Below the pieces are notes generated by a model. It saw nothing but the letters and a program-made list of their open reading frames with translations, made no database searches and was not told where the DNA came from. A DNA stretch of 64,000 nt from Magnetospirillum sp. SS-4. Lineage in GTDB: Bacteria; Pseudomonadota; Alphaproteobacteria; Rhodospirillales; Magnetospirillaceae. This document shows positions 1 through 64,000 of this stretch, one piece after another. The position numbers were made by a program, and so were the translations under genes. Location: the NCBI RefSeq assembly GCF_902729425.1, contig NZ_CACVCH010000001.1, positions 69,501-133,500 on the forward strand. The letters are read 5' to 3'. Each line of letters opens with the position of its first letter. Position 1 is the stretch's first letter.

Positions 1-340
1 CCAGCCGGGCCAGCAACCCGATATCGCCGACGATCAGGGCGTGACCGCCCATTTCGGCGAACCGTCCGGCCAGGTCCAGCAAGACGTCGACCTGCTCGTC
101 GGCGTAATGCTGGGCGTTCATCACCAGCGACACCGTGGCGCCGTGACCGGAGGCGATGTCCACGACCTCGGCCAGGTCCTCGTAGCGGGTCAGGTTGCCG
201 AAGGCGCGCCGGTTGACGCCGGCGCTGCGGAAGCGGTCGGTCCAGTCGGCGGGCACGATGCCGCAATAGATCTCGCCGGCTCCCGCCGCCGCCATCGGCG
301 CCGCCTCCTCGACCCGGCTAATGGGCGCGACGATTTTCAT
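1..340 (-). CDS. U32-family protein, UbiU-like (C-terminus outside window)
   Basis: The visible 113 N-terminal residues read MKIVAPISRVEEAAPMAAAG and continue into EIYCGIVP, the first beta strands of the U32 peptidase-family barrel. A GVNRR segment matches the GLNF turn of UbiU, and ALIVGDIGLLARL matches UbiU's ALILADLAML segment. UbiU and UbiV are iron-sulfur partners in O2-independent hydroxylation of the ubiquinone ring; other U32 members hydroxylate RNA bases. The start overlaps the end of the UbiV-like gene by 23 bp, so the two are probably co-translated as partners. The 3' part, including any cluster cysteines, lies beyond the left edge. Family membership is secure; the UbiU-like role is inferred from pairing and context. 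Confidence 0.75.
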   Translation of the reverse strand, partial: MKIVAPISRVEEAAPMAAAGAGEIYCGIVPADWTDRFRSAGVNRRAFGNLTRYEDLAEVVDIASGHGATVSLVMNAQHYADEQVDVLLDLAGRFAEMGGHALIVGDIGLLARL

Positions 341-1217
341 TCCAGTCTCCGTTGAGGATCAGGCGGTCGATCCAGCCCTTTGCCATGGCGGCGTCCACGG
401 CCGCGGTCATGGCCGGGGAATGCCGGTAGAACAGGGTATTGCCGCGCTGGTAGGTGACGAGATCGGTTCCGTCTCCGTCGCCCGCCTCGCCCCGCGACAG
501 GGTGCCCACGTAGATCAGGCATTCCCGCCGGCATTCCTGGCCGCTGACGAACTTGTCCCCGGGCTCGGCCGACAGCGAGCCGATGCGGCAGGCGCGGCCC
601 TTGACGGAGAAGCCGTAGGGCGCGTGGACCGAGACGCGGACCCGGCCGGAACGGAAATCCTCCATGCGGGCGAAGGGCGGCGCGTCCATCTCGATGCGTT
701 CGACGCCCATGCGGGCCAGCACCGCCCCGAACGGGCCGGAATGGATGCCGTGGGGATAAAGCCGGGTCCACTCGGCCGAGGGCAGGCGCGGGTCCTTGAC
801 CATCTTGCACAGTAGCCGGCCGGCCACCGGAACGAGGTCGGGCCGCGATTCCCGCAGCAACCCGACACAGCCCCAGTCGTTGGCGATCACCTCGGTTCCC
901 GGCGGCAGGTGAGGCAGCAGGCCGGCCAGCGCCTCCATCCCCGCCACCGACAGCACCGGCGTCGCCAGGGCGACACCCAGCCCCGCCGCCCCGACGGCGG
1001 CGACGGCCTGACGAAGCTGGATCTCGGTGGGCAGCAGGGTCTCGCAGAACTCCGAGCCCAGGTGAAAGCGCGTCACCGGAAGGCCGGCGACGCCCTCGGG
1101 CAACGGCACCGCCGGCCAGCCCAACCGGGCAGCGCATTCCGCCACGGTGGGAGCCCCACCGGCCAGCAGACCGTCCAGCAGCCGGGCCTGAACCAGGGTC
1201 AGGGCGATCTCGGTCAT
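318..1217 (-). CDS. U32-family protein, UbiV-like
   Basis: This is a 299-residue U32-family protein. The segment HLGSEFCE puts Cys58 where UbiV has its first cluster cysteine (YLGEAVCSKRR in E. coli). GRACRIG followed by QECRREC supplies Cys210, Cys229 and Cys233, matching the C...CxxxC ligand set of UbiV, although the first spacing is longer than I recall for the E. coli protein. Four cysteines are therefore placed to hold a [4Fe-4S] cluster. The ATG overlaps the stop of the CcmF-like gene as ATGA, so it is translationally coupled to the amine dehydrogenase operon. UbiV homologues normally serve quinone synthesis; here the neighbours build a tryptophylquinone enzyme. A role in that hydroxylation is inference only. 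Confidence 0.75.
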   Translation of the reverse strand: MTEIALTLVQARLLDGLLAGGAPTVAECAARLGWPAVPLPEGVAGLPVTRFHLGSEFCETLLPTEIQLRQAVAAVGAAGLGVALATPVLSVAGMEALAGLLPHLPPGTEVIANDWGCVGLLRESRPDLVPVAGRLLCKMVKDPRLPSAEWTRLYPHGIHSGPFGAVLARMGVERIEMDAPPFARMEDFRSGRVRVSVHAPYGFSVKGRACRIGSLSAEPGDKFVSGQECRRECLIYVGTLSRGEAGDGDGTDLVTYQRGNTLFYRHSPAMTAAVDAAMAKGWIDRLILNGDWNENRRAH

Positions 1218-3139
1218 CTCGGCCTCCCTTGCAACGCCAGCCCCGCCGCCGACAGCAGGGCGAGCCCGAGCCCGCCCCACAACCACGACACCAGCGGGAA
1301 TGTTCTCACCACCACCGGCAGACCGGTGGACAAAGTGTCGTCCACGGCGGGAATCCACACCTGCACGTCCCGCCACAGGCCGCGATGGATGAACGGATCG
1401 ACGGCGCGGGTGGCGGAAACCTGCCGGGCATAGCGGTAATCCAGAATCTCGCAGGCCAGGCGCTGGGCTCCCTTCAGGCCGGCCGGAACCGGCGCCGGGT
1501 CCAGGATGTGGATGGCGCCCTCGCTCCGCTCGATCTCGACGCCGTCGCGATCCAGCCGCCACGTCACCCGAAGGCCGGCATCGTCCGGCGAGACGGCGAT
1601 GCTCTGGCCGTCGGGCAGGCGCAACGGCGCGCCCGCCTGATCGGGCCAGCGGAAGCTTTGCTGCGCCACCCGATCGAATACCGTCGCGGCCAGGAACGAG
1701 GCCAGTGCCACCGCGAGCCCCAGGTGCAGGCCGCCGACCAGGGCCGGTCTCGCCTCGCCTTCCCGGAGGGCGGTCGCCAGCCGGACCAGCGAAGCGAGGC
1801 CGAAATAGGCCAGAGCCGCCCACAATCCGCCGATATGGTCCAATTGGTCCAAGGTGCCGGCGGCGGTCGAGCCGCCGCCCTCGAACGCCCCCGACACCGG
1901 ATCGAGGATCACGGTCAGCGCCACCGCCGCCAGGGCCGTCAGGGACGCGGCGCGACGCTGCCCCCAGGGCAGCAGGACATGGCCGCCGGCCAGGAACAGG
2001 GCGATGGCCGGCGGCAGCAGCCAGGCGTTGATGGCCACCGGATCGGGTTCCCACCGGGCGAAGGCCCGGCGCAATTCCTCCGCCTCGGCGGGCGTCGCCC
2101 AGCGCAGCAGCATGTCAAGGAACGGCTTCAACCGGTCCGGCCGGGGCAGGCGCGACGCTTCCGCCAGCAGGGCGTGGCCAAGATGGGCCAGGGCGATGGC
2201 GGCGCACAGCAGCATTAGGACGATGGCGGCGTCCAGCATGTCGCGCCGCCCGGCCGGGGTGGCGGGGCGGCGGATCAGGGCGGCGACGCCGGCCAGCGTC
2301 AGGACCAGGGCCATCCCCGCCAGCAGCGGCGCCGAGGTGTCGCCCACATAGCGGTGCGACGACGCCAGTTGGGGCAGCCGCACCACCGTCATGGCCACCA
2401 GGGCCAGGATGGCGGCCGCCAGCGCCAGCAGCGGCCGGGCCAGGACGAAGCGTCCATGGGCCGGGGCAGCGTGAAGCTGGGCGGTCAGCACCAGCCATAC
2501 CGCGAAGATGGCGGTCTGGACCGGGTCCCAATGCCAGAACTGGCCGAACGAGACGTCCTGATAGGCCCACCACATGCCGGAGGCGAGGCTGGCGCTCAGC
2601 ACGATCCAGGCGATGCGAGAACCGCCGCCATCCAGCGGGCTCCAGGACCGGGCGTCCGGGCGGAACAGCGCCTCCAGGGCGGCGCCGGCCGGCGCCAGCA
2701 GCAGCGCCAGGGCGGCCAGGGTCAGCGGCGGATGAATCAGCATCCACGGGTTGGCGAGATGGGAATTGTGGCGGGGCGCCGGGCCGACCAGCGCCTCGGC
2801 CGGGGTGGCTTCGAACGGGTTCCACGCCACCGCCCCCAGGGCGAGGCACAGCGCCAGCAGCAGCGCGCCGGGGCCGGCCCAGCCGTCGCGGCGGCACCAG
2901 GATACGCCGGCCCAGGACAGCAGCAGCGCCAGCAGCAGCAACGTTCCCTGATCGCTGGCCCATAATCCGGCCAGCCGCAGCGGCCACGGCTGCCCATGGG
3001 CGGCATGGCGGAACACCAGGGCGTTGCCGATGTCGCCGGTCAGGAACTGGACCGCCAGCAGCATGGCGGCGCCGCTGAGCGGAACCGCCAGGGCGAGGGC
3101 GGTCCAGGCAAGCGCCGGCCGGCCGGACTCAGCTCGCAT
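1214..3139 (-). CDS. CcmF/NrfE-like cytochrome c haem lyase subunit
   Basis: This is a 641-residue polytopic membrane protein, close to the usual CcmF length. NPWMLIHPPL and MWWAYQDVSFGQFWHWDPVQ correspond to the HPPLL and tryptophan-rich WWD haem-handling segments of CcmF. The usual WGGWWFWDPVE is altered to FGQFWHWDPVQ, so this is a divergent paralogue. CcmF proteins attach haem to CXXCH apocytochromes in the periplasm. It is joined to qhpE upstream (overlap 11 bp) and the UbiV-like gene downstream (overlap 4 bp). The operon encodes the dihaem QhpA, so a dedicated haem-attachment role is plausible; CcmF is not a standard qhp operon member as far as I know. Assignment to the CcmF family is strong, its substrate is not known. 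Confidence 0.82.
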   Translation of the reverse strand: MRAESGRPALAWTALALAVPLSGAAMLLAVQFLTGDIGNALVFRHAAHGQPWPLRLAGLWASDQGTLLLLALLLSWAGVSWCRRDGWAGPGALLLALCLALGAVAWNPFEATPAEALVGPAPRHNSHLANPWMLIHPPLTLAALALLLAPAGAALEALFRPDARSWSPLDGGGSRIAWIVLSASLASGMWWAYQDVSFGQFWHWDPVQTAIFAVWLVLTAQLHAAPAHGRFVLARPLLALAAAILALVAMTVVRLPQLASSHRYVGDTSAPLLAGMALVLTLAGVAALIRRPATPAGRRDMLDAAIVLMLLCAAIALAHLGHALLAEASRLPRPDRLKPFLDMLLRWATPAEAEELRRAFARWEPDPVAINAWLLPPAIALFLAGGHVLLPWGQRRAASLTALAAVALTVILDPVSGAFEGGGSTAAGTLDQLDHIGGLWAALAYFGLASLVRLATALREGEARPALVGGLHLGLAVALASFLAATVFDRVAQQSFRWPDQAGAPLRLPDGQSIAVSPDDAGLRVTWRLDRDGVEIERSEGAIHILDPAPVPAGLKGAQRLACEILDYRYARQVSATRAVDPFIHRGLWRDVQVWIPAVDDTLSTGLPVVVRTFPLVSWLWGGLGLALLSAAGLALQGRPR

Positions 3140-3833
3140 GAAGATGCTCCCGCTGCGGTCCCAGATGGGCGGCCGATCGTGTCAGGCAGGCCAGCAGGTC
3201 GTCGTTGCCGGCATCGGGAAATTCGGTCAGCAGGCGGGTCAGGCGCATGGTGACGCGGGCGGTGGCGACGCTGGCCCCGGCCATGACCGGATGCGGCCGT
3301 CCCGCCGGCATGATCAGCCGGGGGCTGGCGCCGAACCGGACCCGCCCGTCCTCCATCAGCGATATCTCGTCACTCTGGCAGCGCCCGTCGCCGGTGACCC
3401 GGACGATGCCGGGATAGGCGGCGGGATAGACCATCTCGCCCATGGCCGGAACCGAGGCCACCAGCAGCACGCCCCGGCGGACGGCCTCGTCGCAGGCCTC
3501 GGCCAGGATGCGGCGATCCTCTCTCAGGCCGAAGCTCATGTTGACGATACGGGCGCCGTTCTCCACCAGCCAGCGCAGCCCGGCGGCGATGGTCACCGGG
3601 GCCGACACGCCCTCGGTATCGAACACCTGGGCGTTCAGCAGCTTGGCCGATTGGTTGCGCTCGGCGATCAGTTCGGCCAGGGCGGTGCCGTGCCCCATCA
3701 GGTCGGGGCGGGCGGGTCCCTCGGCGACCCGGCCCAGCCGGTCCAGCCAGAACCGCCGCGACAGCAGGGTCCGGCCGGCCAGATGCCCCGACAGGCCGGT
3801 GTCCAGCAGGCCGATGATCACCCGCCGGATCAT
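3129..3833 (-). CDS. qhpE: Subtilisin-like protease QhpE for QhpC leader removal
   Basis: This is a compact 234-residue subtilase. The triad is visible as Asp11 in LLDTG, His48 in GHGT and Ser188 in AGASVATA, with an oxyanion Asn in NMSFG. There is no signal peptide or pro-domain, consistent with a cytoplasmic enzyme. In Paracoccus, QhpE cuts the leader from the cross-linked gamma subunit QhpC before export. The gene overlaps the end of qhpF by 4 bp (ATGA), and its own 3' end overlaps the CcmF-like gene. Small size, complete triad and position next to qhpF and qhpC make the assignment firm. Confidence 0.9.
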   Translation of the reverse strand: MIRRVIIGLLDTGLSGHLAGRTLLSRRFWLDRLGRVAEGPARPDLMGHGTALAELIAERNQSAKLLNAQVFDTEGVSAPVTIAAGLRWLVENGARIVNMSFGLREDRRILAEACDEAVRRGVLLVASVPAMGEMVYPAAYPGIVRVTGDGRCQSDEISLMEDGRVRFGASPRLIMPAGRPHPVMAGASVATARVTMRLTRLLTEFPDAGNDDLLACLTRSAAHLGPQREHLHAS

Positions 3834-5488
3834 GCCGCCGACTCCGTCGGACGGCGGATCAGGCCGGCCGAGGTCAATTCCAGCACCAGCGCCGCCCCAT
3901 CCAGGATATCGGCATGGTGCGAGATGACGATGCGGGTGCGGCCGGCGAACAGGGCATCGACGGAAGCGGCGATGCGCCGGGCCGAATCCGCATCCACCGC
4001 CGAGACCGCCTCGTCCAGCACCAGCACCAGCGGGTCCTGCAACAGGGCCCGGGCGAGGGCGAGGCGCTGGCGCTCGCCGCCCGACAGGGCGAGGCCGCGC
4101 TCGCCCACCGGCGTTTCCAGCCCCAGATGGCCGATCTCGGCCAATTCCGCCGCCCGCCCGATCTCGTCGTCGGACGCTTCGGGACGGGCGAGACGGATAT
4201 TGGCGGCGATGGTGCCGGCCATCACCGGACTGTCCTGGGCCACCACCGCCACCCGCCGCCGCAGCTCGGCCGGGTCGAGCCGGCGCAGGTCGATGCCGTC
4301 CAGCAGGATGCGGCCGGCATGGGGATCGTAATGCCGGTGCAGCAGGTCGATCAGGGTCGACTTGCCGATGCCGGACGCGCCCACCAGCCCGACCTTGACT
4401 CCGGCCGGCAGGGTGGCGTCGACGCCGCTGAACACCGGCCTCTCGCCGCCATGGGAAAAGCCGACATCCTCGAAGCGGACGGCGCCCCTGGCGTCGGCGG
4501 GCAGCGCCACCGGGTCGGCGGGGGGGACCACCGCCACCGGCTCGTCCAGCAGGTCGGCCACCCGTTCCAGGCTGACGCGGGCGCGGCGCTGGGCCAGGAT
4601 CAGGCCCAGCAGGGTATTGACCGGCCCCGCCGCCCGGCCGAGATAGACGGTGAAGGCCACCAGGGCGCCGATGGTGAGGGAGCCGTCCATCACCAGGGCG
4701 CCGCCGGCCAGGAACACCGCCGCCGCCGCCAGACCGTTGAGCAGGCCGGGAATGCCGCCGGCCACCGCCGCAAACAGTTCGGCGCGGCGCAGTTCGGCCA
4801 GATAGCCGGCGTTGAGGGCGGCGAAGCGGGCGGCGTCGCGCGGCTGGCTGCCCACGACCTGGGCGAGCTTGACCGATTGCAGGCTTTCCACCAGGAAACC
4901 CGACAGTTCGGCGCTGCGCTCGCGCAGGCGGCGGGTCAGGGTTTCCAGGCGCGGGCGCAGGCGGCGCACCGCCACGACCTGCACCGGCAGCAGCACGAAG
5001 GCCGCCACCATCAGTTCCGGCGACAGCGCCGCCATCACCGCCAGGGTGCCGACCAGCACCAGCACGGCGTTGACCGAGGCCAGCACGGTATCGACCACGA
5101 ATCGCTGCACCTCGGCCACGTCGCCGTCCATGCGCGACAGAATGTCGCCGGTCGGGCGTCGGGCGAAGAACGACGGCGGCAGGCGCTGAAGATGCCCGAA
5201 CACCCGTTCGCGCAACCGGAACAGCACCGTCCCGGACAGGGTCAGGTAATGCCAGCGGTTGAAGGCGCCCATGGCCAGCGACAGCACCGCCGCCGCCAGC
5301 ATCAGGCCGCAACTGGCGGCGACCACGTCCATGCGCCGGGCGATCAGGCCGTCGTCGATCAGGTGCTTGGCCAGCCAGGGCTGGGCCAGGGCCAGGGCGG
5401 ACGACGCCGCCGAGGCGCCCAGCACCAGGACCACCGCCCCCACATGCGGCCGAAGCAGTCCGAACAGGGGGCGGAAACCGCGGGTCAT
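3830..5488 (-). CDS. qhpF: ABC exporter QhpF for the QHNDH gamma subunit
   Basis: This is a 552-residue fused exporter. The N-terminal half has six predicted membrane helices (about residues 15-290) and the C-terminal half one ATPase domain. Walker A is GASGIGKST, the signature is LSGGERQR and Walker B is VLVLDEAVSAVD. In known qhp systems QhpF is the ABC transporter thought to carry processed QhpC across the inner membrane, because the gamma subunit lacks a signal peptide. It starts 4 bp after the qhpB stop and overlaps qhpE by 4 bp. Without the context it would be called a generic MsbA-like exporter. Confidence 0.88.
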   Translation of the reverse strand: MTRGFRPLFGLLRPHVGAVVLVLGASAASSALALAQPWLAKHLIDDGLIARRMDVVAASCGLMLAAAVLSLAMGAFNRWHYLTLSGTVLFRLRERVFGHLQRLPPSFFARRPTGDILSRMDGDVAEVQRFVVDTVLASVNAVLVLVGTLAVMAALSPELMVAAFVLLPVQVVAVRRLRPRLETLTRRLRERSAELSGFLVESLQSVKLAQVVGSQPRDAARFAALNAGYLAELRRAELFAAVAGGIPGLLNGLAAAAVFLAGGALVMDGSLTIGALVAFTVYLGRAAGPVNTLLGLILAQRRARVSLERVADLLDEPVAVVPPADPVALPADARGAVRFEDVGFSHGGERPVFSGVDATLPAGVKVGLVGASGIGKSTLIDLLHRHYDPHAGRILLDGIDLRRLDPAELRRRVAVVAQDSPVMAGTIAANIRLARPEASDDEIGRAAELAEIGHLGLETPVGERGLALSGGERQRLALARALLQDPLVLVLDEAVSAVDADSARRIAASVDALFAGRTRIVISHHADILDGAALVLELTSAGLIRRPTESAA

Positions 5489-5492
5489 GGGC

Positions 5493-6584
5493 TCAGCGCT
5501 GCACCATTCTGATCCAGGTCCCGCCCATGTCGTGATCGTCGGGCAGGCGGATCTCGCCGATCCGCTCCAGCGTCTCGGTGGAATAGATGCCGATGTCGCT
5601 GACCGTGCCGGCCACATAGACCTCCTTGCCGTCGCCCGAGATGTTCAGGCAGTAATAGGTGTGCGGCAGCGTCACCCGCTTGACCAGACGGTTAGTCCCG
5701 ATATCCGTCTTGGTCAGGGTGTTGTAGACCGAGAACACCTCGTTGCGGCGCACCGGGTTGACCACCGACGAGAACATGATGGCCGCGCTGTCCTCGAAAT
5801 CGGCCATGGTGACCTTGCCGGTGGCGAAATCCAGCGTCAGCAGGCCGGTCTTGGCCGCCGACGGATCGGTGGGCGCCACGTCGGTGCGGGCGACGAAATA
5901 GGGGTTCACGAACATCTTGGCCTGTTCGTACTGGTTCCACACCCCGAACACGTCCGGGGTGCCGTAATTGGGGCGGTCCCAATTGGCGACCTTGTCCACC
6001 TTGAGCACCTTGCCGTCCTTGGGATCCAGGGTATGGATGTCCCAGCTGACCGCATAGAGCTTGTCGCCCGCCGGGGCCATGAACAGGCCGGTGGTGCGGC
6101 GCGGAACCGGCAGGATGCGGTCCGGCCTGGCCTTCAGCCCGGCGTCGGTCCTGTAGACGGCGATGCCGACGTCCTGGACCTCGTACTCGCCCTGGCCGAG
6201 GCGCACCGGCGAGCGCATGACGAACAGTTCCTTGCCGTCGGGGCTGACCTCCAGGCCGAACATGTTGCGGGCGCGGATGGCGCCGTCCGACAGGTCGGCG
6301 CGGAACACCTCGTTGCCGCTGTCCAGGTCGATGCCGACCACGCTGCCCCAGTGGTTGGTGACCACATAGGCGATGCGGCCGTCCGGCGACGGCGCGATGC
6401 CCAGCGGTGCCCCCGGTCCGGCGATCTTGTAGGTGCGCGCCACCTTGCGGGCGGCGGGGTCCACCAGCACCAGGGTGTTGGGCTTGGTGGATGTCAGGAT
6501 GTATTCCTTGCCCGACGCGGTGGCGGGCTGGAACGCGAATGCGGCGAGGGCCAGCAGCGCGGCGACGAAGGACTTTGACGTCAT
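5493..6584 (-). CDS. qhpB: Quinohemoprotein amine dehydrogenase beta subunit QhpB
   Basis: This 363-residue protein starts with a Sec signal peptide (MTSKSFVAALLALAAFAF, cleavage probably after about residue 24). The mature part has repeated beta-propeller blade segments such as NTLVLVDPAARKV, GIAPSPDGRIAYVV and VSPDGKELFVM. In QHNDH the beta subunit is a seven-bladed propeller that packs against the alpha and gamma subunits in the periplasm and forms part of the active-site cleft. It lies directly downstream of qhpC with a 14-bp gap. The fold and context agree well with QhpB. Confidence 0.92.
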   Translation of the reverse strand: MTSKSFVAALLALAAFAFQPATASGKEYILTSTKPNTLVLVDPAARKVARTYKIAGPGAPLGIAPSPDGRIAYVVTNHWGSVVGIDLDSGNEVFRADLSDGAIRARNMFGLEVSPDGKELFVMRSPVRLGQGEYEVQDVGIAVYRTDAGLKARPDRILPVPRRTTGLFMAPAGDKLYAVSWDIHTLDPKDGKVLKVDKVANWDRPNYGTPDVFGVWNQYEQAKMFVNPYFVARTDVAPTDPSAAKTGLLTLDFATGKVTMADFEDSAAIMFSSVVNPVRRNEVFSVYNTLTKTDIGTNRLVKRVTLPHTYYCLNISGDGKEVYVAGTVSDIGIYSTETLERIGEIRLPDDHDMGGTWIRMVQR

Positions 6585-6598
6585 GGTCGGGCTTCCCC

Positions 6599-6919
6599 TC
6601 ACTTCTTGCGGTAGACGGACTGAAGCTTGCGCCAGTCGCGCGGCGCCGAGGGCACCTCGGCGCTCCAGTCCGGATGGGTGTTGATGGTGTCGGGCACCTG
6701 GACCGGCCACCAGCACGGATCGGAACAGCCGTACAGGTCGGCCTCCACCGGCTGGCACAGGGCGGCGATGCCGCCGAACGGGTCGACCTCCCAGCCGGGG
6801 TCCAGGGTCGAGGTGCAGCCGCTGACCACCTGCATGACCCGGACCTCGCCTGACGTGCCGGCCTCGGCGCCCTGTTCGACCTGCGCGGCCTTTCGGTTGA
6901 TGGGCTTCAGATGCTTCAT
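6599..6919 (-). CDS. qhpC: QHNDH gamma subunit QhpC, CTQ-bearing cross-linked peptide
   Basis: This 106-residue precursor becomes the small catalytic subunit. Aligning it from memory to the Paracoccus mature chain puts the mature N-terminus at Met29, giving a 28-residue leader. All known modification sites are present. The thioether pairs are Cys35-Glu44, Cys55-Asp61 and Cys69-Asp77, and Cys65 and Trp71 form cysteine tryptophylquinone. The core [17 protein letters not shown] is nearly identical to known family members. QhpD makes the thioether links, QhpE removes the leader and QhpF exports the product. The start overlaps the qhpD stop by 4 bp, coupling the substrate to its modifying enzyme. 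There is no Sec signal, as expected. Confidence 0.97.
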
Positions 6920-8343
6920 GTGTCGCTCCCTCGCGGTCCCGACCTGCGGGCCAAGAAAGTGGGGTTTCCCGCCATGAGTCGGGCATGGATGGCGATGCCG
7001 AGATCCACCCATTCCCGCATCAGGTCGCAGTAATGATCGGTGGGGCGGAACAGGTCGCCGTGGCGGGCATGGGATTCGTGATAGCAGCCGCCGGCGCAGA
7101 GATGGCGGGCGTGGCAATCGCCGCAGAAGCCCTCGGACCGGTCCAGCGCCCGCTCGACGAAGGCGGCCACCGCCGCCCGGTCGATGCCGGTCTCGACATG
7201 CCCGAACGGCGCCAGCTCGCCGCCGGCGAAGCGGTGGCACAGCGTCAGGTTGCCGGCGATGTCCACCGCCAGCAGGGCGACGGCGGCGCCGCAGGGAATC
7301 AGCTTGCTGGACCCTTCGTGCAGCGCCGTCATCATCTGGCCGATATTGGAAAAGCCGATGTCGCGCCCCTCCAGGGCGGCGTCCTGCCATTGTAGAGCCA
7401 GGGCCTTCAGATTGTCGAACACCTCGCGGGTCTCGGAATCGCCCAGACGGAAGCCGGCGGGCAGGCCGGCGGTGACCGGGGCGAAGCCGATTTCGGCGAA
7501 ACCGATCTCGTACTTGAGATGATAGTGGATGGCGGCCACGTCGGTGATGCCGGCGGTCAGGGTGACCCGCGCCCCCACCGGCCGGACGCGATAGCGTTCC
7601 AGCAGGCGCCGGGCCCGTTCCGCCACCACGGCATGGGTGCCGCTGCCGCCCAGGGTGCGGCGATTGCGGTCATGAATGGCCTCGGGACCGTCCATGCTGA
7701 CGGTCAGGGCGAAGCGATGGGCCGCCAGGAAATCGATGATGTCGTCGTTCAGCAAGGTGGCGTTGGTGGTCAGCGAGAAATCGAAGTCCTTGCCCGTTTC
7801 CCGGCCGCGCCGTTCGGCATGGGCGACGACGCGGCGGACGAGGGGAAGCACCGTCAGCGGCTCGCCACCGAAAAAGGTCAGGTTGACCCGCTTGCGCGCC
7901 CCGGATTCACGGATCAGCAGGTCCACCGCCCGTTCGGCGTGATCCGGCGACAGATGGCCGGCGGCGCCGGGACGGGCCAGGTCCTCCTTGTAGCAATAGG
8001 TGCAGGCCAGATTGCAGCCGGTGGTCAGGGTCAGCACCAGACTGGTCAGGCTGTTTTCCGGTAGGGCCGGCCGGGTCCGGACGGCGGCGGCGGTTCCGTC
8101 GGGGCGGATCACGTTCAGGGCGGCGAGATCGCGCAGGGCTTCCTCCACCTCGGCCGGCGGAAAACTTTCGGCCAGGGCTGACAGGTCCAGGCAGCCATCA
8201 TCCGCCAGCCCCCTCACCACCGCGTCGGCCACGCCATCCAGTTCAAACAGGCTGGTGGTGGGGACGTGGAACAGCACCGGCCGGCCGTCCACCTCGATCC
8301 GCCGCGCATCGGCTTGCGCCATTCGCCAGTTCATATCCAGCAT
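6916..8343 (-). CDS. qhpD: Radical SAM peptide-cyclising enzyme QhpD
   Basis: This is a 475-residue radical SAM protein. The cluster motif is [12 protein letters not shown] (Cys110, Cys114, Cys117), followed by FFGGEPL. The C-terminus carries a SPASM-like cysteine-rich region: [32 protein letters not shown] and HYCDLM, enough to hold two auxiliary clusters. In known systems QhpD forms the three Cys-to-Asp/Glu thioether bonds in QhpC. An N-terminal stretch of about 100 residues resembles the peptide-binding (RRE-like) part of such enzymes. The stop overlaps the qhpC start. The ATG at 8343 is preferred, giving MLDMNW; a second in-frame ATG lies three codons on. Confidence 0.95.
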
Positions 8344-8357
8344 GGCCCGACCTTTCC

Positions 8358-9917
8358 TCAGCGGATTTCGGCGTCGTTCCAGCGCTGGGGCGCCACGAAC
8401 AGGTGCGCCGTCCCGCCGATGGTGGCGCCGCCATCGGTCACCGTGGCCTTGACCAGCAGGTTGGCGATGTTGTTGTTGCCGCGTCGGGCCGGATTGGGGC
8501 CGGCATCGGCGGGAACGAAGCGGCCATCGGGACGCAGGACCCCGCCGAACCGGGCATCCTGGTCGTGTTCGGCGATCTCGTCGAAATTGGCGACGCTCCA
8601 TTCGGCCGGAACCGGCCCGATGCGCAAGCCGCCGGCGGTGTAGGCCACCGCGTCGAACTGGGCGTGGGCCGGCGGCACCGGACCGCCATTGCCGCCCAGG
8701 CGGGCGACCATGGTGTCGGGCTCGACCTTCACGCTGGCGATGCGGTCGTAGACCATCAGCCGCGCCTTGGCCTTGCCGATGACGATCTCTCGCGGGCCGG
8801 CGGCGGCCGAAGGATCGGCCGAAACCTGAAGGGTGAGCGAATCGGCGGTGGCGGAGATCACCTTGTCGACCTTGAGGCCGTCGCCGGCGATGGCGGTCTT
8901 GCCCAGATCCTTGCCGCTGACGACGATGCGGGCCGAGCCGCCGGCCTTGACGGCGGCGGGCGACAGACCGGCGATCGCCCCCTTGCCGCGCACCGCCACC
9001 ATGTCGGCGCCGACGGCGTCCTGGTCGTCCAGGTACCAGCGTCCCTCCAGGCGGCGGCCGTCGGCCGAGGCCTGGAACACCTCGCTGATCCGCTCGTCGC
9101 CAAGCCGGGTGGCGCCGCGCCATTCGTAGCCGGTGTAGACCACCGAGCGGCCCTCGCCGGCGGTGGCGGAACCGTCGGCCCAGGTCAGGCTGTAGGTCAT
9201 GCGGTAGGAATCGGCGGCGGCGCGCCTGACCTCCATGCGCCCATGGAAATCACCCTTGCCGGGGCGATGCCCCGATACCGCCCAACTGCCCGACAGGTCG
9301 GGGCCGCGATGCGTCTTCCATTCCGTCCAGGCGGTGGAATCGAAGCCCCACTTGGCGGCCAGCTTGTCGGGCAATTCGCCGGAAATGATTTCCCACCAGC
9401 GGCGGTCGCGCGACATCGCCTGATACTCGGCGGTCGGCCACTGTCCCAGATGCATGTGGGCGAGACGGCGCCATTCCGGGGCGGTGCGGCGCTGCAATCC
9501 GACCCGGGCATAGGAATGGCAACGGGCGCACAGGACCGCCAGTTCGGGATCGTCGGGGGATTCCACCAAGGTACGGCGCTCCAGCCCGTAACGGAACGGA
9601 GCGCTTTCGGACGGCGCCAGCCCCTGGCGGTCGGCGAGATGCTTGACCAGTACCTGTTCCTCGGCCTCGCTGACGATCAGGCCATGCCATTCGCGCATGC
9701 GGCGGACAGTCATGGCCCAGCCCTCGGGCGACTTGCGCTGCTCGTCGACGCGGAACAGCCCCCCCGACCGGGTGCGGGGATGGCAGGCCGAGCACTTGGC
9801 ATTGAGCAGAGCCTCCGCCGATGGCTCCCTGGCCTCGGCCTGCCGGGCCGACGCCAGACCGGACAAGGTCAGAACGGCGACCATCGCCGCGAGGAAACGC
9901 CAGGACGTGTACTTCAT
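8358..9917 (-). CDS. qhpA: Quinohemoprotein amine dehydrogenase alpha subunit QhpA (dihaem)
   Basis: This 519-residue periplasmic protein has a Sec signal peptide (residues 1 to about 29). It has two c-type haem motifs, CSACH (42-46) and CARCH (130-134). The C-terminal two thirds are rich in beta-strand segments, in keeping with the barrel domains of the QHNDH alpha subunit. It accepts electrons from CTQ in QhpC and passes them to a periplasmic acceptor during oxidation of primary amines to aldehyde and ammonia. It follows the aldehyde dehydrogenase gene by 71 bp and precedes qhpD by 14 bp, the order known from other qhp operons. Confidence 0.95.
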   Translation of the reverse strand: MKYTSWRFLAAMVAVLTLSGLASARQAEAREPSAEALLNAKCSACHPRTRSGGLFRVDEQRKSPEGWAMTVRRMREWHGLIVSEAEEQVLVKHLADRQGLAPSESAPFRYGLERRTLVESPDDPELAVLCARCHSYARVGLQRRTAPEWRRLAHMHLGQWPTAEYQAMSRDRRWWEIISGELPDKLAAKWGFDSTAWTEWKTHRGPDLSGSWAVSGHRPGKGDFHGRMEVRRAAADSYRMTYSLTWADGSATAGEGRSVVYTGYEWRGATRLGDERISEVFQASADGRRLEGRWYLDDQDAVGADMVAVRGKGAIAGLSPAAVKAGGSARIVVSGKDLGKTAIAGDGLKVDKVISATADSLTLQVSADPSAAAGPREIVIGKAKARLMVYDRIASVKVEPDTMVARLGGNGGPVPPAHAQFDAVAYTAGGLRIGPVPAEWSVANFDEIAEHDQDARFGGVLRPDGRFVPADAGPNPARRGNNNIANLLVKATVTDGGATIGGTAHLFVAPQRWNDAEIR

Positions 9918-9988
9918 GCTCGACCTCCGGAAACCTTCGGCGGAAGCGGCGGCGCGGATATCGGCCGCACCGCCGTCCGTATCTACTC

Positions 9989-11494
9989 TCAATACGCCAG
10001 GCAAACCGACTTGGTTTCGGTATAGCCGTCGATGGCGGCCTTGCCCAGTTCGCGTCCCCAGCCCGACTGCTTGTAGCCGCCGAACGGCATCGCCGCGTCG
10101 ACCAGGCCATGGCAATTGACCCATACCGTACCGGCCTTCAGGGCCGGAGCGATACGATGCACCTTGGAGACGTCGCGGGTCCAGATGCTGGCGGCGAGGC
10201 CGTAGATGCTGTTGTTGGCGGCTGCGACCACCTCGTCCAGGTCGGAATAGGGCATGGCGACCACCACCGGGCCGAAGATCTCCTCCTGCACCACCTTCAT
10301 GCTCGGCTGGGTATTGACCAGGACGGTGGGCTCGACGAAATAGCCGGGCTGGTCCAGGCGGCGGCCGCCGACCACGGCCTTGGCGCCGTCGGCCAGACCG
10401 CCGTCGATATAGCCGCACACCCGCTTGACCTGTTCCTCCGACACCAGCGGTCCCATCTGGGTGGTGGGCGACAGGCCGTGGCCGATGGAGAACTGCTTGG
10501 CGGCGCCGGCGACGCCGTCGATCACCTTGTCGAAGATCGACTTGTGGACGTACAGCCGCGATCCGGCGGCGCAGACCTGACCCTGGTTGAAGAAGATCGC
10601 CATGGCGGCGCCGGGAATGGCGATGTCGAGATCGGCGTCGTCCAGCACGATGGCCGGCGACTTGCCGCCCAGTTCCAGGGTCACCTTCTTCAGGTTGCCC
10701 ATGGCCGCCTGGGTGATCAGGCGCCCGACCTCGGTCGAGCCGGTGAAGGCGACCTTGTCGATGCCGGCATGGGCGGCGATGGCGGCGCCGGCGGTGTGGC
10801 CGTAGCCGGGCAGGATGTTGACCACGCCCTCGGGGAAGCCCGCCTCCAGGATCAGTTCGCCGATGCGCAGCGCCGTGACCGGCGTCTGCTCGGCCGGCTT
10901 CAAGATGGTGGCGCAGCCGGCCGCCAGGGCCGGCGCCAGCTTCCACGCCGCCATCAGCAGCGGAAAGTTCCACGGGATGATCTGGCCGACCACGCCCACC
11001 GGCTCGCGCTGGGTGTAGGCGAAGAACTTGCCGTCCGGCACATAGGGCATCGACACCGGAATGGTGGCGCCCTCGTTCTTGGTCGGCCAGCCGGCCATGT
11101 AGCGGATGAAGTCCACCGCCGCCACGATGTCGAGGTGACGCGCCATCATCACCGACTTGCCGTTGTCCAGCGATTCAAGCTCGGCCAGCTGGTCGGCGTT
11201 GGCCTCGATCAGGTCGGCGAGGCGGTGCAGCAGGCGCTCGCGGTCGCAGGCCTTCATGTCGCGCCACGCCTTGCTCTCGAAGGCGGCGCGGGCGGCGGCG
11301 ACGGCGCGGTCCACGTCGGCCGCGTCGGCCTCGGCCACCGAGGCGATCTGACGGCCGGTGCCGGGGTCGTAGACCGGAAAGGTCTTGCCGGAAACGGCAT
11401 CGACCCAGCGGCCGCCGATCAGCAGCTTCAGCGGCTTTGCGAGGAAGTCCCGGGTGTCCTGGCGAATGGAGCCGAGGATATTGTCAGCTGTCAT
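9989..11494 (-). CDS. NAD(P)-dependent aldehyde dehydrogenase of the amine operon
   Basis: This 501-residue enzyme is the usual length for the ALDH superfamily. It shows LELGGKSPAIVLDDADLD with the general-base Glu, and the nucleophile Cys in NQGQVCAAGSRL. It most likely oxidises the aldehyde released by QHNDH to the acid. It is the first gene of the amine operon. An in-frame GTG at 11503 is possible, but AAGGTGG sits at proper spacing before the ATG at 11494 and would be too close to the GTG. An inverted repeat lies about 80 bp upstream. The exact aldehyde substrate cannot be read from sequence. Confidence 0.93.
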   Translation of the reverse strand: MTADNILGSIRQDTRDFLAKPLKLLIGGRWVDAVSGKTFPVYDPGTGRQIASVAEADAADVDRAVAAARAAFESKAWRDMKACDRERLLHRLADLIEANADQLAELESLDNGKSVMMARHLDIVAAVDFIRYMAGWPTKNEGATIPVSMPYVPDGKFFAYTQREPVGVVGQIIPWNFPLLMAAWKLAPALAAGCATILKPAEQTPVTALRIGELILEAGFPEGVVNILPGYGHTAGAAIAAHAGIDKVAFTGSTEVGRLITQAAMGNLKKVTLELGGKSPAIVLDDADLDIAIPGAAMAIFFNQGQVCAAGSRLYVHKSIFDKVIDGVAGAAKQFSIGHGLSPTTQMGPLVSEEQVKRVCGYIDGGLADGAKAVVGGRRLDQPGYFVEPTVLVNTQPSMKVVQEEIFGPVVVAMPYSDLDEVVAAANNSIYGLAASIWTRDVSKVHRIAPALKAGTVWVNCHGLVDAAMPFGGYKQSGWGRELGKAAIDGYTETKSVCLAY

Positions 11495-11571
11495 GACTGC
11501 CACCTTTTGGTTAGTTTTAGACTGGGTAGATCAACGTGGATGCATTAGACCAATCGCGCCAGAAATGCGCG

Positions 11572-11589
11572 ATAACCTCTTGTGGTTAC
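11572..11589. promoter_or_regulatory. 18-bp inverted repeat upstream of the amine operon
   Basis: ATAACC-TCTTGT-GGTTAC forms a near-perfect dyad. It lies directly after, and overlaps, the stop codon of the YCF48-like gene, about 80 bp before the aldehyde dehydrogenase start. A near-identical copy occurs at 18404-18421 beside a LuxR-type regulator gene. There is no T-tract on the minus strand, so a terminator is unlikely. An operator is inferred. Confidence 0.6.
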
Positions 11590-12569
11590 GGCTGGGGACG
11601 ATTCACCTCCATGCGGGTGATGCCGCTGTTGCCGGCCAGCAGCACCGCGTTGGCGCCCACGGTCAGGACGGACGAGATGGCGAGGCGGTCCGGCCTGGTG
11701 GCGGCGCTGAACTCAAGACCGGCGGGGCCGCTGGTCAGCACCGTTCCCGCCAGTCCGACCACCACCACGCGCCCATCCTCAAGTTGGGCGGCGCCGCCAA
11801 GCGCCTGGGTGGTCGGGGACGCCAGCGCGGTCCAGGAGCGTCCGTCGTCGGTGGAATGGAACAGCCGCCCGCCCATGGCCGTAGCCAGCAGGGACCGGTC
11901 GGCCAGCACCAGCACCGACCACAGCGACCCCTTGATGGGCAGGGTGATGACCGACCACGACGATCCGCCGTCTTCCGAGCGGAACAGGGCGCCGGTCTCG
12001 GCCGCTACCACGAAGGCGCCTGACGGCGTCACCACGACATGGTTGAGATGCCGGTCGGCGTCCTCGCCCCGCCCCGGCACGACCGGCTGCCAGTCGACGC
12101 CGCCGTTGGTGGTCCTGAGGGCGGTTCCATAGGCCCCGACGGCAAGGCCCCGTCCGGCCTTGTCGAACGCCACCGACATCAAGACGGTGTCGGCGGACGC
12201 GCGATACGCCGGCTTCCAGCTCTCGCCGCCATTGACTGTCGAAAGGATCAGGCCGCCATGTCCCACCGCCCATCCCTGCTCCGGCCCGGTGAAGACGACC
12301 GAGGTCAGCATGGAATCAGCCGGCACGTCGCGGGCCTGGCGCCAGGATTTGCCGTCGTCGTCCGACAGCAGGACGATGCCGTAATCGCCGACGGCGACCA
12401 GCCGGCGGGCGGCCCTGGCGATCTCGGTCATGGGGGCGTGCAGCGCCATCGGACCGCGATGGGCGGGACGCAGAATGGGTGGCCTGGTCCCGTCATCGGC
12501 GATGGAGGGGGTCGGCAGCGACGGGATCAGGCCGACGAGGATGAACGCGAGAAGGGTGGGGACTCTCAT
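11586..12569 (-). CDS. YCF48-like beta-propeller protein
   Basis: This is a secreted protein of 327 residues. A signal peptide (about residues 1-24) precedes repeated units of the form SDDDGKSWRQ, STVNGGESWKP, RTTNGGVDWQP, RSEDGGSSWSV and HSTDDGRSWTA. These are the Asp/Gly-rich turn repeats of YCF48/BNR-like propellers related to photosystem II assembly factor HCF136. In proteobacteria this family often sits beside an RND permease and DUF1302/DUF1329 genes, as here. The ATG at 12569 is preferred over one at 12575 because GGAG is correctly spaced from it. It follows the permease by 11 bp. Its molecular role is not established. Confidence 0.85.
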   Translation of the reverse strand: MRVPTLLAFILVGLIPSLPTPSIADDGTRPPILRPAHRGPMALHAPMTEIARAARRLVAVGDYGIVLLSDDDGKSWRQARDVPADSMLTSVVFTGPEQGWAVGHGGLILSTVNGGESWKPAYRASADTVLMSVAFDKAGRGLAVGAYGTALRTTNGGVDWQPVVPGRGEDADRHLNHVVVTPSGAFVVAAETGALFRSEDGGSSWSVITLPIKGSLWSVLVLADRSLLATAMGGRLFHSTDDGRSWTALASPTTQALGGAAQLEDGRVVVVGLAGTVLTSGPAGLEFSAATRPDRLAISSVLTVGANAVLLAGNSGITRMEVNRPQP

Positions 12570-12580
12570 GTCCATCTCCG

Positions 12581-14941
12581 TCAGTGGGAAACCAGGGGGG
12601 CGCGGATCGGACCGGTGCGCGGCACCAGGGTGTCGATCACCACCGCCAGGGCGGGCAGAAGGGTGATGGCCATCAGCATGTTGATCATGAACATGAAGGT
12701 CAGCAGCAGGCCCATGTCCGCCTGGAACTTCAGCGCCGAGAACGACCATGTGGCGATGCCGATGGACAGGGTCAGCGCGGTGAAGATGGTGGCGACGCCG
12801 ACCTCCATCAGCGATTTCTTGAAGGCGTCGACGATCTCGATTCCGTGGGCCAGATGGAACTGAAGGCGGTTGTAGATGTAGAAGGCGTAGTCGACGCCGA
12901 TACCCACCGCCAGCACCATCACCGGCAAGGTGGCGACGGTCAGGCCGATGGACAGCTCCTTCATGAACCAGTAGCCGAGGAAGCTGGACAGCGTCAGCGG
13001 CACGCAGCAGGCGACGGTGGCGCGCCAGTCGCGGTAGGTGATGAACACCAGGGCGACGATGGTGGCGTAGACCCACAGCATCATCGGCAGCTCGGTGATC
13101 TCCAGCACCTCGTTGATGGCGCCCTGGATGCCGGCGTTGCCGCTGGCCAGGCGCACGGTGACGCCCTCCATGGGATGGGCGGTCCTGAACGCCTTGACCG
13201 CCGCCACCACCCGCTTGATGGTTTCCGCCTTGTGGTCGGACAGATAGATGTTGGACGCCAGAACGGTGCAGTCCTGATTGAACAGGCCGGCATTGTCGGG
13301 GGCGAAGCCCATGGTGCTGGTCAGCGCCTGGGGTTCGTAGGGCAGGGCCGCACGCTTGGGGTGGCCTTCGTTCAGGCCGGAATTGGCGACCTTGACCACG
13401 TTGGGCAGGGCCAGCACCGAGATCACGTCCGGCTGGTTGGCGATTTCCCAGCCGAACCGGTCGATCAGGCTCATCACCGCATGGTTGCCGCACGAATCCT
13501 TGGGAGTCTCGAACACCACCGTCAGGACGTCGAGGCCGATGTCGAAATTGTCGGCGATGCTGGCGGCATCCAGGTTGTAGCGCGAATCCGCCCGCAATTC
13601 CGGCACGCCCGCGGTGACGTGGCCCAGTTGGCGGTCCTGACTCTGCCAGGTGGCCAGCCCCATCAGCAGCAGGCCGCCGATGGCGATCGGCCAGGCGTAA
13701 TGGCGTTCCGCCACCCGCGCCAGGACGGACATCCAGCGCTCGCGGTCGCGGCGCAGACGTTCCACCTTCTCGGTATAGGCCGGCGGGAACGAGAAGCAAC
13801 TGGCCACCACCGGCAGCATCACCAGGTTGGTGACGATCTTGTAGGCGACGCCGATCGAGGCGGTGATGCCCAGTTCGCGGATCATGGGAATGGGAATGAG
13901 GGTCAGGGTGGCGAAACCGACAAAGGCGGTGACCAGGGCCAGGGTGCCGGGAATCAGCAGGCTGGTGAAACTGGTCCTGGCGGCGGTATAGCCGTCGACC
14001 CCCATGGCCACTTCCTTGGCGATGGCGTTGACCTGCTGCACCCCGTGCGAGACGCCGATGGCGAACACCAGGAAGGGAACCAGGATCGCCAGCGGGTCGA
14101 GGCCGTAGCCGAGCAGGGTGAGGGTCCCGAACTGCCAGACCAGCGAAACCAGCGAGCAGACCAGCGGCAGGAAGGTCATCCGCTTGGACCGGGTGTACCA
14201 GTAGACGGCGGCGATGGTCAGCACGAAGGCCAGGGCGAAGAATTCCAGCACGCTGGTGGCGCTGTCGGCGATGTCGCCGATCTGCTTGACGAAGCCGATG
14301 ATCTGGACCTGAAAGCGCTCGTCTCCGAAACGCTCGCGGATCTCGGTCTCGATGCGGCGGTTGAGATCCAGGTAATCCAGCGGCCGCTTGGTGACGGGAT
14401 CGGTTTCCAGCAGGTCGGCCACCACCATGGCGGCGCTGCCGTCCCTGGCGACCAGACTGCCGATGTAGCCGCCGACCACCGTGTTGTCCCGGATGCGGGC
14501 GATGCGGTCCGGCGACAGCCGGTCGGGAGTGACGTCGCCGCCGATCACGTCCTCGGCCTGCAAGCCCTCCTCGGTGATTTCCAGCGACCGGGTGTTTGGC
14601 GTCCACAGCGACTGGACGGTGCGGCGGTCGACGCCGGGCAGGAACATCACCGCCTGGGTGACGTCGAACAGGCGCCGCAGCGCCGCCTCGGTCCAGACGT
14701 CGCCCTGGTGGGGACGCAGCACGACGATGACGCGGTTAGCCCCGAACAGGTCGCCGCGATACCGCTCGAAGGTTTGGATATATTCATGTCCCGACGGAAG
14801 TTGCTTGTCGAACCCCGCCGACATCTTCAACTGGGCGCCGAAATAGCCCATGACGACGGTCAGAACGGTCAGAACGGCAAGAACGACAGCCCTGTTCTCG
14901 AAGAATACGGCCCCGAGGCGATCAACCACCCTCTTGAGCAT
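12581..14941 (-). CDS. RND/MMPL-family membrane permease
   Basis: This protein has 786 residues and about 12 predicted membrane helices, arranged as two repeats each with one helix, a large periplasmic loop and five helices. The second repeat includes AVGIGVDYAFYIYNRL, which carries the conserved intramembrane Asp of RND pumps; the first has FAIGVSHGVQQ at the same place, without the Asp. It belongs to the COG1033 group, shorter than AcrB-type pumps, and its homologues move lipids or hydrophobic compounds. AGGAG is spaced 6 nt from the ATG. It is co-oriented with DUF1302 and DUF1329 genes upstream, but an intrinsic terminator lies in between. Its substrate is unknown; transport linked to amine or alcohol use is a guess from context. 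Confidence 0.85.
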   Translation of the reverse strand: MLKRVVDRLGAVFFENRAVVLAVLTVLTVVMGYFGAQLKMSAGFDKQLPSGHEYIQTFERYRGDLFGANRVIVVLRPHQGDVWTEAALRRLFDVTQAVMFLPGVDRRTVQSLWTPNTRSLEITEEGLQAEDVIGGDVTPDRLSPDRIARIRDNTVVGGYIGSLVARDGSAAMVVADLLETDPVTKRPLDYLDLNRRIETEIRERFGDERFQVQIIGFVKQIGDIADSATSVLEFFALAFVLTIAAVYWYTRSKRMTFLPLVCSLVSLVWQFGTLTLLGYGLDPLAILVPFLVFAIGVSHGVQQVNAIAKEVAMGVDGYTAARTSFTSLLIPGTLALVTAFVGFATLTLIPIPMIRELGITASIGVAYKIVTNLVMLPVVASCFSFPPAYTEKVERLRRDRERWMSVLARVAERHYAWPIAIGGLLLMGLATWQSQDRQLGHVTAGVPELRADSRYNLDAASIADNFDIGLDVLTVVFETPKDSCGNHAVMSLIDRFGWEIANQPDVISVLALPNVVKVANSGLNEGHPKRAALPYEPQALTSTMGFAPDNAGLFNQDCTVLASNIYLSDHKAETIKRVVAAVKAFRTAHPMEGVTVRLASGNAGIQGAINEVLEITELPMMLWVYATIVALVFITYRDWRATVACCVPLTLSSFLGYWFMKELSIGLTVATLPVMVLAVGIGVDYAFYIYNRLQFHLAHGIEIVDAFKKSLMEVGVATIFTALTLSIGIATWSFSALKFQADMGLLLTFMFMINMLMAITLLPALAVVIDTLVPRTGPIRAPLVSH

Positions 14942-14975
14942 GAAGAACTCCTGAAATCATCATCTTGGCAAATCG

Positions 14976-15015
14976 AAAAAGGCGGCCGCCCCGGCGGGAA
15001 GGATTCGGGGCGGCC
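14976..15015 (-). terminator. Rho-independent terminator after the DUF1302 gene
   Basis: On the minus strand a 9-bp perfect stem (GGCCGCCCC at 15007-15015 pairing with 14984-14992) is followed, after three bases, by TTTTT at 14980-14976. It begins 9 bp after the DUF1302 stop and lies before the RND gene, so it may split or attenuate that transcript. Confidence 0.85.
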
Positions 15016-15023
15016 AAACACGC

Positions 15024-16712
15024 TCAGAACGAGGTGGAGAGGGTCGCGCCCCAGAAATCGCGATCCCGCATCAGGTTGTTGTCGCCGCCGCCCCAGAAGG
15101 TGGCGTAGGTGAGGTTGAGCTTGGTCCTGTCCTGGTAATTGAACGTCAGGCCGAAGGCGAGAGCCTTGCGGTTCTGAATGAACGGCGAGGCATTCGGACT
15201 GGTTCCCGAGACGTCATGATAGAAATCGATGACGGGAATCAGGTTGACGGCGCTGCCGAATATTTCCGGGTAGACCATGCCGATCTCGGCGACATACCCC
15301 CACGAGAAACGGTCAGGAACACTGTAGTTGGGCAACAGGTAGGGAACGCTGAGATCGGTGGCCAGACCGGGATAGTAGGCGCCGGCGGCCTCGACCAGGA
15401 TATAGGCGTCGTTGGCGCCAAGCTTGTCCTGAAGGTCGCCCAGCCAGGTATTGGGCTCCCACAGATAGTTGGCGGTGACATGCCCCTGCCACTTCCGTTC
15501 CTCGACGAAACCGCGATTATGGGCGCCGATGGCATAGCGTCCGGCGGCGGGAACGGTGGGGTCGATGGCCACCGAATCGCGGGGACGGAAGGACAGCTCG
15601 GCGCCCACCGCCACCGGTCCCAGGCGGGAATTGCCCGACACGCCGAACAGGTCGCGATCCTCGCCGTAATCGTTGTAGAAGCCGGTGGGTGTCATCGGCG
15701 CGGTGCCGGTGAAGCTCACCTGCGGCAGCTTGTCGTGATAACGAATGTAGTAAGCGCCCAGTTCCGAGATGCCGAGCCGATAGCGCAGGGCCAGGCCGAA
15801 CTGGCCGTCGTTGCGCGGATTGTTGGACGACAGGCCGGGAACCGGATTGGTGTTGGCGCCGGGCGTGCCTTCGTCGCCCATCACGCCGGCTCCGGCCGAG
15901 GCCGGCAGGTAGAAGGACCGGCGGCCGGGACCGACCACGTCGCTGGTGGAGAAGAAGCTGCCCACCGGGTCGAAGGAGAACGAGTTCCACATCACCTGAT
16001 AGTAGGCCTCGGCGCTGAGATTGTCGGTCAGGCCGGAACTGATGGAGATCATCGGCGCCGGCTTGAACACCTCCTTCAACTGGGTTCCCGGAATGTGCAG
16101 CTTGCGGAAATCCAGCGCGTTGATGACGTTGATGCCGCCGGGGATGAAGATGTCCTCGCCCCAGCTCAGCACCTGATTGCCAATTCTGACCTTGGCGTTG
16201 TTGCCGGCCCAGCTGAACGACTTGGACACGTAGGCGTCCAGCAGTTCGGCGTGCGGGTTGAACAGCTTCTTGGCCTCGGTCTCCAGCGGGGTGCGCTGGG
16301 TATCGGGGGCCATGACGTCGCCGGTCCAGGTTCCCCGGACCAGGGCGCTCCACCCGTTCGGCCCCTTCAGCGACAGATCGTGGGTTCCCTTGTAGGCCAG
16401 CGAGACGATGTCGCCCCGCTTGTAGTTCAGATTGCCGCTGTCGGCGTTCAGCATGTTGACGTCGGGATTGGACAGGGCGCCCGCCACCTCGCCCACCACC
16501 CGGGCGCAGCCGCCGTTGTCGCGGCTGACCACCCGGCAATCGGCCGATTCCAGGCGCTGCTGGAAGCCGATGGACAAGGTGCTGTCGAAGCTGCCCTTGA
16601 CCTCGCCCAGGGTGAAGTCGATCGCCCTGGCCTCGCCAGCCAGACAGAGGCCGGACAGGATGGCGCCGGCCGCTACGCCCATCCGCAGACGGGCCTTGTT
16701 CGGATTATGCAT
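15024..16712 (-). CDS. DUF1302 outer-membrane protein
   Basis: This 562-residue protein begins with a cationic N-terminus and signal peptide (to about residue 30, ending EARA). The mature chain has alternating aromatic beta strands and ends in TLSTSF, a terminal phenylalanine typical of outer-membrane barrels. It matches the DUF1302 family, which is almost always paired with DUF1329, as here with an 18-bp gap. Family members are reported near genes for use of steroids, alcohols and other hydrophobic substrates. A strong terminator follows. Whether it is a channel, or part of an envelope-spanning system with the RND permease, is inference. Confidence 0.85.
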   Translation of the reverse strand: MHNPNKARLRMGVAAGAILSGLCLAGEARAIDFTLGEVKGSFDSTLSIGFQQRLESADCRVVSRDNGGCARVVGEVAGALSNPDVNMLNADSGNLNYKRGDIVSLAYKGTHDLSLKGPNGWSALVRGTWTGDVMAPDTQRTPLETEAKKLFNPHAELLDAYVSKSFSWAGNNAKVRIGNQVLSWGEDIFIPGGINVINALDFRKLHIPGTQLKEVFKPAPMISISSGLTDNLSAEAYYQVMWNSFSFDPVGSFFSTSDVVGPGRRSFYLPASAGAGVMGDEGTPGANTNPVPGLSSNNPRNDGQFGLALRYRLGISELGAYYIRYHDKLPQVSFTGTAPMTPTGFYNDYGEDRDLFGVSGNSRLGPVAVGAELSFRPRDSVAIDPTVPAAGRYAIGAHNRGFVEERKWQGHVTANYLWEPNTWLGDLQDKLGANDAYILVEAAGAYYPGLATDLSVPYLLPNYSVPDRFSWGYVAEIGMVYPEIFGSAVNLIPVIDFYHDVSGTSPNASPFIQNRKALAFGLTFNYQDRTKLNLTYATFWGGGDNNLMRDRDFWGATLSTSF

Positions 16713-16729
16713 CGTTCATTCCCCCTTGC

Positions 16730-18094
16730 TCAGCGCTCGCCCTGACGACGCAACTCGCCCGGATCGAACTGGTTCTTGCGGACCCGTCCCTCGCGGGCGG
16801 CCAGCCAGTCGGTCTCGGGACCATCCTGGGTGGCGTTCTCGCCGATATAGCGGTCGGCGCTGATGTCGTAGCTGACGAATTCCTGCTGGACGCAGGCTGG
16901 AAGTTCCCAGGCCATCCACAGCGATCCCTCCTGGATTCGCCACAGCTTGCCCTGGGCGTCGTAGAGGTCGGCGTGCAGCATCTGCCAGCTGTCCTCGTCG
17001 ATGTAGAAGACGCGCTTCGAGGCGTTGTGGCGCATGCCGTCCCTGATGGTGCCCTCGACCTTCCACACCCGGTGGAGTTCGTAGCGGGCCAGGTCGCGGT
17101 TGGTGTAATCGCCGAGATAGATGTCGTGGAGATCGCCGCGGCGCGCCCTGAATTCATAGCTGTTGTAGGGGACGAACATCTCCTGCTTGCCGACCAGCTT
17201 CCATTCGTAGCGGTCGGGCGAGCCGGCATACATGGGATACTGGTCGACCATCTCCAGGTTCTCGTAGCCGGGAACCGGGTTGTCGTAGGCGAAGGTGGGG
17301 GCGCGGCGCACCCGGCGCTGGCCTGGGAAGTACAGCCATGCGTCTCCGCTGGGCCGGTCGATGTAGTTCAGCACCAGGATCATCTCGCCGTTGCGGGCCG
17401 GCGGCGACACCACGGTATTGAGGATCATCCATTCCAGGCTGTCGACGTCGGCGGGCGATTCCACCTTGGGGTCGGACAGCGGATGCAGGACGTTCTGGCT
17501 CTGCTTCAGGCTGCCGAAATTGCCGTTCTTGCTGGAGAACACCGTGGTGTAGTGCTCGATCTTGCCTTCGCCGGCATAGCGCAGCTTGAAATTCCACAGC
17601 GCCTCGATGCCGGTTTTCGGGATCGGGAAGGGAACGGTGCCGCCGGCCACGTCCTTGATGTAGACGCCGTCGATGGAGGCCTTGCCGGCCTTGGCGGCGG
17701 TGCGCTCGTAGAACCACTGGGGATAGGCGCAGGACCGATGGGTGGGATAGATGTCCATGCGATAACCGGGCTTGGTCTTGATCAGATGGACCTGTCCCTC
17801 GGGCAGCCTGTCCTTGTACTGATCGACGTTGGTCGCATCGATCGAGAACAGCTTCTTCTCGTCCTTGTAGGGATTGGGACGGGGGTCGCCGACCTTCCAC
17901 CCCGCCGGCGGCGTCGGATTGCCGCCGGTCCAGGCGGGTATGGCGCCGTCCTTGTTGCCGGCCCTTTCGGCGCCGACCGGCGTCAGGTCCTTGCCGAGTC
18001 GCCCGATCTCGTCCGATGTCGGGCCGGCCATGGTCCCGAAGCTGAGCAGCACAGACGCCGCAGCACCGAGAGCGAGGGAATGAGCAAGTCGCAT
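16730..18094 (-). CDS. DUF1329 periplasmic protein
   Basis: This 454-residue protein has a Sec signal peptide (MRLAHSLALGAAASVLLSF, cleaved near residue 23) and the family's opening signature IGRLGKDLTPVGAERAGN. Later segments WMILNTV, YINRPSG-like YIDRPSGDAWLYFPGQRRVRR and RVWKVEGTIRDGMRH are also typical. DUF1329 proteins have a LolA/LolB-like fold that can hold lipid. GGGAGG lies 5 nt before the ATG. It heads the DUF1329-DUF1302 unit and is divergent from the response regulator. The function is unresolved; lipid or hydrophobic ligand carriage in the periplasm is the usual proposal. Confidence 0.87.
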   Translation of the reverse strand: MRLAHSLALGAAASVLLSFGTMAGPTSDEIGRLGKDLTPVGAERAGNKDGAIPAWTGGNPTPPAGWKVGDPRPNPYKDEKKLFSIDATNVDQYKDRLPEGQVHLIKTKPGYRMDIYPTHRSCAYPQWFYERTAAKAGKASIDGVYIKDVAGGTVPFPIPKTGIEALWNFKLRYAGEGKIEHYTTVFSSKNGNFGSLKQSQNVLHPLSDPKVESPADVDSLEWMILNTVVSPPARNGEMILVLNYIDRPSGDAWLYFPGQRRVRRAPTFAYDNPVPGYENLEMVDQYPMYAGSPDRYEWKLVGKQEMFVPYNSYEFRARRGDLHDIYLGDYTNRDLARYELHRVWKVEGTIRDGMRHNASKRVFYIDEDSWQMLHADLYDAQGKLWRIQEGSLWMAWELPACVQQEFVSYDISADRYIGENATQDGPETDWLAAREGRVRKNQFDPGELRRQGER

Positions 18095-18541
18095 GAAACC
18101 TCCCTGGTTAGGCCGCGCCGTCCGCCCCCCATCCGGCGGACGACGGGACGATGCGTGGTTCAGTCGAGCAAGGCGCGGCCATCAATGAAGACAAAGCGTC
18201 CCCCTTGCCATCCCGCATATGACATGAGGATGGGCAGACAACCGTCCCGCCATGTTCCATTCAGATTTGAAGAACTCTCTAGATTTACGTCGAAGCCACT
18301 CCCATGGAAGCAACGTGCCTCCATGCCCACATCACGGTGTTTTTAATTATTCCACTCTATCGGCGGGCTTTATTGTGATAGCAAACGGGACTATCATCCC
18401 GAAATAACCAAATGTGGTTATTCGGCGATCATGACCACCATGCTACGGTCCCGATGCTTTCATGGCGCATTGTGCATCGCAACATTTACTTGATCCGCGT
18501 CATATTGTAGTGACGTTGTGTTTTTGTGGAGCGGCGGCCAG
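18095..18541. other. 447-bp divergent intergenic region between DUF1329 and the response regulator gene
   Basis: No coding potential was seen. The region is locally AT-rich (about 18330-18420 and 18480-18525), as expected for promoters in this GC-rich genome. It holds an 18-bp inverted repeat at 18404-18421. A second dyad (GTCCGCC at 18120-18126 with GGCGGAC at 18135-18141) lies in the probable leader of the DUF1329 gene. I could not fix a convincing -35/-10 pair on either strand. Confidence 0.6.
18404..18421. promoter_or_regulatory. 18-bp inverted repeat, second copy
   Basis: ATAACC-AAATGT-GGTTAT is a perfect six-base dyad, extended outward by CCGAA-like flanks on both sides. It shares ATAACC, TGTGGTTA and the spacing with the copy at 11572-11589. 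It is about 120 bp before the response regulator start and about 310 bp before the DUF1329 start. A binding site for the neighbouring LuxR/NarL-type regulator is inferred. Confidence 0.6.
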
Positions 18542-19159
18542 ATGGTAAAGGCTCTGATCATCGATGATCACCCGCTGTTCCGCGAGGCGCTGACCTTCGT
18601 CATTTCACGGCTGGACGACGAATCGGTCTGCGTCGAGGCGGAATCGATGGAACAGGCCACCACCCTGCTGGGCGGCGAATCCGCCTTCGATCTGATCTTG
18701 CTGGATCTGGGACTGCCGGGCGCCAGCGGCCTGGCCGGCATCCTGGGCATCCGCAGCCTGGCGCCGTCGACTCCGGTGGTGGTGGTGTCGGCCATCGACG
18801 ACGCCGACATGATCCAGCGCGCCGCCTGCTTCGGAGTCAGCGGCTACATCACCAAGAACTGCGCCGGAACCACCATGCACACCGCCCTGGCCAAGGTTCT
18901 GGCCGGCGACACCCACTTTCCGGCGGAAACCGGCGGCGCCGTCCTGCCCAGCCATATCCGCTCGGCCGAACTCGAAACCTTGACTCCGCGCCAGCTGACC
19001 GTGCTCCGCCTGCTGGGCGAGGCCAAGTCCAACAAGCAGATCGCCTACGAGCTGAGCATCAGCCAGGAGACGGTGAAGATTCACATCTCCGCCATTCTCA
19101 GGAAGCTGGGCGCCAGTAACCGGGCCCAGGCCGTCCTGATGGCGCACCAGATGCGATAG
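18542..19159 (+). CDS. NarL/FixJ-type response regulator
   Basis: This 205-residue protein has a receiver domain (residues 1-120; acidic pocket IIDDH, phospho-acceptor Asp55 in LILLDLGLPG) and a LuxR-type helix-turn-helix (about 140-205; LTPRQLTVLRLL, SNKQIAYELSISQETVKIHI). No sensor kinase gene lies nearby, so it is an orphan within the window. ATG 18542 is chosen because GGAG lies 10 nt upstream; a GTG at 18518 is possible. Related regulators such as ErbR/AgmR control quinoprotein alcohol dehydrogenase genes in Pseudomonas, so control of the adjacent DUF and amine operons is plausible but inferred. Confidence 0.9.
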   Translation: MVKALIIDDHPLFREALTFVISRLDDESVCVEAESMEQATTLLGGESAFDLILLDLGLPGASGLAGILGIRSLAPSTPVVVVSAIDDADMIQRAACFGVSGYITKNCAGTTMHTALAKVLAGDTHFPAETGGAVLPSHIRSAELETLTPRQLTVLRLLGEAKSNKQIAYELSISQETVKIHISAILRKLGASNRAQAVLMAHQMR

Positions 19160-19161
19160 GG

Positions 19162-19842
19162 TCAGACGTAGGGGGCCGGGTCGGCCAGCCCGGCATCGGC
19201 GAAGCCCTTGAGGCGCAGCCGGCAGGAATCGCACTGGCCGCAGGCCCGGCCCAGGGCATCGGGATCGTAGCAGGTCGACGTGATGGCGTAATCCACCCCC
19301 AGGGCCAGCCCCCGGCGGATGATCTCGCCCTTGGTCAGATCGATCAGCGGCGTGTGGAGCGTCAGCCTGCGTCCCTCGACCGCCGCCTTGGTGGCCAGAT
19401 TGGCCATGGCCTCGAACGCCTTGATGTAATCGGGCCGGCAATCGGGATAGCCGGAATAATCCACCGCGTTGACGCCCACGAAGATGTCGTCGGCCCCGAT
19501 CACCTCGGCGAAGGCCAGGGCGAAGGACAGCATGATGGTATTGCGGGCCGGCACGTAGGTGACGGGGATGCCGCTGGCGATCTCGGCATCCTCGCGCCCC
19601 TTGGGCACGGCGATGTCCGAGGTCAGGGCCGAGCCGCCGAACACCCTGAGGTCGATGTCGGCGATGCGGTGATCCATCACCCCGGCCGATAGGGCGACGC
19701 GGCGGGCGGCGTCGATCTCGACCGCGTGGCGCTGGCCGTAGCGAAAGGTCAAGGTGGCGGGGACGAAGCCCTCGGCCTTGGCGATGGCCAGGGTGGTGGC
19801 GGAATCGAGACCGCCCGACAGCAGGACGATTGCAGGTTTCAT
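19162..19842 (-). CDS. queC: 7-cyano-7-deazaguanine synthase QueC
   Basis: QueC converts 7-carboxy-7-deazaguanine to preQ0 in queuosine synthesis, using ATP and ammonia. The 226-residue protein has the PP-loop SGGLDSATT (residues 9-17) and the C-terminal zinc set including [25 protein letters not shown] and STCYDPD are also family signatures. It is convergent with the response regulator gene with a 2-bp gap, and lies 56 bp downstream of the PanD-like gene on the same strand. No other queuosine gene is visible here. Confidence 0.96.
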
Positions 19843-19898
19843 CTCGGCGAATCCCTTATGCCGGCGCGCCTCGCGGCGCGGGAGCCGGGCGGGGCGAC

Positions 19899-20438
19899 CT
19901 ACAACGAGAAATGCGACGCGATGAAGGCGTCGATCTCGACCTCGCTCCAGCCCTTGGCGGCCAGGCCGCTGCGGACACCGTAGATGTCGACGTTGGGCCA
20001 AGTGTGGCAGCTTTCCACCGTATGCTTGTCGGCGTCGACGATGCGGAAGTCGTAGGGGCGCCGCTCGCTTTGGAACACGTCGTAGTACAGCACCTGGTCG
20101 ACATGGTTGTCGGGCAGGAAGGTCAGGATGCGCGGCTTGACCTCGTAGAGCTTTTCCGGCCCGCTGATGATCTCGGACGCGGCGATGATCAGTTCGTCGC
20201 CCTTCTGGCAGGTCCTGGCGGCGGCGCCGTTCAGCACGCAGCAGCGCGAGCCCGGCTCGCCGAAGATGACGTAGGTGGAGATGCGGGCGGCGGAATTCTT
20301 GTTCCAGATCTCGACGAATTCCATGGGATAGATGCCGGCCATCTCGCACTGCTCGGGATCGAGCGTGATCGAACCGTGGTAGTTGAGGTCGGCATTGGTG
20401 ACGCGAATGCCGTGAAGCTTCGCGCGGATGATATTCAT
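19899..20438 (-). CDS. PanD-like aspartate 1-decarboxylase with C-terminal extension
   Basis: This 179-residue protein opens with a PanD core of about 118 residues: Lys7 in AKLHG, the Gly22-Ser23 self-cleavage site in [14 protein letters not shown] (Arg52, Thr55, Tyr56) and the NGAAA loop. PanD makes beta-alanine for pantothenate and CoA, using a pyruvoyl group formed from the Ser. Typical PanD is about 126 residues; here about 60 further residues follow, ending in [16 protein letters not shown]. Two adjacent ATGs (20438, 20441) are possible. All processing and catalytic residues I know of are present, so activity is likely. The extension is of unknown function. The gene may instead be a divergent paralogue with another substrate. 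Confidence 0.78.
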
Positions 20439-20623
20439 CATGGGGCACCGGAACAGACAGCCAGAATCGAGCTGAGACCTAAGCGCAGCGGCGGCCATTC
20501 CGCAACACCTTAATTGCACCCTCCCCCCTCCGGACAGGAGAGAGGCGCAGATTCGGTGCTTGACGCGCTTGCCGCCGCTGTCGTTTGCTACCGGCCGTCA
20601 TAGTTGATCAGGGCCGTCACCCC

Positions 20624-21991
20624 ATGTCCGCACCCGCCACGTCCAGCGGCGAGCCCATCTCCGGCAAGCACCAGCTGATCGCGTCCCTGGAATCGGGGTG
20701 CAAGCCCAGGACCGCCTGGAGAATCGGCACCGAGCACGAGAAGTTCGGCTATGCCCTCGACGATCTGCGGCCGCTGCCCTATGAAGGCGAGCGCGGCATC
20801 CGGGCGGTGCTGGAGGGGCTGGCGGGGCTGGGCTGGCAGAAGGTGTTCGAGGGCGGCAACGTCATCGCCCTGAAGGACGGCCAGGGCGCAGCCATCAGCC
20901 TGGAGCCGGGCGGCCAGTTGGAGCTGTCGGGGGGCCTGATGGAAACCATCCACCAGACCGCCACCGAAATCACCCATCACCTGGATCAGGTCAGGCAGGT
21001 GGCCGATCCGCTGGGGCTGGGCTTCCTCGGCGTCGGCTTCCAGCCCAAGTGGAGCCGCGACGACACGCCGTGGATGCCCAAGGGCCGCTATGCCGTCATG
21101 CGGCGCTACATGCCGCTGGTGGGCGGCAAGGGGCTCGACATGATGCTGCGCACCTGCACCGTGCAGGTGAACCTGGACTTCGCCTCCGAGGCAGACATGG
21201 TGAGCAAGCTGCGGGTGTCGCTGGCGTTGCAGCCGGTCGCCACCGCCCTGTTCGCCAGTTCGCCGTTCGTCGACGGCAAGCCGTCCGGCCTGCTGTCCTC
21301 GCGCGCCGCCGTGTGGACCGACACCGACCCCCACCGCACCGGCCCCCTGCCCTTCGCCTTCGAGGCCGGCATGGGATTCGAGCGTTATGTGGACTGGATG
21401 CTGGACGTTCCCATGTACTTCGTCTACCGCGACGGCAGGTACATCGATTGCGCCGGACAGAGCTTCCGCGACTTCCTGGCCGGGCGGTTGCCGGCCCTGC
21501 CGGGCGAGACGCCGACCATGGGCGACTGGGCCGACCACCTGACCACCGCCTTCCCCGAGGTGCGGCTGAAGCAATTCCTGGAGATGCGGGGCGCCGATGG
21601 CGGCCCGTGGCGGCGGCTGTGCGCCCTGCCGGCGCTGTGGACCGGCCTGCTTTACGACGACGCCGCCCTGGATGGCGCGTGGCAACTGGTCAAGGACTGG
21701 ACCGCCGAGGACCGCGACCGGCTGCGCCGCGAGGTTCCCGCCGCCGGCCTGTCGGCCGCCATCGGCGGCCGCGGCCTGCGCGAGATCGCCGCCGACGTGC
21801 TGGACCTGGCCTCGGCCGGCCTGAAGCGGCGGGCCCGCCTCAACGATTCCGGCCGCGACGAAAGCATATACCTGGAACCGCTGCTGGCCACCGTCCGGTC
21901 GGGCCGCACCCCGGCCGAGGAGATGCTCGACGCCTTCCACGGCCGCTGGCAGGGCCGGATCGAGCCGATCTTTCGCGAATACGCCTACTGA
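20624..21991 (+). CDS. Glutamate-cysteine ligase (GCS2/plant-like type)
   Basis: This 455-residue enzyme catalyses the ATP-dependent first step of glutathione synthesis. It shows RIGTEHEKFGY near residue 38, ISLEPGGQLELSG, MPKGRYAVMRRYMP, and TCTVQVNLDF, all signatures of the alphaproteobacterial/plant-type ligase rather than E. coli GshA. ATG 20624 (MSAPATSSGE) is chosen because the family usually starts here; a longer start at 20585 lacks a clear ribosome site. It is convergent with chvG. No glutathione synthetase gene lies in the window. Confidence 0.93.
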   Translation: MSAPATSSGEPISGKHQLIASLESGCKPRTAWRIGTEHEKFGYALDDLRPLPYEGERGIRAVLEGLAGLGWQKVFEGGNVIALKDGQGAAISLEPGGQLELSGGLMETIHQTATEITHHLDQVRQVADPLGLGFLGVGFQPKWSRDDTPWMPKGRYAVMRRYMPLVGGKGLDMMLRTCTVQVNLDFASEADMVSKLRVSLALQPVATALFASSPFVDGKPSGLLSSRAAVWTDTDPHRTGPLPFAFEAGMGFERYVDWMLDVPMYFVYRDGRYIDCAGQSFRDFLAGRLPALPGETPTMGDWADHLTTAFPEVRLKQFLEMRGADGGPWRRLCALPALWTGLLYDDAALDGAWQLVKDWTAEDRDRLRREVPAAGLSAAIGGRGLREIAADVLDLASAGLKRRARLNDSGRDESIYLEPLLATVRSGRTPAEEMLDAFHGRWQGRIEPIFREYAY

Positions 21992-21997
21992 GAACGC

Positions 21998-23608
21998 TCA
22001 CGTCGGCAGGTCCAGGATGAACACCGCCCCGCCCTCGGGACGGTTCTCGGCCCGGAGGCTGCCGCCGTGGGCCTCAACGATCTGGCGCGAGATCGACAGC
22101 CCCAGCCCGGAATGGGTGCCGAACTTCTCGCCCGACGGCCGCTCCGAATAAAACCGCTCGAAGATGGATTCCAGCTTGTTGGCGGGAATGCCGGGGCCGT
22201 CGTCCTCGACCTCGACGCGGACGCCCGACGGAATCCGGCCGGCCCGCAGACGGATGGTGCCGCCGCTGGGACTGAACGAGACCGCGTTGGCGATCAGGTT
22301 GCGCAGCACCTGCACCAGCCTGGACTCCAGTCCCGGGACCTCCAGCGGGTCGCCGTCCGGAAGCTCGACGGCGAAGACGACGGCCTCGGTCTCGGCGACG
22401 CCGCTATGGACCTCGGCCAGGGCGTTCAGCATGGCGGCCATGGAGACCGGCGCGGTCTCGATGCGCGACATCTCGGCATCGATGCGCGATGCGTCGGAAA
22501 TATCGCTGATCAGGCGGTTGAGGCGCCCGACATCGTCGAGGATGATGGCCATCAGGCGGCGCTGCTGCTCGGGATTCTCGATACGGGCAACGGTTTCGAC
22601 CGCCGAGCGCAGGCTGGTCAGCGGATTCTTGATCTCGTGGGCGACATCGGCCGCGAAAGCCTCGATGGCGTCCATGCGCCGCCACAGCGCCTCGGTCATC
22701 TCCTTCAGGGCCACCGACAATTCCCCGATCTCGTCCTTGCGGGCCGACAGGTCGGGAATGGCGTGGCCGCGTCCCTGGCCGTGACGGACCCGTTCGGCCG
22801 CCAGGGCCAGTCGGCGGACGGGGCGCGCGATGGTGCCGGCCAGATAGAGCGACAGGCCGATGGTGACCGCCAGCGACAGAACGAAGATTTCCAGGATGGC
22901 GACCCGCACCTGGAACAGCGAGCGGGCGATGTTGGTGCCGTCGATGGTGATCAGCAATCCGCCGACCACCTGCTTGTAATGCTGCACCGGCACCGCCACC
23001 GACAAGACCAGGCCGCCGCTCTTGCGGACCCGTAGCGCCCAGTCCTGATGGCCGGCCAGGGCGGACATCACCTCGGCGAACTCGCCGGCCTTGGGGTGGG
23101 CCGGGTTGGTGTAGAGCGGCAGGGATTCGTCGACGGGAATCCAGCGGGTGTAACGCTCCCAGGTCAGGCGCAGACGGTCGGCCCAGCGCGAGATTCCGGC
23201 CACCGGCAGTTCCTCGATCTGGACGGCGCCCTTGGGACCGGGGCGAATGCGGGAATCGGCCACCATGTCGCCGTCCTTGTCGAACAGCCGGGCGCGCAGC
23301 TTGGCCGGTTCGGCGAGGCGGCGCAGCATCTGCCGCGCCATGGCCTGATTGAGCCTGAAGCCGCTTGCCTCCTCCTCGGTCACCGCGCCCTCGCCGAGGG
23401 CGGCGGCCATCACCTTGGCGTGGGTGCCCAGCCCCTCCAGCTCGGTCCGGATCAGCCCCTGCTTGTAATGGTCGAGATAGAACAGCCCGATGACGAGGAC
23501 CACCGGCGCCAGCAGGTTCACCGCCAGGATGCGCCGGGTCAGCGGCGAGGCCAGCCGCCGCCAGCGCGGCAGCTTGCGGCCGGCCACCCCGGACCGGCCG
23601 TCAGGCAT
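21998..23608 (-). CDS. chvG: Sensor histidine kinase ChvG
   Basis: This 536-residue inner-membrane kinase has a first helix (about 26-45) and a second (about 236-258) that bracket a periplasmic domain, then HAMP. The phosphorylation site is His324 in [14 protein letters not shown], and the ATPase boxes are NLIANAV, DDGPGIP and GLGLSISR. ChvG senses acid or envelope stress in alphaproteobacteria and is held off by ExoR in rhizobia; no exoR is seen here. The start overlaps the chvI end by 8 bp, so the two form one operon. Confidence 0.9.
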
Positions 23609-24326
23609 CGCTGTAGCGATAGCCGACCCCATAAAGGGTCTCGATCTGGCCGAAAGTCTCGTCGACGTCGCGGAACTTCTTGCGCAGCCGCTTGATGTGG
23701 CTGTCGATGGTGCGGTCGTCGACATAGATGGACTCGCCATAGGCGGCGTCGATCAGCTGGTCGCGGTTCTTGACGTGGCCGGGCCGGACCGCCAGCGCCT
23801 TCAGCAGCAAGAATTCGGTGACGGTCAGATCGACCCGTTCCCCCTTCCAGGCGCAGACGTGGCGGGCTGAATCCAGCACCAGATCGCCCCTGACCAGCAG
23901 ATCGCCACCAGGAGCCTCGCCGCCGGCGTTGGCCTCCATCCGACGGATCAGGGTACGGATGCGTTCGATCAGCAGCTTTTGCGAGAACGGCTTCTTGATG
24001 TAGTCGTCGGCCCCCATGCGCAGACCCAGCAATTCATCCGTCTCGTCGTCCTTGGAGGTGAGAAATATCACCGGGATGGCCGATTGCTTGCGCAGACGCT
24101 GAAGCAGTTCCATGCCGTCCATGCGCGGCATCTTGATGTCCAGCACGGCCAGATCGGCCGGTTGGCCGGCCAGTCCGCGCAGCGCCTCGGCGCCGTCGGC
24201 GTAGGTGCGGACCTTGAAGCCTTCGGCCTCCAGCGCCATGGAGACCGAGGTCAGGATATTGCGGTCGTCGTCGACCAGGACGATAGTGTGCGGCAAGGAC
24301 GGAACTCCCCCAAAAACGGCGATCAT
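23601..24326 (-). CDS. chvI: Response regulator ChvI
   Basis: This OmpR-family regulator has 241 residues. The receiver carries [21 protein letters not shown], phospho-acceptor Asp63 in [11 protein letters not shown], and [21 protein letters not shown]. The winged-helix DNA-binding domain has the signature [16 protein letters not shown]. These segments closely match ChvI of rhizobia and Brucella. It is transcribed first, ahead of chvG, and divergently from the cobalamin riboswitch promoter. GAGGTG sits about 11 nt before the ATG. Confidence 0.93.
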
Positions 24327-24349
24327 TAAGGTAGCACCTCGCGAAGGGT

Positions 24350-24378
24350 TTGCATCCGGATCGTGGCGAAATTATAGT
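24350..24378 (+). promoter_or_regulatory. Promoter of the cobalamin-riboswitch cbi operon
   Basis: TTGCAT (24350-24355) and TATAGT (24373-24378) are separated by exactly 17 bp. The start point would fall near 24385, where the riboswitch fold begins. Confidence 0.7.
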
Positions 24379-24384
24379 GGCCGC

Positions 24385-24583
24385 GATGGTTCCCGGTGCC
24401 GGATAGGCTCCGGGTGAAAATGGGAACGACGGTGCGGCACCCGAAAAGGGGGCCAAATCCGTGACTGCCCCCGCAACTGTAGGCGGAGAGGGTTCGGCCC
24501 CGGAGATCGCCACTGGCTGGAAAACGGCTGGGAAGGCTATGCCGAACCTCATGACCCGCGAGTCAGGAGACCTGCCATCACGA
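24385..24583 (+). ncRNA. Cobalamin (B12) riboswitch
   Basis: The leader before cbiM has the classical order of conserved blocks. GGTTCCCGGTGCCGG is followed by GGTGAAAATGGGAA, then the B12-box region GCCCCCGCAACTGTAGGCGG, and finally GCGAGTCAGGAGACCTGCC closing the fold. When cobalamin is bound, expression of the cobalt transporter should fall. The distance from the end of the aptamer to the cbiM ATG is about 94 nt, room for a regulated ribosome site or hairpin; a long T-tract is not obvious, so control may be at translation. Confidence 0.95.
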
Positions 24584-24676
24584 GAGTCGTTGCGAGCCCG
24601 TTCGGCCGGGGTGTGCCGGTGGGTTGGTATTCCGTTTCGCGACGACATGCGGTCTCGACGAACGGAGTCTGTCCGA

Positions 24677-25330
24677 ATGCATATCATGGAAGGATTTCTT
24701 CCGGCCCAGCACGCGCTGGCCTGGAGTGCGATTTCCGCCCCCTTCGTAGTGGCGGGAGCCCGCCGTCTCAAGCGCGTCATCGAGGAGCGCCCCGAGGCGC
24801 GCCTGCAACTGGCCGCCGCCGCCGGCTTCACCTTCGTGCTGTCGGCGCTGAAACTGCCCAGCGTCACCGGCTCGTGCTCGCATCCCACCGGAACCGGCCT
24901 GGGCGCCGTCATGTTCGGCCCGCCGGTGATGGCGGTTCTGGGCACCCTGGTGCTGCTGTTCCAGGGATTGCTGGTCGCCCATGGCGGCATCACCACCCTT
25001 GGCGCCAACGTCTTTTCCATGGCCATCGCCGGGCCGTGGGTGGCCTGGGCGACATGGCGGCTGGCCATCCGGCTGGGCCTGCCCGTCACCGCCGGCATCT
25101 TCCTGGCCGCCTTCCTGGGCGATCTCGCCACTTATGTGGTGACCTCGCTCCAACTGGCTCTGGCCTTCCCCGACGCCGCCACCGGCCTGACCGGCGCCTT
25201 CGCCAAGTTCGCCGGCATCTTCGCCATTACCCAATTGCCGCTGGCGGTAGCCGAGGGTCTGGTCACCGTCGTGGTCGTCAACGCCCTGGTCGGGCGCGGC
25301 ATGATCCGCATCGAAGGAGCCAGGCCATGA
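24677..25330 (+). CDS. cbiM: Cobalt ECF transporter S component CbiM
   Basis: This membrane protein has 217 residues and about six helices. It begins MHIMEGFLP, where the N-terminal Met-His segment coordinates the metal in the CbiM/NikM family. [12 protein letters not shown] is another family signature. With CbiN, CbiQ and CbiO it forms an energy-coupling-factor importer for Co2+. The upstream cobalamin riboswitch supports cobalt rather than nickel. The stop overlaps the cbiN start as ATGA. Confidence 0.95.
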
Positions 25331-25602
25331 CCGCCCGCATGAACGTCCTGCTGCTGGGCCTCGCCGCCCTGATCGTCGCCGCGCCGCTGGTTCTGTCTCC
25401 CGACGCTCCCTTCGGCGGCACCGACGACGCCGCCAGCCAGGTGGTGGCCGCCTCCAACCCCGGCTACGAGAAATGGACCGGACCGCTGTGGCAGCCGCCG
25501 GGCAAGGAGGTGGAAAGCTCGCTGTTCGCCTTGCAGGCCGCCTTCGGCGCCGGCCTGCTGGGATATGTCCTCGGCCGCCGGCGCCGCCGTTCCGACGAAT
25601 GA
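25327..25602 (+). CDS. cbiN: Cobalt transporter accessory protein CbiN
   Basis: This small protein of 91 residues has two membrane helices (about 6-23 and 66-82). The loop between them contains [12 protein letters not shown] and the conserved [10 protein letters not shown] segment of CbiN. CbiN helps CbiM load cobalt. It overlaps both cbiM and cbiQ by 4 bp, so the cassette is tightly coupled. A short basic tail (GRRRRRSDE) ends the protein. Confidence 0.93.
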
Positions 25603-26333
25603 CCCTGACCATAGATCGTCTGGCGCAGACCGGTCGCTGGCGCAGGCGGGCACCGATGGAAAAAGCGGTGCTCGCCCTCGGCCTTCTGGCCCTTGCCCTG
25701 GCGCTGCCGCCATGGCCGGGATCGGCGATGGTGCTGCTGGCCGCCTGGACCGCCGCCCTGGCCGGGGCCGGAATTCCCGTGGGCGAGTGGCTGCGGCTCA
25801 ACGCCGTTCCCATGGGCTTCGCCCTGACCGGCGCGGCCGCCCTGGCGGTGGAACTTCACCCCGACGGCCTTGCCCTGGCCGCCGATTCCGGTGCCCGGGC
25901 GCTGGCGGTGACGCTGCGGGCGACGGCGTCGCTGTCGTGCCTGCTGCTGCTGGCGGTCACCACCCCCACCCCCGACCTGCTGCGGGGGCTGCGCCGGCTG
26001 GGACTGCCGGCCGAGATCGCCGAGTTGGCGCTGCTGAGCTGGCGGTTCGTATTCCTGCTGCTGGATTGCGCCGCCGCCATCCGCATCGCCCAGGACTCGC
26101 GGCTGGGCTGGCATGGCTGGCGCCGCTCGCTCCGTTCGGCCGGCCTGCTGATCGCCCAGTTACTGCCGCGCGCCATGGAGAGGGCAAGGCGACTGGAGAT
26201 CGGCCTGGCGGCGCGGGGCCACGACGGGTCGCTGCCCATGCTGTCACCGGCCCGGCCGGTCTCGTCCGTTTTCCTGGCGACGGTGCTGGCGGGCCAGGCC
26301 GCGCTGGCGGGGGCAAGCCTGTGGCTGAGCTGA
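25599..26333 (+). CDS. cbiQ: ECF transporter transmembrane T component CbiQ
   Basis: This is a 244-residue membrane protein with about five helices. The coupling region that contacts the ATPase is visible near residues 185-215: AMERARRLEIGLAARGHDG resembles the Ala-Arg-Gly motif of CbiQ/EcfT. It links CbiM to the CbiO ATPase. It overlaps cbiN by 4 bp and cbiO by 13 bp. Confidence 0.9.
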   Translation: MTLTIDRLAQTGRWRRRAPMEKAVLALGLLALALALPPWPGSAMVLLAAWTAALAGAGIPVGEWLRLNAVPMGFALTGAAALAVELHPDGLALAADSGARALAVTLRATASLSCLLLLAVTTPTPDLLRGLRRLGLPAEIAELALLSWRFVFLLLDCAAAIRIAQDSRLGWHGWRRSLRSAGLLIAQLLPRAMERARRLEIGLAARGHDGSLPMLSPARPVSSVFLATVLAGQAALAGASLWLS

Positions 26334-27109
26334 TCCTGGAAGCCCGGGGACTGAGCTTCGACTATCCCGGCGGCGTCGCCGCCCTCGACCGCCTCGACCT
26401 CGGCATCCGGCGGGGCCGCAAGCTGGCGGTGCTGGGCCCCAACGGCGCCGGCAAGTCCACCGTGCTGCTGCACCTCAACGGCACCTTGCGCCCCCGGTCC
26501 GGGCGGGTGCTGCTGGACGGGGTCGAGACCGCCTATTCCCGCGCCGGCCTGACCCGATGGCGCCGTCGCGTCGGCCTGGTGCTGCAAGAGCCCGACGACC
26601 AACTGTTCGCCGCCACCGTGGCCGAGGACGTCTCGTTCGGACCACTCAATCTCGGCCTGGGCGAGGCCACGACCCGCCAGCGGGTGGACGAGGCGCTGGC
26701 GGCGCTGGGGATCGGCGACCTGGCCGACCGCGCCACCCATATGCTGTCGTTCGGCCAGAAGAAGCGGGCCGCCATTGCCGGAGCCCTGGCCATGCGGCCC
26801 GAGGTGTTGCTGCTGGACGAACCGCTGGCCGGCCTCGACCGGCTGGGGGCCAGACGGCTGCTGGACGCCCTGGACCGGCTGGCGACGGCGGGAACCACCC
26901 TGGTGTTTTCCACCCACGACGTCGATCTGGCCTGGGACTTCGCCGACGACGTGGCGCTGTTCGCTGCCGGCCGGGTGGCCCGGAGCGGACCGGCGGCCGA
27001 AGTGCTGGCGGACCGGGAAGCGCTGGCACAGGCGGGGCTGGAGCCGCCGCTGCTGCTGGAACTGGGCGTCCGGACGCGGGAAGAGGCGCTGGCCCGCTGG
27101 CGATCGTGA
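26321..27109 (+). CDS. cbiO: Cobalt ECF transporter ATPase CbiO
   Basis: This 262-residue ATPase has Walker A GPNGAGKST, Q-loop QEPDDQLFAATV (the DDQLF segment is typical of ECF ATPases), signature LSFGQKKRAAIAGAL and Walker B VLLLDEPLAGLD, with the switch His in STHDVD. The start is a GTG at 26321 inside the cbiQ 3' end (VAELILEARGLSF). It is the last gene of the riboswitch-controlled cassette; a 72-bp gap follows before the carbonic anhydrase. Confidence 0.94.
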   Translation: MAELILEARGLSFDYPGGVAALDRLDLGIRRGRKLAVLGPNGAGKSTVLLHLNGTLRPRSGRVLLDGVETAYSRAGLTRWRRRVGLVLQEPDDQLFAATVAEDVSFGPLNLGLGEATTRQRVDEALAALGIGDLADRATHMLSFGQKKRAAIAGALAMRPEVLLLDEPLAGLDRLGARRLLDALDRLATAGTTLVFSTHDVDLAWDFADDVALFAAGRVARSGPAAEVLADREALAQAGLEPPLLLELGVRTREEALARWRS

Positions 27110-27181
27110 AGATCGTGGACGCCTTCCGGCTTCCAAGATAGGCTGATCATTAATCATCATTCCAATGTGGGAGGATTGCCC

Positions 27182-27952
27182 TTGGACCGTCGCTCGTTCC
27201 TCCATCGCGCCGCCGGAGCCGCCTGTCTGTGCGGCGCCGCCGGGGGCGGCATCGGCCAGGCCATCGCCGGGGAAGGCGCCCACTGGACCTATGGCGGCCA
27301 TGGCGGTCCCAAGGAATGGGGCGGCCTGTCGCCGGACTATGCCGCCTGTTCCATGGGCCGGGAACAATCTCCCGTCGACCTTGCCAGCCCCACCGCCGCC
27401 ATCATGGGCGACCCGGTGCCGGCGTGGCGGCCGCTGCCGCTCAAGGTGTCCAACAACGGCCACACCATCCAGGCCGACTGCGCCGACGGCGGCACCCTGA
27501 CGCTGGATGGCAAGTCCTACGCCCTGCTCCAGTTCCATTTCCATTACCCCAGCGAACACACCGTCGACGGCGCCAGTTTCGACATGGAATGTCACTTCGT
27601 CCACAAGGCGGCCGACGGCGGCCTGGCGGTGCTGGGCGTCATGATCGCCAAGGGCGCCGCCAATCCGGCGCTGGAAGCCATCTGGCAGGTGATGCCGGCC
27701 AAGGGCGGCGAGACCGTCAATGCCGGCGGCACGTTCGACCCCGCCACCATGCTGCCCGCCGACAAGGTCAGCTTCCGCTATGCCGGATCGCTGACCACGC
27801 CGCCCTGCACCGAGGTCGTGCAGTGGGTGGTCTACCGCCAGGGAATCACCGCCTCGGCCGAACAGATCGCGCGCTTCGCCGCGCTGTTTCCCAACAATGC
27901 GCGGCCGATTCAGCCGCTCAACCGCCGCAAGCTGTTGCTGGACGTCCTGTGA
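27182..27952 (+). CDS. Periplasmic alpha-type carbonic anhydrase, Tat-exported
   Basis: This enzyme interconverts CO2 and bicarbonate outside the cytoplasm. Counted from TTG 27182 it has 256 residues. The zinc ligands are His119 and His121 in QFHFHYPSEH and His138 in ECHFVHK; SLTTPPCTE holds the Thr gate. The N-terminus DRRSFLHRAAGAACLCG looks like a twin-arginine signal. GGGAGGA at 27169-27175 has good spacing to a TTG at 27182 but overlaps an upstream in-frame GTG at 27167, so the TTG is preferred. It may be transcribed with the lipoprotein and xerD downstream. Its placement beside cobalt uptake is probably incidental. Confidence 0.9.
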   Translation: MDRRSFLHRAAGAACLCGAAGGGIGQAIAGEGAHWTYGGHGGPKEWGGLSPDYAACSMGREQSPVDLASPTAAIMGDPVPAWRPLPLKVSNNGHTIQADCADGGTLTLDGKSYALLQFHFHYPSEHTVDGASFDMECHFVHKAADGGLAVLGVMIAKGAANPALEAIWQVMPAKGGETVNAGGTFDPATMLPADKVSFRYAGSLTTPPCTEVVQWVVYRQGITASAEQIARFAALFPNNARPIQPLNRRKLLLDVL

Positions 27953-27960
27953 GGAGCGTC

Positions 27961-28740
27961 ATGCCCAGATTCCATTCCCTGTCGCTGGCCGGCCTGCTGC
28001 TGCTGGGGGCCTGCGCCGCCGGTCCGGAAACCATGACGGCCGGGCCGGGCGCGGCGTCGGGCGGTATCTGGATCGTCACCGACGCCTTTCCCGCCGGGGC
28101 GGTGACCGACGCCGCCTCGGTACCACGCGGCCAGCGGGTCCGCCTGGACGCGGCCGTGGCCGGCGATCCGGCCGGCCGGATCTGCCCCTGGCCGGAGTAC
28201 GGCGAGAGCCGGACCCGACTGGGCGACGCGCTGGGCGCCGCCCGGTCGGGCGGCGAACTGGACCGCGAGGTCGTGGTGCTGGAGGTGCGCTGCGCCGGCC
28301 AACGCTTCGCCCGCTATGCCGTCCAGCCCGATGGCAGTCTGCTTCACCGCCACGGCCCCTGGCTGCTGCGGCTGGAACACGGCGAGAAATTGGCCGGCGA
28401 CCCCGCCCCCATGACTCTGGAAGCGCCAATGCCGACGCCGCCGGCCACCGCCTCGCCACCGCCGCCCATGGCCGAGATCCATGCCCCGCCGCCGCCCGTC
28501 CTGGTCTATCTCGCCTCCTATCGCACCGAGGTCTGGGCCAGAAAGGGCTGGACGGTCCTGGCGGCTGGATCGGCCGGCCTCAGGGGGCTGGAGCCGGTCA
28601 CCCGCGAAGTCGAGATCAAGGGCAAGGGCAAGTTCGTCCGCCTGTTCGCCCCCGCTCCGGACGCCGCCGCAGGCAAGGCCATCTGCAAGGACCTGGGCAA
28701 GGTCATCGGCGAATGCGGAGCCGCCGGCCGGGAGAAGTGA
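27961..28740 (+). CDS. Lipoprotein with SPOR-like C-terminus
   Basis: The function of this 259-residue protein is unknown. A lipoprotein signal ends in LLLLGAC with the acylated Cys18. A proline-rich linker (about 155-182, PTPPATASPPPP) separates an unrecognised N-terminal domain from a C-terminal stretch. That stretch (VLVYLASYRTEVWARKGWTV and later KGKGKFVRLFA, AICKDLG) has the beta-alpha-beta pattern of SPOR peptidoglycan-binding domains. It follows the carbonic anhydrase by 8 bp with GAGGAG, and its TGA overlaps the xerD ATG. The SPOR assignment is a pattern judgement, not certain. Confidence 0.7.
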   Translation: MPRFHSLSLAGLLLLGACAAGPETMTAGPGAASGGIWIVTDAFPAGAVTDAASVPRGQRVRLDAAVAGDPAGRICPWPEYGESRTRLGDALGAARSGGELDREVVVLEVRCAGQRFARYAVQPDGSLLHRHGPWLLRLEHGEKLAGDPAPMTLEAPMPTPPATASPPPPMAEIHAPPPPVLVYLASYRTEVWARKGWTVLAAGSAGLRGLEPVTREVEIKGKGKFVRLFAPAPDAAAGKAICKDLGKVIGECGAAGREK

Positions 28741-29657
28741 TGTCCCGCCACGTTGAATCCTTCCTGGAGATGATGGCGGCGGAGCGGGGCGCCGCGGCCA
28801 ACACCCTGGACGCCTATCGCCGCGACCTCGACGATCTGGCGGATTTCCTGGCAAGGCGCGGCCGTAACGTGACCGATGCCGATGCCGCGGCTATCCGCGA
28901 CTGGCTGTCGGCCCAGGCCGCCGCCGGCATGGCGCCCCGGACCCAGGCACGGCGGCTGTCCTGCATCCGCCAGTTCTACCTTTTCCTGTTCGCCGAGAGA
29001 ATCCGCGCCGACGATCCCACCTCCAACCTGGACGCGCCTCGCCTGGGCAAGCCCTTGCCCAAACATCTCGGTACCGACGAGGTCGCGAAGCTGCTGGATG
29101 CCGCCCGAGCCCTCGACGGCGAGGATGGAATCCTGATGACCGCCCTGCTGGAGACCCTGTACGCCACCGGCATGCGGGTATCGGAACTGGTGTCGCTGCC
29201 CGCCGCCGCCGTCGCCCGCGACCCGGCGGTGCTGGTGGTCCGCGGCAAGGGCGACAAGGAACGCATGGTGCCGCTGTCCGATCCGGCGCGGGCGGCGCTG
29301 ATCGCCTGGCGTTCGGTCCGCGACGCCCCCCAGCCCGGAGGCAGGGCTTCGCGCTGGCTGTTTCCCTCCCACGGCAGGACGGGTCACCTGACCCGCTCGG
29401 GCTTCGCCAGGATGCTGGCCCGGGTCGCGGAAAAGGCCGGCCTGAACCTGGCGCGGGTGTCGCCGCATGTGCTGCGCCACTCCTTCGCCAGCCATCTGCT
29501 GGCCGGCGGGGCCGATCTGCGCAGCGTCCAGCAGATGCTGGGGCACGCCGACATCGCCACCACCGAGATCTACACTCACATCCTCGATGAACAGCGGATC
29601 AGGCTGGTTAACGACCATCACCCCCTCGCTAAATCGGCAAGTAAAGACTGCGAATAG
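28740..29657 (+). CDS. xerD: Tyrosine recombinase XerD
   Basis: XerD resolves chromosome dimers at dif with XerC. The 305-residue protein has the SAM-like N-terminal domain (SFLEMMAAERGAAANTLDAY) and the catalytic residues: Arg in YATGMRVSELV, Lys in GKGDKER, HVLRHSFASH, and Tyr in TTEIYTH. The length and LSCIRQFYLFLFAERIR favour XerD over XerC. It overlaps the lipoprotein stop by one base. It is a housekeeping recombinase, not an integrase of a mobile element. Confidence 0.92.
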   Translation: MSRHVESFLEMMAAERGAAANTLDAYRRDLDDLADFLARRGRNVTDADAAAIRDWLSAQAAAGMAPRTQARRLSCIRQFYLFLFAERIRADDPTSNLDAPRLGKPLPKHLGTDEVAKLLDAARALDGEDGILMTALLETLYATGMRVSELVSLPAAAVARDPAVLVVRGKGDKERMVPLSDPARAALIAWRSVRDAPQPGGRASRWLFPSHGRTGHLTRSGFARMLARVAEKAGLNLARVSPHVLRHSFASHLLAGGADLRSVQQMLGHADIATTEIYTHILDEQRIRLVNDHHPLAKSASKDCE

Positions 29658-29840
29658 CATCCTGGGAGGGAATGGCCGACCACGCGCCACCTCAAAACGG
29701 GATCGGCCGCTTATCTTTCGATAAGGATTTCCACGTATCCGGCATGTCGGCAGTTGACAGCCCCCCATCCCTTACCCCAGCTATGACTCTGGTCGAAGGA
29801 TATAAGTCGGGATTGGGGAACACTGGGGGATGATGCGTCC

Positions 29841-30071
29841 ATGACCGGGGATGAACTTGCCGAATCGTTGCTGCGGCTGGGCCTGTCCCAGGCTGCCCTG
29901 GCGCGGTTGCTCGACGATCTGGGCGAGCGCCAGCCGGCGCCGACCACGGTCTGGCGCTGGGTTGACGGACGCTCGCGCGTTCCGGTGGGGGTGGGGGCCC
30001 TGCTGCGGCTGATGGAGCAACTGCCCGAGGACATGCGCCTTCAACTGATCCGCAAGGCGCTGCGGGCCTGA
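29841..30071 (+). CDS. Small helix-turn-helix (XRE-like) protein
   Basis: This 76-residue protein has a probable helix-turn-helix: LLRLGLSQAALARLLDDLG and then TTVWRWVDGRSRVPVGV, resembling Cro/XRE DNA-binding proteins. There is no other domain. It stands alone between xerD and the convergent PBP gene. It could be a phage-derived regulator or a host one. Its target is unknown. Confidence 0.65.
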   Translation: MTGDELAESLLRLGLSQAALARLLDDLGERQPAPTTVWRWVDGRSRVPVGVGALLRLMEQLPEDMRLQLIRKALRA

Positions 30072-30092
30072 GGCCTGGGCCTTAGCTGCCTG

Positions 30093-32165
30093 CTAACGCC
30101 CAAAGATGCCCTTCAGCAGGTCGTCGATGACGCCACCGATGCCGCGCACCGCCTCGGCGGCGCCGGAGGCGATCTCTCCGGCGATATCGGGGGAATCGTC
30201 GGACGGCGTCGGCGGCTCCGCCGAGGGCAGGGCGTGGACCGGCAAGCCCTTGTGGGCGGCGGTCATCACCTGCTTCCACAATTGGGCCGGCAGCCCGCCG
30301 CCGGTGACCTTCCTCATCTCGACACGGTAGTCGTCGTTGCCCATCCACACGCCGGCGACATAATCGGCAGTGAAGCCCATGAACCAGGCGTCGCGGTAAT
30401 CCTGGGTAGTGCCGGTCTTGCCGGCGGCGGGACGGTCCAGCCGCGCCGCCTTGCCCGAGCCGCCGGCGATCACCGCGCCCATCATGTCGTGCATGCGGGC
30501 CAGGACATCGGGCGAGATCACCCGGCCAAAGCCGCCGCCACCGCGCTGATACAGCACACGGCCCGAGGAATCGGTGATCTGGGCGACGGCGTGGGCGCCT
30601 ACTCCGATGCCGCCATTGGCCAGGGCGGCATAGGCGGTGGTCAGTTCGACCAGCGTCACCTCGCTGGTGCCCAGCGCCAGACTGGCATTGTCGGTCAGGC
30701 TGGAGGAAATGCCCAGCTTGCGGGCGGTGGCGATCACCCGCCCCGGCCCCACGTCCTCGATCAGGCGGATCGCCACGGTATTGACCGATTCGGCCAGGGC
30801 CTGGCGCAGGGTGATGGGGCCGAGATACTTGCCGGTGTAATTGCCCGGATTCCAGTTGCCCCGCTTGATGGGGGCATCCTCCCACAGATCGTCGGGAGCG
30901 TGCCCCTTCTCCATGGCCGCCAGATAGACGAACGGCTTGAAGGCCGATCCCGGCTGGCGCAGCCCCTGGGCGGCGCGATTGAACTGGCTGTCGTCGTAAT
31001 CCTTGCCGCCGGCCATCACCCGGACGGCGCCGTCATGGGTCATGACCACCACGGCGCCCTGCCCCACCCGGGCCTTGGCCCCCGGTCCGTTCAGCATGGC
31101 GGCCAGGCTGGCCTCGACCTTGCGTTGCAGGGCGATGTCCAACGTGGTCCGCACCACGATGTCCTTGCCGGCGACCTCGCCGAACTGATCGAGCTGGCCC
31201 ATCACCCAATCGGCGAAGTAGCGGCCGGTGGGCGGCGGCCGGTGGATCATCTGCGAGGCGCCGGTGACCTGGACGGTGTCAGCGGTCTTCTGGTCGATAT
31301 AGCCGGCCTTGACCATGTTGGCCAGCACGTCGGCGGTGCGCCTGCGCGAGGCCTCGGGATCGTTGAGCGGACTGTAGCGCGACGGCGCCTTCAGCAGGCC
31401 GGCGATGACGGCGGCCTGATAGAGGTCGACCTTGCGGGCGGATACGTCGAAATAGCGGCGGGCGGCCGCGTCGACGCCGAAGGTTCCCGATCCCAGATAG
31501 ACGCGGTTGAGATACAGCGTCAAAATCTGTTCCTTGGTGAAGCGCTTTTCCAGCCACAGCGCCATCAGCAGTTCCTGAACCTTGCGCTTCAGGGTGCGGT
31601 CGGGAGTCAGGAACAGGTTCTTGGCCAGTTGCTGAGTGATGGTGGAGCCGCCCTGCACCGTGTGGCCGGCCCTGAGATTGCTGTAGAGGGCGCGGGCCAG
31701 GCCGATGGGGTCGAAACCCCAGTGGCTGAAGAACCGCCGATCCTCGGTCGCCAGCACAGCCTGGGCGATGAAGGGGGATATCTCGCCCAGGTCCAGGGTC
31801 TCGCCGTACAGGTCGCCATAGGCGGCGAATACCTCGCCGTCGGCGGCCTGGAAGACCACGCTGGGGCGCCGGCTGGTGGCGGTCATCTTGTCGATGTCGG
31901 GCAGGTCGAGGGCGTAATAGGCGACCACGCCGCCCAGGCCGACGCCGACCCAGATGGACAGGGTCAGCCCCCACATCAGCAGCCGCCTGGCCCAGTTCCG
32001 GCCGCCCTTGCCGCCACCCGGGCGCCTTGGCTCCCTGGCCGGCTTGCGGGCCGGTGGACGGGGCGGGGGGGCGGCATCGCCACCGGCCCTCAGCCGGTCG
32101 GACGGATCGACGGAGAGCCTGAACGGATTGGCGCCGCGCTTGGGGCGGGAGGGAGGAGCGGTCAT
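30093..32165 (-). CDS. mrcA: Class A penicillin-binding protein 1A
   Basis: This 690-residue bifunctional peptidoglycan synthase has a basic cytoplasmic N-terminus with a proline/arginine-rich stretch. One membrane helix follows (about 65-87). The glycosyltransferase domain (EDRRFFSHWG, GGSTITQQLAKN) comes next. The transpeptidase domain has GSAFKPF (active Ser), SVN and GKTGTTQD. It lacks the long insert seen in some PBP1A proteins, so it could be named PbpC/PBP1-like; the domain content is certain. It is convergent with the small HTH gene. Confidence 0.9.
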   Translation of the reverse strand: MTAPPSRPKRGANPFRLSVDPSDRLRAGGDAAPPPRPPARKPAREPRRPGGGKGGRNWARRLLMWGLTLSIWVGVGLGGVVAYYALDLPDIDKMTATSRRPSVVFQAADGEVFAAYGDLYGETLDLGEISPFIAQAVLATEDRRFFSHWGFDPIGLARALYSNLRAGHTVQGGSTITQQLAKNLFLTPDRTLKRKVQELLMALWLEKRFTKEQILTLYLNRVYLGSGTFGVDAAARRYFDVSARKVDLYQAAVIAGLLKAPSRYSPLNDPEASRRRTADVLANMVKAGYIDQKTADTVQVTGASQMIHRPPPTGRYFADWVMGQLDQFGEVAGKDIVVRTTLDIALQRKVEASLAAMLNGPGAKARVGQGAVVVMTHDGAVRVMAGGKDYDDSQFNRAAQGLRQPGSAFKPFVYLAAMEKGHAPDDLWEDAPIKRGNWNPGNYTGKYLGPITLRQALAESVNTVAIRLIEDVGPGRVIATARKLGISSSLTDNASLALGTSEVTLVELTTAYAALANGGIGVGAHAVAQITDSSGRVLYQRGGGGFGRVISPDVLARMHDMMGAVIAGGSGKAARLDRPAAGKTGTTQDYRDAWFMGFTADYVAGVWMGNDDYRVEMRKVTGGGLPAQLWKQVMTAAHKGLPVHALPSAEPPTPSDDSPDIAGEIASGAAEAVRGIGGVIDDLLKGIFGR

Positions 32166-32261
32166 CCGCGCTATCTACCACAACACCGGCTTCGGTCGGA
32201 ACTGGCAACCTCGCGACATTGGTTGTAAACTGTCGGCCCCGCCGTTCACGAGGAAAGCATA

Positions 32262-32465
32262 ATGGAAGCCCTGTCGGTCGCGATTCCCACCGAACTGAAG
32301 CAACGGCTGGAGGCGCTGGCTGCCGAGACCGGGCAGAGCCTGGAGGAGTGCCTGCTGGTGGCGGTCCAGGAATACGTGGAAAACTGGGAAACCCATCTGT
32401 CCGACGTCCACCAGATCGACGAGCACGAGGCCCGCGCCGTCCTCAAGGCTGCCGTCAACGAATAG
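32262..32465 (+). CDS. Small ribbon-helix-helix protein
   Basis: This 67-residue protein has SVAIPTELKQRLEALAAETG followed by SLEECLLVAVQEYVENWETH, the beta strand and two helices of a CopG/Arc-type repressor. GAGGAA lies 7 nt before the ATG. Such proteins may be antitoxins, but no toxin gene follows: the next gene is a convergent adenosyltransferase. The upstream 96 bp is shared with the divergent PBP gene. Confidence 0.7.
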   Translation: MEALSVAIPTELKQRLEALAAETGQSLEECLLVAVQEYVENWETHLSDVHQIDEHEARAVLKAAVNE

Positions 32466-32474
32466 ACGGCCGCC

Positions 32475-33041
32475 TCAGCGACCGCCGCCCGGCACCCACA
32501 AGATGTCTGCCCGCCCGTGGTCGTTGGCGACGCGGGCCAGCACGAACAGAAGGTCCGACAGGCGGTTGGCGTAGGCGATGGCGGCTGGGCTGACCGGTTC
32601 GACCTCGGCCAGGGCGGTCATCATCCGCTCGGCGCGGCGCACCACGGTACGGGCGTGGTGCAGGTGGGCGGCCAGCGCGCTCCCTCCCGGCAGGATGAAC
32701 GAGTTCAGCGGCGCCAGATGCTCGTTGGCGGCGTCGATCTCGGCTTCCAGACGGTCGACCTGGGCCTGGACGACGCGAAGACGGGCATCGGGCGCCTCGT
32801 CCCCGGCCGACGGCGTGCACAGGTCGGCGCCGAGATCGAACAGGTCGTTTTGCATCCGGGCCAGAGTCTCGGCCATCTTGCCCCCGGCGTGCAGACGCGC
32901 CAGGCCCAGCACGGCGTTGGCCTCGTCGACAGTGCCATAGGCCTCGACCCGGATGGCGTGCTTGTCGACGCGATCGCCATTGCCCAGGGAAGTCTTGCCC
33001 TTGTCGCCCGTCCGGGTATAGATGCGTGTCAGTCTGACCAT
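32475..33041 (-). CDS. Cob(I)alamin adenosyltransferase (PduO type)
   Basis: This enzyme transfers adenosine from ATP to cob(I)alamin. The 188-residue protein begins VRLTRIYTRTGDKGKTSLGNG, the PduO ATP-binding signature, and later has YGTVDEANAVLGLAR and SDLLFVLARVAN. It is unrelated to the CobA/CobO P-loop type. It is convergent with the ribbon-helix-helix gene. With the riboswitch-cbiMNQO cassette about 6 kb away it shows that this organism makes or remodels cobalamin. Confidence 0.94.
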   Translation of the reverse strand: MVRLTRIYTRTGDKGKTSLGNGDRVDKHAIRVEAYGTVDEANAVLGLARLHAGGKMAETLARMQNDLFDLGADLCTPSAGDEAPDARLRVVQAQVDRLEAEIDAANEHLAPLNSFILPGGSALAAHLHHARTVVRRAERMMTALAEVEPVSPAAIAYANRLSDLLFVLARVANDHGRADILWVPGGGR

Positions 33042-33135
33042 GGTCGAATTCCTTGTTCCGGCCGCCAAGGTTTATGGCACGGGCCGGGGCGAAATCTCTA
33101 TACTCTCGTGCGGCCATCACCCGGAACCCCTGCGC

Positions 33136-34239
33136 ATGCGCCTTTCCCCCATCATGAGCGGCTATATCGCGAAGCAATTCGCGGCGGCGTTCGCCGGGGT
33201 GCTGCTGGTGATCCTGGGTATGATCCTGCTGTTCGACCTGATCGAACTGATCCGGCGCGGCGCCGGACGGGCCGAGATGGGCATGGCCTCCATCATCGCG
33301 ATGGCGGTGCTGAAACTGCCGCAGATGCTCCATACCGTCCTGCCCTTCGCGGTGATGATCGGCGCCATGGTCAGCTTCTGGCGGCTGACCCGCACCCACG
33401 AACTGGTGGTGGCGCGCTCGTCCGGCATCTCGGTCTGGCAGTTCATCGCCCCGATCCTGGGCGTGTCGCTGGTGTTCGGCCTGTTCGAGATCACCGTGTT
33501 CAATCCGCTGGCGGCGGCCATGTACGGCCGGTTCGAGCGCATGCAGGACGAACTGATCCATAACCGCGCCACCGCCTTCGACCTGTCCGAGGTGGGGCTG
33601 TGGCTGCGCGAGCCCCACGACCAGGGCGAAATGGTGGTGCATTCCCAGGACGTCCGCCAGGAAGGCCTGACCCTGTTCCTCAAGGACGCCCAGATCTTCA
33701 TCTACGACCGCCCCGACCACTTCCAGCGCCGCATCAGCGCCGAGACCGCCACCCTGGTGGACGGCATGTTCGAGGCCCATCGCGCCTGGGTGATGGAGGC
33801 CGGCAAGCCCTCGGTGTTCATGGACAGCATGCGCATTCCGACCCAGCTCACCTTGGAACGCATCCACGACAATTTCGCCTCGCCGGAAACCCTGTCGTTC
33901 TGGGAACTTCCCGGCTTCATCCGCTTTTTCGAGCGGGCCGGCTTCACCGCCACCAAGCACCGCCTGTACCTGCAATCGCTTCTGGCCTCTCCGGTCCTGT
34001 ATTGCGGCATGGTCTTGCTGGCGGCCATCTTCTCGCTGCGGCCCAATGTCAGGGCGGGGGGACTGACCTCGCGGATCGCCGCCGGCATCGCCACCGGCTT
34101 CATCGTCTATTTCTTCTCCAAGGTGGTCTACGCCCTGGGCCTGTCCTCGACCCTGCCGCAATCCCTGGCTGCCTGGACGCCGGCCGTCTTCGCCGGGCTG
34201 GTCGGCATGGCCGGCCTGTTCCACCTGGAAGACGGCTGA
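33136..34239 (+). CDS. LptF/LptG-family lipopolysaccharide export permease
   Basis: This 367-residue protein has the YjgP/YjgQ layout: three N-terminal membrane helices (about 17-120), a periplasmic jellyroll-like domain (about 125-270), and three C-terminal helices. MLHTVLPFAVMIGAMVSFWRL and ELVVARSSGIS contain the coupling-helix region that docks on the LptB ATPase. The final segments resemble LptG. Its usual partner is not adjacent, so F versus G is not assigned. It is followed 2 bp later by a PAP2 phosphatase, consistent with an envelope-lipid role. Confidence 0.88.
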   Translation: MRLSPIMSGYIAKQFAAAFAGVLLVILGMILLFDLIELIRRGAGRAEMGMASIIAMAVLKLPQMLHTVLPFAVMIGAMVSFWRLTRTHELVVARSSGISVWQFIAPILGVSLVFGLFEITVFNPLAAAMYGRFERMQDELIHNRATAFDLSEVGLWLREPHDQGEMVVHSQDVRQEGLTLFLKDAQIFIYDRPDHFQRRISAETATLVDGMFEAHRAWVMEAGKPSVFMDSMRIPTQLTLERIHDNFASPETLSFWELPGFIRFFERAGFTATKHRLYLQSLLASPVLYCGMVLLAAIFSLRPNVRAGGLTSRIAAGIATGFIVYFFSKVVYALGLSSTLPQSLAAWTPAVFAGLVGMAGLFHLEDG

Positions 34240-34241
34240 CG

Positions 34242-34952
34242 ATGCTGTCGTCTCTGGAACGTCATCCCTGGCGATGGTCGCTGGCGGCGCTGGCGCCGCT
34301 GCTGCTGTTCCCCCAGATCGACATCTCGGTCTCCGCCCTGTTCTTCGAGCCGGAACGGCGCATCTTCGTGCTGCGCACCCATCCGGTCGGCGAATTCGTG
34401 CGCAAGATCCTGCCGATCTTCCTGTTCGCCCTGGCCGGGTTGACGGCGGCGGCGGGGGCGGTGGCCGCCTGGCGGCGGCGGTCGGTGCTGGGCGTCGACG
34501 GGCGGCGCGCCCTGTTCGTGCTGGCGGCGCTGGCGCTGGGACCGGGATTGGTGGTCAACCTGATCCTGAAGGACCACTGGGGACGGCCGCGCCCCTCCAC
34601 CATCGCCGAGTTCTCCGGCCCCAACCAATACGTGCCGCCATTCCTGCCGTCGTCACAATGCCTGGACAATTGTTCATTTCCATCGGGCCACGCGGCGCTG
34701 GGCTTCTGGGTGGTGGCCTTCGCCCTGCTGATTCCCCCCGCCTGGCGGCGGCGCGGCCTGCGGGCGGCGGTGGTGTTCGGCGCCCTGGTCGGGCTGGTCA
34801 GGATCGGCCAGGGCGGGCATTTCCTGTCGGATGTGCTGGTTTCAGGAATGATCGTGGTCGGACTGACCCTTTGGCTGCATGACCGGATGGTACCGGCCGA
34901 CCAGAACAAGACTCGCAAAAATAATCATCCCGAGCCGCCAGAATCTCCGTAA
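34242..34952 (+). CDS. PAP2-family membrane phosphatase
   Basis: This protein of 236 residues has about five or six helices. The three PAP2 motifs are visible: KDHWGRPRP, FPSGHAA and RIGQGGHFLSD. The family removes phosphate from lipid substrates such as undecaprenyl pyrophosphate or lipid A. A segment FEPERRIF after the first helix and QCLDNCSFPSGH resemble LpxE-like or YeiU-like enzymes. Its position directly after an Lpt permease favours a lipid A or lipid-carrier substrate, but the sequence does not settle it. Confidence 0.88.
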   Translation: MLSSLERHPWRWSLAALAPLLLFPQIDISVSALFFEPERRIFVLRTHPVGEFVRKILPIFLFALAGLTAAAGAVAAWRRRSVLGVDGRRALFVLAALALGPGLVVNLILKDHWGRPRPSTIAEFSGPNQYVPPFLPSSQCLDNCSFPSGHAALGFWVVAFALLIPPAWRRRGLRAAVVFGALVGLVRIGQGGHFLSDVLVSGMIVVGLTLWLHDRMVPADQNKTRKNNHPEPPESP

Positions 34953-35081
34953 CCCCCTAGCGGGGCAGCTTCACTTCGGGTAATGATATCCGTTCAGACT
35001 GACCTTGGCAGAACTGGCCGGGGGCGTCATGCCCTTCGCGTGGGCGCGGGGGATTTTGTTTACTTACGACGAGAACGACAC

Positions 35082-35696
35082 ATGGCATGGAACCGAGATA
35101 ATCATGGAAGCCGCTCCCGGGATCGTGGGCGGAGGGACGACTTCGGCGAGCCGGCGTACGAACCGCCGCGTAGCGCCCGTACTGTCGGACCCAGCTCCTT
35201 CGACCGACAGATGGTCAGCCAGGCGAACGTCAGTGCCACTGTGAAGTGGTTCAATGCCTCCAAGGGCTTTGGCTTCGTCGCTCCCGCCGATGGCTCGCCC
35301 GATGCATTCCTGCATATCTCGGCGCTGGAGCGCGCCGGCCTGTCCCAGGTGGCCGAGGGCACGACCCTCGTGGTCGATCTGGGACAGGGTCAGCGCGGCC
35401 CCCAGGTCGTGACCGTTCACGAAGTCGACAGCAGCACGGCGGTCGCCAGCAAGGCGCCGCCCCGTCGCGAAGAACGCGGTCCGACCCAGACCGTCGAGGG
35501 CGTGGTCAAGTTCTTCTCGGCCGAGAAGGGCTTTGGCTTCGTCGCCTGCGACGAAGGCGGCAAGGACGTATTCGTGCACGTGAAGGCGCTGGAGCGGTCC
35601 GGCCTGTCGGCGCTCGAATCCGGCCAGCGGGTGCGGGTGACCACCACCCTCGGCCTCAAGGGGCCGCAGGCGGACACGGTCGCCATCATTTCCTAG
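35082..35696 (+). CDS. Double cold-shock-domain protein
   Basis: This 204-residue protein has an Arg/Asp/Gly-rich N-terminus (about 1-45) and two cold-shock domains. The first has ATVKWFNASKGFGFVAP and the second GVVKFFSAEKGFGFVAC. Both keep the RNA-binding KGFGFV strand and a following histidine motif (FLHIS, FVHV). Alphaproteobacteria commonly have such tandem CspA-like proteins, acting as RNA chaperones. The ATG at 35082 (MAWNRDNHG) is chosen; an upstream in-frame ATG lacks support. A strong terminator follows. Confidence 0.9.
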   Translation: MAWNRDNHGSRSRDRGRRDDFGEPAYEPPRSARTVGPSSFDRQMVSQANVSATVKWFNASKGFGFVAPADGSPDAFLHISALERAGLSQVAEGTTLVVDLGQGQRGPQVVTVHEVDSSTAVASKAPPRREERGPTQTVEGVVKFFSAEKGFGFVACDEGGKDVFVHVKALERSGLSALESGQRVRVTTTLGLKGPQADTVAIIS

Positions 35697-35709
35697 GTTA
35701 AGGTTGGTC

Positions 35710-35745
35710 GGCCCTTCCGTCGCGAAGGGCCGGCACATCTTTTTT
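35710..35745 (+). terminator. Rho-independent terminator of the cold-shock gene
   Basis: GGCCCTTC (35710-35717) pairs perfectly with GAAGGGCC (35724-35731) over a 6-nt loop. A run of six T follows at 35740-35745, separated by eight bases, so it is slightly untypical. Confidence 0.75.
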
Positions 35746-35786
35746 GACCTTGGATTATGACGTAGGGATTGGGCGCATGAATTGGC

Positions 35787-35815
35787 TTGACCCTATTTAG
35801 GCATTCCGGTACCGT
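35787..35815 (+). promoter_or_regulatory. Orphan promoter upstream of a candidate small RNA
   Basis: TTGACC (35787-35792, within CTTGACC as preferred in alphaproteobacteria) and TACCGT (35810-35815) are separated by 17 bp. No reading frame follows before the terminator at 35850-35888. Confidence 0.5.
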
Positions 35816-35821
35816 AATGCT

Positions 35822-35888
35822 CATTACTGCTTTGTCTCCCTGACATCTGGGCGGAATGTGGACAACACCACATTCCGCCTCTTTTTTG
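35822..35888 (+). ncRNA. Candidate small RNA of about 65-70 nt
   Basis: A promoter-like pair at 35787-35815 is followed, about 35 bp later, by a strong terminator hairpin (GGCGGAATGTGG, 6-nt loop, exact complement, then T-rich tail). The stretch contains no start codon with a frame of useful length. It does not match an RNA family that I recognise. Transcription is an inference from the promoter and terminator. Confidence 0.4.
35850..35888 (+). terminator. Strong Rho-independent terminator
   Basis: A 12-bp perfect stem (35850-35861 with 35868-35879) with loop ACAACA is followed by TCTTTTTT. It faces plus-strand transcripts and is not explained by the cold-shock gene, which has its own terminator. 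On the minus strand no T-tract follows, so it does not serve the converging lipoprotein gene. Confidence 0.88.
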
Positions 35889-35896
35889 TCCGCTGG

Positions 35897-36769
35897 TCAG
35901 GGCTGGGAACTGTCCCGCCCCTGTCCACAGGTGGGCAGGGAATCCGTCAGCAGGTCATAGGCCCAGCGTTCCGGCCAGATCCGGGATTCGGCCAGGCCGG
36001 AAACGGTGACCAGACGGATGCAGGACCGGGGACCGGCCGCCTCGGCATAGGCCTCGGCGATGGCGGGCGGAACCTCGCGGTCGTCGCCGCCGCTGTACAG
36101 AATCTGAGGCACCCGCGCCAATTGCCCGGCGACGTCGATGGGGTTGAGGGAACCGTCCAGCGGCGGCAAGCGCGCATCCTTCGGAACCGCCCGATGATCG
36201 AGAATGCCGGCGACCGACCGCAGGCTGGCCACGTCGCTGCGCCCCACCGCCACCAGCATGGCGATGGCGGCGCCGCCGCCGAACCCGACCAGGTGGACGG
36301 CGGGCGCCCCGGCGCGGGCCTTGAGGCGGTCGACCGCCTGGGACATGGCCGCCACCACCTCGGGGGAATAGCGCCGGCCCAGCCAGTATTCGTCGCCGCA
36401 ATTCGGCTCGTAGGCCAGTTCCACGTACTGGCAGGGCCGTCCCACGTAAGCGACGTTGCGAGACGGGTCGCGCACCGCGAGGCGCAACGCCACCGGATCG
36501 TCGGGAGTGGGGTTGACGGACAAGGTGGTCCGCCGCTGATTGAACCAGACGCGGCCCTCGTCCTCGATATAGATGGTCACCGGCTTGCCCGGCGCGTGCA
36601 GGCGGGCATAGGTCAACAGGGTGAAGCGCTCGGTCGCCACCTCCAGCATTCCCATGCCGGCCCGCTGCGCCATGCGGTCGGCGCCGATGGTATAGGCGGT
36701 CGAACCGGCGCAGCCCGACAGGGCCAGGGCGAATCCGACGGCAAGCAAGCGATTGGTGGGCCGCGCCAT
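35897..36769 (-). CDS. Alpha/beta-hydrolase-like lipoprotein lacking the catalytic serine
   Basis: This 290-residue protein carries a lipoprotein signal (LALSGC, Cys20). It looks like an alpha/beta hydrolase: conserved-looking strands TIYIEDEG and VHLVGFGGGAA, and YSGGDDREVPP. The nucleophile elbow GxSxG is Gly-Phe-Gly-Gly-Gly (152-156), so position 154 is Gly not Ser, and no C-terminal catalytic His is obvious. It is probably inactive as a hydrolase and may bind a ligand. It shares its upstream region with the ParA-like gene on the same strand (44 bp gap). Confidence 0.7.
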   Translation of the reverse strand: MARPTNRLLAVGFALALSGCAGSTAYTIGADRMAQRAGMGMLEVATERFTLLTYARLHAPGKPVTIYIEDEGRVWFNQRRTTLSVNPTPDDPVALRLAVRDPSRNVAYVGRPCQYVELAYEPNCGDEYWLGRRYSPEVVAAMSQAVDRLKARAGAPAVHLVGFGGGAAIAMLVAVGRSDVASLRSVAGILDHRAVPKDARLPPLDGSLNPIDVAGQLARVPQILYSGGDDREVPPAIAEAYAEAAGPRSCIRLVTVSGLAESRIWPERWAYDLLTDSLPTCGQGRDSSQP

Positions 36770-36813
36770 GATGTCCTCCTCGTCGGGAGGATTTGATGGT
36801 GCGCCGCCGACGG

Positions 36814-37884
36814 TTAATAAAAATACAGCCAGCGGCCGAAAGCGAAGCCGAGAACGGCGCCCAGCGCCACCAGCAGGACCGCGACGCCGATCTTCCATCC
36901 CAATCCGCCGACCGGTTCCAGGTCGCCGGAATACTGGGAAGGATCGTCGTCCCATCCCTCCTCCGGCGCCGGCCCCGCCTCCAGCGGCGGCGTTTCCCGG
37001 ACCGCCGGCAGGGCGCCGGGCTGGCCGGCGTCGGGCCGCGGACCCCGCCATTCCCGCAAGCGCTCGCGCAGTTCGTCGCGGCGGGCATCGGTCATGGCGG
37101 CGCCGTCTTCTCCCATCAGCCGGGTCAGGACCACCTCGGCCAGGTACTGATACGCCGTCGCCGCCAGTGAATCGGGGTCGAGCACCACCAGCGGCAGGTC
37201 GCGGGCCGCCGCCTCGATCACCTTGAGATCGCGGGGAATCATCACCGGCAGCACCCGCTCGCCGAACGAGGCCATGATGGCCTCGGTCAGCCGGTGCATG
37301 AGTTCGCTATCCTCGGTCATGGTGAACAAGATGCCCATGGCGCCGAGATCGCGGTTGAAGTGGGTGCGGACCCGCTGCATGTTCCACCACGCCTTGTGCA
37401 GGCCGTCCAGCGCCATGGGCGACGGCACCACCGGCAGGATCACCACGTCGGCGGCGACGCTGGCGTTGACCGACAAGATGCCGAAGGCGGGCGGGCAATC
37501 CACCACCAGAACGTCCACGTCATCGGGAGCCGAAGCCAGGGCACGCTCCAGCACGTATTGCGGATCGGGCTTTACCGCGATCTCCACGTCGGCCCACGAC
37601 AGATCGTCGGAACCGGCCACCAGACGCAGATTGGGATAGGGGGTGGGGCGGCAGGCATGGGCGAGGTCGACCTCGCCGCGCAACAGCTGATAGGCGCCGG
37701 TGGCCGCCGGCGACGACAGGCCGACGCTGGTGGTGGCGTTGCTCTGGGCGTCCAGGTCGATCAGGACGACGCGGCGGCCGAGCGCGGCCAGGCACACCGC
37801 CAGATTGACGCTGGTGGTGGTCTTGCCGATACCGCCCTTCTGATTGAAGACCACGATGGTGGTGGCCTTTCCCGCCCGTGCCAT
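36814..37884 (-). CDS. ParA/MinD-like ATPase with a C-terminal membrane anchor
   Basis: This 356-residue protein has a ParA-type domain (about 1-255): deviant Walker A FNQKGGIGKTTTSVNLA, LIDLDAQSNATTS, and VVDCPPAFG. The C-terminus adds an acidic/proline linker (about 270-320) and one membrane helix (about 329-351), ending WLYFY. Typical chromosome ParA proteins have no anchor. No parB follows. It may position an envelope-associated cargo; the adjacent lipoprotein gene is a candidate partner. The assignment to the family is firm; the function is not. Confidence 0.8.
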   Translation of the reverse strand: MARAGKATTIVVFNQKGGIGKTTTSVNLAVCLAALGRRVVLIDLDAQSNATTSVGLSSPAATGAYQLLRGEVDLAHACRPTPYPNLRLVAGSDDLSWADVEIAVKPDPQYVLERALASAPDDVDVLVVDCPPAFGILSVNASVAADVVILPVVPSPMALDGLHKAWWNMQRVRTHFNRDLGAMGILFTMTEDSELMHRLTEAIMASFGERVLPVMIPRDLKVIEAAARDLPLVVLDPDSLAATAYQYLAEVVLTRLMGEDGAAMTDARRDELRERLREWRGPRPDAGQPGALPAVRETPPLEAGPAPEEGWDDDPSQYSGDLEPVGGLGWKIGVAVLLVALGAVLGFAFGRWLYFY

Positions 37885-38044
37885 TCCCCCCTCCCGGATC
37901 GGTTCCGCCCAAGACAATAGCCGCCCGCGCCGGCCGGCGGCAACCGCCCATCGCCGCCGGTTCCGCGCCGAGTCGAGGTTGCTCCTTGCCGACGGCAGGA
38001 GTACGCTCGACGAAAAGCAACAACCGGCTTCAAGGGGAGACGTC

Positions 38045-39181
38045 ATGGCAAGGACGCACAAGATCGCGCTGGCCCTGCAAGGCGGCGGCGTGCACGGAGC
38101 CTTCACCTGGGGCGTGCTGGACGCCCTGCTGGACGAGGCCGCCGCCGGAGCCGTCGACATCGTCGGGGTCAGCGGTTCGTCGTCGGGGGCGCTGACCGCC
38201 ACCGCCCTGGTCTACGGCTTCCACGAAGGCGCCGCCCTGCCCGGTCCCGCCACCGCCCGCACCCGGCGCATGGCCGAGGCGGCCCGCGGCAAGATCCGGG
38301 AACTGTGGGAAACCGTCGCCCGCACCGCCTTCTGGGGCGGTAATCCCTTCGTCGCCGCCGTCGGCATGTCCACCGGCTGGAACATAGACGAGACCGCCGC
38401 CGCCCGCTGGGCCGACGTCGCCACCGCCTCGGCCCAGCAGAGCGAAACCGGACTGGGCGCCACCCTGACCACGGTGCTGCGCGAAGTGCTGCCCCAGATT
38501 CCGGCCATCTTCGCCCTGCCGCAGACCGGCGCGCCGATGCTGGTGGTCGCCGCCACCGATATCGCCGACTGCCGCCGCCAGCTGTTCATCGACGGCGCCG
38601 TCTCGCCCGACGTGATCCGGGCCACCAATTGCCTGCCCACCAGTTTCCACAGCGTCGCCATCGGCGAGCGCCATTACTGGGACGGCGGCTACATGGGCAG
38701 CCCCCCCCTCACCCCCCTGATCGAATGCCTGCGCGAGACCGAGGCCCACGACCTGGTGGTGGTCACCATCAATCCGCTGCACCGCGACCAGCCGCCGGTC
38801 GGGCCGCGCCAGATGCTGGACCGGCTGAACGAGGTCACCTTCAACGCCTCGCTGGTTCACGAGGTCAACGCCATCGAGACCATCAACCGGCTGATCGACG
38901 CCGGCATGGTCAAGGACCCGCCGGCCCGCGAGCGGCCCTATCACCGCATCAACCTGCACCGCATCCATGCCGACGAGGACATGGCCCGGCTGGGGATCTA
39001 CTCCAAGGATGCCCCCGCCTGGGACTTCCTGGTGCACCTGCGCGACCTGGGCCGCCAGACCTTCAAGTCGTCGTGGCCGGCGATTCAATCGGCGCTGGGC
39101 AAGCGTTCGTCCTGGGACACCACCGCCTTGTGCGACAGCATCCTGGCCCGCAAGGCCATCGCCACCCGCGAACGGGCCTGA
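38045..39181 (+). CDS. Patatin-like phospholipase
   Basis: This 378-residue protein has the patatin elements: oxyanion GGGVHGAF (residues 14-21), nucleophile GSSSGA (about 45-49), and Asp in WDGGYMG. The Ser-Asp dyad would hydrolyse acyl esters of lipids. It lacks a signal peptide and membrane helices, so it is cytoplasmic. It is divergent from the ParA-like gene (160-bp intergenic region) and convergent with a hemerythrin. Substrate unknown; RssA/YchK-like proteins and PHB-granule-associated members are possible relatives. Confidence 0.87.
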   Translation: MARTHKIALALQGGGVHGAFTWGVLDALLDEAAAGAVDIVGVSGSSSGALTATALVYGFHEGAALPGPATARTRRMAEAARGKIRELWETVARTAFWGGNPFVAAVGMSTGWNIDETAAARWADVATASAQQSETGLGATLTTVLREVLPQIPAIFALPQTGAPMLVVAATDIADCRRQLFIDGAVSPDVIRATNCLPTSFHSVAIGERHYWDGGYMGSPPLTPLIECLRETEAHDLVVVTINPLHRDQPPVGPRQMLDRLNEVTFNASLVHEVNAIETINRLIDAGMVKDPPARERPYHRINLHRIHADEDMARLGIYSKDAPAWDFLVHLRDLGRQTFKSSWPAIQSALGKRSSWDTTALCDSILARKAIATRERA

Positions 39182-39183
39182 GT

Positions 39184-39588
39184 TCAGGCGTTGTCGATGA
39201 ACGCCTTGTAGAGCATGTCCTCGCCCAGGATATGCTCCAGCAGCCAGGATTTGAGGAACACGGTCATCGCCTCGGTCAGGACCGCCGGCGCCTCGCCGGA
39301 CAGGTGGCGCTGGCGGAAGTCGATCACCGAGGCCTTGAGCCGGATGTGATCCTCCCGCTGCTTGTCCAGGCGGGGATAGTTCCTCGCTTCCAGCGCCATT
39401 TCCTCGGCAAGGAAATGAGTCTCGGCATAGGCGATCAGTTCATCGAACAGCCAGCCCAGTTCGTCGATGCCCTCGCCGCCGTGCCAAGCGTCGTAAAGCC
39501 GGTTGAGCAAGGCCACCAGCCGCTGGTGATCGGCATCCATCCGCGCCGACCCCACGCTGAAGGAGTCGTCCCATTCGATCAGCGACAT
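39184..39588 (-). CDS. Bacteriohemerythrin with one altered ligand position
   Basis: This 134-residue hemerythrin begins MSLIEWDDSFSVG. The di-iron ligands visible are His21, His58 and Glu62 (THFLAEE), His81, His119 and Asp124 (HILGED). The position three residues before His81, normally His (H-x3-H), is Gln77. One of the five usual His ligands is therefore missing. GGAAG lies 5 nt before ATG 39588, while upstream in-frame ATGs at 39600 and 39606 lack ribosome sites. Such proteins bind O2 and may deliver or sense it. It is convergent with the patatin gene. Confidence 0.85.
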   Translation of the reverse strand: MSLIEWDDSFSVGSARMDADHQRLVALLNRLYDAWHGGEGIDELGWLFDELIAYAETHFLAEEMALEARNYPRLDKQREDHIRLKASVIDFRQRHLSGEAPAVLTEAMTVFLKSWLLEHILGEDMLYKAFIDNA

Positions 39589-39676
39589 CGGATCTTCCAT
39601 CGCCATTCACACTGGTACGACCATAGCCGATTTCCGGCCGCATGGCATGATCGACAAACGTCCGGCCCCACACGGG

Positions 39677-41338
39677 TCACACCCGGACCAAGTGGATATC
39701 GGTGATCGGTTTCTTGCCGTGACTGTCCCTCAGCGAACGGCGAACCGCCAGCCGGGCGGCCTCGCGGACCTGGGAATCATCGCGCCGGGCCTTGGACGGC
39801 AATTGCGCGATGGCGTCTTTGACCGCCTGGACCACCGCCTCGTGCTCCTCGGCCTCGTGGCCGGCGTCCAGCAGGCCCAGGGCGGTCAGCTGCGGGGCAC
39901 CCAGCAACGTTCCGGCCTTGTCCAGCACCACCGTCACCACCGCCGAGCCGTTGAACACCATGCGGCGACGGTTGCGCAGGATTTCGGAATCCAGCCGCAC
40001 CAGCCGGGGACCGTCGACGCACAGCCGGCCGGTGGGAACGTGTTCGACCACCTCGACCGGGCCGGGAGCCAGCCGCAGCATGGCGCCATCGCTGATTTCC
40101 ACCGTCTCGGCGACGCCGCAGGCCCTGGCGAGACGGGCATGCTCCTGAAGGTGGCGGGCCTCGCCATGCACCGGCACCGCCACCCTGGGACGGAGCAGGT
40201 GGTAAAGCTCCTCCATCTCCTCGCGGCCGGGATGGCCGGAAACGTGGACGAACTCGTCCTTCTCCGTCACAACCTCGACCCCCAGGCGGACTAGATCGTT
40301 CTGAAGGCGGAAGATCTCCTTCTCGTTGCCGGGAATGATGCGCGACGAGAAAATCGTGACGTCGCCCTTGCCCAGGGTGACGTGCGGATGATCGCCGGCG
40401 GCGATGCGGGCCAAGGCGGCGCGGGGTTCGCCCTGGCTGCCGGTACAGATATAGACCACCTTGTCGTTGGGCAGATAGGCGGCGTCGTGATCGGTGAGGA
40501 ACGGCGGCAGATCCGACAGATAGCCATTCTCCCGCGCCGCCTTGTCGATGCGCCACAGCGATCGCCCCACCAGGGCGGCGTGGCGGTCGTTGGCCTGGGC
40601 GGCGATGGCGATGCTTTCCAGACGGGCGGCGTTGGTGGCGAAGCACGATACCGCGATGCGCCCGTCATAGCGGGCCAGCAGGCCGATCAGGCTGGCGCGG
40701 ACCTCGGATTCCGATCCGGCATGCCCCCTGGAGAAGACGTTGGTGGAATCGCCCACCACCGCCAGCACGCCGTCCTTCCCGGCCCGGCGCAGCGCCCCCT
40801 TGTCGGCCGGCGGCCCCAGCAGCGGATCGGGATCGAACTTCCAGTCGCCCGTATGAACCACGGTGCCGGCCGAAGTGCGGATCACCAGGGTGGTGGCTTC
40901 GGGAATGGAGTGGGTCATGCCGATGGTCTCGACCGCGAACGGCCCCACCTGAAAGCGCGATCCGGCCGGCACCACGGTGACCGGCACCTGGGTGTGCAGG
41001 CCGGTTTCGTGCAGCTTGGCCTTCAGGATCGAGGCGGCGAACGGCGTCGCCCATACCGGGCATTTCAGGCGCGGCCACAGATACTGAACGGCGCCGAGAT
41101 GGTCCTCGTGGCCATGGGTCAGCACAAGACCTACCAGCTTGTCGGCGCGCTCGGCGATCCAGGCGGGATCGGCCATCACCACGTCGACCATGGGCATGGA
41201 TTCGTCGCCGAACGACACCCCCAGATCGACCATCAGCCATTTGCCCTCGCAGCCATAGAGGGCGAGGTTCATGCCGATCTCGCCGACCCCGCCCAGGGGA
41301 AGGAAATACAGCTCTCCATCGGTCGGGGCGGCGGTCAT
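39677..41338 (-). CDS. rnj: Ribonuclease J
   Basis: This 553-residue metallo-beta-lactamase-type nuclease has [23 protein letters not shown] and HTGDWKFD, with the beta-CASP segment [19 protein letters not shown] and [10 protein letters not shown]. RNase J has 5' exonuclease and endonuclease activity on RNA and replaces part of the RNase E role in many alphaproteobacteria. It overlaps the coaX stop by 4 bp. The order birA-coaX-rnj after nuo is common in this class. Confidence 0.95.
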
Positions 41339-42117
41339 TCCCGGGTCAGCCCCCGATTGCGACGATGAATTTCAAGCAGGCCACGCAACGTCAGGTCGGC
41401 GTCCAGCGCGTTGATGGTCTTGGTGGCGTCGGCGAACAGCGGCGCCAGCCCGCCGGTCGCCACCACCATCATGTCGGAGCCGAATTCGTCCTTGATCCGC
41501 CGCACCAATCCCTCGATCAGGCCGACATAGCCCCAGAAGATGCCGGACTGCATGGCCGGCACGGTGGCGCGGCCGATGACCTGCTTGGGCCGGCCGATGG
41601 CGACGCGGGGCAGCTTGGCGGCGGCGGTATGCAGCGCCTCCAGCGACAGGTTGATACCGGGCGCGATGGCGCCGCCGCAATAATTGCCCTCCTGGTCCAC
41701 CACGTCGAAGGTGGTGGCGGTGCCGAAATCGATGATGATCAGCGGCCCCTGATAGCACTTGTGAGCCGCCACCGCGTTGACCAGACGGTCGGCGCCCACT
41801 TCCTCGGGCCGGTCCAGCAGGATCGACAGGCCAAGGTCGACCCCCTCGTCGCCCACCACCAGCGGTTCGCAGCGGAAATAGCGGCGGCACAGGGTCTTCA
41901 GGCCGAACACCATGGCCGGAACCACGCTGGCGATGATGGCGGCCGTGATGTCGAGGCGGTTCAGCCCCTCGATGGTCAGCAACTGGGTCAGCCACACCCC
42001 CAACTCGTCGGCGGTACGCTCGGAATCGGTCGAGGCGCGCCACTCGCCGCGCAGCCTGTCCCCGTCATAGACGGCGAAGACGATGTTGGTGTTGCCCGAA
42101 TCGATGGCCAGCAGCAT
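41335..42117 (-). CDS. coaX: Type III pantothenate kinase
   Basis: This 260-residue enzyme phosphorylates pantothenate, the first step of coenzyme A synthesis. It has the ASKHA-fold signatures [14 protein letters not shown] at the N-terminus, [23 protein letters not shown] and [11 protein letters not shown]. It lies 10 bp after birA and overlaps RNase J by 4 bp. A PanD-like protein at 20 kb may supply the beta-alanine used upstream in the same pathway. Confidence 0.95.
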
Positions 42118-42127
42118 GCACGCTCTC

Positions 42128-42871
42128 CTAACCTGGGAAAAACACGTCGCCGGCCAGGATGCGGCGGTGCCCGTCGCCCCCTTGGTCCAGCATCAGGGCG
42201 CCGTCTTCGTCCAGACCGGCGAAACGGCCGGTCAGGGTATCGGTCTCCAGGCGAACCACCATGGGCTCGCCCAATCCCCGCGCCCGCGCCAGCCAGGGGC
42301 CGCGCACCGCCGCGAACCCACCGGTCCGCCACTCCTCCAGCCGGGGGGCGAAGCGGCGGCAGAAGGCCGCCAGCACTGTCTCGGCGTCGCCGGCCCATCC
42401 CAGGTCGGCCAGGGCGACCGCCGCATGCAGGGTCTCTCCCGGCGGCGGCGCCCGCAGGACGTCGACGCCGAGCCCCAGCACCATCCAGCCGTCACCGGCG
42501 GTTTCCAGCAGCATGCCGGCGACCTTGCGGCCGTCGGCCAGGACGTCGTTGGGCCACTTGCATAAGAAGTCGGCATCGGGAACCAGTTCGGCAAGCCCCT
42601 CGGCCAATGCCAGGGCGGCGACAAAGCCGACCTGCGCCGATTCCGCCAGCGGGCGGCTTTGCCGGATCAGCACCGAGGCGTGCAGATTGCCCTCGGGGCT
42701 CTGCCACTCCCGCCCGCGTCGGCCACGGCCGGCGGTCTGGATTCGGGCGCTGACCACCATGAAATCGGCGGCTGCCCCGTCCAAGGCCAGCCGCCGCGCC
42801 TCGTCATTGGTGCTGCCGACGCTGTCCCGCCGGATCAGGCGGAACGGCGGCGGCAGGGAACGCTCCGTCAT
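42128..42871 (-). CDS. birA: Biotin-[acetyl-CoA-carboxylase] ligase
   Basis: This 247-residue enzyme attaches biotin to carboxylase carrier proteins. It has [24 protein letters not shown] and [20 protein letters not shown]. It lacks the N-terminal DNA-binding domain of E. coli BirA, so it is a monofunctional ligase. The start overlaps the nuoN stop by 4 bp, placing it at the end of the nuo transcript. Confidence 0.95.
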
Positions 42872-44325
42872 CCCGCGACGGGAAACAGGATGGCGGCAGC
42901 GGCCTTGGCCCCGGTGACCAGCGGCGCCGGAACGAAGGTGAAGGCCAGCACCACCAGCATGGAAACCGCCATCACCACCGCCATGGACCGACCGACCGGA
43001 CGGTCCAGAACCTCGGCCGGCTCGTCGAAATACATGATCTTGATGATGCGCAGGTAATAGTAGGCGCTCACCACCGACGACAGCACGCCCAGGATCGCCA
43101 GGGTGAACAGGCCGGCCTCCACCGCCGCCATGAACACGTAGAACTTGCCCCAGAACCCGGCCAGCGGCGGGATGCCCGCCATAGAGAACATCAGCATGGC
43201 CATGATGAAGGCCATCACCGGATTGGTCTTGGACAGACCGGCCAGATCGGAGACGCCCTCGACCAGACGGCCCTTCTGGCGCATGGACAAGATGACGGCG
43301 AAGGCGCCGACATTCATGAACAGATAGATGGCCAGATAGATCAGCACGCCCTGAACGCCCAGCACCGAATTGGCGGCGACGCCCACCAGGACGAAGCCGA
43401 CATGGCCGATGGAGCTGTAGGCCAGCAGACGCTTGATGTTGGTCTGGACGATGGCGGCGAAGGCGCCGACGAACATGGAGGCGAAGGCGATGAAGCTCAC
43501 CACCTGACGCCACTGGTCCGCAAGGTCGGCGAACGGGCCGGTCATGACCCGAACGAACAGGCAGAGCGCGGCGATCTTGGGGGCCACCGCGAAGAACGAG
43601 GTCACCGGAGTCGGCGCGCCCTCGTAGACATCGGGCGCCCACATGTGGAACGGCACCGCCGAAATCTTGAACGACAGGCCGGCGACCACGAACACCAGAC
43701 CGGCGATGATGCCGATACCGGGCTTGACGTGATGGCTTTCACCGGCGGCGAACACCTGGGCCAGCCCGTCGAACGAGGTGGTGCCGGCGAAACCGTAGAG
43801 CAGCGACACGCCGTAGAGCAGCATGCCCGAGGCCAGGGAGCCGAGGACGAAATATTTCAGCCCGGCCTCGGTGGACTTCAGGTTGTCGCGATTGTAGGCG
43901 GCCAGCACGTAGAGCGACAGGCTTTGCAGTTCCAGGCCCAGATAGAGCGACATGAAATCGTTGGCCGAAACCATCATCATCATGCCCAGCGTGGCGAACA
44001 GCACCAGCACCGGATACTCGAACTTGCCGATCTTCTCCTTGACCAGATAGGACAGCGACATCGCCACCGAAAAGGCCGAGGCCAACAGGATCAGCGCCTT
44101 GGCGAAACCGGAGAAGCGGTCGACGACGAACATGCCGTCGAAGGCCGTCAGCCTGTCGCCGCCCAGGCCGGAGACCAGCACCATGGCGGCGGCCAGCACC
44201 AGGATGACCATCACCGAGACCGGGCCGGTATTGTCCTCCTTGCGGAATACGCCCAGCATCAGCAGGGCCAGTCCGGCGACGGCGACGAACAGTTCCGGCA
44301 GAGCCGGGACGAGGTCGGGGATCAT
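42868..44325 (-). CDS. nuoN: NADH-quinone oxidoreductase subunit N
   Basis: This is a 485-residue antiporter-like membrane subunit of complex I with about 14 helices. It shows family segments [23 protein letters not shown] and [12 protein letters not shown], with conserved Lys and Glu in the membrane for proton pumping. The ATG at 44325 ([12 protein letters not shown]) follows nuoM by 19 bp. It is the last nuo gene and overlaps birA. Confidence 0.95.
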
Positions 44326-44344
44326 GCTCACGTCGGATTCTCCC

Positions 44345-45859
44345 TCAACGCGCCGCGACCGACAGGCCGGCATGCGCCGCCCGGGCCAGCTCGTAATTGT
44401 CGATCAGCTTGGTCACCGAGGCATGCATCGGATCGATGAATACCGCCGGCTGCACCCCCATCCAGATCACCACCAGGATCAGCGGCGCGAACACCAGGAC
44501 CTCGCGCTTGTTCAGGTCCAGGATGGTCTTCAGGTCTTCCCGCACCAGCCGGCCGAAGATCACCCGGCGGTACAGCACCAGCATGTAGGCGGCGCCCAGC
44601 ACCAGGCCGGTGGCGGCGAACAGCGCCACCCAGGAATTGACCTGGAAGATGCCGGTCAGCACCAGGAACTCGCCGACGAAGCCCGAGGTTCCCGGCAATC
44701 CCACCGAGGCCATGGTGAACAGCATGAACACCGCCGCGTAGACCGGCATGCGGACGGCCAGGCCGCCATAGCGGTTGATCTCGCGGGTGTGCATGCGGTC
44801 GTAGACCACGCCGACGCACAGGAACAGGGCGCCCGACACCACGCCGTGGGACAGCATCTGGAAGATGGCGCCCTCGACCCCCTGGGGGGTCATGGAGAAG
44901 ATGCCGATGGTGACGTAGCCCATGTGCGCCACCGAGGAATAGGCGATCAGCTTCTTCATGTCGTCTTGGACCAGCGCCACCAGCGAGGTGTAGACCACCG
45001 CGACGATGGACAAGGTATAGATCAGCGGCGTGAAGTAGACCGAGGCGTCGGGCAGCATCGGCACCGAGAAGCGCAGGAAGCCGTAGGCGCCCATCTTCAG
45101 CAGCACGCCCGCCAGGATCACCGAGCCGGCAGTGGGCGCCTCGACGTGGGCGTCGGGCAGCCAGGTGTGGACCGGCCACATGGGCACCTTGACCGCGAAC
45201 GAGGCGAAGAAGGCCAGCCACAGCCACAGTTGCATGGCGAAGGGGAAGGAATGCGCCATCAGCGACGGAATGTCGGTGGTGTGGGCCTCGGCATACATGG
45301 CCAGCATGGCCACCAGCATCAGCACCGAGCCCAGCAGGGTGTAGAGGAACAGCTTGAACGCCGCGTAGACCCGGCGCTGGCCGCCCCACACGCCGATGAT
45401 GATGAACATGGGGATCAGGACGCCTTCGAAGAAGACGTAGAACAGCACCAGGTCAAGGGCGCAGAACATGCCCACCATCAGGGTTTCCAGCACCAGGAAG
45501 GCGACCATGTATTCCTTGACCCGCGTGGTCACGCTGCCGAACGACGACAGGATGCACAAGGGCGTCAGGAAGGTGGACAGGATCACGAACCACATGGAGA
45601 CGCCGTCGACGCCCATGGAATAGGCGATGGTGGTGCCGGGGAACCAAGTGGCGGTTTCCTTGAACTGGAAGTCCGCCGACGCGCCGTTGAAGTTCAGCGC
45701 GATGAACAGCGAAACGATGAAGGTCGCCACTGAGGTCAGCAGCGCCACGGCACGGGCGTTCCTCGCCACCACCTCGGCTTCGCCGCGGATGGTGAGGATG
45801 AACAACGCGCCGAGCAGCGGCAGAAACGTCGTCAGCGAGAGAAGGGGCCAGTCGTTCAT
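44345..45859 (-). CDS. nuoM: NADH-quinone oxidoreductase subunit M
   Basis: This 504-residue proton-pumping subunit has about 14 helices. [24 protein letters not shown] carries the conserved Glu helix and [12 protein letters not shown] is the family signature after the antiporter core. [23 protein letters not shown] supports NuoM over NuoL. The gap to nuoL is 18 bp. Confidence 0.95.
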
Positions 45860-45877
45860 GTGACGTCTTCCTCGTCG

Positions 45878-47809
45878 TCAGCGCGCGTTGAAGATGTACC
45901 AGGTGACGAAGACCGCCACACCGATCAGCATCGCGAAAGCGTAATGGTAGAGATAGCCGCTCTGGGCCCGGCCGACCCGCCGGGCGACCACGATGGTGGC
46001 GGCCGCCACCCCATCGGGGCCGACGCCGTCGATCAGGGCGCCGTCGCCGCCTTGCCACAAGGCCCGGCCCAGCTTGAAGGCCGGCTTGACGAAGATCTTG
46101 TCGTAGAGCTCGTCGAAGTACCACTTGTTCAGCACGAACCGGTACAGGCCCGGCAGGGCGTTGGCCAGCGCCGGCGGAATGCCAGGAGCGAAGGCGTACA
46201 TCAGATAGGCGAGGGCAATGCCGGAGGCCGCCACCACGGTCGGCAGCAACGCCACCCACGACGGCACATGGTGGGCGTTCTCCAGCGACGGATGGGCGGC
46301 GGTGACCAGGATCGACTTGCCCCAGAACTCGGCGTTGTGGTGGCCGACGAACAGGTCGAAGCCCAGCCAGCCGGCGAACAGGGCGCCGCCCGCCAGGAAC
46401 AGCAGCGGAATCAGCATCACCGCCGGGCTTTCGTGGACATGCGCCATCACATGCTCGTCGGCGCGGGGACGGCCATGGAAGGTCAGCAGCAGCAGGCGCC
46501 ACGAATAGAACGCGGTCAGGAAGGCGGCCATGCAGCCCATCCAATAGGCGGCCTGGCCGACCATGGTGTGGGACGCCCAGGCTGCCTCCAGGATGGTGTC
46601 CTTGGAGTAGTAGCCGGCGAAGAACGGGATGCCGGCCAGCGCCAGCGAGCCAATCCACATCAAGACCCAGGTCACCTTGACGTGCTTCCAGATGCCGCCC
46701 ATGCGGCGGATGTCCTGCTCGTCGCTCATGGCGTGGATCACCGAGCCGGCGCCCAGGAACAGCAGCGCCTTGAAGAAGGCGTGCGTCATCAGGTGGAAGA
46801 TGGCGGCCTGATAGGCCGACACGCCGATGGCGAAGAACATGTAGCCCAGCTGCGAGCAGGTGGAATAGGCGATGATGCGCTTGATGTCGTTCTGGACGCA
46901 GCCCACCGTCGCCGCGAACAGGGCGGTGGAGGCGCCGATCACGGTGATCACGGTCAGCGCGGTGTCGGAATATTCGAACAGCGGGCTCATCCGCGCCACC
47001 ATGAACACGCCGGCGGTCACCATGGTGGCGGCGTGGATCAGGGCGGAGACCGGAGTCGGGCCTTCCATGGCGTCGGGCAGCCAAGTGTGCAGACCCAACT
47101 GGGCCGACTTGCCCATGGCGCCGACGAACAGCAGCAGGCAGCAGATGGTGATGGCGTGCCACTCGACGCCGAAGAAGGTCACCGTGGCGTTGGCCTTGTC
47201 GGCGGCGGCGGCGAAGATGGCGTCGAAGCCGACCGAGCCGAACAGGAAGTAGACTCCGAAGATGCCGAGCGCGAAGCCGAAATCGCCGACCCGGTTGACC
47301 ACGAAGGCCTTGATGGCGGCGCTCGATGCCGACGGCTTTTCGTACCAGAAGCCGATCAGCAGGTAGGAGGCGACGCCGACGCCTTCCCAGCCGAAGAACA
47401 TCTGCACCAGGTTGTCCGACGTCACCAGCATCAGCATGGCGAAGGTGAACAGCGACAGATAGCTCTGGAAGCGGGCGATGGACGGATCGTGGCTCATATA
47501 GCCGACGGAATAGATATGCACCGCCGACGACACCCAGGTCACCACGATCAGCATCACGGCGGTCAGGGTGTCGACCTTGATGGACCAGGTGGCGCTGAAG
47601 GTGCCGGACTGGATCCAGTTGGCCAGGACCACGGTCTCCGGCTGGCCGCCCAGCGCCACCTTCTGGAAGATCACGCCCGCCAGGACGGCGGAGACCAGCA
47701 ACAGGCCGCAGGTGACGATCTGGGCGCCGCGGTCGCCGATGAAGCGGCCGAACAGGCCGGCCACGACGGCGCCCAGCAGCGGCAGGAATACGGTGAGGAC
47801 GTAGATCAT
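45878..47809 (-). CDS. nuoL: NADH-quinone oxidoreductase subunit L
   Basis: This 643-residue subunit is the largest antiporter-like protein of complex I and carries the long lateral helix at its C-terminus. Signatures include HTWLPDAMEGPTPVSALIH, FFGWEGVGVASYLLIGFW and RIIAYSTCSQLGYMF. The final part has KWYFDELYDKIFVKP, typical of NuoL. It starts 6 bp after nuoK. Confidence 0.95.
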   Translation of the reverse strand: MIYVLTVFLPLLGAVVAGLFGRFIGDRGAQIVTCGLLLVSAVLAGVIFQKVALGGQPETVVLANWIQSGTFSATWSIKVDTLTAVMLIVVTWVSSAVHIYSVGYMSHDPSIARFQSYLSLFTFAMLMLVTSDNLVQMFFGWEGVGVASYLLIGFWYEKPSASSAAIKAFVVNRVGDFGFALGIFGVYFLFGSVGFDAIFAAAADKANATVTFFGVEWHAITICCLLLFVGAMGKSAQLGLHTWLPDAMEGPTPVSALIHAATMVTAGVFMVARMSPLFEYSDTALTVITVIGASTALFAATVGCVQNDIKRIIAYSTCSQLGYMFFAIGVSAYQAAIFHLMTHAFFKALLFLGAGSVIHAMSDEQDIRRMGGIWKHVKVTWVLMWIGSLALAGIPFFAGYYSKDTILEAAWASHTMVGQAAYWMGCMAAFLTAFYSWRLLLLTFHGRPRADEHVMAHVHESPAVMLIPLLFLAGGALFAGWLGFDLFVGHHNAEFWGKSILVTAAHPSLENAHHVPSWVALLPTVVAASGIALAYLMYAFAPGIPPALANALPGLYRFVLNKWYFDELYDKIFVKPAFKLGRALWQGGDGALIDGVGPDGVAAATIVVARRVGRAQSGYLYHYAFAMLIGVAVFVTWYIFNAR

Positions 47810-47815
47810 CCGCTT

Positions 47816-48127
47816 CTACCCCTTGAGCTGGCTGATTTCTTCGACCGCGATGGAGCCGCGGTTGCGGAAGAAGACGACGACGATGGCGAGCCCGATGGCC
47901 GCCTCGGCGGCGGCCACGGTCAGGATGAACATGGCGAACACCTGCCCGACCAGATCGTTCAGGTAGGACGAGAACGCCACGAAGTTGATGTTGACGGCCA
48001 ACAGGATCAGCTCGACCGACATCATGATGATGATGACGTTCTTGCGGTTGAGGAAGATGCCCATCACGCCCAGCGTGAACAGGATCGCCGCCACCGTCAG
48101 GTAGTGGGACAGACCGATCTCGAACAT
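47816..48127 (-). CDS. nuoK: NADH-quinone oxidoreductase subunit K
   Basis: This small membrane subunit of 103 residues has three helices. It carries the conserved membrane Glu in [19 protein letters not shown] and the second Glu in [14 protein letters not shown], both used in proton transfer. It overlaps the nuoJ stop by one base. Confidence 0.94.
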
Positions 48128-48729
48128 CAGATGCCCCTCCCCGTCTGGACCTTTTGCAGCTCGACCGACTTGGGCGAACGGGCGACCTGATCGGCGATCA
48201 CCTGCTTCCTGACGCCGGTGCGCTTCCTGTGGGTCAGCAGGATGGTGCCGATCATGGCGACCAGCAGCACCAGACCCGACGCCTGGAACAGATAGACGTA
48301 CTTGGTGTAGATCAGCTTGCCCAGCGCCACGGTGTTGCTGGCCTGCTCCAGCGGCGGCGTCGCCGCCAGCACCTTGATGTCGGGGGCGAAAGCCCAGCCG
48401 CCGAACATGGTCAGCAACTCGACCAGCAGCACAAAGCCGATCAGGGCGCCGGTGGGCAGGTATTGCAGGAAGCCCTCGCGGAACTCGACCTGGTTGATGT
48501 CGAGCATCATCACCACGAACAGGAACAGCACCGCCACCGCGCCCACGTAGACGATCACCAGCAGCATGGCCAGGAATTCGGCGCCGAGCAGCAGGAACAG
48601 GCCGGCGGCGTTGAAGAAGGCCAGGATCAGCCAGAGCACCGAATGAACGGGGTTGCGGGCCGAGATGACCATCACCCCGCTCGCCACCGCTATGCCGGCG
48701 AACATGTAGAAGATCAATGCCGTGAACAT
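48127..48729 (-). CDS. nuoJ: NADH-quinone oxidoreductase subunit J
   Basis: This is a 200-residue membrane subunit with five helices. The third helix region [22 protein letters not shown] contains the pi-bulge segment known in NuoJ. A C-terminal basic extension of about 30 residues follows the last helix. The gap to nuoI is 16 bp. Confidence 0.94.
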
Positions 48730-48745
48730 TGTCTGTCGTCCCCTA

Positions 48746-49234
48746 TCAGCGGTACGGCGCGTCGGCGGCGATGCGGAAGGCCAGCTCGGCCTCCCAGCGG
48801 TCGCCGTTGGCGAGCAGTTTGGCCTTGTTGTACATCAGCTCGGCGCGGGTCTCGGTGGCGTACTCGAAATTCGGCCCCTCGACGATGGCATCCACCGGGC
48901 AGGCTTCCTGGCAGAAGCCGCAATAGATGCACTTGGTCATGTCGAGGTCATAGCGGCGCGCCCGGCGCGAGCCGTCGGCGCGGGGCTCGGGTTCGATGGT
49001 GATCGCCTGGGCCGGGCAGATCGCCTCGCACAGCTTGCAGGCGATGCAGCGTTCTTCCCCGTTGGCGTAGCGGCGCAGCGCGTGCTCGCCGCGGAAGCGG
49101 GGGCTCAGCGGCCCCTTTTCATAGGGGTAGTTGATGGTCACCGGCGGCTTGAAGAAGTAGCGCAGCGTCACCGCCAGGCCCTGGAACAGCTCGGCCAGCA
49201 GGAAGGCGCGCGCGGTGCGGTCAAGGAACGACAT
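48746..49234 (-). CDS. nuoI: NADH-quinone oxidoreductase subunit I
   Basis: This 162-residue peripheral subunit holds two [4Fe-4S] clusters (N6a and N6b) in [14 protein letters not shown] and [14 protein letters not shown]. The N-terminal amphipathic helix ([16 protein letters not shown]) anchors it to the membrane arm. It passes electrons toward NuoB. Confidence 0.96.
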
Positions 49235-49247
49235 CGTTTCTCTCTCC

Positions 49248-50267
49248 TCAACCCTGGTTCGGCAGCAGATCGAAGGCGGTCAGCACGCTTGCGGTCAGCA
49301 CCAGCCAGAACAGCGAGAACGGCAGGAACACCTTCCACCCCAGGCGCATCAGCTGATCGTAGCGATAGCGCGGGAAGGTGGCGCGAACCCACAGGAAGAT
49401 GAACATCACGAAGCAGATCTTCAGGATGAACCAGACGATTCCGGGAATGAAGGTCATCCCGAACGGCGCCAGCCAGCCGCCGAGGAACAGGATCGAGGTC
49501 ATCGCGCCCATCAGCAGCATGTTGGCGTATTCGCCCAGGAAGAACAGGGCGAAGGTCATGGACGAATATTCGACGTTGTAGCCGGCCACCAGTTCGGCCT
49601 CAGCCTCGGGCAGGTCGAAGGGGGCGCGGTTGGTCTCGGCCAGCCCGGAGATCAGGAACAGGAAGAACATGGGCAGATGCGGAATGATGAACCACATGTT
49701 CTGCTGGGCCTTGACCACGTCCGACAGGTTCAGCGACCCCACCGTCAGCAGCACCGAGATCATGATGAAGCCGATGGAGACTTCGTAGGACACCATCTGC
49801 GCCGCCGAACGCAGGCCGCCCAGGAAGGCGTACTTCGAATTCGACGCCCAGCCCGACATGATGATGCCATAGACGCCCAAGGACGAGATGGCGAAGATAT
49901 AGAGCACGCCGACATTGATGTCGGACAGCACCCAGCCCGCGTCGAACGGAATCACCGCCCACGAGATCAAGGCCAGGAAGAAGGTCAGCATCGGCGCGCC
50001 GATGAACACGGCCTTGCTGGCCGAGGTCGGCAGGACCATTTCCTTGACGAACAGCTTGAGGCCGTCGGCCATGGGTTGCAGCAGGCCGAACGGGCCGACC
50101 ACGTTGGGCCCCTTGCGCAACTGCATGGCGCCGATCACCTTGCGCTCGGCATAGGTGAGATAGGCCACGGCGATCAGCAGCGGCAAGACGATGGCGACGA
50201 TCTGAACGACGATGACGATCAGACGCCAGACGAGAGGGGGCAGCAGCCCGGCCAGAACATCAACCAT
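49248..50267 (-). CDS. nuoH: NADH-quinone oxidoreductase subunit H
   Basis: This 339-residue membrane subunit has eight helices and lines the quinone-binding chamber. [21 protein letters not shown] and [17 protein letters not shown] are the family signatures, including acidic loop residues in the E-channel. ATG 50267 ([11 protein letters not shown]) overlaps the nuoG stop by 8 bp. Confidence 0.95.
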
Positions 50268-52332
50268 GGGTCCCCGTCTTCTTGTGCTTGTGGTTGCAAC
50301 CACCGCCGAAGGCTGCCGTGCATTCCGCCATGGTCTTGGAGGCGCGGCTGATCGGGTCGGTCATGTAGAAATTGTCGATATTGCTCACCAGCGAGCCGTC
50401 GCCCACCGCGCCCTCGGCGCCGAAGGCGCCCCAGGCGGCCGGCGCGACCTCGCCGATGGCGGCGAAGGCCGGGCTGGCCTTGGCGAGGCGTTCGCGCACC
50501 GCCTTCAGCGAGTCGTAGGCCAGCGGCTTGCCCAGCGCGTCGGACAGGGCGCGGACGATGCGCCAGTCCTCCTTGGCCTCGCCGGGCGGGAACACCGCCA
50601 GACGGGTCTGCTGGGCGCGGCCCTCCAGGTTGACGTAGGTGGCGCTCTTCTCGGTATAGGCCGCCGCCGGCAGGATCACGTCGGCGCGGTGTGCCCCGGA
50701 ATCGCCGTGGGTGCCCTGGTAGACCACGAAGGCCTGCCCCAGGCCGGCCATGTCGATCTCGTCGGCGCCCAGCAGGAACACCGCAGAAATGTCGCCCTTG
50801 GCGGCACCGTCGAGGATTCCGGCCACGTCCCGACCACCCTTGCCCGGCACGAAGCCGAGATCAAGGCCGCCGACGCGGGCGGCGGCGGTGTGCAGCACGT
50901 TGAAGCCGTTCCAGCCGTCCTTCACCAGACCGGCCGAATCCGCCAGCTTGCGGGCAAGGCCCAGCAGGACGGCGCCGTCGGCGCGCGACAGCGCCCCCTG
51001 GCCGATGATCAGGGCCGGCCTGGACGCGGCCTTCAGCACCTCGAAGAAGGGATGCTTGCCGTCGGCGATATCCTTCAGCACCGAGGCGGTCTCGCCCAGA
51101 TGCTCGTACTTGTAGGTCAGGTCACCCTTGTGGCCGATGCGGCCGATCTTGAAGCCGCCCTTCTGCCAACGCTTGCGGATGCGGGCGTTGAGGACCGGGT
51201 TCTCCTTGCGGGGATTGGACCCGATGATCAGCAGGGCATCGGCCTGCTCGATGCCGGCCGCCGTGCTGTTGAACAGGTAGGAGGCCCGGACCGAGGCGTC
51301 GAGCGCCGCGCCGTCCTGGCGGCAATCCAGATTCACCGAACCCAGCGCGGTCAGCAGATCCTTGTAGGCCACCATGGCCTCGGCATCGGCCTGATCGCCG
51401 GCGATGGCGGCGATCTTCGATCCGGCCATCCCCTTCAGCCTGTCGGCGATGGCGGCCAGCGCCTCGGGCCAGGTCACCGCCGCCAGCTTGCCGTCCTTCC
51501 TGACATAGGGGCGGTCGAGACGCTGGCGCTTCAGGCCGTCGACGGCGAAGCGCGAACGGTCCGACAGCCATTCCTCGTTGACGTCCTCGTTGACGCGGGG
51601 CAGCACGCGGATGACCTCGTTGCCGCGGGTGTCGACCCGGATGGCGGCGCCAAGGGCGTCCATGACGTCGATGGATTCGGTCTTCTTCAGCTCCCAGGAA
51701 CGATAGGTGTAGCTGGCCGGCTTGTTGGTCAGCGCGCCGACCGGACAGAGGTCGATCAGGTTGCCCGACAGCTCGGACGACACCGCCGCGCCGACATAGC
51801 GGGTGATTTCCAGGTGCTCGCCCCGGCCCAGGCCGCCCAGCACCGGGGTACCGGCGATCTCGGAGATGAAGCGGACGCAGCGGGTGCACTGGATGCAGCG
51901 CGTCATCATGGTCTGGACCAGCGGGCCGTAATCCTTGTCCGGCACGGCGCGCTTGCCTTCCTGGCAGCGGCCCTTGTCGGCGCCGTAGGCCATGGCCTGA
52001 TCCTGGAGATCGCACTCGCCGCCCTGATCGCAGATCGGGCAGTCCAGCGGATGGTTGAGCAGCAGGAATTCCATCACGCCCTGGCGCGCCTTGCGCACGA
52101 CGGGAGTGTTGGTCTTGACCACCATGCCCTCGCCCACCGGCATGGCGCAGGACGCCACCGGCTTCGGCATCTTTTCCACTTCCACCAGGCACATGCGGCA
52201 ATTGCCGGCGATGGCGAGGCGTTCGTGATAGCAGAAACGCGGAATCTCGATGCCGAGCTGGTCGGCCGCCTGGATGATGGTCATCCCGGCCTCGACCTCG
52301 ATTTCCCTGCCGTCGATGGTCAGCTTGGGCAT
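50260..52332 (-). CDS. nuoG: NADH-quinone oxidoreductase subunit G
   Basis: This 690-residue iron-sulfur subunit starts with a ferredoxin-like domain ([15 protein letters not shown], [2Fe-2S] N1b). Further ligands are [14 protein letters not shown] and [11 protein letters not shown] for N4 and N5. The rest is a molybdopterin-oxidoreductase-like domain that carries no cofactor in complex I. The cysteines of the extra cluster N7 are absent from what I can see, as usual in alphaproteobacteria. Confidence 0.95.
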
Positions 52333-52351
52333 TGTCGTGCTCTCTCTCGTA

Positions 52352-53635
52352 TCAGGCCGCTTGGATCTTGGCCTGGCGCTCCTTGATGCGGCGCTCAAGC
52401 TCGGGGCGGAAGGTGCGGATCAGTCCCTGGACCGGCCACGCGGCCGCATCGCCCAGGGCGCAGATGGTGTGGCCCTCGATCTGCCGCGAGATTTCCTCCA
52501 GCAGGTCGATTTCGGACAGCTCGGCGTTGCCGGTGACCATCCGCTGCATCATGCGATACATCCAGCCGGTGCCCTCGCGACACGGCGTGCACTGGCCGCA
52601 GCTTTCGTGCCAGTAGAACTTGGACAGCCGGGCGATGCCGCGCACCAGATCGGTGGACTTGTCCATGACGATGACGGCGGCGGTGCCGAGGCCGGAGCGC
52701 ATGGCGCGCAGCGCGTCGAAGTCCATGGTGACTTCCTCGCATTGCTGCTTGTTCAGCATCGGCACCGAGGAGCCGCCGGGAATGATCGCCAGCAGGTTGT
52801 CCCAGCCGCCGCGCACGCCGCCGGCATGCTTCTCGATCAGGTCCTTCAGCGGGATGCCCATCTCTTCTTCGACGTTGCACGGCGTGTTGACGTGGCCGGA
52901 GATGCAGAACACCTTGGTGCCGGTGTTGTTGGGCTTGCCGAGGCCGGCGAACCACGAGGCGCCGCGCCTGAGGATGGTGGGCGCCACCGCGATGGATTCG
53001 ACGTTGTTGACGGTGGTGGGACAGCCGTAGAGGCCGACGCCGGCCGGGAACGGCGGCTTCAGGCGGGGCTGGCCCTTCTTGCCTTCCAGGCTTTCGATCA
53101 GCGCCGATTCCTCGCCGCAGATATAGGCGCCGGCGCCGCGATGGACGTAGACCTCGCAATCCCAGCCCGAGCCGCAGGCGTTGGGGCCAAGCAGTCCGGC
53201 GGCGCGGGCCTCGTCGATGGCGTAATTGAGGTGTTCGGCTTCCCGCACGAACTCACCGCGAATGTAGATGTAGGCGGCGTGCGCCCCGATGGCGAACGAG
53301 GCGATCAGGGCGCCCTCGATCAGCTTGTGGGGGTCGAACCGCATCATCTCGCGGTCCTTGCAGGTGCCGGGCTCGCCCTCGTCGGCGTTGATCACCAGAT
53401 AATGCGGGCGCGGCCCCTCGGTCTTGGGCATGAACGACCACTTGACGCCGGTGGGGAAGCCGGCGCCGCCACGGCCGCGCAGACCGGAATTCTTCATCTC
53501 CTCGATGATCCAGTCGCGGCCCTTGGCCAGAATCTCCTTGGTGCCGTCCCAGTCGCCGCGCGCCCTGGCGCCGGCAAGCCGCCAGTCGTGGAGGCCGTAC
53601 AGATTGGTGAAAATCCTGTCGGAGTCGCGCAGCAT
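52352..53635 (-). CDS. nuoF: NADH-quinone oxidoreductase subunit F
   Basis: This 427-residue subunit binds NADH and FMN: the glycine-rich [13 protein letters not shown] and [14 protein letters not shown] lie near residues 58-100. The [4Fe-4S] N3 ligands are in [12 protein letters not shown] with a later Cys in ICALGD. It is the electron entry point from NADH. Its start overlaps the nuoE stop by one base. Confidence 0.96.
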
Positions 53636-54243
53636 CAGGCCTTCCCCCCCTGGAACGAAAGCTCGGTCAGGCTGGTCGGGCCGCCGGCCGGGCACGAGAA
53701 CTGGCGGCCGTTCTGCGGACCGGGCTTGGGCGTCTCGCCGCGCTTGAAGGCTTCCAGCACCGCCTTGGTGGTCTCGGCGGTCAGGTCCTCGTAATAGTCG
53801 TCGTTGATCTGCATCATCGGCGCGTTGACGCAGGCCCCCAGGCATTCCACCTCGGACAGGGTGAACAATCCGTCCTTGGTCATGTCGCCGAATTCGACCC
53901 CCAGCGCCGCCTTGGCCGCCGCCGCCACGTCGTCGGAGCCGCGCAGCATGCAAGGCAGGTTGGTGCAGACCTGGACGTGGAACTTCCCCACCGGCTTCCG
54001 GTTGTACATGGTGTAGAAGGTCGCCACCTCCTCCACCCGGATCGGCGCCATCTCCAGCATGTCGGCGATGACCTCCATGGCGGCGCGGCTGACCCAGCCG
54101 TCCTGGCGCTGGGCGAGGTCGAGCAGCGGCATCACCGCGCTCTGCTGGCGGCCCTTGGGATACTTGGCGATGAAGGCCTTGGCCTTCTCCAGGTATTCGG
54201 GCGTGAAGGCGAAGCTGTCGGGTTCGTGAGTCATGTCGCTCAT
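53635..54243 (-). CDS. nuoE: NADH-quinone oxidoreductase subunit E
   Basis: This 202-residue thioredoxin-like subunit holds the [2Fe-2S] N1a cluster in [11 protein letters not shown] and [12 protein letters not shown]-terminal extension of about 40 residues beyond the usual core contains [14 protein letters not shown], common in alphaproteobacteria and mitochondria. It overlaps nuoD by 4 bp. Confidence 0.95.
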
Positions 54244-55418
54244 CGGTCAATCTCGCCGAAAACGATGTCGATGGAGCCGATGTTGGAAACCACGTCGGCC
54301 AGCATGTGCCCCTTGGACATCATGTCGAGGGCTTGCAGGTGGACGTATCCCGGCGGCCGGATCTTGCAGCGGTAGGGCTTGCCGGTGCCGTCCGAGATCA
54401 GGTAGACGGCGAATTCGCCCTTGGGGGCCTCGATGGCACCGTAAACCTCGCCGGCCGGCACATGGAAGCCCTCGGTGAACAGCTTGAAGTGGTGGATCAG
54501 CGATTCCATCGAGCGCTTCATGTCGGCGCGGCTGGGCGGGCTGATCTTGTTGTCCTCGACCTTGACCGGACCGCCGGGCATCTTGGCGATGCACTGCTTC
54601 ATGATCTTGACCGATTCCCGCATTTCCAGCACGCGGACCAGATAACGGTCGTAGCCGTCGCCGTGCTTGCCCACCGGAATGTCGAAGTCCATCTGGTCGT
54701 AGACGTCGTAGGGCTGGGCCTTGCGCAGATCCCAGGCGATGCCGGAAGCGCGCAGGTTGGGGCCGGTAAAGCCCCAGTCCAGCGCCTGCTCGGCCGTCAC
54801 CGTGCCGATATCCACCGTGCGCTGCTTGAAGATGCGGTTCTCGGTGGCGATGGTCTCGATGTCGTCGAGCACCTTGGGAAAGGTCTCGCACCACGCCGCG
54901 ATATCCTCCAGCAGGCCGGCCGGCAGGTCGGCCGCCACGCCGCCGATGCGGTAGTAATTGGCGTGCAGGCGGGCGCCGCAGACCCGCTCGTAGAACTCCA
55001 TCAGCTTCTCGCGCTCCTCGAAGCCGTAGAGCAGCGGGGTCATGCCGCCGACGTCGAAAATGAAGGCGGTGACGTTGAGCAGATGGTTGAGGATGCGGCC
55101 GATCTCGTCATAGAGCACGCGGACGTACTTGGCCCGGATCGGGATGTCGATGCCCAGCAGCTTCTCCGTCGCCAGGACGAAGGCGTGCTCCTGATTCATG
55201 GTGCCCACGTAGTCGAGCCGGTCGAAATACGGCGTCGCCTGCATGTAGGTCTTGTGCTCGATCAGCTTCTCGGTGCCGCGATGCAGCAGGCCCACATGGG
55301 GATCGGCGCGGTCGACGATCTCGCCCGACATTTCCAGGATCAGGCGCAGCACGCCGTGCGCCGCCGGATGCTGCGGACCGAAATTGATGGTGTAGTTCTG
55401 GATCTGCGATTCGGCCAT
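54240..55418 (-). CDS. nuoD: NADH-quinone oxidoreductase subunit D
   Basis: This 392-residue subunit derives from the large subunit of NiFe hydrogenases and forms the quinone pocket with Nuo[17 protein letters not shown] holds the conserved His; [10 protein letters not shown] is another signature. NuoC and NuoD are separate genes here, not fused as in E. coli. ATG 55418 ([10 protein letters not shown]) lies 1 bp after the nuoC stop. Confidence 0.96.
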
Positions 55419-55419
55419 C

Positions 55420-56019
55420 TCAGCTCGCCTTCTCATCGCCGGGCAGCAACCCCGGACCTTCCCAGGGCGACAGGAAATCGAAGCTGCGGAAGTCCTGGGT
55501 GAGCTTCACCGGCTCGTAGACCACCCGCTTGGCTTCGTCGTCGTAGCGCATCTCCACATAGCCGGTCAGCGGGAAATCCTTGCGCAGCGGATGCCCCTCG
55601 AACCCGTAATCGGTCAGGATGCGGCGCAGATCGGGATGGCCCGAGAACGTCACGCCGTACATGTCCCACACCTCGCGCTCGAACCAGCCGGCGGACGAGA
55701 ACACGCCCGTCACCGAGGGAACCGGGGTCTCCTCGTCGGTGGCGACCTTCACGCGGACCCGCTGGTTATGCTTCATGGACAGGAAGTGGTAGACCACGTC
55801 GAAGCGGCTTTCGCGCCCCGGCCAGTCCACGCCGCACACGTCCACCAGTTGCTTGAACAGACAGCCCGAATCGTCACGGAGGAAGGTGGAGACCTTCACG
55901 ATCGAGGCCGCCCTGGCCTCCAGGGTCAGCTCGCCGCAGCGATTGACCTCGAAGCGGAGCACGTCCTGGGGCAGGGCTTGGGCGATGTACTCGCCCAGAT
56001 CCTTCAGCGCTTGCGTCAT
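55420..56019 (-). CDS. nuoC: NADH-quinone oxidoreductase subunit C
   Basis: This 199-residue peripheral subunit has ERE-type signature [29 protein letters not shown], which defines the 30-kDa subunit family. It stabilises the NuoB-NuoD junction. It is separated from nuoB by 25 bp. Confidence 0.95.
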
Positions 56020-56044
56020 GTTTGGGCCGTCCCTCGTTCAGGCG

Positions 56045-56611
56045 CTATCGGAGAATGGAGCCGGTGCGGCGGATCTTTTTCTGCAGCTGCAAGATGCCGT
56101 ACATCAGCGCCTCGGCGCTGGGCGGGCAGCCCGGCACGTAGATGTCGACCGGCACGATGCGGTCGCAGCCGCGCACCACCGAATAGGAATAGTGATAATA
56201 GCCGCCGCCGTTGGCGCACGACCCCATGGAGATGACCCAGCGCGGCTCGGCCATCTGGTCGTAGACGCGGCGAAGCGCCGGAGCCATCTTGTTGGTGAGC
56301 GTGCCGGCCACGATCATCAGATCGCTCTGGCGCGGGCTGGGGCGGAACACGACGCCGAAGCGGTCCATGTCATAGCGCGAACAGCCGGCATGCATCATCT
56401 CGACGGCGCAGCAGGCGAGACCGAAGGTCATCGGCCACAAGCTGCCGGTGCGCGCCCAGTTGACCACGGAATCGACGCTGGCCAGCACGAAGCCCTTGTC
56501 GGAAATCTCGGTGGTGACGGCTTTGAGCAGCGCGTCCTGCGCCGGCCCCGGAGGCAGCGGCGCGGCGTGGTCGGGGGTCATGATGCCGCCGGAGGACGGG
56601 TTCACTCCCAT
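56045..56611 (-). CDS. nuoB: NADH-quinone oxidoreductase subunit B
   Basis: This 188-residue subunit carries the terminal [4Fe-4S] N2 cluster. The ligands are the tandem Cys pair in [10 protein letters not shown], Cys in [12 protein letters not shown] and Cys in [12 protein letters not shown]. It hands electrons to quinone. The ATG at 56611 lies within the nuoA 3' end (overlap 10 bp). Confidence 0.96.
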
Positions 56612-56967
56612 TCCAAGGCTCCCTTTCGCCATTCGTAGATGAAGCCGATGGTCAGCACCGCCAGGAACACCATCATCGACCAGAACCCGAACAGGCCGAT
56701 CTTGCCCAGCGTCACCGCCCAGGGAAACAGGAAGGCCACTTCCAGGTCGAAGATGATGAACAGGATGGCGACGAGGTAGAACCGCACCTCGAACTTGGAG
56801 CGGGCGTCGCCAAAGGCGTCGAAGCCGCATTCATACGCCGAGGCCTTCTCGGTGTCCGGCTTCTGGCGCGCCACGATCCACGATCCCCCGACGCAGATCG
56901 CCGATATGGCGATGGCGATGCCGAGAAAAATCAGGATCGGCAGATATTCGAGCAGCCAAGCTTCCAT
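56602..56967 (-). CDS. nuoA: NADH-quinone oxidoreductase subunit A
   Basis: This 121-residue membrane subunit has three helices and the loop [21 protein letters not shown], which reaches the quinone chamber. It is the first gene of the 14-gene nuo operon. The 229 bp upstream, to the tRNA gene, should hold the promoter; I did not find a clear -35/-10 pair. Confidence 0.96.
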
Positions 56968-57196
56968 CGTCCCTGCCCTGCAAAGAGGTGTTCCGATCGA
57001 GAAGACGCCCCGGCGGCGTGTCGTCGCGCGATCCGCTGTCAGCCGGGCACTGCAAGACGCAATCAGAGAACAGCCCGGGCGGGATCACAGGAATAGCGAC
57101 GATTGGCAAACGCCGTCAGGAAGCCCCCTCCTGCCACAAACGCACCACGATCCGGCCAGTCGCCCCATGACCGGAGAGACGGACCAGGATGGGGGA

Positions 57197-57273
<77 letters not shown>

Positions 57274-57299
57274 TCGCAGCCCCCCGCGTGGGTAGGCGT

Positions 57300-57328
57300 G
57301 GTGTAATGCAGCCCCCAGGGACTGTCAA
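57300..57328 (-). promoter_or_regulatory. Promoter of tRNA-Asp
   Basis: On the minus strand TTGACA (57328-57323) and TACACC (57305-57300) are 17 bp apart. The start would lie about 20 nt before the mature tRNA. The -10 is weak but the -35 is consensus. Confidence 0.65.
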
Positions 57329-57473
57329 GCAAACAAGCCCGCGTCCCCAGAGCTTTTCCGCTTTTCCAGCTTGGCGGCGGCCGCGGCGGCGGGCGGCCAC
57401 GCCGCCGCCGGCCGGCCTACCCGTTCCACCCCCGCCCCGGCCGCCGGGGGGACAATCAAGGAATAAGGCGTCG

Positions 57474-57887
57474 CTAGCTGGCCAGGGCCGGCGAGAACGT
57501 GACGTCCGGGGAGGTGGGCTGGGGAACGCGGGTCTCGCGGCGGCCCATGTGGTCGATCCAGCGGCGGCTCAGGTTGAGCAGGGTCCGGCGATCGATGGCG
57601 CGGGCGGTCCCGGCGCGCCAGTCGTGCAGCAGGCGATGGGCGCAGGCGGCGATGGCGGCGTGCTCGGCGACCCGCCCCGACGGCGACTGGCCGTCGCGGG
57701 CGAAGTGGCGGCCGATGCCGCGGACCAGGGCGTCCAGCGCCCTTTCCACCACCTCGTCGGGAGCCCCCACCGCGAAGGCGACATCAAGCTCGTTCAGCAG
57801 GTCCAGAACCAGGCGATGCTCGGCATCGATGATGGAATTGCCGCTCGACAGCCGATTGTCCCAAATGGCGATCATGACATCCCCCAT
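57474..57887 (-). CDS. Hemerythrin-like protein with exchanged carboxylate ligands
   Basis: This 137-residue protein follows the hemerythrin pattern: IWDNRLSSGNSIIDAEHR with His24, RHFARD with His61 and Asp65, HRLLH with His84 and His88, and WIDHMGRRE with His113 and Glu118. All seven ligand positions hold His or acid. The Glu of HFxxE is Asp, and the Asp of HxxxxD is Glu. The C-terminal 20 residues are proline-rich and unrelated. Start 57887 is used; an in-frame ATG at 57875 with GGGGA before it is an alternative. Whether the site binds iron is unknown. Confidence 0.65.
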   Translation of the reverse strand: MGDVMIAIWDNRLSSGNSIIDAEHRLVLDLLNELDVAFAVGAPDEVVERALDALVRGIGRHFARDGQSPSGRVAEHAAIAACAHRLLHDWRAGTARAIDRRTLLNLSRRWIDHMGRRETRVPQPTSPDVTFSPALAS

Positions 57888-57992
57888 CGATCACGCTGGA
57901 ATGTTTCGAATTTGCCCGAGAATCTCCACAACGGGGATAGGGGGAAACGGATAGGGCCGCATGGCCGGCGAGTTAGGGTGGTTGCCGTAGGG

Positions 57993-58850
57993 CTATACCA
58001 AGGAGGAAGCGGAACGCTCCTCGATCAACCACTCCAGGTGGTGACGGCCGCTTCCCGGAGCGACGACCCGCGCCAGCCACTCCAGACTCTCGTCCAGCGC
58101 GTCCTCCAGCCGCCATGGCGGATTGACCACCACCAGGCCGCTGCCATTCAGCCGGAACGGATCATCGTCGGGCCGGATCAGCAATTCGACCGCCAGGGTC
58201 CGGCTGCCCCCTTCCTCGCGGATGGCGTCGTGAAAGCGCCGAACCGGTTCACGCCCCTTGATGGGATACCACGCCAGGATGATGCCGCCCGGCCACAGCC
58301 GGCGGATACGGCGGAGCGTCAGCCGCAACCGGTCGAACTCGTCCCGGACCTCGAACGGCGGATCGATCAGCACCAGTCCCCGCCGCTCGGCCGGCGGCAA
58401 CAGCCCCTTGGCCGCCGCGTGGCCATCCAGGTGATGCACCCCCACCCGGCGGTCGCCGGCGAAACGGCTGCGCAGCAGACAGACGTCCTCGGGGTGCAGT
58501 TCCACCAGGGCCAGACGGTCGGCGGGACGCATCAGCGCCCGGAGCAATTCGGGCGAGCCGGGGTAGCGGCGCGGCGTGCCGTCCGTGTTCCAGGCCCGGA
58601 TCACCCGCAGATACGCCTCCATTCCGGCGGGGGGATCGGGCCGGTCCATCACCTTGGCGATGCCGTCCAGATACTCGCCGGTCTTGCCGGCCGCCTCCGC
58701 CATCAGGTCGTAGGCGCCGATGCCGGCATGGGTGTCCAGGGCGAAGAACGGCGTATCCTTGCGCTTCAGCGCCTCGACCACCTGGGCCAGGATGGAATGC
58801 TTCATCACATCGGCGAAATTGCCGGCATGGTAGGCGTGGCGGTAATTCAT
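57993..58850 (-). CDS. rlmJ: 23S rRNA (adenine2030-N6)-methyltransferase RlmJ
   Basis: This 285-residue enzyme begins MNYRHAYHAGNFADVMKH, the RlmJ/YhiR signature. DTHAGIGAYDL is the SAM-binding segment and LIDPPFE the catalytic DPPF/Y motif of N6-adenine methyltransferases. It methylates A2030 of 23S rRNA using SAM. It stands alone, with an AT-rich intergenic region upstream. Confidence 0.94.
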   Translation of the reverse strand: MNYRHAYHAGNFADVMKHSILAQVVEALKRKDTPFFALDTHAGIGAYDLMAEAAGKTGEYLDGIAKVMDRPDPPAGMEAYLRVIRAWNTDGTPRRYPGSPELLRALMRPADRLALVELHPEDVCLLRSRFAGDRRVGVHHLDGHAAAKGLLPPAERRGLVLIDPPFEVRDEFDRLRLTLRRIRRLWPGGIILAWYPIKGREPVRRFHDAIREEGGSRTLAVELLIRPDDDPFRLNGSGLVVVNPPWRLEDALDESLEWLARVVAPGSGRHHLEWLIEERSASSLV

Positions 58851-59165
58851 GGCGGCGGCGCGTCTCCTGGACTTCGGCCGAACCATAGGCGGGAACCCGG
58901 TGGGGGGAAAGCCCGTTCGGCCAAGGAAACTATGAATTTTAATGATTATAATTAATCATAGAATCTATGACCTTTGTCACCCTCCGACTCAATGTTACTT
59001 GGCGGCCTGCCCTTCATCACTACCAAACATTTATTATTAACACATTTCATCATAATATGAGTGATATCGTCACGCCTGGAATTTGTGCAAATATGATATA
59101 GCTATTGGCGGGCGACAGAAGAGATTCTGGTGGTTATCACGTATGCTCTCTTGTGGGGAAGAGAC
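58851..59165. other. 315-bp AT-rich divergent intergenic region
   Basis: No coding potential was seen. The stretch 58925-59100 is far more AT-rich than the rest of the window. It contains a 7-bp inverted repeat (ATGATTA 58942-58948, TAATCAT 58953-58959, 4-nt loop) within a CTATGA...TCATAG flank. It should hold the promoters of rlmJ and the PAS-chemoreceptor pair. Confidence 0.55.
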
Positions 59166-59690
59166 ATGGCCAAGAGTGACATTTATCTTACAGGGGTTGA
59201 ACGTTCCTTTGGCATTGACGAGATCATCGTCAGCAAGACCGACACCAAGGGTCGGATCATCTATGCCAACGAAGTCTTCCTGCGTATGGCGGGATACTCC
59301 GAGGCTGAAATCCTGAACCAGCCGCACAGCATCATCCGCCACCCCGACATGCCGCGCTGCGTCTTCAAGCTGCTGTGGGACACCATCGAGACCGGCAAGG
59401 AAATCTTCGCCTACGTCAAGAACCGGGCGAAGAACGGCGATCATTACTGGGTCCTGGCCCACGTCACCCCCACCTTCGACAAGGCGGGCAACATCGTCAG
59501 CTATCATTCCAACCGCCGGTCTCCCCGCCGCGAGGCGATCGAGAAGGCCGAGGGTCTCTACAAGCAGTTGCTGGCCATCGAACAGGGCCACGACGACCGC
59601 AAGAAAGGGATGGAGGCCGCCTTCCAGGCCGTGGTCGCGACGTTGCAGAACGCAGGGGTACCCTATGATGAATTCGTCTTCTCTCTCTAA
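59166..59690 (+). CDS. Aer-like PAS domain protein
   Basis: This 174-residue soluble protein carries one PAS domain (about 20-120). [37 protein letters not shown] and [13 protein letters not shown] closely match the FAD-binding PAS of the Aer aerotaxis receptor. It lacks Aer's membrane helix and signalling domain. These may be provided by the chemoreceptor gene that begins 26 bp before its stop. It may sense redox or oxygen. FAD binding is inferred from the family. Confidence 0.88.
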
Positions 59691-60978
59691 GGCCCGGTTT
59701 GCCGCCGGGGTCGCCGCCGCCCTGTGCGCCATCGGCGCGGTGATCGCGCTGACCCGCGGCGCCACCCTGGATGCCAGCGCCATGGCCCTGGCCACCCTCG
59801 CCGCCCTGGGAACCGTTCTGCTGGTCAGCCGCGCCCGCACATCGATCTACCGGGCCTGCTCCGTGCTGGGCGAGGCCGCCTCGGGCCGCCTCGACGTCCG
59901 CGTCATCGGCATCACCGAGGGCGGGGTCCTGGGACAGCTGGACCGCTCGGTCAACCGGGTGCTCGACCTCACCGAGGTCTTCACCAAGGAGGCCGACGCC
60001 GCCATGGCCATGACCTCGGAGGGACGTTATTTTCGCCATATCCTGACCGAGGGCATGGTGGGCGAGTTCGCCGATCACGCCCGCCTGATCAACAAGGCCC
60101 TGACCGAGATGGAGGCGCGCTCCAACGCCTTCACCACCGAGGCCACCGGAGTCGGCGACAACATCAAGCACGTCACCCAGGTGGTGGCCGCCACCGCCAC
60201 CGAGCTGGAGGCCACCGCCCGGCAGATGTCGGAGATCGCCAGCCAGACCAGCGACACCTCCAACCGGGTCGCCGGCGCCGCCGAGGACGCCTCGATCCAT
60301 GTGGAGACCGTCGCCGCCGCCGCAGAACAGGTGTCGTCGGGCATCCGCGAGGTCGCCCAGCGCATCCAGGCCTCGGCCTCGATGGCACAGGAAACGGTGC
60401 GGGTCACCGTCCAGACCGACGAGGCCATCAACGGCCTCAACCAGGCGGCCCAGAAGATCGGCGAGGTGGTCAGCCTGATCACCGAGATCGCCAGCCAGAC
60501 CAACCTTCTCGCCCTCAACGCCACCATCGAGGCCGCCCGCGCCGGCGAGGCCGGCAAGGGCTTCGCCGTGGTCGCCAACGAGGTCAAGACCCTGGCCAAC
60601 CAGACCGCGCGCGCCACCGAGGACATCTCCAACCAGATCGACAGCATGCGCATGGCCACCCAGCAGGCGGTGGACGCGGTGCGCAACATCGGCGGCAAGA
60701 TCAGGGACATCAACGAGAACGCCACCGGCATCGCCGCCGCCACCGAGCAGCAGAGCGCCGCCGTCGCCGAGATGAGCCGGGCCATCCGTTCGGTCGCCGC
60801 CGACGTCCAGACCGTCGCCGGCACCATCGGCGAGGTGGCCTCCACCGCCGGCACCGCCACCGAGGCGGCGGATCAGGTGCTGATCGCCGCCGGCGACCTC
60901 GCCCAGCGCAGCGTCGGCATGAACGACGACATCGACGCCTTCGTCGCGCGGGTCTGTTCCGGCATCAAGCGAGGATAG
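59665..60978 (+). CDS. Methyl-accepting chemotaxis protein
   Basis: This 437-residue receptor has two close N-terminal membrane helices (about 11-30 and 37-55) with almost no periplasmic domain, a HAMP-like region (about 60-105), and a signalling domain. The hairpin tip [25 protein letters not shown]-type sequence is complete near residues 265-310. There is no C-terminal pentapeptide for CheR. The gene overlaps the PAS gene, and its ATG-ATG start follows CAGGGG. It probably reads the PAS protein rather than an external ligand. Its 3' end overlaps the convergent UDG-like gene by 14 bp. Confidence 0.92.
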
Positions 60979-61558
60979 CCTCGGCCACCAGCCGGCGGGC
61001 CTCCGGCAGCAGGTCGGCCTCGAACCAGGGGTGGCGGGCCTGCCAGCCGGTGGTCCGCCACGATGGATGCGGCAAGACCAGATGGTCGGGCAAGTAGTCC
61101 CGCCACGCGGCGACGGTCTCGGTCAGGCTGGACCGGCGACGCCCGCCCAGCACATGGGCCTGGGCATACCCCCCCACCAGCAGGGTCAGGCGGACATGGG
61201 GCAGGCGGGCGAGGACCGGCGGATGCCACAGCGGTGCGCATTCCGGACGCGGCGGCCTGTCTCCGCCCCTGGGGTCGCGGCCGGGATAGCACAGGCCGGT
61301 GGGCAGGATGGCCACCCGCCCCTGGTCGTAGAACGTCTCGCGCCCCATCCCCAGCCAATGGCGCAGACGATCCCCCGAACGGTCGTTCCAGGGTAGGCCG
61401 GTCTCGTGAACCCTGGTTCCGGGGGCCTGGCCGACGATCAGCAGCCGCGCCGGCTCCGATACCCGCAGCACCGGGCGTGGCCCCAGCGGCAAATGATCGG
61501 CGCACAGGCGGCAGGCGCGAATGCGTCCGACCAGTTGGTCCAGGGTCTCGCCGTTCAC
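60965..61558 (-). CDS. Uracil-DNA glycosylase family protein
   Basis: This 197-residue protein is of the COG1573-like type: active-site [15 protein letters not shown] (the usual family motif is GEAPG), and C-terminal [16 protein letters not shown] near the N-terminus is the first pair of a possible cluster, but the second pair is not seen, so it differs from iron-sulfur family 4. A GTG start at 61558 overlaps the HAD gene stop (GTGA). It may remove uracil or another base from DNA. Confidence 0.8.
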
Positions 61559-62214
61559 CGGTGCAGATGCCGCAGCCGTTCCAGGTCGACCTTGGCCAGA
61601 TCGGGAAACACCGCCAGGGCGCCGCTGAAATCGTCGCCGGCGGTATAGAGACTCTCGCTGACCACCACGTCGATGCCGGCGGCGCGGGCGGCGCGGACGC
61701 CATTGGCGGAATCCTCCAGGGCCAGGCAGTCCTCGCCCGGCAATCCCATCTTGTTCAGGACCAGATGGTAGACCTGGGGATCGGGCTTCTTGCGGGCGGC
61801 GTCCTCGCCGCAGGCGATCACCTCGAACCACTCGCTGCGGTGTCCGAGCAGGGCGACGACGTTGGCCCGGCTGGTGGTCGAGGCGATGGCCAGCCTGATC
61901 CCCGCCTCGCGGGCCTCGGCGATCAGCCGTTCGATTCCGGGCCTCAGCATCACCCGGCCCGAGGCTACCATGCCGGTATAAATCTCGGTCTTGCGCCGGT
62001 GCAGCGCCGCCACCAGTTCCGGCGAAGCGTCGGGGTCGAAGGCGAGGATGCGTTCGCGCCCGCCCGACACCTTGAGCAGCTTGCGATACAGCTTGGGAGG
62101 CCAGTTCCAGTTGAGCCCCGCCTGGGCGAAAGCCCGCATGAAGGCGTTGCGGTGCGCCTCCTCGGTTTCCGCCAGCGTTCCGTCCACATCGAAGATCAGC
62201 GCTTTGAGGGTCAT
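61555..62214 (-). CDS. HAD-family phosphatase (CbbY/Gph-like)
   Basis: This 219-residue hydrolase has the nucleophile motif IFDVDGTLAETEEAH (Asp9 and Asp11), TSTTSRANV for motif II, and KKPDPQVYHL and ALEDSANGVRAARAAG for motifs III and IV. It resembles CbbY-type proteins that act on sugar phosphates. The start at 62214 (MTLKALIFD) is preferred. It is coupled to the UDG-like gene by a 4-bp overlap. Confidence 0.88.
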   Translation of the reverse strand: MTLKALIFDVDGTLAETEEAHRNAFMRAFAQAGLNWNWPPKLYRKLLKVSGGRERILAFDPDASPELVAALHRRKTEIYTGMVASGRVMLRPGIERLIAEAREAGIRLAIASTTSRANVVALLGHRSEWFEVIACGEDAARKKPDPQVYHLVLNKMGLPGEDCLALEDSANGVRAARAAGIDVVVSESLYTAGDDFSGALAVFPDLAKVDLERLRHLHR

Positions 62215-62337
62215 GACCACACCACGGCGGACGGAAGGAAACAACGGCGGGTAAAGGGCCAGGCCGTTCCCGACGAAGGGATATTATACCCCTCGCCGGC
62301 CCCGTGGGCCAGCGCCACCGGCAACGCCGCCCGGACC

Positions 62338-62832
62338 TCAGCCGATTCCCAGGGCTTCCGGCCCGGCCAGCCAGGCCGCCAGCGCCAGCCAGGCCGCCAC
62401 CGTCAGCATTTCCGCCGGCCCGCCGGTGCTGCACAGGGCGATGCCGAAACGCCGCTTGGCGGGCCACAGCAGCGGCACCCCCGACGGGGTCAGGGCATCG
62501 GCCGCCAGGTGGGACAGATACCCCACCGCCAGCGGCGCCACGAACACGGCAAGGTCGGAGGAAGGAGCGACCAGAACCAGCGCCGCCACCCCGGCCAGCA
62601 CCGCCAGCAGCGAGTGGGTCAGGCCGCGATGGCCGATCAGCATGGACAGCGGCCGGGATATCATCCACAGCCGGCGGCCGACCGCCGAACCGGGATGGTC
62701 GATATCGGGCAGCAGCGCCCCCAGCACCGCCATGCCCATGCCCGCCGCCGACAGTTCAGGCGCGGCGCCGCCCAGCTTGGTCACCACCACCCAGGCGGCT
62801 CCCCCCAGCGCCATATGCGAAGCCGCCATCAT
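62338..62832 (-). CDS. YdjM-like membrane-bound metal-dependent hydrolase
   Basis: This small protein of 164 residues has about four helices. It has the signature residues LLPDIDHPGSAVG, HRGLTHSLL and HLAADALTPSG, a set of His and Asp residues typical of the YdjM/DUF457 family. The enzymatic reaction is not well defined for the family. Two tandem ATGs at 62832 and 62829 are possible starts. It is divergent from a hemerythrin gene with a 53-bp gap. Confidence 0.8.
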   Translation of the reverse strand: MMAASHMALGGAAWVVVTKLGGAAPELSAAGMGMAVLGALLPDIDHPGSAVGRRLWMISRPLSMLIGHRGLTHSLLAVLAGVAALVLVAPSSDLAVFVAPLAVGYLSHLAADALTPSGVPLLWPAKRRFGIALCSTGGPAEMLTVAAWLALAAWLAGPEALGIG

Positions 62833-62885
62833 CCGTATTTCCCCCAAGACCAAAGCTCGGGTACAGTTGGCCTGGGAGGAGAGCC

Positions 62886-63293
62886 ATGTCAATCGTCTGG
62901 GACGAGACGCTGGCGGTGGGCGATGCCGCCATCGATGCCGACCACCGCCGCATGATCGAGCTGATCGCGCTGCTGGAGGGGGCATCGGCCGACCCGCCGT
63001 CCGACGACCGGATCGCCCTGACCCTGGCGGAACTTTCGGCCCTGTGCCGCGAGCATTTCTCCCGCGAGGAGGCTTTCCAGCGGACCATCGGCTTTCCCGA
63101 CCACGAGGACCATCGCCTGGGCCACGAGATGCTGCTGAAGCGTCTCGACGCGGTGATGGCTCATTATGCCGACGGCTGCGCCGAGGTCCGGGCGGGCATC
63201 GTCCGGACCCTGGGCGATTCCCTGGCCACCTGGCTGACCACCCACATCACCACCAGCGACATGGAATTCCAGCCCTACGTCCGGGGACGGTGA
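62886..63293 (+). CDS. Bacteriohemerythrin
   Basis: This 135-residue hemerythrin has the full ligand set: His20 (ADHRRM), His57 and Glu61 (EHFSREE), His76 and His80 (HRLGH), His120 and Asp125 (HITTSD). It is expected to bind O2 at a di-iron site in the cytoplasm. AGGAGAG precedes the ATG. It is convergent with nth and divergent from the YdjM-like gene. Confidence 0.92.
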   Translation: MSIVWDETLAVGDAAIDADHRRMIELIALLEGASADPPSDDRIALTLAELSALCREHFSREEAFQRTIGFPDHEDHRLGHEMLLKRLDAVMAHYADGCAEVRAGIVRTLGDSLATWLTTHITTSDMEFQPYVRGR

Positions 63294-63299
63294 TTCGGC

Positions 63300-63935
63300 C
63301 TATGCCGTCTCCTTGCCGGCGAAGCCGCACAGATCGCGGACCACGCAGGCCGGACAATCGGGTTTCCTGGCCTTGCAGACATAGCGGCCGTGCAGGATCA
63401 GCCAGTGGTGGGCGTGGTTCTTCCAGCGGGCCGGCGTCGCCGCCATCAGGCCGTCTTCCACCTCCAGCACCGTTCTTCCCGGCGCCATGCCGGTCCGGTT
63501 GGCCACGCGGAAGCAATGAGTGTCCACCGCGATGGTGGGCTCGCCGAAGGCGACGTTGAGGACCACGTTGGCGGTCTTGCGCCCGACGCCGGGCAGCGCC
63601 TCCAGCGCCGCACGGTCCCGGGGCACCTGGCCGCCGTGCTGGTCCAGCAGGATTTGCGACAGGGCGATGACGTTCCGGGCCTTGGTCCGGTAAAGCCCGA
63701 TGGTCCGGATCGCCTCGGCCAGCCGGTCCTCGCCCAGCGCCACCATGGCGGCGGGAGTGCTGATTGCGGCGAACAGCGGCCCGGTCGCCTTGTTGACGCC
63801 GACATCGGTGGCCTGGGCCGACAGCACCACCGCCACCAGCAGGGTATAGGGGTCGGAATGGTCCAGTTCGCTCCTGGGCTCGGGATTGGCCGCCGCCAGC
63901 CGGGCGTAGAAGCGGTCGACCTGATCGGGAGTCAT
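63300..63935 (-). CDS. nth: Endonuclease III
   Basis: This 211-residue DNA glycosylase/AP lyase acts on oxidised pyrimidines. It has the helix-hairpin-helix LPGVGRKTANVV with Lys120, Asp138 in VDTHCFRV, and a C-terminal [4Fe-4S] loop with cysteines spaced C-x6-C-x2-C-x5-C. Its length equals E. coli Nth. The start overlaps the upstream gene's stop as ATGA. Confidence 0.97.
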   Translation of the reverse strand: MTPDQVDRFYARLAAANPEPRSELDHSDPYTLLVAVVLSAQATDVGVNKATGPLFAAISTPAAMVALGEDRLAEAIRTIGLYRTKARNVIALSQILLDQHGGQVPRDRAALEALPGVGRKTANVVLNVAFGEPTIAVDTHCFRVANRTGMAPGRTVLEVEDGLMAATPARWKNHAHHWLILHGRYVCKARKPDCPACVVRDLCGFAGKETA

Positions 63936-64000
63936 GCCCCCAGGACCTTCAGCGCCTCGCCATGGACCCGCGCGTCGCCGGCGGCGCAGACGCGGCCGTC
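63932..64000 (-). CDS. C-terminal end of an unidentified protein (N-terminus outside window)
   Basis: The last 22 residues of a gene upstream of nth can be read, ending HGEALKVLGA before the TGA that overlaps the nth ATG. The frame shows normal codon use. The end is too short to assign a family. The overlap suggests it is in one operon with nth. Confidence 0.6.
   Translation of the reverse strand, partial: DGRVCAAGDARVHGEALKVLGA

Follow-up and report, generated by a model that had tools for sequence, protein, structure and literature searches.

Work on Aromatoleum aromaticum EbN1 reportedly raised the question of how denitrifiers mature QHNDH without air. A qhp operon of Magnetospirillum sp. 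SS-4, located in a 64-kb stretch of DNA (the window), poses that question again. In Paracoccus the CTQ tryptophan is made by QhpG, an O2-using enzyme that inserts two oxygens from O2 (PMC7876137), and no QhpG is found in the Magnetospirillum genome. The best reading of the data is that a UbiU-like and a UbiV-like protein encoded in the operon, termed QhpU and QhpV, would hydroxylate the CTQ tryptophan without O2 and would replace or back up QhpG.

The operon is a compact minus-strand unit with the order qhpA-D-C-B-F-E, a CcmF-like gene, qhpV and qhpU (Table 1). From qhpA to qhpU each junction overlaps or is within 15 bases, thus the unit reads as one transcription unit. A sequence-only reading of this DNA had described a full qhpADCBFE set followed by two adjacent UbiU/UbiV-like genes. 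Every gene it named is found, and the four UbiV-like cysteines are at exactly the positions that it gave. The CcmF/NrfE-like gene between qhpE and the pair is absent from its gene list. The aldehyde dehydrogenase encoded next to qhpA is expected to carry out the next step after amine oxidation.

Table 1. Features of the qhp region of Magnetospirillum sp. SS-4 (positions in the window).
Feature	Position	Strand	Match or residues
qhpU, UbiU-like U32 protein, 360 aa	1–340, remainder left of the window (L004:15758–16840)	minus	PF01136, 117 bits
qhpV, UbiV-like protein, 299 aa	318–1217	minus	Cys 58/210/229/233
CcmF/NrfE-like heme-lyase-type membrane protein	1214–3139	minus	TIGR00353, 62 bits (below cut-off of 569); PF01578, 51.5 bits (above cut-off)
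qhpE, subtilisin-like protease	3129–3833	minus	NF049966, 219 bits (cut-off 165)
qhpF, ABC transporter (permease-ATPase)	3830–5488	minus	PF00664 and PF00005 (general ABC families only), with operon position
qhpB, beta subunit	5493–6584	minus	TIGR03907, 414 bits
qhpC, gamma subunit	6599–6919	minus	NF037958, 162 bits; CTQ Cys and Trp kept (GCSDPCWWP)
qhpD, radical SAM thioether maturase	6916–8343	minus	TIGR03906, 591 bits (cut-off 453)
qhpA, alpha subunit (diheme)	8358–9917	minus	NCBIfam TIGR03908, 567 bits
Aldehyde dehydrogenase	9989–11494	minus	Best NCBIfam: phenylacetaldehyde dehydrogenase StyD, 715 bits (below cut-off of 850)
Linked module: YCF48-like	11586–12569	minus	Pfam
Linked module: MmpL/RND transporter	12581–14941	minus	Pfam
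Linked module: DUF1302 protein	15024–16712	minus	Pfam
Linked module: DUF1329 protein	16730–18094	minus	Pfam

The matches of qhpA, qhpB, qhpC and qhpD, the markers of a qhp operon, are all above their curated cut-offs. In an alignment with 1jmx_G and 1jju_C, QhpC retains both residues that form CTQ, Cys and Trp. They are also kept in the QhpC sequences of the other loci compared that carry the pair, with the exception of L101 and L102.

A QhpG profile displays no match at 1e-5 in the whole Magnetospirillum genome, and Pfam PF04820 has none at 1e-3. Ten QhpG sequences that score 538–604 bits in the wider profile search are those used to build the profile. This agrees with the sequence-only reading, which saw no flavin monooxygenase near the cluster. 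Its reservation that QhpG might lie beyond the left edge does not hold for the 16.5 kb to the left of the window, where there is neither an open reading frame with the FAD motif searched for nor a QhpG-profile match; the next gene beyond qhpU is a FIST/histidine-kinase gene. Other FAD proteins do exist in the genome. PF01494 (FAD_binding_3) has seven partial matches and one that is near full length (positions 1–319 of 349), and an unrecognised flavin monooxygenase could thus be imagined to hydroxylate CTQ with trace O2, the pair modifying another product linked to amine use. However the near-full-length protein is encoded on another contig and looks like a ubiquinone-type hydroxylase from its sequence, and the QhpG profile does not detect it or any other protein of this genome at 1e-5. 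Together with the anaerobic use of QHNDH reported for EbN1 in a paper title, this makes the flavin explanation very improbable.

The EbN1 case is among the closest parallels. A. aromaticum EbN1 has two qhp loci with the same operon type; the pair is present at both and one is without QhpG. The YCF48-like/MmpL/DUF1302/DUF1329 module found in Magnetospirillum also precedes this QhpG-free operon of EbN1 (L175). According to the title of a 2019 paper, two QHNDHs initiate anaerobic amine degradation in EbN1; the title concerns the dehydrogenases.

QhpU is clearly a relative of UbiU, with a profile match of 99.9%, but its score with the curated UbiU model is 72.7 bits and does not pass the cut-off of 440. 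Residues E171, C179, C186 and C200 align with residues of UbiU, TrhP and RlhA. The three cysteines correspond to three UbiU ligands, while the fourth putative ligand, C255, is alignment-dependent and pairs with UbiU C232 in one of two alignments. E171, C179 and C186 correspond to residues described as essential in TrhP (PMC6747719, PMC6599085). The [4Fe-4S] cysteines and the essential glutamate of the UbiU/TrhP type are represented in the pair, with the reservation given for C255. A fold search with the QhpU model places the U32 structure 5d88 at rank 1.

QhpV is more distant. It is not detected by PF01136, and no Pfam or NCBIfam model matches it at 1e-3. C58, C210, C229 and C233 align with C39, C180, C193 and C197 of E. 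coli UbiV, so that all four ligands are kept, and each cysteine is present in 65 of 66 distinct relatives. Profile comparison with UbiV is weak (probability 18% when 12 of the 29 rows are used and 27% when 8 are used). The structure model has a pLDDT of 87.7, and its fold search gives mostly chitinase-type barrels, with 5d88 at rank 21. The cysteine pattern, the gene pairing and the weak profile match suggest kinship of QhpV to UbiV.

Could the pair be a second ubiquinone hydroxylase that is found in the operon by chance? Like UbiU-UbiV, QhpU-QhpV is an adjacent pair with a U32 domain (in QhpU) and matching [4Fe-4S] cysteines. Unlike UbiU-UbiV, it is linked to qhp and does not adjoin ubiT, and its presumed substrate is a peptide tryptophan. 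Elsewhere in the genome, on contig C89, lies a canonical ubiT-ubiU-ubiV set, in which UbiT is identified by the single SCP2 match in the genome and ubiU and ubiV by reading of the open reading frames. The U32 genes of that contig were also considered as a single RlhA gene, which is ruled out by the adjoining UbiT and by the open reading frames. Thus QhpU-QhpV is not the only ubiquinone candidate of this genome. In a tree of 62 proteins including UbiU, UbiV, TrhP and RlhA, the QhpU sequences (25 rows) and the QhpV sequences (29 rows) each form one clade with support of 100/100, and QhpU is outside of the UbiU clade (three UbiU rows). Moreover, linkage to qhp recurs in distant taxa, and none of 11 qhp-free congeneric genomes searched yields QhpV. 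Taken with the low score of QhpU in the UbiU model, these data leave the ubiquinone explanation, which the sequence-only reading had kept as its alternative, with hardly any probability; the separate ubiquinone set and the separate clades are the grounds for rejecting the pair as the ubiquinone system of this genome.

The linkage appears in gene maps of records titled as alpha-, beta-, gamma- and deltaproteobacterial organisms, as the sequence-only reading would predict. QhpV was found in none of 18 qhp-free relatives tested. A taxonomy-based panel of 76 qhp genomes comprises 34 with QhpG only, 33 having the pair with no QhpG found (sought in 22 of these 33 within the fetched stretches only), four with both and five in which neither was detected. 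The near-exclusion is pronounced (Fisher p ~1e-11, uncorrected for relatedness). Less sure rows among those counted as QhpG are G602, G608 and G609, with divergent genes of 28–48 bits, and G557 and G965, with a partial gene at a contig or stretch end. A 119-bit match in G702 was taken as another flavoprotein. Excluded from the 76 are G509, G1058 and G765, whose QhpD relatives are below the curated cut-off and whose fetched stretches contain no qhpC. The five genomes with neither detected are G517 (contig breaking off within the CcmF-like gene), G313 (5.4-kb contig), G1342 (17-kb contig), G774 and G844; QhpV was not found genome-wide in any of the five, nor QhpG in G517 and G313, the two searched genome-wide for it.

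An anti-correlation with QhpG thus exists, as expected, but it has exceptions. Strict mutual exclusion is rejected, as both systems are present in the four panel genomes and in 11 of a further set of 30 genomes (two of the 11 are also among the four). The pair is therefore not simply a QhpG substitute, and the earlier wording that it replaces QhpG should read replaces or accompanies. Similarly, genomes may carry both an O2-dependent and an O2-independent route in the case of UbiU-UbiV. The pair would act at the same step of the qhp system as QhpG (peptidyl tryptophan dihydroxylase, PDB 7ctq), which is FAD- and O2-dependent and unrelated in sequence (0.3% in a profile comparison with QhpU).

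Linkage indicates a qhp-related role but not which reaction. The pair might aid QHNDH maturation otherwise, by performing a single hydroxylation, supplying Fe-S to QhpD, cleaving the peptide, carrying out the last oxidation to the quinone or acting in repair, with the rest left to an unrecognised enzyme. The coexistence of pair and QhpG in some genomes fits such a role, as does the family name, peptidase U32; certain members of the family are listed as peptidases, which counts against a hydroxylase. QhpU also has conserved cysteines at positions 258, 320 and 326 that UbiU does not, and its chemistry may therefore differ from that of UbiU. However hydroxylation is the activity associated with the U32 proteins UbiU, UbiV, TrhP and RlhA alike (PMC6747719, PMC6599085), and QhpU retains their key residues. 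The step left open without QhpG is a hydroxylation, and an informal look at operons with the pair revealed no other stand-in. A different maturation role is thus unlikely, though less so than the flavin or ubiquinone explanations.

Hydroxylation by the pair remains the preferred reading. It draws on the operon, the lack of a detected QhpG, the separate ubiquinone set, the clades and the conserved ligand and catalytic residues, and also on the recurrent qhp linkage, the near-exclusion with QhpG, the EbN1 loci and title, and the kept CTQ residues. Counted against it are the weak QhpV-UbiV similarity, the lack of FNR-type enrichment (below), and six genomes, out of 30 that have relatives of the pair, with no QhpD at 1e-60. 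In favour of the reading, the other 24 have a QhpD relative, 19 of them over the curated cut-off, whereas just seven of the 385 genomes in the class panel have QhpD. The accessible literature yielded no biochemical or genetic test of the pair.

QhpU and QhpV probably form a heterodimer of the UbiU-UbiV type, with a [4Fe-4S] cluster in each subunit, that adds hydroxyl groups to the QhpC tryptophan from which CTQ is formed, with no need for O2. We infer complex formation, clusters, substrate, both hydroxylations and oxygen donor, as well as the microaerobic way of life that the sequence-only reading proposed for the organism. The cytoplasm would be the site of action, with QhpC already crosslinked by QhpD, and the pair would oxygenate ring positions 7 and 6, i.e. 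the two hydroxylations done by QhpG with O2. Cleavage by QhpE, export by QhpF and final oxidation in the periplasm would then follow. The donor would not be O2 and may be, or depend on, prephenate, by analogy with TrhP and RlhA. These are U32 proteins of prephenate-dependent hydroxylation with a Glu-Cys-Cys set aligned with E171, C179 and C186, but they act on RNA. On balance we lean toward the pair being a peptidyl-tryptophan dihydroxylase that is independent of O2. This U32 iron-sulfur enzyme would generate a protein-derived quinone together with QhpD on QhpC, with oxygen from a metabolite (e.g. prephenate) or water, and would allow CTQ formation without air in bacteria including anaerobes.

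If this is correct, CTQ can also be made by a second route that does not depend on O2, the range of U32 hydroxylases extends beyond RNA and quinone precursors to proteins, and candidate genes can be named for anoxic QHNDH maturation in denitrifiers. The qhp operon with the pair also offers a compact system in which to study aromatic-ring hydroxylation by U32 enzymes.

FNR-like sites (at most one mismatch) are found upstream of qhpV in 1 of 63 loci, and upstream of qhpA in 1 of 42 loci with the pair and 2 of 57 others (loci not listed as having the pair), i.e. without enrichment. Plasmid records with qhpC number 26. A QhpU query matches 11 plasmid records, all at less than 60% identity and none covering 80% of the query; in three of these an SCP2 gene lies under the match, as in ubiTUV.

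The left end of the window displays a minus-strand QHNDH operon, in the transcription order qhpA, qhpD, qhpC, qhpB, qhpF, qhpE, a CcmF/NrfE-like gene, a UbiV-like gene and a UbiU-like gene. Neighboring genes from qhpA to the UbiU-like gene overlap or are separated by at most 15 bases. QhpA, QhpB, QhpC, QhpD and QhpE all score above the cut-offs of their own NCBIfam models. The CTQ Cys and Trp are kept in QhpC (GCSDPCWWP), and its mature part aligns with gamma subunits of known structure (1jmx_G and 1jju_C). The full qhpADCBFE set and the adjacent UbiU/UbiV-like pair claimed in the sequence-only reading are confirmed, with the CcmF/NrfE-like gene between qhpE and the pair. The UbiV-like and UbiU-like genes are here named qhpV and qhpU. 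QhpU has a chain length of 360 residues, read from L004 (the 16.5 kb left of the window), and its gene crosses the left window edge. Genes similar to the CcmF/NrfE-like gene are found in other qhp loci with or without the pair; it is perhaps concerned with haem attachment to QhpA.

Coordinates of features in the window and in other sequences
Feature	Sequence	Positions
CcmF/NrfE-like gene	window	1214–3139
DUF1329, DUF1302, MmpL/RND, YCF48-like module	window	11586–18094
qhpU (encodes C258, C320, C326)	L004	15758–16840
DUF1329, DUF1302, MmpL/RND, YCF48-like module, EbN1	L175	345–6987
QhpG match with internal stop codon	G711, contig C88	3228–4547
QhpG match with internal stop codon	G699, contig C15	105067–106398

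The QhpG profile was built from ten QhpG proteins picked by their FAD motif from qhp loci that lack the pair. It is specific, since among solved structures peptidyl tryptophan dihydroxylase (7ctq) scores 418 bits and the next structure 124. Over 29 genomes, its own ten source sequences score 538–604 bits. The window genome has no match at 1e-5, nor any to Pfam PF04820 at 1e-3. The profile scores no higher than 28 bits in eight further qhp genomes from the window organism's family, which bear the pair or (G517) end short of it. Within the 16.5 kb left of the window, no open reading frame has a FAD motif or matches the profile, and the next gene left of the operon encodes a FIST/histidine-kinase protein. 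These searches thus turned up no QhpG in the left flank or in the rest of the genome.

QhpU is placed firmly among the U32/UbiU relatives by its sequence (profile comparison 99.9%), and the best fold match of its predicted structure (pLDDT 85.8) is the U32 structure 5d88. QhpV is far more diverged (18–27% probability against UbiV) and has no Pfam or NCBIfam match at 1e-3; a fold search with its model (pLDDT 87.7) was uninformative. Both models were used for fold searches only. Searched by sequence against solved structures, QhpU has no match with E below 0.06 and QhpV none with E of 1 or less. The UbiV-type cysteines claimed for QhpV do align as such: C58, C210, C229 and C233, each conserved in 65 of the 66 distinct relatives, are opposite E. 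coli UbiV C39, C180, C193 and C197, which are reported as [4Fe-4S] ligands (PMC6747719). QhpU C179, C186 and C200 align with UbiU ligands C169, C176 and C193; the fourth ligand, C232, is opposite QhpU C255 in one alignment but not in another. QhpU E171, C179 and C186 also align with TrhP E162, C170 and C177, described as essential for TrhP hydroxylation (PMC6599085). Unlike the three UbiU sequences compared, QhpU has C258, C320 and C326, found in 59–60 of 63 distinct relatives (absent from loci L077, L081 and L104, and C320 also from L103), hinting at room for a putative second iron-sulfur cluster.

The sequence-only reading allowed that the pair could instead serve quinone synthesis. The genome has a single PF02036 (SCP2, UbiT family) match, which lies on contig C89 and is directly followed by canonical UbiU and UbiV, assigned by open reading frame and alignment. 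In a tree of 62 proteins QhpU (25 rows) and QhpV (29 rows) each form one clade (support 100/100), separate from UbiU and UbiV (3 rows each), TrhP and RlhA, although flagged long branches make deeper joins unsure. Both results speak against the pair being the ubiquinone UbiU/UbiV.

An alignment of eight QhpV sequences, scanned against 84,980 species genomes, gave 38 loci; the scan is pattern-based and misses relatives without the two short patterns. The linkage of the pair to qhp holds elsewhere, as 23 of the 38 have qhpD and qhpC within the same stretch (up to 21 kb), and QhpV was not found in any of the 18 genomes without qhp that were tested (11 from the window's genus). Among the 30 genomes behind 31 of the loci, 24 have a QhpD relative at 1e-60 (19 above the curated cut-off); the background frequency is 7/385 (class panel). 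The remaining six are G698, G704, where the contig terminates within a qhpA gene, and four whose pairs are 27–32% identical to QhpV. Loci L100, L101, L102 and L224 are very divergent pair-bearing qhp loci. The record titles of three of them name Desulfobacterales or Deltaproteobacteria, and QhpC is changed in its CTQ region in L101 and L102.

The sequence-only reading had the pair replacing QhpG. Genomes with qhp were drawn from the order (19/317), class (7/385), phylum (12/397) and Thauera aminoaromatica family (44/297), the last chosen because the QhpV scan had turned up the pair there. After overlaps, and with three genomes with sub-threshold QhpD relatives dropped, 76 remained and were assigned to classes using gene maps and searches of the genomes. 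QhpG only is found in 34, with QhpV in none of these genome-wide; 33 have the pair with no QhpG found (searched genome-wide in 11, in fetched stretches in 22), four have both (G1180, G1248, G725 and G716), and in five neither was found. The split supports anti-correlation (Fisher p ~1e-11, kinship ignored), but strict replacement does not stand: QhpG also scores at least 239 bits in 11 of the 30 genomes selected for relatives of the pair, including G716 and G725. The pattern is thus "either or both", comparable to that of E. coli, whose ubiquinone hydroxylases include O2-dependent and O2-independent ones (PMC10470549). In G711 and G699, which bear the pair, one QhpG match each has an internal stop codon, which may reflect gene decay or mark where the frame ends.

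Aromatoleum aromaticum EbN1 (G1180) has two QhpD genes. At one locus qhpADCBFE is accompanied by a CcmF-like gene and QhpG, while qhpV-qhpU lies on the opposite strand; the other is qhpADCBFE-qhpV-qhpU, with no QhpG within the 20 kb read. A 2019 study of amine degradation in this organism reportedly finds that CTQ maturation needs no O2. The title of that study, as cited, states that two QHNDHs initiate anaerobic amine degradation (PMC11231019; PMC10413684). Both oxygen atoms inserted by QhpG are described as O2-derived (PMC7876137), so that anoxic cells would require a different enzyme, for which the pair, carried at both loci, is the obvious candidate. The QhpG-free EbN1 operon and the window operon share an upstream module (see table). 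In pair-type genomes its RND and YCF48 members (tblastn, 1e-20) turn up at many but not all loci, and they are found at no fetched locus of QhpG-only genomes; L060, in G517, where neither QhpG nor the pair was found, has them too.

It is proposed from the genetic and sequence evidence that, after QhpD crosslinks QhpC, reportedly in the cytoplasm (PMC7876137), QhpU-QhpV would add two oxygens to the QhpC tryptophan without O2, by means of iron-sulfur clusters. Prephenate is a possible oxygen donor, given that prephenate dependence is described for TrhP and RlhA (PMC6599085) and the UbiU-UbiV donor was given as not known in 2019 (PMC6747719). Later steps would follow the known system, i.e. QhpE, QhpF and final oxidation. 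Literature on QhpG together with the enzyme's name exists; no paper was found tying CTQ to UbiU or to anaerobic degradation, amine dehydrogenase to U32, or tryptophylquinone to oxygen independence in a search with most subscription journals outside it, and this absence is not proof that O2-free CTQ formation by the pair is unpublished.

Loci L055, L056 and L064 represent a divergent qhp type in which QhpC has CFW (CWW in others) and a shorter gene upstream of qhpF matches the QhpG profile weakly (28–48 bits). In L065, L066 and L125, QhpD-like radical SAM genes adjoin flavoproteins scoring about 190–210 bits with that profile, with no qhpC in view; this is perhaps another peptide-modifying system.
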